DNA from: Lachnospiraceae bacterium
GTDB lineage: Bacteria; Bacillota; Clostridia; Lachnospirales; Lachnospiraceae
DNA: 43,141 nucleotides
Reading direction: 5' to 3'
Assembly (NCBI GenBank): GCA_016281385.1
Contig: JAEEIN010000176.1
Coordinates: forward strand, 1-43,141
Shown: positions 1 to 43,141 of the stretch, in pieces
Numbering within the stretch: position 1 is the first letter of the stretch
How the letters are laid out: every line of letters begins with the position of its first letter
Position numbers and translations under genes: made by a program
Notes under the pieces: model-generated
Databases searched by the model: none
What the model was told of the DNA's origin: nothing
What the model saw: the letters and a program-made list of their open reading frames with translations, nothing else

Positions 1-523
1 CGCTCCATGCCTCGCATCTCTCTCCAACGAGTTTAAAGTTCCTGTAATCGAATTCCTGAATATAGATGGTGTTGTCACCAAAGAATCTGGGACCGTTTAC
101 ATTGTCGTGTGTTCCGCAATAATAACACTTCCCGTCATCATCAAAGAAAAGGCTGGGATCGATTCCATCAGCTCCCTCGATATAATGAGGCTCGCTCCAG
201 GGGCCTTCGGGATTCTCAGCCGTTATGACAAAGTTTCCGCCGTGGGAAACATTTGTACAGATTATATAGAATAAACCGTCGTAATATCTTATGGTGGGGG
301 CAAAGAGTCCCTGGGATACTCCCGCGTTATCCAGAACAAGCTGGGACGGTCTGTCCATTGCGTTTCCTATCTGCTCCCAATGAGCCAGATCCTTACTGTG
401 CATAATGGGAAGTCCCGGGAAATATGCAAAAGTGGAATTGACCAGATAAAAGTCGTCATTCACCGCACAGATGGACGGATCGGGATAAAAACCCGAAAGT
501 ATGGGATTCTTTGCTGTAACCAT
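1..523 (-). CDS. Glycoside hydrolase family 43 (beta-xylosidase/arabinofuranosidase-like), 3' end truncated by the window edge
   Basis: Reverse-strand translation from ATG at 523: MVTAKNPILSGFYPDPSICAVNDDFYLVNSTFAYFPGLPIMHSKDLAHWEQIGNAMDRPSQL..., with the GH43 N-terminal 'PDPSI' and 'HSKDLAHWEQIG' patterns; GGAGGAG Shine-Dalgarno upstream. Absent from the ORF track because it runs off the window. Confidence 0.88.
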   Translation of the reverse strand, partial: MVTAKNPILSGFYPDPSICAVNDDFYLVNSTFAYFPGLPIMHSKDLAHWEQIGNAMDRPSQLVLDNAGVSQGLFAPTIRYYDGLFYIICTNVSHGGNFVITAENPEGPWSEPHYIEGADGIDPSLFFDDDGKCYYCGTHDNVNGPRFFGDNTIYIQEFDYRNFKLVGERCEAWS

Positions 524-550
524 AAAAATTCTCCTCCTCAGATGTCATTA

Positions 551-1429
551 TCAGGGTTTTGTGATAATGATCTCATTGTCTTTCTTTGCAATCTTAACCT
601 TATTGTCGCTTAATTCAAGTCCCTCGATGAGTTCCGCAGGGATCTGGACACGTCCCGCCCTGTCAAGGACAGCGTATTCATCCTGAGTATCCTCTGCTCT
701 CCAGTCGATGTTCGTTTCCTTAAGTCTGTCTGCGTACTTCTCCTTAAGCACTCTCTCGGAACTGATCTTACCGTCGCGTATGGCTATAACACGGCGAACC
801 TTCTTTGAAAGGGTCATGTCGTGGGTAACGATAAGGATGGTCTGTCCGTTCCTGTTAAGTTCAGTGAACACATCAAAGATGAAGTCCGCTGTCTTAAAGT
901 CTACACTACCTGTGGGCTCGTCCGCAAGAAGAAGCTTCGGTGAATTTGCAAGAGCGATGGCAATTGCGATACGCTGCTGCTCACCACCGGATAACATGTT
1001 CATCCTGTTGTGCTTCTTGTGGCTCATTCCAACCATTTCAAGAAGTTCAAGAGCCTTGTCGTGCTTATGCTTCGTGTTTGATAAATTCATGGGAAGCATT
1101 ACGTTTTCAATGGCAGAAAGGAAAGGAAGCATGTTACGTCCGTTGTTCTGCCATACGAATCCTACAGTGTCGCGCTTATAAAGAACAAGCTCCTTCTCGC
1201 TCATTGTGAAAAGGTTCTGTCCCGCTACACGAAGTGAACCGGCACTGGGCTTGTCCAGTCCGCCTATCATGTTAAGGAAGGTGGATTTACCGGAACCTGA
1301 GTTACCGATTATTGCGGTGAGTTCTCCCGTTTCCACGGTAAGATCCAGTCCCTGAAGTGCCAGCACTTCCGTTTCTTTTGTCTTATAAATCTTTACGAGG
1401 CCGTCGGCCCTGATCATCTCTTCAGCCAT
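551..1429 (-). CDS. ABC transporter ATP-binding protein (MacB/LolD-like) with C-terminal AbrB/SpoVT-like domain
   Basis: Walker A GNSGSGKST, signature LSGGEQQR, Walker B LLLADEPTGSVD; C-terminus EYAVLDRAGRVQIPAELIEGLELSDNKVKIAKKDNEIIITKP resembles a swapped-hairpin AbrB domain. Confidence 0.92.
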   Translation of the reverse strand: MAEEMIRADGLVKIYKTKETEVLALQGLDLTVETGELTAIIGNSGSGKSTFLNMIGGLDKPSAGSLRVAGQNLFTMSEKELVLYKRDTVGFVWQNNGRNMLPFLSAIENVMLPMNLSNTKHKHDKALELLEMVGMSHKKHNRMNMLSGGEQQRIAIAIALANSPKLLLADEPTGSVDFKTADFIFDVFTELNRNGQTILIVTHDMTLSKKVRRVIAIRDGKISSERVLKEKYADRLKETNIDWRAEDTQDEYAVLDRAGRVQIPAELIEGLELSDNKVKIAKKDNEIIITKP

Positions 1430-2105
1430 TTATCCTCTCCCCGTTTTCAAGTTCTATTATCTCGTCGGCGGCACCCATCAGACCTACGTCATGTGTGGTC
1501 ATAAGAATGGTGATGCCCTCTCTTCTTGTCATTTCCTTAAATATCTCCGTAACCTTTGCAGCCATCTGGGAATCCAGCTCTGCCGTAGGCTCATCCGCAA
1601 GGATGAGCTTGGGGCCGTGGGCAATGGATCTGGCAATGGCAACTCTCTGCTGCTCACCACCGGACATCTCTGCGGGCATGTGGTTCATACGGTTTGCAAG
1701 TCCCACCATACGAAGACATTCCTCGACTCTCTTATCCCTTTCCTTCGAAGGCTTGATTCCTGCCATTCGCATGGAAAATTCCACGTTCTGGAATGCATTT
1801 AATGAAGGGATCAGTGAAACCGACTGGAAAACAAAGCCCAGTTCCTTTCTTCTTAACTCTTCCCTTTCATAAAGCGACATTCCCTTGATGGGGGTTCCGT
1901 TTAAGGAAACGCTGCCCGTGGTGGGATCGTCAAGGGTTCCTATAATGTTCATGAGTGTTGTTTTTCCTGAACCGGAACGTCCCTTAAGGATCGCAAAGGT
2001 TCCGGCTTCAACCTGGGCAGTAACACCCTTTAAAGCCGTAAACTCGCCTCCCGGAACAGGAAACACTCTCGTGATCTCTTTTGCGTCAATAACCAAATTA
2101 CTCAT
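1422..2105 (-). CDS. ABC transporter ATP-binding protein (MacB/LolD-like)
   Basis: Walker A GRSGSGKTT, signature MSGGEQQR, Walker B LILADEPTAELD; overlaps the next gene by 8 nt. Confidence 0.94.
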   Translation of the reverse strand: MSNLVIDAKEITRVFPVPGGEFTALKGVTAQVEAGTFAILKGRSGSGKTTLMNIIGTLDDPTTGSVSLNGTPIKGMSLYEREELRRKELGFVFQSVSLIPSLNAFQNVEFSMRMAGIKPSKERDKRVEECLRMVGLANRMNHMPAEMSGGEQQRVAIARSIAHGPKLILADEPTAELDSQMAAKVTEIFKEMTRREGITILMTTHDVGLMGAADEIIELENGERING

Positions 2106-4906
2106 TATTCTTCACCTAACTTCAGTGCCTTTGTAACATTCATCTTAAAGAGGATTCCCACAAGTACGCACATGGATATGATCATTACGGCGCAGATGAC
2201 ACCGTAGAGTCTGTACATATCCGATGCCACTGTGATCAGTCTCATGGGAAGAGCCTGGTCCTTGGAAGCGTATGCCTGCTGAAGGATGGGCACAAACATT
2301 TTTGATGTAAGCTTACCGATTCCGATACCCGCAAGTATGGAGAATACACCTGAGAAGATCTGCTCGTTTATAAGCATGTGGAAGATCTCTCCTTTGTGGA
2401 AACCGGTGGCACGAAGTACACCGAAGATAAGCTCTCTTTCACGTATGGACATTACCCAGTAGATCAGGTAACCCACCGCGCACAGTATGATCGTAACAAC
2501 AAAGCCCATGGTAAGGACACCGTTGGTACCCTGAAGAAGGGGATCTTCAAGTGTTGCGTTCATTCTGTCGCCTGCGTTTACATACTTCTTAAGGGATACG
2601 TTGTTGTCGTCGATCCATTTGATAAGCTCGTTTGCGGTAGCTTCGGGTTTAAGCTTTACCCATACCTCGTAAGGGAAGGTTCCGCAGCGCTTATTAAGAT
2701 AATCAAAATGCGCAACAACAAGGTAGTTGTCCCTTGTATAAGCGGTTCCGTCGGGGTTCAGTCCATTCTCCGTCTGCTGATAGCAGGGGAAGTAATCGAT
2801 GAAGCCCACGATCTTACCGGTCACGTTCTTGCCCTTTGAGTTGGTGACCGTAAGGATATCTCCCACGTTGTAACCTAACTTGGTGTTAAAGTTCGTGGAA
2901 AGAAGGTATCCGTCCTCTACCGCAGCAAGTTCGTTTAAGTACTCGTAGTAGGGTTTATCAAGGAAGGATCTGTCCACCATTGTGATGGAACCGAATTCCT
3001 TGGTGTGGATTCCCATAAGGTTTACGGTGAACTTCTCGTTTGAGCTTCCGCTCACCGTTGCATCGGTGTCGTTGATGACTCTGGTGAAGCTCTCCGCTAT
3101 GGAAAGGTTGTTGTATTTCATATAATCGGGAACGATGTATTCACCGGTATAGATACCGTTTCTGTCCTGGATCTCAACCCAGGATTCCTTTAAGATGACA
3201 TCACTTCCCGAAAGGTATTCGGTATTCTCAATGGCGTTGGCAAGTATTGTTCTTGCAACGGTTGCGTGGTACATACCAAGGGAAACCGTCATGATAAGGA
3301 ACAGCATGATAAGCTGCTGCTTACGTCCGTTCTTTATGTTCTCCATAAAGGATACGTGGCTTGCGGGACCCCATTTGTTCTTGCCGATGGTGTAAATGAG
3401 CTTAACGATATGGGGCTGCAGTCTTAAGAAGAACAAACCTGCACCAACTATGAACAGAGATGAGCTTAAGTAAAGAAGCGGATCCAGGCTCTCGCCTGCC
3501 ATAACGGCATTTGAAAGATCCTTCATGTTCTTGTTGAAGGAATAGTATCCGTAAAGGGATGCGCCCAGTAAGAGCACATCAACAAAAAGCTTCTCCCAAA
3601 GTGCCTTTCTCTTTAAAGCCTTTGACTGCTTTAAGTTAACTATGGTCACTCTGCTGTGCTTGATAGAAGGAATGGTGATGCTGAGTAAGCATACCAGGAT
3701 CGCACAGAGTGCATAGATAAATGTTTCTTTCGTATATGCAACTTCAAGAGCCGATGAAAAGTTAAACTCCAGGAAGTTTCTCGTTGATCCTAAGATCTTG
3801 GCAAACAATGCTCCCAAAGGAAGTCCCACGATGGCACCGGTCAAGGTGATCAAAAGTCCCTGATAAAAATACAGTCTGATGATCTGGAAGCTTGAGCTGC
3901 CTCGGCTCTTTATAACGGAGATCTCGTTCTTCTCCATTTCGTACATCTGCCCAGATATCATCAGAAGGAAGGCAGCAAGCATTGCAAGGACCGGAACCTG
4001 TAAGATGATCAGGGTTGCGGATATACGTGAAACCTTTACATTGTAGTCATCGATGACCTTCATGTATTTGGGCTCTGAAAGAACCTTCTTGTAAGGGCTG
4101 TCGTTTAAGTAATAATTCGTACGTTCAACCAGGCCCTTGATATCTCCCGCCTTAAGCTTTGAATAATCAAACAGGCAGTTGAAGGTGAGCTTGATATTAA
4201 ACTTGCCCGCATTGTCGCCTGTAAAATACTCTCTGAAAACATTCTGATCGCAGATAAGATAATCTTCCATCTTTTCAGGCTTTATCTGCCAGAAGTATCC
4301 CGAATCGTCACTTGCGTCAAAAACACCCACAACAACAACCTTCAAAGGCTGCTTGTCCGCCGTTTTAAGCTCGTCAAAGGTGAATTTTTCTCCCACCAGA
4401 ACTCCCTTGGATATAAGGGCCGACTGACTGACTATGACTTCGATATATCCGTCGTCGGTAACTCCCTTTTCCGAGAAAGGTTCACCGTAGATGATGTCAG
4501 CATGTTCAAGAACATCATCAATGGAAGTAAGCTTGACTCCCAAAGACTGAGCCTCTCCTCTCTTTGTGTCTGAGCTCATGGTTGCCGATGCAAGGTTCAT
4601 GATAAAGAATGTATCGGTCTTGTCGACCTTCATGTATTCATAAAAACTCTTGGGGAAATCCTCCATTTTCGCAAGAGTCTTTCCTCCCGCCTCCTTCATT
4701 GAAGAGGTGGTACCCGTAACGATTGCGGGCCATTTTCCTTCGGATACTATGTAGGATTCAAATTCATCCGTAAGCATCCTGTTATATGCGGCAGATCTGT
4801 AGATGGGGAAGCTGACAACGGTTGCCGTCAGTAATATACATCCCAGTAACAGACATACATTCATCCACTTTTTATGCCACAATTTTTCCAGCATTATTCC
4901 AAGCAT
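2105..4906 (-). CDS. FtsX-like ABC transporter permease with two FtsX-type membrane segments
   Basis: Long periplasmic loops flanked by FtsX-type helices (...EKNEISVIKSRGSSSFQIIRLYFYQGLLITLTGAIVGLPLGALFAKILG... and ...RERELIFGVLRATGFHKGEIFHMLINEQIFSGVFSILAGIGIG...). Start moved from the tracked 4942 to ATG 4906 (MLGIMLEKLW), which has an AGAAGG SD. Confidence 0.9.
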   Translation of the reverse strand: MLGIMLEKLWHKKWMNVCLLLGCILLTATVVSFPIYRSAAYNRMLTDEFESYIVSEGKWPAIVTGTTSSMKEAGGKTLAKMEDFPKSFYEYMKVDKTDTFFIMNLASATMSSDTKRGEAQSLGVKLTSIDDVLEHADIIYGEPFSEKGVTDDGYIEVIVSQSALISKGVLVGEKFTFDELKTADKQPLKVVVVGVFDASDDSGYFWQIKPEKMEDYLICDQNVFREYFTGDNAGKFNIKLTFNCLFDYSKLKAGDIKGLVERTNYYLNDSPYKKVLSEPKYMKVIDDYNVKVSRISATLIILQVPVLAMLAAFLLMISGQMYEMEKNEISVIKSRGSSSFQIIRLYFYQGLLITLTGAIVGLPLGALFAKILGSTRNFLEFNFSSALEVAYTKETFIYALCAILVCLLSITIPSIKHSRVTIVNLKQSKALKRKALWEKLFVDVLLLGASLYGYYSFNKNMKDLSNAVMAGESLDPLLYLSSSLFIVGAGLFFLRLQPHIVKLIYTIGKNKWGPASHVSFMENIKNGRKQQLIMLFLIMTVSLGMYHATVARTILANAIENTEYLSGSDVILKESWVEIQDRNGIYTGEYIVPDYMKYNNLSIAESFTRVINDTDATVSGSSNEKFTVNLMGIHTKEFGSITMVDRSFLDKPYYEYLNELAAVEDGYLLSTNFNTKLGYNVGDILTVTNSKGKNVTGKIVGFIDYFPCYQQTENGLNPDGTAYTRDNYLVVAHFDYLNKRCGTFPYEVWVKLKPEATANELIKWIDDNNVSLKKYVNAGDRMNATLEDPLLQGTNGVLTMGFVVTIILCAVGYLIYWVMSIRERELIFGVLRATGFHKGEIFHMLINEQIFSGVFSILAGIGIGKLTSKMFVPILQQAYASKDQALPMRLITVASDMYRLYGVICAVMIISMCVLVGILFKMNVTKALKLGEE

Positions 4907-7017
4907 ATCTTTGTTCCTTCTGAAAGCCCTTCTATAACCCAATAATTTGTGGAGTCGGAGCCGCCGGCTATAAAGCTCTTTACGGTCTTAACTCCGTTTT
5001 CCTCAACGGTAACATAGGTGATACCGTCAACTACCGTTACCGCACTCTTCGGTACCAGCACAACGTCATTGACTTCTCTCACGGAAGCCTTCACCGAGAA
5101 TGAGGTTCTTGTCCACCATCCGTCGGCGCCTATATTTGATTCAGCCATTCTCTTAAGATCTTCGGATGAAACCTGGATCAGCGTATAGTCATTCTTCAGT
5201 TCGTCGCTGAGAGCCCAGGAAGAAACCGTTACAACCGATCCCTTCGATACAACACTCTGTCCCGAGCCGTCCTTGTAGCTTATGTCCGCTTCATTTCCGC
5301 AGGTAAGCTGTCCTGATTTATCCTCGACAACAACATAGCAGTTATCTTCCTTGGAAATAATTGCAACCCATGCATTCTTAAGAAGGATATCTCCCTCTTC
5401 GAAGTTGCGAACATCGGTTATGATGCCGTCATAGGGAGCAACTATTTCTGTCTTTGCTGCGTCGCTCTTCATTTCGGAAACCTGTTTATTAAGTTCCGCT
5501 ATGTATTCGCGCTTTGCCTTGATCTGACGCTTGTTCTTCTCCTCACCGCCTTTGATGAGTTCCTGAAGATCTTCATTTGCTCTTAAGATCGTGCGTTCTT
5601 TACGCCTTATGGAGAGGTCGTCCGCCGTAACCCAGATGGTGGCAATGACCTGTCCCTTTTCAACACGCTGGTTGCGCTTTACATTTACTTCTTTAACATA
5701 AGCAGTACCCCACTCGATGGGATTTCTTACATACTGCTGATTTGAGTAGAACAGATAACCCGTTGCGGAGAAATCCGTTGAAACGCTTCCCTTTGTAAGG
5801 GTTGCGGTCTTTGTTTGGTCAGTGCTCTTTATATCCGCAAGGACCTGCTCGCCTTCGGAAAGTCCCGTAAGGATCTCGGTATACATTCCGGCTTTGATAC
5901 CGGTCTTAACCTGTCTCTTAACGTTTCCTTCACCGCTCTTTACATAAACAAATGGACCTTCGTCATCCTTGTTGAGTGCTTCGTTGGGAACCGTTAATGT
6001 ATCAAGGCTCTGCCTGTTCACAATGAGAATGAGCACATAATCACCGGCCTTCAGTTCTCCCGCAGGATCACTTATGCGGAATGTTGACTTTGCATCGGCA
6101 ACGGAGGTTATTGTCGCATTTGCCTCAGGCTCAACAAATTCGACCTCATAGCGCTTTCCGTTTGAGAAACCGAAAACTTCGATGGCCCTCTTTACATCAC
6201 TTGTGATGATGTAATCGGTCTTTACCACCATATCGGTAAAATCTCCCACTGCCGCTACGGGAACATCCCTTGAAACCCACTCGTTCATGTCAAAGAATCT
6301 GATTCCAACAACTTTTCCGTCGATCTTTGAAGAAACAACAACGTCCTCACGATTGATGGCAAGTCTGTTAAGCCTTGTGTTGTAATGAGCAAGATCCAGT
6401 TCGTAGTTATCCGTACGTTCCTTAATGTCCTGCTCCAGATTCTCTCTTTCTGCTACAGCCTTTACGTAATTATAGATACAGCTGCCGGTATCGTATTCTC
6501 CGGCTGTTTTGTTGTAAGCAGCAATTTCTTCTTCGGTCCAGCCTTCGATATTCTTTGCGATATCGCCCCAGTACTTTTCGGCAGCCTTTGCAACCGCAAG
6601 CCTTTCGTTGTACTCTTCCATATCCTCATTGTAGGATTCCTTGAGTGCGGAAATGGATTCTTTTACACTCTTGACCTCTTCGTCAAGTTTTTCCGTAGAG
6701 GCGTTTACAAGAGCATCACCCTTGCTGACCGTATTTCCGGGAAGGTTCGCATAAGTTGAAAAGTTCTGATCCGTGGGGAAGGAGTATTCATAAACCGTGG
6801 GAACGACCTTACCGTTTAACTGTGTATAGGTCTTCATGTCCCTTCTCTCAACCGTTGCATAGGTTTCGGTACTTCCAACAGGATCGATAAGTTCAACCGA
6901 ACTTTCCTCTGTTTCGCTTTGTTTCTGTCCGCACCCGGCCAATGCCGTTCCCGATACTGCCATAGAAAGAACCAGCATATACACCGATGCGTTACGTATG
7001 AATTTTTTTAACATCAT
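4894..7017 (-). CDS. HlyD/MFP-type periplasmic adaptor lipoprotein, apparently two adaptor units in tandem
   Basis: Lipobox-like 'SGTALAGCGQ'; coiled-coil hairpin segments and biotinyl-lipoyl-like segments occur twice (aa ~50-390 and ~395-707); ATGA overlap with the upstream gene. Confidence 0.83.
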   Translation of the reverse strand: MMLKKFIRNASVYMLVLSMAVSGTALAGCGQKQSETEESSVELIDPVGSTETYATVERRDMKTYTQLNGKVVPTVYEYSFPTDQNFSTYANLPGNTVSKGDALVNASTEKLDEEVKSVKESISALKESYNEDMEEYNERLAVAKAAEKYWGDIAKNIEGWTEEEIAAYNKTAGEYDTGSCIYNYVKAVAERENLEQDIKERTDNYELDLAHYNTRLNRLAINREDVVVSSKIDGKVVGIRFFDMNEWVSRDVPVAAVGDFTDMVVKTDYIITSDVKRAIEVFGFSNGKRYEVEFVEPEANATITSVADAKSTFRISDPAGELKAGDYVLILIVNRQSLDTLTVPNEALNKDDEGPFVYVKSGEGNVKRQVKTGIKAGMYTEILTGLSEGEQVLADIKSTDQTKTATLTKGSVSTDFSATGYLFYSNQQYVRNPIEWGTAYVKEVNVKRNQRVEKGQVIATIWVTADDLSIRRKERTILRANEDLQELIKGGEEKNKRQIKAKREYIAELNKQVSEMKSDAAKTEIVAPYDGIITDVRNFEEGDILLKNAWVAIISKEDNCYVVVEDKSGQLTCGNEADISYKDGSGQSVVSKGSVVTVSSWALSDELKNDYTLIQVSSEDLKRMAESNIGADGWWTRTSFSVKASVREVNDVVLVPKSAVTVVDGITYVTVEENGVKTVKSFIAGGSDSTNYWVIEGLSEGTKICLE

Positions 7018-8084
7018 TTTTTCACTACCTTTTCGCCCTCGGCAAGGCCATCTATGATTTCTACCCTTTCGTCACCGAAAAGACCGATCGTAATATATTT
7101 AATGGTCCTGATATTGTCTTCGTTAAGCATGTAAACAAATGCTTCATCTCCTGCAATATGTACCACATCCTTGGGAAGAGAAAGTACATGTGACTTCTGA
7201 TCTTCAATTATGGAAATGGTTCCGCGGGTTCCTACATCGATCACCGCATTGTCAGGGCCTGTATAAACCACAAACTTCATTGAGTCTGTCCAGTTTTCCA
7301 TTTCATAAGGAAGAAGAACATAATCTCCCGCAGCCGATGAGAAAGGAATATTCATATCCACCATCTGACCTTCTTTGAAAAGATGCTTGAACTCCGTTCC
7401 TTCAACCTCGAACTTACAGTCCGTGCTGTCAACGATGTTCATGATAACCGCATCAGCCTTTGAGGTAGAACCTTCAAGGTTCTTCTTAAGCTTGTAAACA
7501 ACCCCATCGAATTCTGCGTAAAGACGGCTTTCTTTAAGTTCCTTGCGTTTTCTTGAAAGTTCCTCACGGTCAAATTCCAGTTCGTCGTTTGTAAGTACCT
7601 TCAAACGCTCATAGCTGTCCTTTGTTGCCTGAACTCTGTCTGCATATGACTGACTTGCATAATCATAATGCTGATAAAGGAAAACATCCTGAACCGCAAG
7701 ACCTGCTTCTACATCATAATTGGCAAGCTTTAATTCGTTTTTCTTTACCTTGTATTCAAGTTCTTCTATCTGCGCCTCCAGCTCGGAAGAAGAAAGCTCG
7801 CATAAAAGATCTCCCTTTTTGACTACATCGCCCTCTTCAACATAAACCTTGTCCACATATCTTCCCGTTACGTTAAAGGAAACTTCCTGTGCATTTGACT
7901 GGGAATATGTGCAATCGATCTTTCTGGTAAGAATGACATCGTCATAGGTTACCTGAACGAGGCTGTAGGATACAACCTCTTCTTCTGAATCAACCATGAC
8001 AAGAGGAGCTTCTTCCGTTTTACCGCAGCCGCAAAGAAGAAACGCGGCCAAAGTGATTGGTAATAATTTCTTTTTGAATCTCAT
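7014..8084 (-). CDS. Efflux periplasmic adaptor subunit (HlyD/RND-like MFP), lipoprotein
   Basis: N-terminal lipobox LLCGCGK; 'GRYVDKVYVEEGDVVKKGDLLCELSSSELEAQIEELEYKVKKNE' lipoyl/hairpin pattern; C-terminal 'IIDGLAEGEKVVKK'. Confidence 0.88.
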   Translation of the reverse strand: MRFKKKLLPITLAAFLLCGCGKTEEAPLVMVDSEEEVVSYSLVQVTYDDVILTRKIDCTYSQSNAQEVSFNVTGRYVDKVYVEEGDVVKKGDLLCELSSSELEAQIEELEYKVKKNELKLANYDVEAGLAVQDVFLYQHYDYASQSYADRVQATKDSYERLKVLTNDELEFDREELSRKRKELKESRLYAEFDGVVYKLKKNLEGSTSKADAVIMNIVDSTDCKFEVEGTEFKHLFKEGQMVDMNIPFSSAAGDYVLLPYEMENWTDSMKFVVYTGPDNAVIDVGTRGTISIIEDQKSHVLSLPKDVVHIAGDEAFVYMLNEDNIRTIKYITIGLFGDERVEIIDGLAEGEKVVKK

Positions 8085-8134
8085 TTCTGTTTACTCCGTT
8101 TTTTTGCCTGTGTAAGGCCTTTCATTTCTTTATG

Positions 8135-8167
8135 ACCTTACTTATAATACATTCTTATGTCAATCAA
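8135..8167 (-). promoter_or_regulatory. Candidate promoter of the export operon
   Basis: Minus strand reads TTGATTGACATAAGAATGTATTATAAGTAAGGT: TTGACA (8158-8163) and TATAAG (8141-8146) are both present but their mutual spacing (11 nt) is wrong; alternative pairings are possible. Located in the only long gap upstream of the operon. Confidence 0.3.
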
Positions 8168-8274
8168 TTCCTATTAATTCTTGCTATTTTCATGACCCTT
8201 TTTGCGAAGAACTGTGAACATTTTGTGAAAATTATTAACGGATTATTAGCAGAATGGATATTTATTAAAGCAGA

Positions 8275-8314
8275 AATTAAAAAGAAGACAGCGCCCGGAA
8301 AACACTGTCTTCTT
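8275..8314 (-). terminator. Intrinsic terminator after the solute-binding protein gene
   Basis: Minus strand AAGAAGACAG-TGTTTTCCGGGCG-CTGTCTTCTT followed by TTTAATTT; perfect 10-bp stem 38 nt after the 8352 stop. Confidence 0.85.
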
Positions 8315-8351
8315 ATTAATTATGTTATTTGTTGATAGTTACAAAGCTAAA

Positions 8352-9851
8352 TTAGTTGTTAGCTTCCTCGATGTACTGCTTGTACATGTCACGGCATCCG
8401 TCAAGGATCTCAGAAATAGGATCCATGTCAGGATAGAACTTCCATGTGAAAGGAGCACCCATGTCGAGGTTAGGAATGATGGACTGAAGCTCTACAGTAG
8501 AGTTCTTGGACATAAGCGGTACAGTTTCCTTACAAGCTCTCTCATCGAAGTTACCTGTAGCTGTTGTGTTAACATAAGGGTTGTAATCTTCGAATCCGGG
8601 AACGAACTCGTTGTAGAGGCTGTATGCGAATGCACACTTCCAAGCTCTGTCAGCATCATAGCATGAAGGAATGATGCAGATGTTATCCTGTGCTGTCTGG
8701 ATAAGAGATCCCTTAGGTCCCTTCGGGAACATAACGAATCCAAGCTCGTCCTCTGTCTCATAGAAGAGGTTGCCGGGTGTTGCGCAGTACTGCTGATCAC
8801 AGCAGAATGCACATCCGCCTGTCTTGAACTGGTTCTGATAGTAATCCCATGCTGCTGCATTTCCTTCCTCGTCTACAGGACCATTCCAGTCATACTTGTT
8901 GAAGATATCACGAACCCACTCAAGAGCTTCAAGAGTCTCGGGAGATTCGAACTCATATGTGTACTTGCCGTCAGCATCCTGACCAACATACTTACCGCCG
9001 TTAGAGAATACAGCTGCGGAAACCATAACACCTTCGTTTACGCCGATACCCCAGATATCGATGGTACCATCGTTATCGGTATCACGCTGAACCTTCTCAA
9101 GGATCTCTTCGAATGCTGCCCATGTCCATGTGTCATTAGCCTGCATGTCGTAAAGAGACTCGGGATCAACACCGGCTTCCTGAAGAAGTCTCTTGTTGAA
9201 GTAAAGACCTGTTCTGGGCTCTGCCCAACCAGCTCTCATAGCGTAGATTCCGCCGTCGATTGTATAAAGCTTGTGAACGCCGTTAGCGAACTTAGGCTCG
9301 CTGAAGTCAAGGCAATCAAGTGTTGAAAGGTCATATACAAGACCGTTGTCAACTGCTGAAAGCATTGTAGCATCACCTGAGTGAAGGGTGAATACGTAGT
9401 TGTTGTCATCTCCGCCTGCTGTTACATAATCAACGAAGTCCTGAGCAACTGAACCCCAGTCACCGATGGTCTCACCGTGAATCTTGAAGTTGTATGTCTC
9501 CTGGATCCAATCCTGATATGCGTACTGAGCTTCTTCGAAATCAGTCTTAGCTTCTGCTCTTTCAGCAGATGTGAACCAGTCACGAACTACGACTTCGATT
9601 CCGCCAAGGTCGTAAGGTGCGCCTGTTGCAGGATCGATAAGTACGGTGTACTCGCTAACTTCTTCTTCTGCGGGAGCTTCTTCGGAAACTTCGGTGGAAG
9701 TCTCTTCCTTAGAGGTCTCGGTAGAAGTGCTGTCGGTGCTTGCAGGTGCAGAAGCGGAAGTATCTCCACCCTTACCACATGCTGCAGCACTCATGGTCAT
9801 AGCTGCTGCAAGAGTAGCTGCTAAAACCTTCTTTGCCATAGGCTTTCTCAT
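8352..9851 (-). CDS. Extracellular solute-binding protein (sugar ABC), lipoprotein
   Basis: Signal with lipobox 'MTMSAAACGKGG', Ser/Thr/Glu-rich linker, then family-1 SBP features ('GIYAMRAGWAEPRTGLYFNKRLLQEAGVDPESLYDM...TWAAFEEILEKV'); strong SD AAGGAGG. Confidence 0.93.
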   Translation of the reverse strand: MRKPMAKKVLAATLAAAMTMSAAACGKGGDTSASAPASTDSTSTETSKEETSTEVSEEAPAEEEVSEYTVLIDPATGAPYDLGGIEVVVRDWFTSAERAEAKTDFEEAQYAYQDWIQETYNFKIHGETIGDWGSVAQDFVDYVTAGGDDNNYVFTLHSGDATMLSAVDNGLVYDLSTLDCLDFSEPKFANGVHKLYTIDGGIYAMRAGWAEPRTGLYFNKRLLQEAGVDPESLYDMQANDTWTWAAFEEILEKVQRDTDNDGTIDIWGIGVNEGVMVSAAVFSNGGKYVGQDADGKYTYEFESPETLEALEWVRDIFNKYDWNGPVDEEGNAAAWDYYQNQFKTGGCAFCCDQQYCATPGNLFYETEDELGFVMFPKGPKGSLIQTAQDNICIIPSCYDADRAWKCAFAYSLYNEFVPGFEDYNPYVNTTATGNFDERACKETVPLMSKNSTVELQSIIPNLDMGAPFTWKFYPDMDPISEILDGCRDMYKQYIEEANN

Positions 9852-9942
9852 AGTATTTTCCTCCTTTATTATGCACTCGCTGAAGCCGGTGAAATATAAC
9901 CTTCCGGGTCATCCGATCTTCGCGAAAAACATACACATATAT

Positions 9943-9948
9943 TTTATA
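9943..9948 (-). promoter_or_regulatory. Candidate -10 element of an internal promoter for the solute-binding protein gene
   Basis: Minus strand ...TGTGATATAAAATATATG... inside a 139-nt gap in an otherwise tightly packed operon; no convincing -35. Confidence 0.3.
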
Positions 9949-9990
9949 TCACATTGTTCACAAAAAATCCATATTTTTGTCGTAATTTTG

Positions 9991-11010
9991 TTACATTTTT
10001 ATACCTGTGCTGGAAATACTCTCAACAAAGGCTTTCTGAGCTATCAGATAAACAACAACGATAGGAAGCACGATGAGCAATGTACCGGTTGAAAGGATAC
10101 AGTTGGTATACTGAGTCGATACACCGGTCTGTGCGTTTGCCGCACCGTTCTGTCTTGCAATGTAAACACCAAGAGCATCTGCGATGGATGCAAGAGATGT
10201 GCTGACAAGCTTCTTTCCGCCGATGAAAAGCTTTGAGTAGAAGCCATCTGTCCACTGCCATACAAGAGAGAACAGGAAGCATGATGTAACAATGGGTTTT
10301 GACTGAGGAACCATGATCTTTGTAAATGTCTTGAACATTCCGCATCCGTCAATATATGCGGCTTCCTCGAGGTCAACGGGGATGTTTCTGAAGAACTGTC
10401 TTACAAGGTAGATATAGAGACCGTTCTTAAGACCCATGCAGGTTAAGCTCATAAGGTAGTAAGGAACAACCGAACCTCTTAAATTGATGGGGCCGCCCTT
10501 TAATGCCTTAAAGATTCCAAGGATATCATAGTTACTGAAGTGAAGCACCAGGGAACTGGAGAATGCCTGGGGCGGAACTATGATGAGTGCAAGCACACAA
10601 CCGAACCAGAAGTTCTTAAGAGGGAACTTGAATCTTGAGAATCCGTATCCTACTATCGTACACATTGCTGTCTGAATGATGGCAATGGTAAGGGATATGA
10701 TGATGGAATTCTTAAGAGCTTCCTTATAGCTCATGATCTCGGCAGCAAGTTTGTAGTTCTCACCGGTAAAATGAAGCGGTATCGATACAACGATGGGATT
10801 GTAAAGATCCTGCTGTTCCATGAAGCTTACGGAGATCTTGTTAAGGATCGGCTGAAGGATCAGGAAGCACATACCGAAAAGAAGTACGAACCTTACAAAC
10901 TTTATGAACACCTCTCCCACATCATGTCTTAAGAGATATCCGCCGGACTGCCTGTTTCTTTCCCAATAGGTGCCATATTTTTTTATTTCAACTGTTTTAC
11001 TTTTCGTCAT
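9991..11010 (-). CDS. Carbohydrate ABC transporter permease (MalG-type)
   Basis: Binding-protein-dependent permease EAA loop 'VDLEEAAYIDGCGMFKTFTKIMVPQSKP'; overlaps the preceding permease gene by 14 nt. Confidence 0.93.
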   Translation of the reverse strand: MTKSKTVEIKKYGTYWERNRQSGGYLLRHDVGEVFIKFVRFVLLFGMCFLILQPILNKISVSFMEQQDLYNPIVVSIPLHFTGENYKLAAEIMSYKEALKNSIIISLTIAIIQTAMCTIVGYGFSRFKFPLKNFWFGCVLALIIVPPQAFSSSLVLHFSNYDILGIFKALKGGPINLRGSVVPYYLMSLTCMGLKNGLYIYLVRQFFRNIPVDLEEAAYIDGCGMFKTFTKIMVPQSKPIVTSCFLFSLVWQWTDGFYSKLFIGGKKLVSTSLASIADALGVYIARQNGAANAQTGVSTQYTNCILSTGTLLIVLPIVVVYLIAQKAFVESISSTGIKM

Positions 11011-11908
11011 TGTAATATACCGCCTTTGATAATAAGAAAGATGTTATCGCTATGAACAGCGTGATTATCAGGAAGTAGCACCAGGCCATCGCCGAAGCGG
11101 GTCCGTATCTTAATTCCGTAACCATAACCTTATCGATCTTGGACATTACGTCGTTATCGGATCTCATACTGAAGTCTACGACTGTGTAGATCCAGTTTAC
11201 AAGGAAGATGGAGCTTACCATAGGGAAGGTAATCTTCCAAAGGCTCTCCCACTTCGTACATCCTTCGATATAAGCGGCTTCATACATACTGCTTGAGATA
11301 CTCTGAAGACCGGATATGAAGATGATGATCTGAATACCGGAAGCGGTAGCAATATCATAGATGTTATCGATTATCTCGAATACCCAGTTGTAAGCTCTGG
11401 TACCTACGCCTGCGGTCTCAAGGACTTCCTCCAGAACAGCCGTGATACTTACGTTTGCAGCTGCAGCTTCAACCGTATCGGCGATCTGAGCCATCAGAGA
11501 GTTGTTTTCCTCAAGTCCGAGGATAACGCCGGATGACATGATAACCGGAAGGAAGAATACCGCTCTTACCAGTCCCCTTGCTTTGAAATCCTGATTAAGA
11601 AGTAAGGATACAAAGAAACTGAATACGATGATACCGATTGAATAAAGGATCATCTGCGGAAGGACATCCGTTAAATTCACGAGATAATCCGGGTCAATCC
11701 TGAATGCATCATAGTAGTTCTTGATACCGACCCACTTCATGTCTACCACACCGGCTCCCAGCGTAACCTCGCAGAAGCTCATGTAGAGTGATTCAAACAA
11801 GGGTTTGAACAAGAAGAGCAGGAATCCGATTATAAAGGGTGATATGAACAAGTATCCCGCTATGGCTTTTCTTTTTTGAAGACCCGTATACTTTTTAGCT
11901 TTCTTCAT
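10997..11908 (-). CDS. Sugar ABC transporter permease (MalF-type)
   Basis: EAA loop 'SMYEAAYIEGCTKWESLWKITFPM'; N-terminal 'KRKAIAGYLFISPFIIGFLLFLFKPL'. Confidence 0.92.
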   Translation of the reverse strand: MKKAKKYTGLQKRKAIAGYLFISPFIIGFLLFLFKPLFESLYMSFCEVTLGAGVVDMKWVGIKNYYDAFRIDPDYLVNLTDVLPQMILYSIGIIVFSFFVSLLLNQDFKARGLVRAVFFLPVIMSSGVILGLEENNSLMAQIADTVEAAAANVSITAVLEEVLETAGVGTRAYNWVFEIIDNIYDIATASGIQIIIFISGLQSISSSMYEAAYIEGCTKWESLWKITFPMVSSIFLVNWIYTVVDFSMRSDNDVMSKIDKVMVTELRYGPASAMAWCYFLIITLFIAITSFLLSKAVYYNDEK

Positions 11909-11953
11909 TGCCTGTCTGACCTTTCAAATATTGAATAAAGTAACTTGTATATC

Positions 11954-14563
11954 TTACTTGCTTACAAAGTAATCTCTTGCAGGAACCGTGATTCCGTCAA
12001 CGGAGTAATCTGCATATCCGTAGTTTACATATGCCTTTGTACCGTCTTCGTAAACCGTTACGCTGACATCCTCTGTAAGGATCTGATGATCAACGATCTC
12101 CTGATTGAATGTATGTCCAAGTCTTTCATTGTATGTATTGTAGATGGACATCATACGATCATTCCAAAGTGAGAAATCAGCTCCGTAATACTCGGGATAG
12201 ATCGTCTTCTGTAATGTAAAGGATGATTCATCCATAAGCGTGAAGGAAAGACCTGCGCCGTATTCAACAGCATAGAGAACTTCCTCAACATCATTACCGC
12301 ATACATTGATGGGCATTCCCGTGTAATCTACATAACCGTGGAGAGCGATCTGTGTGAAAGGAACACCACCGTCAAGAATGGTGTATTCGCTTCCCTTAAG
12401 ATCAACTTCTGCGATAAAGTCCGCATAGGGTATCGCATAGGAGTTACCGGAGTTGATCATGATCTTCGTGCCGCCGTCCTTTGCATTCTTAAGCAGTTCT
12501 GACTGCTGAACCATTGCATCTTCACGGGAAGTGTAATTCTTTCTGTAGAAGTCGGAGGAAAGATCGCGTCCGATATCCTGGAAAGAAGCTCCGACATTGT
12601 ACTTGCCGGCCGTTTCAATAAGCTTGTCTGCCGTCTTCGCTATCCTGTCGGGATGGAGAAGGAAGTAACTGTCAAGTCCGTCTCTTGCCACATAAGTGAT
12701 AGCACTGTATTCATATAACTCCGCACGCTTACGGCTTAAGAACTTGGCTGCATCGGTATATGAGAAGAAACCGTTGAACAGGTTGCTCTTGAAAGCATAT
12801 TCGGTAATACCGTCAAAGTAGAGGTCGACTCCAAGTTCATTTGCCTTATCGGTAAGAGCCTGAAGGTCCTTCTTGCTGCCAAGTGCATGTATGGTACGAA
12901 CATTCTTTAATATCTTCTGCTTAACGCCGCCGTTACACCAGCCCACATATTTAACCGTCAGATTGTCGATACCCTCCGAAGTAAGGGTTTCGATCATGCC
13001 TGCAGCTTCCTTGTATGTGGTAAGTGCAAGAGGTCTTGAAACGGGAACACCAAGGATCTGTCTTACCTTATCAACGGCTCCGACGATCTGAACATTGACG
13101 GGTGTTGACGTATCGTCATTCTTTGTAAGATATCCGGGATACTTATCCATGAGATACTGCCTGTAGTCACGGGCCATATCAACATAGCTTCCGGAATCTA
13201 TAAATGTATATCTCTGTATTATGCTTTCATCCTGAGGAAGATCCTCAAGATATACGTACATATCCTGGTTGGAGTTTGCTCCGAGATCGTATCTCTCACG
13301 AGCCTTCATGGTATACTCGGCACAAACATGGTTGTAATTCGTATTTCTTCCGGAAACATCCGCAGTAATGGATGCATATGCGGAACCGCCTTCGATTATG
13401 CAAAGGAAGGAGTCGTTTCCTTCTGCTATACCGTAAAGATTAAGATTGGCCTGAGTTGAATGAACCACATCTTTTCTTTCAATGGCCATATCCCAGCCGT
13501 AAACATTTGCGTAGTAAAGGTTCTGCTTACTCTTTCCGTTGTTGAAGTTGATGATGGATCCGCCGCCTTCGGGAACAAGCATGTAGCCTTCTTCATCAAG
13601 TCCGCCCGCTCCGAAGTAAGGAAGCACGGAAACCTTTGAAATGGGGAACTCGCTCTTTCCGTCAAAACCTGAAAAAGGAACTTCAACAACGAGATTTTTG
13701 CCTTCGAGTCTGTAGATGACCGTTGCGTTAAATACAGGTGCTGTATTCACGCCTTCTCTCTGGTTGACTTCTTTATCTCTTAAGAAGTCTTCATATGTAT
13801 ATCCCGCAGCTTCGAAATAACCCTGAAGCATCTTCTTCTTAACATCTCTTAAATCATCGGGAGATCTTAAGATGTATAAAGGTTCGGTCTCAAGAAGAGG
13901 ATAATTTGCCAGAAGTTCTTCTTTATTGTCCTTCTTGCCAAGCTTATTGATATCGTAAAGTTTGTAAAAGCCCTTTACGGAAGACTTGTCCGTCTGATCA
14001 AGATTGGCCATCAGAGCATCGAAGTTCTTCTCTGTGATGGCAAGAGGGAAAATATATTCCTTGGAGATCTTACCTATGGAATAATCAACCTTGATATAAT
14101 CATCACCCGTTTCGATCTCGTATACACCGTTCTCGGTACTGAATGTATGAGTATCCAGAGTAACGTCAAGACCTGCTTCCGTACCGTATGTAAGTAAAAA
14201 GTCTGACTGAAGTTTTCCCTTTTCTTCATTTACCGCGATGGCATCGTTGGCACCGTCAACTGCTGTGGAGTGCCATACCTTACCGGTGGACTTGACCGTG
14301 ATGTCAAAGTGTGTTGTAAGGGGATCCATCTCAAGCTTTATATCATCATTTTCAAGAATGATGGGCTGTTCATCGCCGGCATATGCTCTTACTTCGATGA
14401 TCTCCTCTTCCTTCGGCCTTGCCTGATACTGCATAACGAAAATGATAAGACCTGCTATGATCGCAAGAAGAATAGCCGGGAAAATAAAGCCCTTAAGCTC
14501 CTTTATTATGCTATTTCTTATCTCACGTTTTCTTTCTTCACTGATTGGATTCAATCTACTCAT
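11954..14563 (-). CDS. DUF5696-like membrane-anchored protein, putative glycosidase-like fold
   Basis: 869 aa; N-terminal TM 'FIFPAILLAIIAGLIIFVMQY', then an extracellular beta-rich region and a C-terminal TIM-barrel-like region (VDLYFDGITEYAF...LDSYFLLHPDRIAKTADKLIETAGKYNVGASFQDIGRDLSSDF). Family assignment from memory of similar proteins. Confidence 0.7.
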   Translation of the reverse strand: MSRLNPISEERKREIRNSIIKELKGFIFPAILLAIIAGLIIFVMQYQARPKEEEIIEVRAYAGDEQPIILENDDIKLEMDPLTTHFDITVKSTGKVWHSTAVDGANDAIAVNEEKGKLQSDFLLTYGTEAGLDVTLDTHTFSTENGVYEIETGDDYIKVDYSIGKISKEYIFPLAITEKNFDALMANLDQTDKSSVKGFYKLYDINKLGKKDNKEELLANYPLLETEPLYILRSPDDLRDVKKKMLQGYFEAAGYTYEDFLRDKEVNQREGVNTAPVFNATVIYRLEGKNLVVEVPFSGFDGKSEFPISKVSVLPYFGAGGLDEEGYMLVPEGGGSIINFNNGKSKQNLYYANVYGWDMAIERKDVVHSTQANLNLYGIAEGNDSFLCIIEGGSAYASITADVSGRNTNYNHVCAEYTMKARERYDLGANSNQDMYVYLEDLPQDESIIQRYTFIDSGSYVDMARDYRQYLMDKYPGYLTKNDDTSTPVNVQIVGAVDKVRQILGVPVSRPLALTTYKEAAGMIETLTSEGIDNLTVKYVGWCNGGVKQKILKNVRTIHALGSKKDLQALTDKANELGVDLYFDGITEYAFKSNLFNGFFSYTDAAKFLSRKRAELYEYSAITYVARDGLDSYFLLHPDRIAKTADKLIETAGKYNVGASFQDIGRDLSSDFYRKNYTSREDAMVQQSELLKNAKDGGTKIMINSGNSYAIPYADFIAEVDLKGSEYTILDGGVPFTQIALHGYVDYTGMPINVCGNDVEEVLYAVEYGAGLSFTLMDESSFTLQKTIYPEYYGADFSLWNDRMMSIYNTYNERLGHTFNQEIVDHQILTEDVSVTVYEDGTKAYVNYGYADYSVDGITVPARDYFVSK

Positions 14564-14587
14564 AATAACTCCCGTGCTCTGTATTTC

Positions 14588-15244
14588 TTACAGTCGATAC
14601 AGCATTTCTTTGAATAATGATATAAAGTAAGCCACACCCTGAGATACCATACTGAAGAAGAGCATCAGTAAGAATATCATGACAAGCATTGCAAATATTG
14701 TAGCGATAAGGAACAGAATGTTCTTTCCGAAAGAATACTCATGTACCTGGCTCATTCCGAAGATACCGATAAAGAGTACCCAAACGATTGCTATGGTGTA
14801 CAGCGCCGAATAGAATTCAGCTTCATCCACCGTAATATAGTTACTTAAGAACATTAACGGGAACTGGATGAGGGGATAAGGTGTCAGCGCGTAACAGGTG
14901 GCTATATAAACCTGCCCCAGACGACCTTTACCGTCAAACAGTGTAGTCAGCGCCCAGTTTCCTATTACAAACAGGAAGAAGGGAAACAGTACACTGGCGA
15001 TATATGTAAAGACATTAAGATCTTCCCAGTACACCTGAATGAATATGAAACTCGTATATCTGAGTCTTAATACATAGGCTGCCACTGCTAAGAACAAAAT
15101 GGTGTTAGCCGCTGCATAGGATCCTCTCTTCTCGTGCGTAAGATCCCAGAACCCGTCGATGGGATGGGTAAGACAGTAAAGCGAGAACTTTAAACTTTTA
15201 AAATATCGCTGCCAATTTTCCTTGCTGGTTAATGCTGCAAACAT
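14588..15244 (-). CDS. YIP1 family membrane protein
   Basis: N-terminal 'LKFSLYCLTHPIDGFWDLTHEKRGS' motif followed by about five hydrophobic helices. Confidence 0.75.
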   Translation of the reverse strand: MFAALTSKENWQRYFKSLKFSLYCLTHPIDGFWDLTHEKRGSYAAANTILFLAVAAYVLRLRYTSFIFIQVYWEDLNVFTYIASVLFPFFLFVIGNWALTTLFDGKGRLGQVYIATCYALTPYPLIQFPLMFLSNYITVDEAEFYSALYTIAIVWVLFIGIFGMSQVHEYSFGKNILFLIATIFAMLVMIFLLMLFFSMVSQGVAYFISLFKEMLYRL

Positions 15245-15256
15245 GCCGTTTCTCCG

Positions 15257-16786
15257 TTAATTATTGTATTTGAATGCATCTGAGATCAAGAACTCGCGCT
15301 TGATCGCCTTTACCTTTCCGATTCCCAGAGGAATAAGGAAAAGTGCCAAGAGTACAACTACGATTATGAAGATATGATCTTCAACATATTCCTTACGGTA
15401 CTTCTTGTATGCCTTTGAGTAGTTCTCATCGTCATACTTAAGTTTGAAGTAATCCATTGCTTCGCCGTATTCCTTCTGTCTTAAATAAGCTCTTCCGAGA
15501 CCGATATAAGCCAGATCGTAGTTACCGTTGTATTTCATTACTTCACGCCAGGTCTTTCCGGACTTGCCGTATTCACCGTTATCGAACTGATCCATGGCGT
15601 CAAATACCAGCTGACCGAAATCGGTAAGTGTGAAGAGTGTGATCGTACAGTCAAGTCTGTCAACAACGATAAGGTCGTAATCCATATGTTCAAGACCGAG
15701 GGGCTCTCTGAAGTAACCGTCCATGTTGCCGGCACCGCCGAAAACAAAGATCATACGTCCCTGATCGTCATATCCGAAGAGACGTCCGCGGTTTCTGTCG
15801 AGGCATACATAGGAATCGTTGTCGAATACCGTTACATCCGCAAATTTTGAAGGTCCGGAATATCCGCCGCCGTTACCCATGTAAAGGTCACCGTAAATAG
15901 GGAACTTTCCGTCGTAATAAACACCGTTTCTTATAAGGATGTCATCACCCAGAGGATTTATCCTTCTGATGGCATCGGCATCTCCGCCTCTAAGATCCTC
16001 TGCTTCGACGTTACCGGTGCAGGCATATATGAATCCTTCCTTATCCATGTAAAGGTTATCGTACTCTGTGGGAACAAAGGATTCCATCTTATTTAACTGT
16101 TCCTGAGTCGCGATCTTCTTCATGAGGTACATCTTGAAGTCAAACACAACAGGCGTAGCACCTACAAATCCGGTAAAGGATCCGTCTGCCTCGTACTTGA
16201 TAAGACCTTTGTTGATACCTGCAGCTACGCAATAAACACGCTCTGCGGAATCAACTGCGATCTTACTGGGCTGGTAAACGATATCTTTATCGATGGAATT
16301 ATCTATGGGCTTTGTGAATTCCATGATGTAGTTAAGGTTGGAATCCAGTTTCAATATCCTGGCATTTCCCTTGTCCGCGATAAAGATATTGCCTTCATCA
16401 CTGATGGCGATATCCGTGGGTGAAGAAAATGTATCGGGACCGGTTCCGCCTGTAAAGGATGTGATCTCCCTTACATACTCTATGGATTCACGTGCGGTTC
16501 TCTCAAATTCCAGGATTCGATTGTTACCCGTATCAAGAACATAGATGAAATTGTCCTTAACATAAACACCCTGCGGGCTGCTCAGTTTCTTTTCGAGACC
16601 TAACTCGGTTGAGGTAAATACCTTACATACCGAGTACATATCGGGTGAATCCTGAACATCTCCCCAGTAGTCATAATTGTAAGTGTAGCTTCTGTCGATA
16701 GTGGTGGCATATCCGCTTATTGATGAAGCGAAGAACATGCCGGCACTGATCGCAAGAGCACAGATTTTTGTAAACCCTTTTCTCAT
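15257..16786 (-). CDS. NHL-repeat beta-propeller protein with TPR-like segment and C-terminal transmembrane anchor
   Basis: Signal peptide; repeats such as 'SPQGVYVKDNFIYVLDTGNNRILEFER' and 'SPTDIAISDEGNIFIADKGNARILKLD'; 'YDLAYIGLGRAYLRQKEYGEAMDYFK' TPR; 'IFIIVVVLLALFLIPLGIGKV' C-terminal TM. Confidence 0.85.
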   Translation of the reverse strand: MRKGFTKICALAISAGMFFASSISGYATTIDRSYTYNYDYWGDVQDSPDMYSVCKVFTSTELGLEKKLSSPQGVYVKDNFIYVLDTGNNRILEFERTARESIEYVREITSFTGGTGPDTFSSPTDIAISDEGNIFIADKGNARILKLDSNLNYIMEFTKPIDNSIDKDIVYQPSKIAVDSAERVYCVAAGINKGLIKYEADGSFTGFVGATPVVFDFKMYLMKKIATQEQLNKMESFVPTEYDNLYMDKEGFIYACTGNVEAEDLRGGDADAIRRINPLGDDILIRNGVYYDGKFPIYGDLYMGNGGGYSGPSKFADVTVFDNDSYVCLDRNRGRLFGYDDQGRMIFVFGGAGNMDGYFREPLGLEHMDYDLIVVDRLDCTITLFTLTDFGQLVFDAMDQFDNGEYGKSGKTWREVMKYNGNYDLAYIGLGRAYLRQKEYGEAMDYFKLKYDDENYSKAYKKYRKEYVEDHIFIIVVVLLALFLIPLGIGKVKAIKREFLISDAFKYNN

Positions 16787-16801
16787 AATCGACCTCGTAA
16801 A

Positions 16802-17707
16802 TTAATCCTTTAATCCGGAGCTTGCCATCGTCTCAAGGATCTGGCTCTCTGAGAAGATGAAGATTGCTATCGGTACTATCATTACGACTACCAGCACGGC
16901 TGCGCCCTGTCCGGTTCTTGCGATACCGCCGGCCTGAATCTGCTGGAGTGCGAAAACAAGCGTTTTCTTTTCTTCGGAATAAATGAAGGTTGAAGCTCTG
17001 TTGTTCCAAAGTCCCTGTACCGAGAAGATGATAAGAGTCATCCACGCGGGCTTAACGTTGGGCATTACGATTCCGGAGAATACCTTCCACTCATTTGCAC
17101 CGTCGATCTTTGCAGCTTCAATAAGTGCGGTGGGAAGTCCTTCCATGAACTGCTTCATAAGGAAAAGTCCCATGGGTGAAGCAAATGCGGGAATGATGAT
17201 GGCCCAGTATGTATCGATCCATCCCAGCTTGTTAAGCAACATATAGTTGGGGATCTGTGTTACATAACCGGTAAACATCATTGCCACGGTAACAAGTTTG
17301 AAAAATCCCTGGTTACCGGGGAACTGGTACTTTGCAAGTACGAAGGCTGCCATTGATGCGATGATCAGGTGGCCTGCAGTTCCGGCGAATGTGATGAATG
17401 CCGTATTGAACAGGTATCTTGAGAACGTAACCCAGGATTTACCCATGGTTACGAACAGATCCGAGAAGTTGTCAAGCGTGGGGTGCTGTGCAAATACCCT
17501 GGGAGGGAATTTGAAGAGCTCGTCAAGAGGCTTCAGTGCAGCACTTACCGCATAAACAATGGGGAAAGCCATAATACATGCCACAATGATGAGGAAAATA
17601 TAAAGAGCTATATCTCCCGCTATGGATCTGTTGGGCTTTCTTCTTTTTATTAAAGGTTTGGTGTAAACCGCTTCTTCAACGGTTGCTTTTTTCTTCTTTT
17701 TGCTCAT
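16802..17707 (-). CDS. Carbohydrate ABC transporter permease (MalG-type)
   Basis: EAA loop 'ALIEAAKIDGANEWKVFSGIVMPNVKP'; six hydrophobic helices. Confidence 0.93.
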   Translation of the reverse strand: MSKKKKKATVEEAVYTKPLIKRRKPNRSIAGDIALYIFLIIVACIMAFPIVYAVSAALKPLDELFKFPPRVFAQHPTLDNFSDLFVTMGKSWVTFSRYLFNTAFITFAGTAGHLIIASMAAFVLAKYQFPGNQGFFKLVTVAMMFTGYVTQIPNYMLLNKLGWIDTYWAIIIPAFASPMGLFLMKQFMEGLPTALIEAAKIDGANEWKVFSGIVMPNVKPAWMTLIIFSVQGLWNNRASTFIYSEEKKTLVFALQQIQAGGIARTGQGAAVLVVVMIVPIAIFIFSESQILETMASSGLKD

Positions 17708-17709
17708 TA

Positions 17710-18648
17710 TCAGGTTCCTACTCTTCTTAACAGACTCTGGATTGCTTTATTACACAAGATCATCATCAGGAACAATATGGTTGCTATCGCACACGCATAT
17801 CCCATTTCAAATCTTGAGAAACCGTAGTCAAACAGGTGTGTTACGATGGTACGTGCTGCGTAGTCCGTTGAAGGATATCCGCAAAGGGCCATTGTAACGT
17901 CACATACGCTGAATGCCTGTGTGATGGACATAACCGCACCGAACATAAGCATGGGCTTCATGTTGGGCAGGGTGATGTACCAAAGTTCCTGCCATCTGTT
18001 CTTGACACCGTCCATATATCCTGCTTCGTACTGAGATCCGTCGATACCCTGAAGTCCGGCAACAAATGAAAGGAATCCGGTTCCAAGAGACATCCAGAGG
18101 ATAACCGCCATACAGATTGGAAGCATGTACTGGGGATTAACGAGCCACAGTATAGGCTTGTCTATAAGACCGGTGCTCATCAGAAAAGCGTTTGCGTATC
18201 CGTATGCATCACCTCTGAAGAATACCGAGAAGATAACGTAACAGTTACCTGCGATGGAAGGTGCGTAGAAAACAACTACGGCTACGGAACGGATCCATCT
18301 GGGGAGTTCGTTGATGAGCCATGCGAACAGGAATGACATTATGTATCCCAAAGGTCCGGTGAACAGCGCTATCATCAACGTGTTCTTAATGGAAGTAAGG
18401 AATATCTCATCCTCAAGTATCAGTGAAATGTAGTTCTGAAGGCCCAGAAATCTGGGTGCTTCAAGTATGTTGTAATAGGTGAAGCTGTACCATATGGAAG
18501 CTACAACCGGGTATACAAAAAACATACAGAACAGGATCGCATAAGGAGCCAGGAAGAGGTAGCACATCTTGCTGCGCTTCATCTTTTTGACGGCAACTTT
18601 TGCATCATGTGCCCTCATTTTGAAGTATTTTTGAAAAAACTCTCTCAT
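17710..18648 (-). CDS. Sugar ABC transporter permease (MalF-type)
   Basis: EAA loop 'SQYEAGYMDGVKNRWQELWYITLPNMKP'. Start moved to ATG 18648 (MREFFQKYF), giving an ATGA overlap with the upstream gene. Confidence 0.92.
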   Translation of the reverse strand: MREFFQKYFKMRAHDAKVAVKKMKRSKMCYLFLAPYAILFCMFFVYPVVASIWYSFTYYNILEAPRFLGLQNYISLILEDEIFLTSIKNTLMIALFTGPLGYIMSFLFAWLINELPRWIRSVAVVVFYAPSIAGNCYVIFSVFFRGDAYGYANAFLMSTGLIDKPILWLVNPQYMLPICMAVILWMSLGTGFLSFVAGLQGIDGSQYEAGYMDGVKNRWQELWYITLPNMKPMLMFGAVMSITQAFSVCDVTMALCGYPSTDYAARTIVTHLFDYGFSRFEMGYACAIATILFLMMILCNKAIQSLLRRVGT

Positions 18649-21626
18649 TCGTCCATCTCTCCTATCGGCTTCTCTTCGGTCCACATGCCGAACTCTTTAC
18701 GCTTACGCATAATCTCGTCGTCGATCTTGACCGAGTAATCGATAATGGTCTCACGGGTATCATCCTTGTCGTTGATAACCTTACGAAGTGCGTTGGTTAT
18801 ATGACGTCCGGTGTAATATCCGCCGGGAACCTCACGGATACCCACTGTCCAATCCCACTGCTCATTGAGGATCTGGATATCGTGATAGCTCCATGATAAC
18901 TGTGAAAATGCATCTCTGTTGGAGGTTGCATAACGTGCGGAGGATCCGAGCAATGCTTCGATCTCTCGACCGAAACGAACCTGTGTATCGGGATCTGCCC
19001 ACCACTTCATGAACTCCCAGGATTCATTCTTCTTTCCGTCGTGGCAATCGATCATCATCGTCGCTGTACCTGCAACGAAGTCTGAACGATCGATATAAGT
19101 ACTTCCGTCTTCAAGTGTGTATTCCGTACCGGGGATAAGGGTGAAGTCCCAAAGTCCTCTGATTTCGGGTGCGGAAACCATCAATGTGTTGTATGTCTGA
19201 TACGAAGCGATACCGATGGGCATTTCTCCCGAACGGAAACGGCTTACAAAGTCGTAAATTGCGGGGAGACCGTAATCGTTGAAGTATCTCTCGTAATCAT
19301 CGAAAGCCTTGATGCCGGCTTCATCATCAACTGTTGTATATGTACCTGCCTCGTTGTACATGTCACCGCCGTTCTGATACAGAAGCGAGAAGTACATCGA
19401 CAGGTCGGGGTTGTTACTCATAACCGATGTGGAAGCTGCGGTTGTTGAGCTTGAACCTGATGCGGAAGGAATACCCACCGACAGGTTGTTACCCTGAATC
19501 GTAGGTAACATTTCAATAAGTTCCTGCCATGTATTGGGAGGTGTAAGTCCCAGTTCCTCAAGAACGTCCTTACGATAGAACATTACATTGAAGGTCTGTG
19601 TCTCGGGAACACCGTAGATAGCTCCGTCAAGTCTGAACTGCTCGTAGGAACTTTCCTGATAATGGGAAAGGACCTCTTCCCAGCCTTCAAACTGTGTGAT
19701 GTCCACCGAAGCACCACGGAGCGCAAAGTCTACGGGAAGGTTGGAGCCTACGGTAAGAACCACGTTAGGTCCGCGTCCCGCCATAACCGCACTTAAGAGT
19801 GCGCCCTGGTCAACAATCTCTACGTTGACGGGAACTCCGGTATTGGGTGTAAACGAATCGTCGATCATGGACTTAAGGATGGTTCCCTGATCACGACCGG
19901 TAAGTACCCAAACCTTGATGACCTTTGTATCCTTTGCCTTTTCATCATATACATCTCCGACGGAGTTGTAATCTACATAGAAGGATGCGGCAAAGGATTT
20001 GATCTCGTGCCATGCCTTGGTGAAGAAGTTAGCCTTCTCCTTCTTGGGCTGGACATTCGTTCCGGAAATTGCGATATAGTCAATATCCAGACGAGAGAGG
20101 CTTAAGTTAAGCTGCGCCGTACCGAGCGCAGTAACGTTATCCTTAAAGGTCGTAAACTCAAGTGTGATCTTCTGAGGTTTTCTGCAGAATCTTTCAAGCT
20201 GTTGGGCAACCGTCTGAGCGGATGCGATCTGATCTGCTTTCTGTCCCGAATAAGCAACCATGTCATCAACCGTCTTGAAGAGTCTCATCGACTCAAGCTT
20301 CATGGCCTCCATGATCTCGGGATAGTTTATGTTGATCTTGTAATCTCTGTACTGATCGGGATTTGCTCCGGTATAAACAAGGAGCTTTCTGTATACGTTA
20401 TTAAGTCTGAAGGTGGAATTTTCAAGTTCCTCAAGGATCGCACCGAGACCGCCGAGGGTTGCCTCAAGTCTGATGGTGTGCTTGCCCTTTGTGAGGTAAA
20501 AGTTGTAAGGGATTCCATCTTCGTCCGCAAGGTCCTTGCATTCCCAGTCATTCTTATATGCGAATGAAACTTCGTTAAGTTCCTCAAAAGGAACCTCACC
20601 GTCAATGTATACTCGTCTGTTGGAAACGTTTCCTCTGGAGTAGTTCTGACGTGCTTTAAGCATAATGTTGTAGTAACCGTCCGCAGGAACTTCAAATTCC
20701 CACTCGATCCACTGACCGTTGTCTCTCCAGGTTTCGCCGCCGACATAGTTCAAAACCGTGTATGTAACGGAATTGGGCTGTGTGGTGGGTGAAGATCTGT
20801 CGAACTTTGCATAAAGGGAAGATTCGGAACGGATCGTGGAATCCTCGCCCTGAACTATCTCTAAGAAATCTCCTGCAGCTCCTCCGGTGGATTTGCCGGA
20901 GTTTGCAGTGGTGTACTCTTCATATGTAGGTTCAACGCAGACAGCCGCAACGCTTACCTTCTTTAAATACATAGGCTCGTTCTGGCTTTCAAATGTAAGC
21001 TCATTCTCACCCTTTTCAAAGTAGAACTTAAGGGGCTCGATGACATAACCCATATCGTCTCTTAAATAAGCGGACTGCCAGTCGAATACTTCAACCTGAG
21101 TGGGACGGATCTCGTTGCCCTGGTTGTCGATCTTCTTGGGGCCGCCGTCTGTCCATATTCTTGAAAATGTGATATTACGTGCTATCTCATAGGGGCATTC
21201 GCCATTGATATAAACTCCCCTTTCAGCCTGAACGCCGCGTGACTTGGGGATGAGGTACTCAATGTAGATATTGTAGAAACCGTCTTCCGGTATATTGACT
21301 TTCCATGTAACCTTTGCTTCGTTGTCGGTGAAAAGCGCTTTGTCAATTCCTTCAACATTGCTCTCCACGGTTACGTTGCCTTCGGATGTATAATTAAAGA
21401 GATCGACATCAACGGTCTGTGTCGAGTCCTTCGCATCTGCATGCGCATTCATATATCCGGAGTAAGTGCCGGTACGCTCCATTCCGGCCACTTCCTTTGT
21501 AAGGTCCTGACCTGCATACTTGTCACTGAAATCATCAACTTTCCTTAACGACAAAAGAACACATAACACAACAAATGCTGCGATTACCGCTAATGTGATG
21601 ACAACCTTTTTGGCATTCTTACTCAT
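18645..21626 (-). CDS. Extracellular solute-binding protein fused behind two beta-sandwich (CBM-like) modules
   Basis: N-terminal TM (KKVVITLAVIAAFVVLCVLLSL), two related modules (NIYIEYLIPKSRGVQAERGVYINGECPYE... and YNIMLKARQNYSRGNVSNRRVYIDGEVPFE...), then a family-1 SBP (VPETQTFNVMFYRKDVLEELGLTPPNTWQELIEMLPTI). Start moved to ATG 21626, which has GGAGG SD. Confidence 0.87.
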   Translation of the reverse strand: MSKNAKKVVITLAVIAAFVVLCVLLSLRKVDDFSDKYAGQDLTKEVAGMERTGTYSGYMNAHADAKDSTQTVDVDLFNYTSEGNVTVESNVEGIDKALFTDNEAKVTWKVNIPEDGFYNIYIEYLIPKSRGVQAERGVYINGECPYEIARNITFSRIWTDGGPKKIDNQGNEIRPTQVEVFDWQSAYLRDDMGYVIEPLKFYFEKGENELTFESQNEPMYLKKVSVAAVCVEPTYEEYTTANSGKSTGGAAGDFLEIVQGEDSTIRSESSLYAKFDRSSPTTQPNSVTYTVLNYVGGETWRDNGQWIEWEFEVPADGYYNIMLKARQNYSRGNVSNRRVYIDGEVPFEELNEVSFAYKNDWECKDLADEDGIPYNFYLTKGKHTIRLEATLGGLGAILEELENSTFRLNNVYRKLLVYTGANPDQYRDYKININYPEIMEAMKLESMRLFKTVDDMVAYSGQKADQIASAQTVAQQLERFCRKPQKITLEFTTFKDNVTALGTAQLNLSLSRLDIDYIAISGTNVQPKKEKANFFTKAWHEIKSFAASFYVDYNSVGDVYDEKAKDTKVIKVWVLTGRDQGTILKSMIDDSFTPNTGVPVNVEIVDQGALLSAVMAGRGPNVVLTVGSNLPVDFALRGASVDITQFEGWEEVLSHYQESSYEQFRLDGAIYGVPETQTFNVMFYRKDVLEELGLTPPNTWQELIEMLPTIQGNNLSVGIPSASGSSSTTAASTSVMSNNPDLSMYFSLLYQNGGDMYNEAGTYTTVDDEAGIKAFDDYERYFNDYGLPAIYDFVSRFRSGEMPIGIASYQTYNTLMVSAPEIRGLWDFTLIPGTEYTLEDGSTYIDRSDFVAGTATMMIDCHDGKKNESWEFMKWWADPDTQVRFGREIEALLGSSARYATSNRDAFSQLSWSYHDIQILNEQWDWTVGIREVPGGYYTGRHITNALRKVINDKDDTRETIIDYSVKIDDEIMRKRKEFGMWTEEKPIGEMDE

Positions 21627-21871
21627 AACTTCCTCCATAAAAAACGACCGCATAACTATGCAATCTGTTGCTTATACACCATATACTATATTTTAGGTTT
21701 CAGCATGTCTTATTAAATAATGCTTTTTTTTGGTCATCGTTTGCGCAAAATTTACAACATAAAAAGTCAAAAAATGATAAACGTGCACATTTTTTCCGTC
21801 ACTTTGCCATCAAAAAACAGGTTTTTACAATAAAAAAACGAATAAGTGCACAAAAACATTGCCCTGTTTTA

Positions 21872-21900
21872 TTGCAATTTTACAATTTCGGCTTTATTAT
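21872..21900 (+). promoter_or_regulatory. Candidate promoter for the AraC-family regulator
   Basis: TTGCAA-N17-TATTAT in the divergent intergenic region, 75 nt before the ATG at 21975. Confidence 0.5.
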
Positions 21901-21974
21901 TAATGTATAGATTTGCACATCGTCCCGGTATATTTCGGACGTATTGCTCAAATATTGTGAAAACGGTGAAATGA

Positions 21975-22928
21975 ATGCCTTCCTATAATAATAGCAATCA
22001 AAACAATTACGATAATTTCAATTCCGTCAACTCGGATTACGGAGACCGTTATGTCGAGGACAATCAGGAGGAACGTGTAAAGTTCCTTCCCAACTCTCTC
22101 CACCGTATCTGGTTAAACAATATTCCCGTCGGTTTTAAATCCCATTGGCACTCAGCCATTGAGATCATAGTCCCCATGGAGAACTGGTATAAAGCTCTTA
22201 TCAACGATGAAGAGTTTCTGATCAATCCCGGGGATATCTTCATAATCCCTCCCGGAGAGGTTCACGAACTGACCGCCCCGGAATCGGGAAAGCGTTTCAT
22301 CTTCCTTATGGACATTTCCATCATAAGCAGGATCCGCGGATTTGCGGGTATTCAGTCCTTACTGACCCACCCTCTTCATATAACGAAGGAATCCTATCCT
22401 CTTGTTTATGACGATCTTTATCAGATGCTTGTACAGATCAGAAACGAGTACTTCGAAAACAGCGAATATTCCGATCTTGTGATCCAGGCCAGACTGATCG
22501 ACCTTTTCGTAAGGCTTGCCGAGAATCACATCCATTCCGATGAGCTCTTCCCCGACGTCAAGCCCTACAAGCAAAAAGAATATGTTCAGAAATTCAACCA
22601 GACTCTTGAATACATCGATTCCCACTATACGGAGGATATCAGCCTCGGCACCATCGCAAGTCACGCAGGCTTCTCCAAGTACCATTTTTCAAGACTGTTC
22701 AAGATCTATACGGATTATACGTTCTGCGATTATCTCTGCTACAGACGTATAAAGGCTGCCGAAGAACTGCTGGCGATCCCGGATTACTCCATAACGGACG
22801 TTGCGATGCAGGCGGGTTTCTCAAGCATCTCGACTTTCAACCGATTATTCAAGCAGCATAAGGGATGCACTCCCAGCCAGTACCGTTCCAAGCATACCGT
22901 GGGCGGCGGCTACAAAAATTATCATTGA
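21975..22928 (+). CDS. AraC family transcriptional regulator (cupin sensor plus two-HTH DNA-binding domain)
   Basis: C-terminal 'ISLGTIASHAGFSKYHFSRLFKIYTDYTFCDYLCYRRIKAAEELLAIPDYSITDVAMQAGFSSISTFNRLFKQHKGCTPSQYR'; N-terminal cupin-like 'HWHSAIEIIVPMENWYKALINDEEFLINPGDIFIIPPGEVHEL'. Confidence 0.96.
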   Translation: MPSYNNSNQNNYDNFNSVNSDYGDRYVEDNQEERVKFLPNSLHRIWLNNIPVGFKSHWHSAIEIIVPMENWYKALINDEEFLINPGDIFIIPPGEVHELTAPESGKRFIFLMDISIISRIRGFAGIQSLLTHPLHITKESYPLVYDDLYQMLVQIRNEYFENSEYSDLVIQARLIDLFVRLAENHIHSDELFPDVKPYKQKEYVQKFNQTLEYIDSHYTEDISLGTIASHAGFSKYHFSRLFKIYTDYTFCDYLCYRRIKAAEELLAIPDYSITDVAMQAGFSSISTFNRLFKQHKGCTPSQYRSKHTVGGGYKNYH

Positions 22929-22939
22929 TACGCAAAAAG

Positions 22940-22973
22940 AAAGAGTTTCGCAGGAATTGCGAAACTCTTTTTT
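22940..22973. terminator. Bidirectional intrinsic terminator between convergent AraC and GH43 genes
   Basis: AAAGAGTTTCGC-AGGAATT-GCGAAACTCTTT followed by TTT on plus; the minus strand also gives a T-rich tail (CTTTCTTTTTG). Perfect 12-bp stem. Confidence 0.93.
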
Positions 22974-22974
22974 A

Positions 22975-24522
22975 TCATTCATATCTGTATTTAAAGTCGG
23001 TGAATAACGCTTCGCCCCCCACTTCTTTCGTTGAGAACATGAACAATCCGAATCTGCAGCCGGTAAAGTGATCGAGTCTGAAGCAAAGCTTATGGGAGGT
23101 TCCGACCTTCACCATTCTGCCCTCTTTCTGGTAGAAGAAATCCAGTTTGTCAGCCATATTGTCAAATGAAGGCTTTAAACAAAGTGTCACAACAGGTCCC
23201 GAAAGCCTTATCTTGTCAAGTACCGTTCCGGGCATATAATCCTTTGATCTCGAAGCACTTAAAGACTTATCTTCCGTCACATGCACAACCTTGAGCAGAT
23301 AATAAACACCCGCCGTCATTGTGATACCGAGATACCCGTAATCACCCTGCAGTGCACAGATTCCCGCAACGTCGCCTTCCTTGATCTTCGAAGCATCCAC
23401 CGTGATCTCGGCTTCGCATCTTGGATACATCATCCTCTGCGTAAGCGTGTTAACGGCATAGGTAAGATTTGTGCAGATCTTTCCGGACTTGATCACCAGA
23501 CCGCCTTCGGGACGTATCTCCCAAAGATCATCGTTGGGGCAATGGTTCCACTGCCACTGAAGCTTAAGTGCCGGATGTCTGGTCTCATTACTTCCTTCAA
23601 AGGAATCGGATGTATAAAGCGGCTCATACCTGTAATACGGACGGCTGCTTGATATCTCAAAGCGCTTCGGAACCTTTCCGTTTGATCCGAATACGGGAAA
23701 ATCATTCTCCCACTTGACCGGAACAAGAACAGGAATACGTCCGACCGCTCCGCTGTCTCTGAAAAGGATCGCAAACCATCTTCCGTTTGGTGTATCAACG
23801 ATACCGCCCTGGGCAACTCCCTGGGAAAAGAATCCTCCGGAATCACACAGAACATCTCCCCCCTTAAACTCTCCTTCAAGGGAATCTGCCATAAAGCAGC
23901 TTTCCGTTCTCATGCTGCCTGCGGGCCAGTGTATAAAGAACACGTAGTACTTACCGTTTATCTTGTATATATGTGAACCTTCATATCCCAGCCATCCCGG
24001 GAAATCATCGGGTTCTCTGACGATGATGCGGTCAAGTCCACCTTCTTTCGGTCCCGAAAGATCTGCCTTAAGCTCAGTAAGATGTATCTCACGATTCCCG
24101 TAAACTATGTATACCCTTTCGTCATCGTCAAAAAGAAGCGAACAGTCGTGATAATACCCTTCTATCACATGCTTCTCCCAGGGTCCCTCGGGATCCGTTG
24201 CGGTAAAGAGATAAGTAGTTTCCGTGCCGTGGCTTACAAAGACTACATAAAAGGTTCCATCCTTGTATCTTAAACACGGTGCCCACATTCCGCATCCGTA
24301 ATTGGTCTGCTCTCTTTCGAGCCTTTCCTCGGGTGTTTCATCAAGTTTGTCAAATATATAAGAGATCAACTCCCAGTTTCTAAGGTCGTAGGATCTTAAA
24401 ACCGCTCCTCCCGGCATAAAATGCATGGTGGTACTTACCATATAGTAGGTATCACCGACCCTTATGACATCCGGGTCCGGATAATCCGTTTTCAATATTG
24501 GATTAATCTCTGACTCAGTCAT
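22975..24522 (-). CDS. Glycoside hydrolase family 43 protein with C-terminal beta-sandwich (DUF1349/GH43_C2-like)
   Basis: 'NPILKTDYPDPDVIRVGDTYYMVSTTMHFMPGGAVLRSYDLRNWELI', 'MWAPCLRYKDGTFYVVF', 'YEGSHIYKINGKYYVFFIHWPAG'; no signal peptide, so probably cytoplasmic. Confidence 0.93.
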   Translation of the reverse strand: MTESEINPILKTDYPDPDVIRVGDTYYMVSTTMHFMPGGAVLRSYDLRNWELISYIFDKLDETPEERLEREQTNYGCGMWAPCLRYKDGTFYVVFVSHGTETTYLFTATDPEGPWEKHVIEGYYHDCSLLFDDDERVYIVYGNREIHLTELKADLSGPKEGGLDRIIVREPDDFPGWLGYEGSHIYKINGKYYVFFIHWPAGSMRTESCFMADSLEGEFKGGDVLCDSGGFFSQGVAQGGIVDTPNGRWFAILFRDSGAVGRIPVLVPVKWENDFPVFGSNGKVPKRFEISSSRPYYRYEPLYTSDSFEGSNETRHPALKLQWQWNHCPNDDLWEIRPEGGLVIKSGKICTNLTYAVNTLTQRMMYPRCEAEITVDASKIKEGDVAGICALQGDYGYLGITMTAGVYYLLKVVHVTEDKSLSASRSKDYMPGTVLDKIRLSGPVVTLCLKPSFDNMADKLDFFYQKEGRMVKVGTSHKLCFRLDHFTGCRFGLFMFSTKEVGGEALFTDFKYRYE

Positions 24523-24548
24523 CTTTATATCTCCATTCTCTGTCAGTA

Positions 24549-26258
24549 TCAGTCAACTACTCCGAAGCCAAGGATCGTAAACTCCTTATCCATGTCTTCA
24601 TCCCTCATTTTTACAACTATGTGATGCTTCTCCCTCTTTTCGTTCTCGATAACGATCAGGGGATTACAATGTGTCCATCCGATGATATGGGGATCTATCG
24701 TAAGCTTAAGCTCTCCGTCCGCATAAACCTCCGCCGTTCCTACCTGAGGTGATGCGGAATCCTGATAAACGATCAGGAGCTTTGAGCACTCTATGTCCAT
24801 CTCGAAAGGCTTGTCTCCGCCCTTATGCATCCAGTTATCCGGGAATACGGCAGAACCCGTAAGATCCATATTTCTTTCGACTCTCTGGATCTCCTCATCG
24901 ATATCTTTGAAATCTCCACAATCTATAACGGCATTTGCCGCATTCTCTTTGCGGTCGATGCGATATACCTTTTCAAACTCTCCGCCAATGGGGGCCTTTA
25001 TGGCTTCAAGACTGTCTATGGGATCATCGCAGGGGTTTGTATCCGCAAGCTTAATGACCTCAAGAAGATTATCCGCCATGATGCGGTGTCCGGTGTTTGT
25101 AGGGTGATACTGATCATAGAAGAATCTGTTCTTTGATACCACCCTTCCCTCATCGGGCTTTTTATAAAACTGTTCCGTGACACTGTTCTTCGTACTTACC
25201 ATGGGAAGGTCGTAAGCCTCACCTACGGGTATAAGACGTTCCTGAAGATTATAATCATCCTGGAATACAGCAAAGATCAAAAGCACCGCAGGTGCATTGG
25301 GTGAGTTGTAGATCTTTCTTACCAGTGAGTCGTAGCATCTTCCGTTGGTTTCGTCTCCCGCATCGTTCACGGCAAACTCCACAATAACAACATCGGGTGT
25401 TATTTTACCGTTTGAAAGAACATCACGGTCATATCTGATCATTCCAAGCTCCGAAGGGGTTCCTCCGACTCCGGCCTTAACGTATTTTACATTGTCATCG
25501 TAGCCGCGGCCTGTGATATCACAGAAGCCTTCGAAGGTCTTTCTTGCATAACAGTTGATATTTATAGGTATTGCGCCGGCGCCCTGTGTGATGGAACCGC
25601 CTATAAACGCTATTGTGACCTCTTTTCCTTCCCTTGCCTTTGCAAGAGCCTTTTTGAGACGTGCATTATTTCCTTTATTTATCACGGAACGTGCAATCAT
25701 TCCTGCATATGCCTCGGATCCGAAGTCAACAGGTGCTTCTTCTTCAGGAACAGGGGCCGTAAAGCCCTCACGAAGATAGAATTTAACGGATACCGTTGCA
25801 AGAGTGCCGGCCTTATCAAATTCAAACCTTATCTGACCGGGTTCCTTGTCATCATCGGACCATTCAACATCATCAAGATTCAAAAGAGCCTCGGAACCGT
25901 CCCCCCTGACCTTTAATCTGAGAGTAGTACCGCTTCCGTAGGTATCCTTATGTCCGTACATCTGGAAACAGAAATCAACGGTGGAGGTATAATCTTCGGT
26001 ATCAACACATACACCGATCTGATGGACCAGTTTTTTGAAGCCTTCGGTGGTCTTTAAAAGATCAAGTTCCTCCGTATCTTCTATATTACCCACAAGCTTT
26101 GCGCTGCTTATAAGACGGCCGTCATTTTCATAAATGAACTGAATGCCGCGCCCATCGGGCATGGGTGAACCCGCTACCTCTTTATCTCGCATGATATAAA
26201 AGGCCTGAGACTTCTTTACCGGATCTTTCGGTGCCTTGGGTGATGAAAATTCGCTCAT
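24549..26258 (-). CDS. SGNH/GDSL hydrolase (putative carbohydrate acetyl esterase) with accessory N- and C-terminal regions
   Basis: SGNH blocks: 'IAFIGGSITQGAGA', 'KAGVGGTPSELG', 'VIVEFAVNDAGD', 'YHPTNTGHRIMAD'; no signal peptide. Confidence 0.85.
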   Translation of the reverse strand: MSEFSSPKAPKDPVKKSQAFYIMRDKEVAGSPMPDGRGIQFIYENDGRLISSAKLVGNIEDTEELDLLKTTEGFKKLVHQIGVCVDTEDYTSTVDFCFQMYGHKDTYGSGTTLRLKVRGDGSEALLNLDDVEWSDDDKEPGQIRFEFDKAGTLATVSVKFYLREGFTAPVPEEEAPVDFGSEAYAGMIARSVINKGNNARLKKALAKAREGKEVTIAFIGGSITQGAGAIPININCYARKTFEGFCDITGRGYDDNVKYVKAGVGGTPSELGMIRYDRDVLSNGKITPDVVIVEFAVNDAGDETNGRCYDSLVRKIYNSPNAPAVLLIFAVFQDDYNLQERLIPVGEAYDLPMVSTKNSVTEQFYKKPDEGRVVSKNRFFYDQYHPTNTGHRIMADNLLEVIKLADTNPCDDPIDSLEAIKAPIGGEFEKVYRIDRKENAANAVIDCGDFKDIDEEIQRVERNMDLTGSAVFPDNWMHKGGDKPFEMDIECSKLLIVYQDSASPQVGTAEVYADGELKLTIDPHIIGWTHCNPLIVIENEKREKHHIVVKMRDEDMDKEFTILGFGVVD

Positions 26259-26368
26259 AAGGATCCCTTTCGTAATTTTTCTTAATTCTCATTTTATATA
26301 CAATCCATCCTCAAATCTTTTTAATTGTTGCCTCATTCTTTATCAGATTGTGCTAAAGGAATCCAAAC

Positions 26369-26396
26369 AAAAAAGACACCGGCATGTGCCGATGTC
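26369..26396 (-). terminator. Intrinsic terminator after GH8 gene
   Basis: Minus strand GACATCGGCA-CA-TGCCGGTGTC followed by TTTTTTG, with one internal T-G wobble; lies 15 nt after the GH8 stop. Confidence 0.85.
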
Positions 26397-26411
26397 CCGA
26401 AAATACCAGTA

Positions 26412-27533
26412 TTACCAGATGCGGTAATTTCCGCTTAATGCAAGGAATGCAAAGAAGTACAGACAGTTGTCGTAATACCTTCTTACACCCTTTCTTAAAG
26501 GAGTTTCATAAAACTTCTTAAGCCATTCATTACTTATCTCGTTCTCTCCCGCTGCGATACCCGCCTCTGCAACCGTCGCAAGGATTCCGATGGGATGAAG
26601 TGCATCGGGACCTGCCACACGGCCGTCAATTTCATAGATGTGGAAGGAATCGGCCCTCATATCTTCAAGCAAAGCCTTCTGAATATTGGCACAGGCCTTG
26701 ATCTGACCTTCATCGATACCGTTCCAGAGATAGTCAAGTGCGATATTGGCAACGGTTCTGTAAGAATCCGAATAGAACCAGTCATGTCTGTCCCGTGTCC
26801 AGGGAAGGGGCCTTGACATGGGAGAACCGTCAAATTCTGCATACTCTGCGGAGAATCCCGTATCGGGATGACAAGCCTTTACCAGATATTCACGGCTTGC
26901 CTTGACCGCTTCCTTAAAGAACTCCCTGTCCTCTTCATATGCCCACTGTGCAAACAGTTCATAGAAATGAGGAAGATGATAGGAAGGATCTGTGAAGCTG
27001 CTTCCGGGAACAAAAAGGATCTGATGATTCTCATTGTTAAACATGGGAGCTCCGCCTCTTGTTGCGCTTCCCTTATGGATCATGGCCGAAAGGATATCCT
27101 TTGCTTCCTTTGAATACTCAAAGATGCCTTCTCCGTCACCCCATCTGTGTGATGCGAAGAATAAAGCCATCGCATAATATTCTTCTCCATCGGGAGCGGG
27201 GCCGTCGGCATTTTTATGTCCGTCGGTAGCACAGGACCATGCAAAATATCCTTCATTATATCCTTCGGTCATGAACATATTTGTTTTTGACCATTTCCAG
27301 ATGCGGTCAAATTCTTCTTTCATGTCAAGCTGAACACAGAGCATCATACCGTAACTCATACCCTCTGTTCTCGCATCGTTGTTTCCCGTATCAACGATAT
27401 AGCCCATATCATCGTCTACGGAAACGTATACCTTGTCGGGGCCGAAGAAATATTCCCATCTGATCTCTTCAAGGCGCTTTTTTGTTTCTTCATCGGATAC
27501 ACCGATTCGGTTAAAGAAGTTTTTATACTCCAT
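26412..27533 (-). CDS. Glycoside hydrolase family 8, reducing-end xylose-releasing exo-oligoxylanase-like (Rex)
   Basis: 'NDARTEGMSYGMMLCVQLDMKEEFDRIWKWSKTNMFMTEGYNEGYFAWSC', 'DGEEYYAMALFFASHRWGDGEG', 'WTRDRHDWFYSDSYRTVANIALDY'; no signal peptide; SD GGAGGG. Confidence 0.92.
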   Translation of the reverse strand: MEYKNFFNRIGVSDEETKKRLEEIRWEYFFGPDKVYVSVDDDMGYIVDTGNNDARTEGMSYGMMLCVQLDMKEEFDRIWKWSKTNMFMTEGYNEGYFAWSCATDGHKNADGPAPDGEEYYAMALFFASHRWGDGEGIFEYSKEAKDILSAMIHKGSATRGGAPMFNNENHQILFVPGSSFTDPSYHLPHFYELFAQWAYEEDREFFKEAVKASREYLVKACHPDTGFSAEYAEFDGSPMSRPLPWTRDRHDWFYSDSYRTVANIALDYLWNGIDEGQIKACANIQKALLEDMRADSFHIYEIDGRVAGPDALHPIGILATVAEAGIAAGENEISNEWLKKFYETPLRKGVRRYYDNCLYFFAFLALSGNYRIW

Positions 27534-27543
27534 ATTACCCTCC

Positions 27544-28176
27544 CTATCTTCTTGTTATTATTTTGGCCATATCCTCAAATGAAAGGCCGAAGGCAATTTC
27601 ATAAGTTCCCACACTTATGATCTTGTCATACCCATTCTCGCAAAGGTACTTGTCAAATTCCACCGCGGAATCCACAAGTCCCGCTTCGTACATTCTTCTT
27701 GCAACGCTTACGGAGCTGTCGCCTCTGACCACCAGGATCGTAACGCTTTCATCACCTGCGGTATATCCCGTTTCCTCTTCGGGCATGGGATCGATGCTTG
27801 CGGGAGTTTTCTCCTCTTCCGGTTCCGGAAGGATTGGATCAACGGTAACCTCATCAGGCTCCTTTAATTCGGGTATCGGTTCATCCGAAGAGCTTTCCGT
27901 GATATCTTCCTTGTTGCCCTGCTCATTATCCGAAATATCTGCTGTCTCGGGAGCCTTGTCGATCTCTTCCTTAACCTCCTCAACGGAAGTGCTCGTTTCG
28001 GAAGAAGTCTCTGTATTAATCTGTGTAAGAGTCGAGGATTCGATCATGCCGAGTTCCGTTGCCCTGAGTTTGATCTGTTCGTCAGTCAGCTTCTCGGGCT
28101 TACTGCCGATGCCCAGCACCAAAGCTGCCACTATCAGTCCCGCACCTATTCCTCTTGCGTAAGATTTAAGATTCAT
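27544..28176 (-). CDS. Membrane-anchored protein with MltG/YceG N-domain-like C-terminus, no lytic domain
   Basis: N-terminal TM, Glu/Pro/Ser-rich linker, then 'VTILVVRGDSSVSVARRMYEAGLVDSAVEFDKYLCENGYDKIISVGTYEIAFGLSFEDMAKIITRR', resembling the LysM-like start of MltG. Confidence 0.6.
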   Translation of the reverse strand: MNLKSYARGIGAGLIVAALVLGIGSKPEKLTDEQIKLRATELGMIESSTLTQINTETSSETSTSVEEVKEEIDKAPETADISDNEQGNKEDITESSSDEPIPELKEPDEVTVDPILPEPEEEKTPASIDPMPEEETGYTAGDESVTILVVRGDSSVSVARRMYEAGLVDSAVEFDKYLCENGYDKIISVGTYEIAFGLSFEDMAKIITRR

Positions 28177-28195
28177 TGTATCACCTGTTTACCAA

Positions 28196-29092
28196 TCACT
28201 TCTTATTTGCAAAAAGATCGATCACAAGCTTGACCTCTCCCACTCCGAGACCGAGTTCCTTGGCGATTGCCATGTTGGACTTGCCTTCTTCATGGAGCTT
28301 TCTGATAAGCTCGTTACTGTTCTTTTTGCCTTCATTGTCACGGTCGAAATGAAGTTCCACTTCGTTGTCCGCATTTATGGAAGGTCTGCTGCTTTCCTGC
28401 TTCTTTGCCTTTTCACGCTCGGGAAGCTTTATTGCACCCTTCTGCTGCTTGCCCGTTACAGGCTTTTTAACGGTCCTGGGCTTGGGCGTCTGGGCGGGGG
28501 TCACGGTCTTTACAGTAGCTTCTCCGGTTTCTTCGTTGGTTTCCACCGCAATGCGCTCCGGAATAAAAGGAACAAACTGTGCCGGCTCCTCGGCCTTTTC
28601 AGCGGTTTCTGCTTTGATCTCTTCCTTTATCTGCTCAAGGTCCTCTGTCCTTGCCTTTAAAACCTCTTCCTTGACTTCAAGCTCGCGGCCCTTTTCCGAA
28701 AGTTCCTCTTTCTTCTCCTTTAAGGCCTCATCGGTATTCTTAAGTTTCTCGCTCTTATCATTGAGCATATCATAAAGGAATACCGCTTCCTGATGATTGT
28801 CGTTGATCTTTTTAAGGACCGTGTCGGAATATTCCTCAACAGCCATAATCTTCTCATTGGAAACCTTCTCAAGCTGTCTCTCTGTCTTCTCCACAGAATA
28901 AGACACGGTCTCTTCGACCATGTCATCTATTCTTTCCCTGGCTGACTGAACTTCCTTTTCAACCATGTCCTTTATCATTTTTTCGTCGATCTTTGCATTT
29001 ACGGTTTCCTGCTTCTTTCCATCCGGCAAAAAGAAACTGCCCGCAAAAAACAGTATTCCAAGGATCAGTAAAACAATTGCTGCAGTACTCAT
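28196..29092 (-). CDS. Membrane-anchored coiled-coil protein with C-terminal helix-turn-helix-like segment (DUF6115-like)
   Basis: TM 'TAAIVLLILGILFFAGSFFL', long charged heptad-rich region, C-terminal 'NELIRKLHEEGKSNMAIAKELGLGVGEVKLVIDLF'. Confidence 0.6.
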   Translation of the reverse strand: MSTAAIVLLILGILFFAGSFFLPDGKKQETVNAKIDEKMIKDMVEKEVQSARERIDDMVEETVSYSVEKTERQLEKVSNEKIMAVEEYSDTVLKKINDNHQEAVFLYDMLNDKSEKLKNTDEALKEKKEELSEKGRELEVKEEVLKARTEDLEQIKEEIKAETAEKAEEPAQFVPFIPERIAVETNEETGEATVKTVTPAQTPKPRTVKKPVTGKQQKGAIKLPEREKAKKQESSRPSINADNEVELHFDRDNEGKKNSNELIRKLHEEGKSNMAIAKELGLGVGEVKLVIDLFANKK

Positions 29093-29100
29093 AACTCTCC

Positions 29101-29424
29101 TTATATCCGAACATCAAAAGAACCCGGACGGCCTTTGACTATCACCTTTCCTCCGTCCTCCGGTCCCTTCTTTTTTTCTCTGCGACGTCCACCGTCTCCC
29201 GTATACTCATTTGAACCTTTGTCAGCGGCGTCAAAATTGTTGTGATCATTGGTGGTCTCATCACTTCTGTTTACTGTATTAGCTTTATCATCCGTTTCCT
29301 GACGGACAACATCCGTGGCGTGCATATGCTGATGCACTCCTTTGTCATCCTCATTCTGAACGATCTGTGCGTAATCCGTTACTCTCGGGATCGACGCATT
29401 AAACTCCAAAGGACCTATAGCCAT
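29101..29424 (-). CDS. Hypothetical small hydrophilic protein in flagellar operon
   Basis: 107-aa ORF in tight operon context (9 nt from both neighbours), SD-like AGG upstream; no recognised domain. Confidence 0.65.
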   Translation of the reverse strand: MAIGPLEFNASIPRVTDYAQIVQNEDDKGVHQHMHATDVVRQETDDKANTVNRSDETTNDHNNFDAADKGSNEYTGDGGRRREKKKGPEDGGKVIVKGRPGSFDVRI

Positions 29425-29433
29425 ACAATACCT

Positions 29434-31020
29434 CTAATAGATAGCGGCCATCTTGACATCTCCCGCATCCTTTACGAAACGGCAGTATTTCATGGCGCCT
29501 TTAACAACCATCGATACATCACCGATAACGATCTTTGTTCCCGGGAATACATCTCCGGTAACGATCACCTCACCGGTAGTTTCCGCATCAAGAATATCCT
29601 GATACTGTTCCAGTTCTTTGACACAGGCTGCCATTCTTTCGCTGTTCTGCTTGTTAAGGATGGCCAGTTTCTGTATCTGCGCAAGCTGATCGGGAAGCAT
29701 CTTGACTCCTGCCTGGAGTTTCTGCTTTGCCCCTTCAAGTACGGGGGTGATGCTTGCCTGCTGCTTGTTTATCTCAGCGACTTCCTTCTGAAGATCCTGA
29801 AGACGCTTCTTAACATTTGCATCCACGCCAACTTCAACGATGGTGTCGGAGCCCATGCTGGAGCCCAGATTCTTTGTGGTTACGGAGATAGTTGCGGTGC
29901 AGCGTCCGGTGATGCATCCACGCTTACCGGAAACGCGTACTTCCGTTCCTGCAGTGATCTCACTGTGCATTATGGTTTCGCTGTCGACGGAACCTCCTGC
30001 AGTAACCTTTGCGTTTTCTATAAACTTTGAAACAACATTTCCGCCGGCCTTCAAAACGCCTTTGTGCATTCCGTTCATGCCTCTGGCGATGGTTATATTC
30101 TGGCCCGATTCAAGGTATGCGCCTTCAACAACGCCCATTACCTCGATGGAACCGCCGGCCTTGACGGAGAAGTTCTCACAGACATTTCCGTTAACCCTTA
30201 CGCTTCCGTCGTATTCAATGTTTCCGATGGAGTTGTCAACATTTTCAACTTCCAATACATTTGCAACGAATACCTTTCCTTCAACATAGGAAACGTGTCC
30301 GTCGACTTCAGAAGTGATCTCGGTCTTGGCTTCATTGATTGAGATATTATGTCCGTACTTTAAGATTGCGGGACGGACATCCCTCGGACGTATCCTCTCG
30401 CCCTTTACATTCGTTCCTGCTTCACCGGGAACTGCGGGAGTAAGACGTGCCAGAAGATCACCCTTTTTACAGTGATTGATGGTATTTAAGTTAAAGAAGT
30501 CAACGCTTCCGTCCTCATTAAGGGTGGGCCTTACCCTTGGATCGATGTTGAAGAAATAATCAATGACAGCATCGCTTCCCTGCTTTGCAGGAGTTCCCTT
30601 AGCAACAACAACATCGGTGCAATACTTCCTGTCTTTAAGGAAAGCATCGATGGCAGCATCGTCTATTCCGTAGGTAACAGCCCTTGAAGTAAGTTCGCTG
30701 ATAAACTCATTTTTAGGCATTAAAGGACCTCCCTCGAAAGGAGGGATAACCCTTACCGTTACAGTCATATTATCGGGGGAAATCGTTACTTTGACAAAAT
30801 CCGAATCCGCCCTTGTAAAAGGAGTGGTGGTTTTGACCGTTACAGGCTCTGAAAAGCCGTTTAAGACGGCAAGCATATCCTTCTGGTCGTAAAGGATGTT
30901 TTTGACGGTGAGATAATCAAGAAGTTCTTCTCTTCTTATACCCTCTCCGCCATCTGTTGCCGGATAAAATCTGATGGCACATTTGCCCTGATCGTTCGCG
31001 ATCTGAAAATAAGCGTTCAT
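29434..31020 (-). CDS. FapA family protein (DUF342)
   Basis: 'GDLLARLTPAVPGEAGTNVKGERIRPRD', glycine-rich repeats 'VRVNGNVCENFSVKAGGSIEVMGVVEGAYLESGQNITIARGMNG' and C-terminal coiled coil. Confidence 0.88.
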   Translation of the reverse strand: MNAYFQIANDQGKCAIRFYPATDGGEGIRREELLDYLTVKNILYDQKDMLAVLNGFSEPVTVKTTTPFTRADSDFVKVTISPDNMTVTVRVIPPFEGGPLMPKNEFISELTSRAVTYGIDDAAIDAFLKDRKYCTDVVVAKGTPAKQGSDAVIDYFFNIDPRVRPTLNEDGSVDFFNLNTINHCKKGDLLARLTPAVPGEAGTNVKGERIRPRDVRPAILKYGHNISINEAKTEITSEVDGHVSYVEGKVFVANVLEVENVDNSIGNIEYDGSVRVNGNVCENFSVKAGGSIEVMGVVEGAYLESGQNITIARGMNGMHKGVLKAGGNVVSKFIENAKVTAGGSVDSETIMHSEITAGTEVRVSGKRGCITGRCTATISVTTKNLGSSMGSDTIVEVGVDANVKKRLQDLQKEVAEINKQQASITPVLEGAKQKLQAGVKMLPDQLAQIQKLAILNKQNSERMAACVKELEQYQDILDAETTGEVIVTGDVFPGTKIVIGDVSMVVKGAMKYCRFVKDAGDVKMAAIY

Positions 31021-31050
31021 AATTGATACCCCATGCGTAAACCTTCCGGT

Positions 31051-31812
31051 TTATACGAAAAATCCCATGTATTTGCCCAACTTGTCTTTCATCTTCTGAA
31101 GAGCTCTTGTATGAAGCTGAGATACCCTGGATTCGGATACCTCAAGAACATAGCTGATTTCCTTTAAGGTAAGCTCCTCATAATAATAAAGCAGAATGAC
31201 TTTTCTTTCCTTCTCCGTAAGGAGCTCAAGAGATTTAGCCAGCTGCTCCTTAAGTTCCGCCTTCTCTATGGATTCCTCCGGGCTGTCAAAATGCGCTGTA
31301 AGATTCTTTTCATTTGGAACCTCATTGCCCGCTTCCATAAACTCATTCAGTGAAACAACATTCGTGACCTTCATCTGAGACTGCCAGTCACAGAGTTCAT
31401 CAGAGGTGATACCAAGCTTTACCGCTATCTCGTCATCCGTTGCGGGCCTGCCGGTGGCAACCTCTATCTCCTTCATGGCTGCGTCGATCTGACGCTGTCT
31501 CTGTCTGACGGTTCTGGGGATCCAGTCCATCTTTCTGATCTGATCGAGTATTGAACCCCTGATCCTTAAACTTGCGTAGGTCTCGAACTTGACATCTTTG
31601 GAAAGTTCGAATTTATCAATGGCGTCTATGAGACCGAAAATACCGTAGCTTACGAGATCGTCGTACTCGACGTTGTACCCTAAATACATGCTTAAGCGTC
31701 CCGCAACAAGCTTTACAAGGGGCGCATATTCAAGTATCAGTTGTTCTCTAAGCTCCGGTGTCTTCTTTGCCGAATATTCTTCCCAAAGTTTTTTCTTACC
31801 CTGTTCGTCCAT
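31051..31812 (-). CDS. fliA: RNA polymerase sigma factor, FliA/WhiG family (sigma-28)
   Basis: 'DLVSYGIFGLIDAIDKFELSKDVKFETYASLRIRGSILDQIRKMDWIPRTVRQRQRQI' and 'LYYYEELTLKEISYVLEVSESRVSQLHTRAL'. Confidence 0.95.
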   Translation of the reverse strand: MDEQGKKKLWEEYSAKKTPELREQLILEYAPLVKLVAGRLSMYLGYNVEYDDLVSYGIFGLIDAIDKFELSKDVKFETYASLRIRGSILDQIRKMDWIPRTVRQRQRQIDAAMKEIEVATGRPATDDEIAVKLGITSDELCDWQSQMKVTNVVSLNEFMEAGNEVPNEKNLTAHFDSPEESIEKAELKEQLAKSLELLTEKERKVILLYYYEELTLKEISYVLEVSESRVSQLHTRALQKMKDKLGKYMGFFV

Positions 31813-31828
31813 CCGTCAGTCCATCCTT

Positions 31829-32098
31829 TTAAGGATTATCCGTACTACCCTCATTCTCATTTTCGGGTGCCGGTTCTTTTTCTATAACCTCACCCTCAGG
31901 TGCGACAGTTTCCTTGTCCTGCTTTTCAAATGAATCCAGTATCATCCGGATGATACAGCCGATCATATAAAAAATAACAAGGGTCGCAAGCAATGCAATA
32001 AGCATTGAACTTAAATCAAAGCCTTTAAAGTATGTAAACAGCGCGGTCACAAGACCGGCTGTTAACATAAGTACCAAAGGCATCTGCCGTCTGGTCAT
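31829..32098 (-). CDS. Hypothetical two-TM small protein with acidic C-terminal tail
   Basis: 89 aa; two hydrophobic helices, then 'KQDKETVAPEGEVIEKEPAPENENEGSTDNP'; lies between cheD and fliA. Confidence 0.6.
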   Translation of the reverse strand: MTRRQMPLVLMLTAGLVTALFTYFKGFDLSSMLIALLATLVIFYMIGCIIRMILDSFEKQDKETVAPEGEVIEKEPAPENENEGSTDNP

Positions 32099-32101
32099 CG
32101 A

Positions 32102-32587
32102 TCAAATTGTCCTTTCATCCCTGCCTACGGCACGGATCACAAAATCTCCCGTTTCGGGATAAAAGATAACCGTACGTCCATAGGAATCTCCCGTATCCTC
32201 CGAAAGGATCGGAATATTGAGTTCCTTAAGTTTCTTCTTGCTGGCTTCTACGTTTCTGTCCCCGACACGTACAAGCTCGGTCTTATTTTGGAATGCGAAC
32301 ATCTGTGCTCCGCCGGCGATCTTGGCCACCATTCGGTTTCTTTTTGCACCCAGCTGTTCCATAAGACGCACCAGTTCCGTAATACCCGTGTCTGCAAATT
32401 TATAGATATTATTATTCTGCCTGATCGCAGTGGAATCAGGCAGCATTACATGTGCCAGACCTCCGATCTTTGTTATCGGATCCCTTATGGCAACACCCAC
32501 ACAGGAACCCAGCCCCAGAGTGGTTACTCCGTCCGGGGCTTTGCAGGTCTTAAGATCGGCCATACCAACCTTTATAATTTCACTCAT
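32102..32587 (-). CDS. cheD: Chemoreceptor glutamine deamidase CheD
   Basis: 'TTLGLGSCVGVAIRDPITKIGGLAHVMLPDS', 'AKIAGGAQMF', 'EDTGDSYGRTVIFYPETG'. Confidence 0.96.
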   Translation of the reverse strand: MSEIIKVGMADLKTCKAPDGVTTLGLGSCVGVAIRDPITKIGGLAHVMLPDSTAIRQNNNIYKFADTGITELVRLMEQLGAKRNRMVAKIAGGAQMFAFQNKTELVRVGDRNVEASKKKLKELNIPILSEDTGDSYGRTVIFYPETGDFVIRAVGRDERTI

Positions 32588-32614
32588 GTTCAGTCCTCTG
32601 TACCGCTTGGCGGT

Positions 32615-33235
32615 TTAAATTGTCAGACCCAATGCTCCAAGTATTTTAGCATAGGACTCAAGATCCGGAACAAGAACGAAGAATCCGTCCAGATCATAAT
32701 CATCAGTAAACTGCGTCTGAATCAGAAGGATCTTGTCTCCCAGGGTGCCGAATTCAATGGCGGGTACGCTTAAGATAGCGCCTGCCATATCGATCGTAAG
32801 ATCCGGTACGGAAGGATAGATGACCAGATTCGTAAGGGTGGATAATGAGTTAAGATAAGCACCCGTTATAATGTTTCCGATCTCCTTAAGTGCCGAGGAT
32901 TCGATCTCGCTGAATTCACCGTCGGGTGAAAGCTCCATCCCCATAAGCTTGGAAACAAGATGTCTTGCGGCATCCTTTCTTAACAAGAACATGATACTTC
33001 CGGTGATATCGCCCTCTACGCAGAGATAGATACCTGCCATGATCTGCTCTTCTCCTCCCATGAGTTCTCCCAGTTCGTCGAACTCAAGGAGTTTAACCTG
33101 CGGAACCTTCATATCGACCTTGCACTGTAAAAGCTGTGCAAGGGCCGTTGTTGCGTTTCCGGCTCCAATGTTTCCTATTTCCTTTAACACGTCGTAATAC
33201 TGTTCCGACATGCTCTCCAATGTAATATCGCTCAT
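32615..33235 (-). CDS. cheC: Chemotaxis phosphatase CheC
   Basis: Two copies of the active-site pattern: 'VLKEIGNIGAGNATTAL' and 'ALKEIGNIITGAYLNSL'. Confidence 0.95.
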   Translation of the reverse strand: MSDITLESMSEQYYDVLKEIGNIGAGNATTALAQLLQCKVDMKVPQVKLLEFDELGELMGGEEQIMAGIYLCVEGDITGSIMFLLRKDAARHLVSKLMGMELSPDGEFSEIESSALKEIGNIITGAYLNSLSTLTNLVIYPSVPDLTIDMAGAILSVPAIEFGTLGDKILLIQTQFTDDYDLDGFFVLVPDLESYAKILGALGLTI

Positions 33236-33261
33236 ATTGCCTCCGAATGCACGAAGTGATG

Positions 33262-33729
33262 TTATTCTTTTTCTGCGACTACGGCGTTAAGGTCAAGCAG
33301 TGAAATGAGTCCTGCTTCACACTTACCGACGCTTGATACGAACAGCTGATGCTCTGCGGTGTTATCTGCGGAAACCTTCTCAACCTGGCTCTCCTCAAGA
33401 GTAACAACCTCTCTTACTTCGTCGACCACTATGCCGACCATGCCATACTGTTCGAGTTTTAAGATGATGATCCTTGATTTCTTTGTTATCTCATCATCCG
33501 CAAGTCCCATCTTGAGTCTCAATGAAAGTACCGGGATAACCTCACCTCTTAAGTTGATAACACCTTTGATGTAAGGCTGAACCTTTGGGACTCTTGTGAT
33601 GTGGACCATACGGGAAATGGTCTCAACATAGGAAATATTGATTCCGTATGCTTCGTTTCCCACCTGTATAACTATATACTGTGTCGTGGTATCAAGGTTT
33701 GAACCTTCCAGAACTTTTAATTCGTCCAT
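33262..33729 (-). CDS. cheW: Chemotaxis adaptor CheW
   Basis: 'QYIVIQVGNEAYGINISYVETISRMVHITRVPKVQPYIKGVINLRGEVIPVLSLRLKMG'. Confidence 0.96.
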   Translation of the reverse strand: MDELKVLEGSNLDTTTQYIVIQVGNEAYGINISYVETISRMVHITRVPKVQPYIKGVINLRGEVIPVLSLRLKMGLADDEITKKSRIIILKLEQYGMVGIVVDEVREVVTLEESQVEKVSADNTAEHQLFVSSVGKCEAGLISLLDLNAVVAEKE

Positions 33730-33744
33730 CTTTTGCCCCTCCTG

Positions 33745-35877
33745 TTAAATCAATGCGTTGGCATCGAGGATCAATGCAACTTCACCGTCACCAAGGATGG
33801 TAGCGCCGCTTATGAGCTTGCTCTTGGTGATGTATTTACCCATAGACTTGATAACGATCTCCTGCTGGCCGATGAGTTCATCAACTACGAGACCTGCAAG
33901 CTTGTCGCCCTTCTTTACGATGATGACCATAAGGTTTTCATCTGCAGACTTTGTTGACTCGATATCAAGAACATCATTTAATCTAACGATCGGAATAACA
34001 TTTCCGCGGAGCGTGATAACTTCCTTGGACTGTACAAGCTGGATATCCTTTGCGGGAATATCTTCGATTGTCTGGATGGAACCAAGGGAGATAGCATATT
34101 TCTCGTTGCCGACAACAACCATGAGTGCCTGAATGATGGCAAGTGTAAGAGGAAGTCTTACGATCCATGTGCTGCCTTCTCCAAGCTTACTCTTAACTTC
34201 CACTTCACCGCTCAGAGCTTCGATCGTGGACTTAACAACGTCAAGACCTACGCCACGTCCGGATATTTCGGATATCTGCTTGGCTGTTGAGAAACTGGGA
34301 AGGAATAAGAGATTCGTGATCTCCTTATCCGTCATGCCCTCTGCCTGCTCGGCTGTGATGGTGCCTCTTTCGATGGCCTTCTCACGAACCTTGTCAACGT
34401 CGATACCGTTACCATCATCTCTTACCTCGATGATAACGTTGTTACCGTCCTGATATGCATCAAGGAAAATGGAACCTGCCTCAGGCTTGCCTCTCTGGAT
34501 ACGAAGATTTGCGTCTGACTCGATACCATGGTCGGCCGCGTTTCTTAACAGGTGCATAAGAGGATCGCCGATCTCGTCAACAACGGTACGGTCAAGTTCT
34601 GTCTCTTCACCTGTCATGTAAAGTTCCATCTTCTTGCCGAGTGACTTCTGAAGGTCTCTGATCATTCTCGGGAACTTACTTACAACGCTCTCGATGGGAA
34701 CCATTCGAACCTTCATTACCGACTCATGAAGACTTGTGGTAACACTCTCAAGGTACTCGATCTGTTCCTGGAAGTTGTTGTTCCTTGAATCGGATTCGCT
34801 GCTTGAAGTAGCGGAAGAAACAAGAGAGTTCTTTGCGATGATAAGCTCGCTCACCAGGTTCATTAAGGAATCGAGTTTCTCGATATCCACACGTACGGTA
34901 CGGTTTACCACGGGTTTTGCTGCGGACTTCTTCTCCGCTGCCTTTGCGGGTGCGGCCTTCTTGTCAGCGGAAGCCACAACTGCGGGAGCAGTCTCTTCGG
35001 CCTTTTCTTCCTTGGCAGGTGCCTCATCCTTTTCCTCGGAAGCCTCAACGCCGGCAAAGTCTGAATCCGTAAGTTCGGTTCCGGTCGCATCCTCTATTTC
35101 CGAAACAGCCTTAACGGATTTTAAGATCTCATCGATGGGATCTCCGGAAACCACGATAACGCTGAATTCGTTCTCAAATTTTTCATCTTCGATATCCTGG
35201 GATGAAGGCTGGGAGATGATGATCTCTCCGTGATCCTCCAATGCCTTGAATACAAGGAAAGCACGTGCAGCCTTAAGAAGGCAGCTTTCCTGAACCTTAA
35301 CGTCGATTCCGAAGAATTTCTTTCCTTCAGCCTTTGCAGCATCGTAAAGGGACTTCTCGGTATCGGTAAGTTTGATCTCGCGCCACTTCTCGTTTGAAGA
35401 AGCTGCAGGTGCTGCTGCGGGTGCCTCTGCAGCTGCATCAGCCTTAGGTGCCTCATCCTTTGGCTTGTCTGCAGCAGGTGCCGCTCCACCTGAAGCTCCG
35501 TTACGGATTTCGGCAAGAGCCTTGATTATAGGCTCGTTGTCATTGGTTCCTTCATCGGCGCTTTCCTGGATATTGTTTACATACTCTTCAAGAGCATCCA
35601 GACACTGGAAAAGGATGTCGATCATTTCGGGTTTAACCTTGATCGCTCCGTTTCTTACTTCGGAGAATACATCTTCCATGTCATGGGTAAGATTCTGCAT
35701 GCGCTTATAGCCCATGGTACCTGCCATTCCCTTTAAGGAATGAGCCGCACGGAATATCTCGTTGATGGTATCCATGTTTTCTGAATCCTGCTCAAGTTCA
35801 AGGATCTGGGTGTTTAGGTTTTGTAAGTGTTCCTTGCTTTCATCAAGGAAGATCTCAAGATACTGACTGACATCCAT
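33745..35877 (-). CDS. cheA: Chemotaxis histidine kinase CheA
   Basis: HPt 'RAAHSLKGMAGTMGY', H-box region 'HLLRNAADHGIES', 'SGRGVGLDVVKSTIEALSGEVEVKSKLGEGSTW', C-terminal CheW-like domain. Confidence 0.98.
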   Translation of the reverse strand: MDVSQYLEIFLDESKEHLQNLNTQILELEQDSENMDTINEIFRAAHSLKGMAGTMGYKRMQNLTHDMEDVFSEVRNGAIKVKPEMIDILFQCLDALEEYVNNIQESADEGTNDNEPIIKALAEIRNGASGGAAPAADKPKDEAPKADAAAEAPAAAPAASSNEKWREIKLTDTEKSLYDAAKAEGKKFFGIDVKVQESCLLKAARAFLVFKALEDHGEIIISQPSSQDIEDEKFENEFSVIVVSGDPIDEILKSVKAVSEIEDATGTELTDSDFAGVEASEEKDEAPAKEEKAEETAPAVVASADKKAAPAKAAEKKSAAKPVVNRTVRVDIEKLDSLMNLVSELIIAKNSLVSSATSSSESDSRNNNFQEQIEYLESVTTSLHESVMKVRMVPIESVVSKFPRMIRDLQKSLGKKMELYMTGEETELDRTVVDEIGDPLMHLLRNAADHGIESDANLRIQRGKPEAGSIFLDAYQDGNNVIIEVRDDGNGIDVDKVREKAIERGTITAEQAEGMTDKEITNLLFLPSFSTAKQISEISGRGVGLDVVKSTIEALSGEVEVKSKLGEGSTWIVRLPLTLAIIQALMVVVGNEKYAISLGSIQTIEDIPAKDIQLVQSKEVITLRGNVIPIVRLNDVLDIESTKSADENLMVIIVKKGDKLAGLVVDELIGQQEIVIKSMGKYITKSKLISGATILGDGEVALILDANALI

Positions 35878-35878
35878 C

Positions 35879-36955
35879 TTAATTTACCCCCACGTTCATA
35901 ATGATCTCCTGGGCAATCTGTTTAAGAGGAACCGACTGGTCGGAAAGACCGGCATTAACAGCGCTCTTCGGCATTCCGTAAACAGTGCAGGAGTCTTCGT
36001 CCTGTGTGATTACAAATGTTTTCTTTGTCTTTTTAAGATTTTGGATTCCTTTTGTACCGTCAGCTCCCATTCCGGTCATTACAACGCAAACGATCCTTTC
36101 CGCAGGGCAGTCCGAAAGAGATTCGAACATATAGTTTGCACAGGGCTTAACGCCCTCTCTTGCGGGTTCGTCACTGTAGCGGATCTTGTACTGACCGCCC
36201 ACTGTGTCGATGTTTAAGTGCTTGCCGCCCTTTGCGATATACACATGTCCGTTCTCAAGGATCTCCCCGTCCTTTGCTTCCGAAACCTTGGCATCGCTTA
36301 AGGAGTCAAGTCTCTCGGCAAGTGACTGGGTGAAGCCTGCGGGCATATGCTGCACGATGACCACGGGACACTTAAGATTGTGAGGGATACCCGTGACAAC
36401 TTCGTGAAGTGCCTTGGGTCCGCCCGTGGAACTAGCGATTGCAACGATCTGTTTGTTTGTGATGGAACGTGATGACTTTCTTGCCAGTTCAGCAAGCTTG
36501 TCCATCGCTTTCTTCTTTTCAACAGGATCCTCCACCTTCTTTTCGAAGGCGGCTGCTTTACTTTCACATACAACAGCCAGGATCTCCAGAAGCCTTACAT
36601 TGAACACACCGTCTTTACAGTTGAATGCGTTGTCGGGCTTGTGAACGAAATCGATGGCACCGAGACTCAGTGCGTCGAGAGTTGTCTTTGCTCCCTCCTT
36701 GGTATCGGTGCTTGCCATGACGACCTTTGCCTGGATCTTGAGTTTGCGCAATTCCTCTAGAAGCTCCAGCCCGTTCATCTTAGGCATGTTGACGTCGAGT
36801 ACAACGGCGTCATATTGCTTTCTGGAAAGAAGGTCCAGTGCCTCAAGACCGTTGGTGGCCCTGTCGGTTACCTGGAATCTCTCATCGGAATTGATTATAT
36901 CACAGAGCACTCTTCTCATGAGTGCAGAGTCATCAACAACAAGTATATTTTTCAT
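35879..36955 (-). CDS. cheB: Chemotaxis methylesterase/deamidase CheB
   Basis: Receiver 'NILVVDDSALMRRVL...VLDVNMPKMNGLELLEEL' plus 'IASSTGGPKALHEVV', 'VVIVQHMPAGFTQSLAERL', 'VVMTGMGADGTKGI'. Confidence 0.98.
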   Translation of the reverse strand: MKNILVVDDSALMRRVLCDIINSDERFQVTDRATNGLEALDLLSRKQYDAVVLDVNMPKMNGLELLEELRKLKIQAKVVMASTDTKEGAKTTLDALSLGAIDFVHKPDNAFNCKDGVFNVRLLEILAVVCESKAAAFEKKVEDPVEKKKAMDKLAELARKSSRSITNKQIVAIASSTGGPKALHEVVTGIPHNLKCPVVIVQHMPAGFTQSLAERLDSLSDAKVSEAKDGEILENGHVYIAKGGKHLNIDTVGGQYKIRYSDEPAREGVKPCANYMFESLSDCPAERIVCVVMTGMGADGTKGIQNLKKTKKTFVITQDEDSCTVYGMPKSAVNAGLSDQSVPLKQIAQEIIMNVGVN

Positions 36956-37011
36956 AAAAATGCCTCTTTTTTAGGTTAATTTTCTGTTAATTTCTGTGCA
37001 TTTTGCACTAA

Positions 37012-37737
37012 TCACTTTCCCTTGTTCCTTCTTAAGCGTCTTTCTTCATCAAAAATGAACTTGATGATGTCCTCTCTCACATCATTGTCGATGTTGAGAT
37101 ATTTTACACGGTGTTCAAACTCACCGGGCCTGTTTGCCACTTCCTTAACGCTTAAGACACGGCCCACGATCTCATAGTCCTTGGCGGTTCCTTCGTTTAC
37201 CAGCTGGTAGGTGCAGTAAACAAGGCTGTCCTCCTCGTACTGATGATCCGAAATGAATCTTAATCCGCCTCCGCTTATATCGACGATAAGGCTTCTTCTT
37301 AAAGGAAGTCCCGGAACAAGAAGAACCTGATTGGCCTCAACCGCTTTAACCTCTTCTGTCTTTAACTCTCTGGTCTTCATATCGAGAACGCAGCTGAAAC
37401 GGTAGTAATCCCTTCTCTGGTGCTTTCTTAAGTTGCTTGTAAGTTCAAAGACCAGCACATATACGTTATTGCTTTTGTATCTGTCTATGATCCTTGCGAA
37501 GCACTGATAAAGTCCGAGAGATGTATAAAAACAAAGGTCGTATTCTCCGTCAAGAGGAAGAAGGATGAGTTTTGTTTTTTCCATGGGCATTACGACTTCG
37601 AGACGATCGTCCGTAAGTACATCGTATACCTTGGTGGAATAAACCTTTTTCTTATCCCCCTCTTCGCCGGAGGCCTGGATCTTTCCCACTGCCTGAAGAT
37701 CCACCTTGTCCCCCGAAAAGACGTATTTTGTTAACAT
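37012..37737 (-). CDS. PilZ-domain flagellar brake protein (YcgR-like)
   Basis: 'RKHQRRDYYRFSCVLDMK' and 'SLIVDISGGGLRFISDHQYEEDSLVYC', the PilZ RxxxR and DxSxxG motifs; flagellar context. Confidence 0.92.
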   Translation of the reverse strand: MLTKYVFSGDKVDLQAVGKIQASGEEGDKKKVYSTKVYDVLTDDRLEVVMPMEKTKLILLPLDGEYDLCFYTSLGLYQCFARIIDRYKSNNVYVLVFELTSNLRKHQRRDYYRFSCVLDMKTRELKTEEVKAVEANQVLLVPGLPLRRSLIVDISGGGLRFISDHQYEEDSLVYCTYQLVNEGTAKDYEIVGRVLSVKEVANRPGEFEHRVKYLNIDNDVREDIIKFIFDEERRLRRNKGK

Positions 37738-37748
37738 ACCGTTCTCCT

Positions 37749-38645
37749 TTACTGATTATTATTTGTCGCGAATTTCTTGCCTGACACGATATGTGAGAAG
37801 AAAGCCGCCATACCCCTTCTTTTTACAGTACGGCTCATCTCCTTGTTCATCAGTGTCTGGGCTATCTGCTCGTATGCCATGGCAGATTTTGCATTGGGTG
37901 TCTGGATGGATACGGGCATCTGCTGCATGACCGCCTTGGAAAGCATGGGATCCTCCGGAACAGCACCCAGATATGTAAGCGGAAGCTTTAAATATCTTGC
38001 AACCACCGCATTAAGCTTGTTAAAAAGCGCCTGTCCTTCGGAAGCATTCTCAACCTTGTTTGCGATGACCTTCACCTGGGAATTTTCCGGCGAAAATCTG
38101 TTATGCCTCGAAAGGGCCTTTAAAAGTGAATAGGAATCGGTTATGGAGGTAGGCTCCGGAGTCGTAACAAGAAGGATCTCTCCGCTTGCGACAAGGAACT
38201 CCAGTACCGCGTCCGAAATACCCGCTCCCGTATCTACTATTATAACATCCGTAATGGCATCAAGCTCAGCCAGATTCTGTACGATGTAGGTAAGGTGCTC
38301 GCGGTTTAAGTTGCTCATGCCCGCAATTCCCGAGCCACCGGAAATAAAGCCCACTTCGTTGGGTCCCCAGGTAATGATGTCCTTTATGTTCATTCCCTGG
38401 TAGATAAGATCCGCGAGATTGTGCTTGGGAACCGCACCGAACATTACCTCGATATTTGCAAGGCCGAAGTCCGCATCAAGGATGATGACCCTCTGTCCCA
38501 TCTTGCGAAACTGTATCGCAAGGTTTATGGAGGTGTTGGACTTTCCGACTCCGCCCTTACCGCTCGTAACGGTAATGACTCTTGCCACGGGGCGCTGTAC
38601 GCTGCTTGCCTTTATTATATTTCTTAACTGTTCTGCCTGGTCCAT
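37749..38645 (-). CDS. flhG: MinD/ParA-like flagellar number regulator FlhG (YlxH)
   Basis: 'VITVTSGKGGVGKSNTSINLAIQFRKMGQRVIILDADFGLANIEVMFG'; directly follows flhF. Confidence 0.95.
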   Translation of the reverse strand: MDQAEQLRNIIKASSVQRPVARVITVTSGKGGVGKSNTSINLAIQFRKMGQRVIILDADFGLANIEVMFGAVPKHNLADLIYQGMNIKDIITWGPNEVGFISGGSGIAGMSNLNREHLTYIVQNLAELDAITDVIIVDTGAGISDAVLEFLVASGEILLVTTPEPTSITDSYSLLKALSRHNRFSPENSQVKVIANKVENASEGQALFNKLNAVVARYLKLPLTYLGAVPEDPMLSKAVMQQMPVSIQTPNAKSAMAYEQIAQTLMNKEMSRTVKRRGMAAFFSHIVSGKKFATNNNQ

Positions 38646-38646
38646 A

Positions 38647-39954
38647 TTATCTCTTACCTCCCAGCAGATTCTTTACCGTTCTCTGTGCATTAAAGTCTTC
38701 TATATCATCGGGTACGTTCTGACCGCAGGTTATATAGGAAAGAGAAGCGTCGGTATAGAGCTTTAAGTTAAGAAGATTTCCGAGCGCTGTGGTTTCGTCA
38801 AGCTTGGTAAAGATAAGCTTGTAATCGGTGATCTCCGAATATGCGTCCGCAATGCTCTTTAAATCCCTGTACTTCGTGGTGGCACTTACCACCAGATAAA
38901 CCTCCTTCTCCACAACCCCGTCTATGGAATGGATGAACTCACCCATTATGTTCTTCTGTTCACGGTTCTGATGTGAATGACCTGCCGTATCAACAAAAAC
39001 GTAATCAAAGCTTGAAAAATCATCCAGCGCGCTCTGCATCTCATCGATGGTATAGATGATCCTGAAGGGCACTTCAAGGATGCTTGCATATGTACGAAGC
39101 TGCTCCGCAGCGGCGATCCTGTAGGTATCCGCCGTAAGGAGAGCGATCTTTTTCTTCTGCTCAACGGAAAACTTTGAAGCGATCTTTGCGATGGTGGTCG
39201 TCTTGCCCACGCCGGTGGGACCTACAAAGAAAACGACCTTCGGCCCGTTCTCCGCCGGAGATATCACTTCGGACTTTCCGAATTTAAGGATCATCTTCTG
39301 ATATATTCCTGCAAGAACAACATCAAAGGGAGTTCCCGGTTTTGTTGTTTTTGCAGCATCGTCCACTATCTGGGCAGCATAATCGCGGTTAACCTCGTTA
39401 TCTTCGAGTGTGGTCTTAAGAAGTGAAAAGAAGGTCTTAAGCTCATCATCCTCTTCAGACTGTTTGTCCGATTCCCTGCTCTGAGTCTTTTCAGGCTCCT
39501 TGGCCTTATCGGATTCGGGAGCAAGCTTCTCGGCGATCATGTTCTGAATGCTGTCAAGCTTCTCCTCAAGAACATTTCCGGAAGTGGTTCTGGGACGCTC
39601 GTAGGTCACGGGCTTTGCGCTTTCTTCTTCCGCTTTTGAAGTGTCTGCGGCGGGCTGAGGTCTCTTGACGGGAGCCGGTGCTTCGGCTGCGTTCTTCTCC
39701 GCCCTTTCAACTATGGAATTTACCTTGCCAAGAGCCTCGGTAATGTTTCTGGAGTTAACCTTCTGCTGGATCGCCTTGTCTGTATCATCCTCCAGGGCTA
39801 CGGTCACTTCGGTAAGCTGCGGGGAAAAGAAAGAGAAAATGCCCTTTCTTTTTACGCTCTTAACGTTCATGACCACAACGTTGGTTCCCAGCTCTTTTCT
39901 TGCGGCTTCCACCGCCTCGCTCTCTGTTTTGGCCTGAAATTTCTTGATAATCAT
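38647..39954 (-). CDS. flhF: Flagellar SRP-like GTPase FlhF
   Basis: 'MIIKKFQAKTESEAVEAARKELGTNVVVMNVKSVKRKGIFSFF', 'FFVGPTGVGKTTTIAKIASKF', 'DTAGHSHQN', 'FTKLDETTALGNLLNL'. Confidence 0.97.
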   Translation of the reverse strand: MIIKKFQAKTESEAVEAARKELGTNVVVMNVKSVKRKGIFSFFSPQLTEVTVALEDDTDKAIQQKVNSRNITEALGKVNSIVERAEKNAAEAPAPVKRPQPAADTSKAEEESAKPVTYERPRTTSGNVLEEKLDSIQNMIAEKLAPESDKAKEPEKTQSRESDKQSEEDDELKTFFSLLKTTLEDNEVNRDYAAQIVDDAAKTTKPGTPFDVVLAGIYQKMILKFGKSEVISPAENGPKVVFFVGPTGVGKTTTIAKIASKFSVEQKKKIALLTADTYRIAAAEQLRTYASILEVPFRIIYTIDEMQSALDDFSSFDYVFVDTAGHSHQNREQKNIMGEFIHSIDGVVEKEVYLVVSATTKYRDLKSIADAYSEITDYKLIFTKLDETTALGNLLNLKLYTDASLSYITCGQNVPDDIEDFNAQRTVKNLLGGKR

Positions 39955-41997
39955 TTATGCTGTCACCATTCCCACTGACTGTAATTCCACATCCGATTCG
40001 ATCTCATTGTAGCTGACCACAACAAGATCCTTGAAATAATCCTCCGTAAGACGTCTGAAGTATAGACGCACGATGGGGGAAGTGATAATGATCTGGTTCT
40101 TTCCCAGATCTTCAAGTTTCTTAAGTTCCTTGCCCGTAGCGGCGATGATGGCCTTTGTCCTTTCGGGATCAAGGGTAAGATAGGAGCCCTGCTCGGTCTG
40201 TTTGACGCTTCCCATGATCTCCTGCTCGATCTTGGGATCCAGAGTCACGACGCTTGTTGTTTCGTTTCTCGGGAAATACTTTCCGGAAACCGATCTCTTA
40301 AGAGCCTGACGGACATATTCCGTAAGAAGGTCCGTATCCCTGGTGGTTGCGCCGTAATCCGCCAGTGTTTCAAATATCGTAAGCAGGTCTCTGATGGAGA
40401 TGCCCTCGCTTAACAGGTTCTGAAGTATCTTCTGGATCTCGCCCAGTGAAAGGACCTTGGGATAAAGTTCCTCCACAACAGCGGGGTTTGATTCCTTTAA
40501 GTTGGTGATAAGGCTCTGTACATCCTGCCTTGTAAGCAGTTCCGCAAGATGCTGCCTTATTACTTCCGTCAAATGTGTGGCTATGATGGAAGGAGGATCA
40601 ACTACAGTATATCCCAGACTTTCCGCCCTCTCTCTCTGTCCTTCGGTGATCCACACCGCAGGAAGATGGAAGGAAGGTTCAAAAGTGGGAATACCGGTTA
40701 TCTCCTCTTCAACATAACCCGGATTCATGGCCATGTAATGGTCGAAAAGGATCTCGCCTTCACTGACCTGAATGCCCTTTATCTTTATTATATACTGATT
40801 GGGGTTAAGCTGTATATTATCTCTCAGACGGATTATGGGAACCACGGTACCCAGTTCGAGAGCTATCTGTCGTCTTATCATTACAACTCGGTCAAGAAGG
40901 TCACCGCCCTGAGCCACATTGGCCAGAGGAATGATCCCGTAACCGAATTCAAGCTCAATGGGGTCAACCGAAAGCAGGGAATTGACGTTCTCCGGTTGTC
41001 GTATCTCCTGGGCTTCCTGCTCCTCCGCCTCGGTCTCCGCTTCTATGCCGGTAGTCTCTATGGTACCCTGCATCGTGCGGCCCGTGATGATAAAGACAGA
41101 GCCCATGATCAAAAACAAAAATGTGTTAAGAGGAGTTATGACACCGAGTCCCGCAACAACTCCGCCCACGATGTAAAGCGCCTTCGGAAGTCCGAAGAGC
41201 TGCTTTACCATTGTTCCGCCGAAATCCGCGGAGCCGGATCCCTTTGTAACAAGAATACCCGTTGAAAGAGATATAAGCAGTGAAGGGATCTGTGAAACCA
41301 GTCCGTCACCGATGGTAAGCTGTGTATATGTCTGAAGGGCCGTGTTGATATCCTCGCCTCTCATCATACCCATTACGATACCGCCCACGATATTGATGGC
41401 AGTGATGATAAGACCGGCTACCGCGTCTCCCTTTACGTACTTAACGGCACCGTCCATGGAACCGAAGAAAGAAGCTTCCTGCTGGATCTTGTCTCGTCTT
41501 TCCTTGGCTTCGGAGTCCGTAATGGCTCCGGTATTTAAGTCCGCGTCAATGGCCATCTGTTTACCGGGCATTGCGTCCAGAGTAAACCTGGCGGTAACTT
41601 CAGCCACACGCTCGGAACCTTTGTTTATTACCATGAACTGTATGATCAGAAGGATCATGAAAACTATGACACCGACCACAAGATTGTCGCCGCCTACGAA
41701 GGAACCGAAGGTCTTTACGACGTTTCCGGGATTACCGGTGGTAAGGATAAGCCTTGTGGATGATACGTTAAGGGATATCCTGAATATGGTGGTAAAAAGA
41801 AGTATTGTGGGGAAATAAGACATATCCAATACTTCCTTTGAAAACATGCAGACAAACAAGATCAGAAAGGCAATGGAGATATTGACCGCCAGAAATACAT
41901 CAAGAAGCCCGGAGGTTATGGGAACGATGAGCATGATAAAAGCCGCAAGGATATATGCTGCAACGCCTATATCGGCTTTCTTGACACTTACTCCCAT
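39955..41997 (-). CDS. flhA: Flagellar biosynthesis protein FlhA
   Basis: 'GSERVAEVTARFTLDAMPGKQMAIDADLNTGAITDSEAKERRDKIQQEASFFGSMDGAVKYVKGDAVAGLIIT'. Confidence 0.98.
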   Translation of the reverse strand: MGVSVKKADIGVAAYILAAFIMLIVPITSGLLDVFLAVNISIAFLILFVCMFSKEVLDMSYFPTILLFTTIFRISLNVSSTRLILTTGNPGNVVKTFGSFVGGDNLVVGVIVFMILLIIQFMVINKGSERVAEVTARFTLDAMPGKQMAIDADLNTGAITDSEAKERRDKIQQEASFFGSMDGAVKYVKGDAVAGLIITAINIVGGIVMGMMRGEDINTALQTYTQLTIGDGLVSQIPSLLISLSTGILVTKGSGSADFGGTMVKQLFGLPKALYIVGGVVAGLGVITPLNTFLFLIMGSVFIITGRTMQGTIETTGIEAETEAEEQEAQEIRQPENVNSLLSVDPIELEFGYGIIPLANVAQGGDLLDRVVMIRRQIALELGTVVPIIRLRDNIQLNPNQYIIKIKGIQVSEGEILFDHYMAMNPGYVEEEITGIPTFEPSFHLPAVWITEGQRERAESLGYTVVDPPSIIATHLTEVIRQHLAELLTRQDVQSLITNLKESNPAVVEELYPKVLSLGEIQKILQNLLSEGISIRDLLTIFETLADYGATTRDTDLLTEYVRQALKRSVSGKYFPRNETTSVVTLDPKIEQEIMGSVKQTEQGSYLTLDPERTKAIIAATGKELKKLEDLGKNQIIITSPIVRLYFRRLTEDYFKDLVVVSYNEIESDVELQSVGMVTA

Positions 41998-42020
41998 ATC
42001 TTCGCTCCTTTCCTGATTTT

Positions 42021-43130
42021 TCAGATCTTACCTTTCATCTTGTAGACCAAAGCAAGCACTTCGGCCACAGCCTGATAAAGCTCCGGAGGAACCATTTCCC
42101 CGATCTCAACATTTGCGTAAAGCATACGGGCCAGGGGCTTGTTCTCAACGATCTCAACATCGTTTTCCCTTGCCACTTCCTTTATCTTTCCCGCCACATA
42201 ATCCGCACCCTTTGCAAGAACAACGGGGGCGTCGTATTTCTCAGCATCGTACTTGATGGCAACCGCGTAATGGGTAGGGTTCGTGATGACTACATCCGCC
42301 GACGGAACGGCCTGCATCATTCTTCTTCTCGAAGCCTCCATCATACGCTGTTTGATCTTACCCTTGATCTGAGGATCACCTTCAGCCTGCTTGTACTCGT
42401 CCTTGACTTCCTGCTTGGTCATCTTTAAGTCTTCGTTATGCTTCCATCTCTGGTAGGCATAATCAGCGAAAGCGATTATCAGATATGCCGCCGCGATCCG
42501 GATCCCCATATTGACAATGGTATTGCCGATGGTGGATATGCCCTGATTCAGCGACACATCATACAGTAAGAACAAACCTGTCGCGTTGTTTTTCAGATAT
42601 GAATAAGCCACATAGCTTATCAGAAAGATCTTAAGTATCGACTTAAGCAGTTCCACAAGGGACCGTGCCGAAAAGATCTTTTTAAATCCCTTTATGGGAT
42701 CCAGTTTGCTTCCCTTGGGCTTTAAGGGCTTTGCCGTGGGCCTCCATTTTACCTGTGCAAGGTCGCATATGAAGGATACCAGAAATACCACCCCGAATAT
42801 GGGAAGCATCATTATCAGTATTTCAAAAAAGACATTGTACAAGAGTGCATGGATCGCGGATTCATTTACCTTGCCGTCATAATTCTTCAAATATTCCGGA
42901 AGATCGTCGAGAACAAGCCTGAACATGTTTACCAGACGTTCTCCCATCAGCCCCGTATATAACTTCAGGATAAGAAATGCAGCCAGCAGACTGAAGGCGT
43001 TGTTTATCTCCTTACTCTTGGCAACCTGGCCTTCTTTTCTGGCATCATCTCTCTTTTTCGCAGTAGGTTGTTCGGTTTTTTCGCCGTTTGGTCCCTCGGC
43101 AAAAAACTGAAGGTTTAATTCAAGTATCAC
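42021..43130 (-). CDS. flhB: Flagellar biosynthesis protein FlhB (start uncertain; may begin upstream of the window)
   Basis: 'LQFFAEGPNGEKTEQPTAKKRDDARKEGQVAKSKEI' and autocleavage loop 'VVITNPTHYAVAIKYD'. Tracked start is GTG at 43130; the frame stays open to the window edge. Confidence 0.95.
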   Translation of the reverse strand: MILELNLQFFAEGPNGEKTEQPTAKKRDDARKEGQVAKSKEINNAFSLLAAFLILKLYTGLMGERLVNMFRLVLDDLPEYLKNYDGKVNESAIHALLYNVFFEILIMMLPIFGVVFLVSFICDLAQVKWRPTAKPLKPKGSKLDPIKGFKKIFSARSLVELLKSILKIFLISYVAYSYLKNNATGLFLLYDVSLNQGISTIGNTIVNMGIRIAAAYLIIAFADYAYQRWKHNEDLKMTKQEVKDEYKQAEGDPQIKGKIKQRMMEASRRRMMQAVPSADVVITNPTHYAVAIKYDAEKYDAPVVLAKGADYVAGKIKEVARENDVEIVENKPLARMLYANVEIGEMVPPELYQAVAEVLALVYKMKGKI

Positions 43131-43141
43131 AGCAGTGACTC

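Follow-up and report, generated by a model that had tools for sequence, protein, structure and literature searches.

A gene set of gut and soil Firmicutes that appears to encode a single undescribed machine for the capture and import of plant-fiber fragments

CUT1-type oligosaccharide ABC importers work with a shared ATPase of the MsmX, MsmK, or UgpC kind, an example being the pectin importers of Bacillus subtilis (PMC5730181). Gram-positive polysaccharide utilization loci have been described in Lachnospiraceae, in Butyrivibrio (PMC6344614), and the GH129 glycosidases include NagBb of Bifidobacterium bifidum, with catalytic residues D330 and D435, and a GH129-like 3,6-anhydro-D-galactosidase of Zobellia, with D202, D486, E517, and E531 (PMC5698469). 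The operon analyzed here resembles CUT1 importers in combining solute-binding proteins (SBPs) with MalF/MalG permeases that carry EAA loops, in having its ATPase encoded elsewhere, and in its CAZyme neighbors; unlike them, it has a second permease pair, an anchored SBP of 1000 aa that bears additional jelly-rolls, and three obligate nontransport proteins (NHL, YIP1, and DUF5696; hereafter, the trio). As in Gram-positive polysaccharide utilization loci, an importer, an AraC regulator, and CAZymes of xylan type (GH43, SGNH, GH8) stand together, but the double-importer core and the trio are absent from the description of the Butyrivibrio loci, where a search for NHL and YIP1 found neither. In the open-access PMC literature, we found no description of DUF5696, of YIP1 with ABC importers, or of NHL with SBPs.

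The operon lies in a Lachnospiraceae window of 43,141 nucleotides, by which we mean the whole stretch of DNA analyzed. Nine minus-strand ORFs occupy positions 8352–21653 in the order SBP-MalF-MalG-NHL-YIP1-DUF5696-MalF-MalG-SBP; the earlier note had given this order, and we recovered it from the ORF listing and matched it in Pfam (SBP, four BPD_transp_1, DUF5696, Yip1, and NHL domains). Intergenic distances are −40 to 45 nt, except for 139 nt ahead of the last SBP. The operon is real, and its neighborhood is not due to chance. The operon and its surroundings comprise the following features.

18645–21626, minus strand: SBP1002, with a TM anchor, a pair of jelly-rolls (CBM35/CBM6-like), a stalk of helices, and a solute-binding domain of MBP type
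17710–18648, minus strand: MalF-type permease A (BPD_transp_1, E = 3.3e-12; EAA loop kept in 128 relatives)
16802–17707, minus strand: MalG-type permease A (BPD_transp_1, E = 2.2e-13; EAA loop)
15257–16786, minus strand: secreted NHL beta-propeller with a short TPR-like part and a C-terminal TM helix at 472–490 (NHL, E = 8.1e-16)
14588–15244, minus strand: YIP1-family multispan membrane protein (Pfam Yip1, E = 3.3e-12, above cutoff; alignment)
11954–14563, minus strand: DUF5696, membrane-tethered and extracellular, with a GH129-like fold (PF18952, E = 6.8e-195; TM 26–44)
10997–11908, minus strand: MalF-type permease B (BPD_transp_1, E = 1.4e-6; EAA loop in 165 relatives)
9991–11010, minus strand: MalG-type permease B (BPD_transp_1, E = 2e-11; EAA loop)
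8352–9851, minus strand: SBP499, a lipoprotein SBP (SBP_bac_1; lipobox AAAC at 22–25)
8282–8314, minus strand: intrinsic terminator-like hairpin closing the operon (15 pairs and a T tract)
21975–22928, plus strand: divergent AraC-family regulator (HTH_AraC, E = 9.2e-24)
22975–24522, minus strand: linked cytosolic GH43 enzyme with GH43_C2 (E = 1.2e-38; same neighbor in loci L167 and L190)
24549–26258, minus strand: linked cytosolic SGNH/GDSL esterase (Lipase_GDSL_2, E = 3.6e-12)
26412–27533, minus strand: linked cytosolic GH8 enzyme (E = 2.9e-20; no signal peptide or TM)

The hairpin agrees with the terminator previously placed at the operon's end. Two ABC ATPases at 551–2105 are part of a separate downstream FtsX/HlyD-type gene group. 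The earlier description of the operon as mirrored applies to the SBPs, found at both ends, but not to the permease pairs, which run in tandem, each MalF then MalG. Likewise, the 1002 aa assigned to the first SBP correspond to the longest ORF, from 21653, but its likely start is 21626, giving 993 aa, because GGAGG precedes the ATG there. The MalF of permease A probably starts at 18648, which yields 312 aa as in relatives. In the protein previously called NHL/TPR, the NHL part is well matched and the match for the TPR part is weak, TPR_16 scoring 19.8 bits where the cutoff is 32.7. An AraC gene adjoins the cluster in many relatives, and the regulator at 21975–22928 probably controls the operon.

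SBP1002 has the features of an MBP-like oligosaccharide-binding protein, with SBP_bac_8 (E = 1.1e-22) and SBP_bac_1 matches in Pfam and oligosaccharide SBPs as the top Foldseek matches of its AF2 model (mean pLDDT 86.7); its CBM35/CBM6 matches are weak and under cutoff. SBP499 scores 25.6 bits for SBP_bac_1, slightly short of the 26 required, and, by a strict profile, is present downstream in 116 of 161 loci; it is the variable, presumably substrate-specific, member of the set. A GH10 enzyme in loci L041 and L186, matched only by a loose SBP499 profile (E = 4e-5), was excluded.

We then asked how the genes are distributed across genomes. For each of the 1000-aa SBP, NHL, YIP1, and full-length DUF5696, the carriers among 200 genomes of the same family are the same 40, and in a phylum-wide draw the NHL protein was present in all 41 genomes with DUF5696. 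The collection scan for DUF5696 used a 12-sequence alignment, a 21-sequence version being too diverse, and weak matches in other genomes (E = 1e-51 to 1e-4, partial profile cover) were left out of the members; in the samples searched, DUF5696 occurs only alongside the double-importer set. Among 129 loci with enough flank, 125 have NHL, 124 YIP1, 122 the downstream permease pair, and 120 SBP1002, and the gene order recurs in most of them, conserved across families. In 42 of 166 loci, NHL and YIP1 form one fused protein; at least four switches between the fused and split states are well supported. The SBP1002/permease A module stands apart from the trio in several non-Lachnospiraceae genomes, and SBP1002 was kept in all 12 genomes whose first importer is often unlinked or rearranged. 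Distance correlations among eight core proteins were 0.95–0.99 over 84 loci, values to which inheritance of the locus as a unit may contribute in part. Judged by this co-occurrence, the gene order, the NHL-YIP1 fusions, and the retention of unlinked SBP1002, both importers and the trio act together as a single system. The trio is conserved with both permease pairs, and the earlier note's proposal of a single polysaccharide-use system with a borrowed ATPase is strongly supported by the co-occurrence, order, and fusions, by the CAZyme-rich flanks, and by an MsmX-type ATPase encoded elsewhere in the genome. The genome co-occurrence signifies functional coupling, not contact. On balance, we favor the reading that the nine genes specify a single system, tethered to the membrane, for glycan capture and import, with the NHL and YIP1 proteins as scaffold and a shared ATPase.

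Whether the DUF5696 protein cuts glycan bears on this reading. Its earlier label of glycosidase-like ectodomain holds for the fold, but catalysis is doubtful. The AF2 model (mean pLDDT 87) matched GH129 structures in Foldseek (5opq, E = 4.9e-32; NagBb 5wzr, E = 3.3e-24), and the DUF5696 profile showed sequence similarity to 5opq (E = 9.5e-12). Like GH129 enzymes, DUF5696 has an N-terminal beta-sandwich, a TIM barrel, and a C-terminal beta domain; unlike them, it is membrane tethered and appears to have no catalytic acid kept throughout the family at the positions compared. Its sole Pfam match up to E = 0.01 was DUF5696, with none to Glyco_hydro_129 (PF11308), a family also unmatched in the bacterium's own genome; as a bridge, PF11308 was found in 1 of 300 genomes, in a protein that maps the catalytic residues only partially. 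An active surface exo-glycosidase that, like GH129 enzymes, trims glycan before import by an otherwise ordinary importer pair would fit the fold, the similarity, and the presence in the window protein of D663 and D671, which are common among relatives (65% D/E and 84% D). We nevertheless consider this unlikely. Only D358 and E767 exceed 95% D/E in 179 sequences, and neither maps to a known catalytic site. The NagBb D330 column, K548 in the window protein, is variable, and neither it nor the Zobellia D202 column is acidic family-wide. The Zobellia E517 stretch corresponds to residues 704–707 (N/S/G/N, with N707 conserved) and D486 to D663 or D671, neither invariant, the alignment being uncertain in both places. 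DUF5696 may thus bind rather than cut glycan, since among the 179 sequences we found no family-wide conserved barrel acid of the kind expected of a hydrolase.

The permeases speak to a second alternative. One SBP-permease set with the trio might be a glycan sensor that regulates how strongly the other set is expressed or how active it is; AraC or histidine kinase/response regulator genes adjoin many copies, the covalent membrane anchor of SBP1002 suits a receptor, and SBP499 is variable. This seems improbable, as the EAA coupling loop is present in all four permeases, with its E and G at least 95% conserved (128–165 relatives), as in energized importers, and Pfam revealed no signaling domain in any of the nine proteins. 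The earlier note's view that the operon lacks an ATPase and borrows one of MsmX type fits what we found: none among its ORFs and, on contig C147 of the same genome, a 367-aa MsmX-like ATPase, which we infer serves the operon. A local ATPase was ruled out for the window and nearly all loci, the exception being Paenibacillus cellulosilyticus, where ugpC adjoins the cluster. That two ordinary, independent CUT1 importers merely neighbor unrelated membrane genes by chance is highly improbable: each permease pair plus SBP would make a complete importer, and the modules are apart in some lineages, but the identical genome sets of four components and the retention of unlinked SBP1002 rule out unrelated importers, and conserved order and recurrent fusion also argue against them.

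The flanking genes point to the cargo. Cluster flanks in relatives are rich in CAZymes of many families (GH43, GH130, GH3, GH31, GH26, GH28, and others), in line with the role in polysaccharide use suggested earlier. The Butyrivibrio hungatei copy is flanked by GH10, SGNH (a 577-aa protein), GH3, and SASA. Given the GH43, SGNH esterase, and GH8 genes flanking the window operon, its glycan is probably xylan fragments. The P. cellulosilyticus copy adjoins flavin oxidoreductases, not CAZymes, so the cargo may not be glycans alone.

In the capture-and-import system that we favor, SBP1002, with its two glycan-binding-like modules, and DUF5696, both anchored, would retain oligo- or polysaccharides of plant origin on the outside of the cell. 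The NHL-TPR and YIP1 proteins may act as a single membrane scaffold unit, linking SBP1002 and DUF5696 to both MalF/MalG channels. SBP1002 and the exchangeable SBP499 would deliver ligand to the permeases, a shared MsmX-type ATPase would energize both pairs, and the cytosolic GH43, esterase, and GH8 would degrade the imported, probably decorated, xylo-oligosaccharides. More tentatively, and doubtful at present, the set might form an envelope supercomplex of two ABC channels, an NHL-YIP1 bridge, a catalytically dead GH129-like glycan receptor, and a CBM-bearing SBP that imports long or decorated polysaccharide as a Gram-positive counterpart of SusCD-type systems. The Sphingomonas alginate importer AlgQ/AlgM1M2S would be a precedent for long-glycan ABC import with large SBPs; it differs in its single permease pair, own ATPase, Gram-negative host, and lack of NHL, YIP1, and DUF5696, and the resemblance is a lead only.

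The gene set, shared by gut and soil Firmicutes, looks like one undescribed machine, and its sharp co-occurrence means that it can serve to mark polysaccharide loci in genomes. If the proposal is right, widespread membrane proteins without names (DUF5696, bacterial YIP1, and NHL-TPR) would gain a role in fiber uptake in Lachnospiraceae, Paenibacillus, and other Firmicutes, and it would help explain how large glycans from plants are caught by Gram-positive fiber degraders in the absence of SusCD.

We found as open reading frames the nine minus-strand genes described in the earlier note, tightly spaced and with Pfam support for the component proteins, in the order SBP, permease pair, NHL, Yip1, DUF5696, permease pair, and SBP. 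The claimed terminator was also recovered, as a terminator-like hairpin of 15 pairs 3′ of the last gene. Of the "mirrored" layout, the SBPs at both operon ends stood, but the permease pairs are tandem rather than inverted. Judged from the sequence, 21626 is the best start for the first gene, which encodes the TM-anchored solute-binding protein SBP1002, because GGAGG stands before it. The permease gene that follows probably starts at 18648, which would give 312 aa, a length as in relatives. The operon and its surroundings lie as follows:

551–8084, minus strand: a separate group past the operon's terminator, encoding two ABC ATPases, a 945-aa FtsX-type permease, and HlyD-type adaptors of 356 and 707 aa
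8352–21653, minus strand: nine-gene operon
21783–21851: GTGCAC occurring twice, at a distance of 63 bp, between the AraC and SBP1002 genes
29434–38645, minus strand: past the GH8 gene, flagellar-type (FapA), sigma-factor, PilZ, and chemotaxis (CheA, CheB, CheW, CheC, CheD) genes

The group at 551–8084 seems to be conserved too; many close relatives (e.g., loci L167, L169–L172, and L176) carry size-matched genes after the cluster. The GTGCAC pair, one copy of which is partly retained in L167, may represent AraC operator half-sites. The genes at 29434–38645 are, as far as seen, unrelated to the importer system.

DUF5696 loci were collected at one genome per species from 200 genomes of the same family, from 399 genomes phylum-wide, and as 80 GTDB loci, mostly from rumen or gut Lachnospiraceae and including named isolates of Butyrivibrio, Lachnotalea, and Clostridium. 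The identical gene order recurred repeatedly in all three samples. Among the 129 loci with sufficient flanking DNA, 125 encoded NHL, 124 YIP1, and 120 SBP1002, and 122 had the downstream permease pair. The variable member was SBP499, the terminal lipoprotein SBP, found downstream in 116/161 loci with a strict profile; some Paenibacillus-like loci carry an SBP upstream instead. Stronger evidence for one system than these counts came from the reverse, genome-level test. Separate NHL, YIP1, and SBP1002 profiles matched the same 40/200 family genomes as full-length DUF5696 (E up to 1e-90), with set identity computed for DUF5696, NHL, and YIP1 and the SBP1002 list compared by eye. In the phylum sample, NHL occurred in 41/41 DUF5696 genomes, and the two extra NHL genomes comprised one fragment and one weak match. 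SBP1002 was found in 12/12 genomes whose loci often miss or rearrange the module of SBP1002 and its adjoining permease pair. Across 84 loci, distance correlations were 0.95–0.99 among the eight core proteins and 0.89–0.95 for SBP499. Because of these co-occurrence, unlinked-SBP1002, and distance results, the earlier note's idea of one double-importer system survives: the trio of NHL, YIP1, and DUF5696 is conserved with the permease pairs.

NHL and YIP1 form a single protein in 42/166 loci, and fusion state changed eight times on the DUF5696 tree, with at least four changes forced by well-supported branches. Recurrent fusion is a classic sign of two proteins acting as a unit, which argues that NHL and YIP1 do so; they may also contact the permeases. 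A second full-length copy of DUF5696 lies on a different contig of the window's own genome (2.67-Mb assembly, 193 contigs); there NHL and YIP1 are fused, with both Pfam domains above cutoff.

The SBP1002 model (pLDDT 86.7) comprises a TM anchor, two jelly rolls weakly resembling CBM35/CBM6, a helical stalk, and an MBP-like domain. All four permeases retain the EAA loop, and both pairs therefore look like energized importers. An MsmX-type ATPase was absent from the window operon and from nearly all sampled loci; an MsmX-like gene lies at another site in the same genome.

The AlphaFold2 model of DUF5696 was confident (pLDDT 87), and with Foldseek it matched GH129 enzymes in the PDB first (5opq, E 4.9e-32, as well as NagBb) and GH101 next; the sequence profile alone also reached 5opq (E 9.5e-12). 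We compared DUF5696 with the catalytic residues of GH129-type enzymes (PMC5698469). Among 179 DUF5696 sequences, an acid exceeded 95% only at D358 and E767. The NagBb D330 column holds K548 in the window protein, Zobellia E517 aligns uncertainly to an N/S/G/N stretch, and Zobellia D486 may correspond, in a likewise uncertain alignment, to D663 or D671, neither invariant. Catalysis thus appears doubtful, the alignment uncertainty arguing against a firmer verdict. An N-terminal hydrophobic segment in 170/179 sequences and lipoprotein-like features in 19 predict membrane tethering.

The commonest flanking families (96 proteins) were GH43, GH130, GH3, GH31, GH26, GDSL esterases, GH2, GH51-type, GH28, and GH5; with flanks so varied, the core set is tied to no single glycan. 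Neighbors of the window copy are a divergently oriented gene for an AraC regulator and genes for three cytosolic enzymes, a GH43, an SGNH esterase, and a GH8; around the copy in Butyrivibrio hungatei lie GH10, SGNH, GH3, and SASA. These enzymes make xylan-derived oligosaccharides the likely cargo of the window copy. GH43, GH51-type arabinofuranosidase, and FGGY kinase genes, beside a mannitol dehydrogenase, suggest that the second copy is arabinan-directed. A full cluster, together with GH43 and a paired histidine kinase and response regulator, occupies 2891–21164 of the 243-kb Butyrivibrio fibrisolvens plasmid pNP243, so extrachromosomal carriage is possible. On a Paenibacillus cellulosilyticus plasmid (4930–23215), a ugpC ATPase gene adjoins the cluster and three LLM-class flavin oxidoreductases replace the CAZymes; some copies may therefore import cargo other than plain glycan. 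Family genomes G159 and G148 carry at least five to six DUF5696 matches each, with YIP1 matches more numerous still in G159, which suggests lineage-specific expansion of the system toward many substrates.

Each half of the window system is of the known CUT1 kind, but we found no description of the obligate trio, the doubled importer, or the anchored CBM-like SBP in the open-access literature searched, and RefSeq plasmid records give the parts generic names only. Relative to that literature, the system is therefore a new form of CUT1 importer. The analysis establishes the genes, their co-occurrence and order, the fusion, folds, anchors, EAA loops, and CAZyme context, whereas the complex, its ligand, and the scaffold role are inferred. 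In our best reading, a capture-and-import system tethered to the membrane, SBP1002 and DUF5696 would hold the glycan, NHL–YIP1 would serve as the scaffold, and a shared ATPase would drive two MalF/MalG channels loaded by the SBPs; breakdown would then be completed by enzymes in the cytosol.
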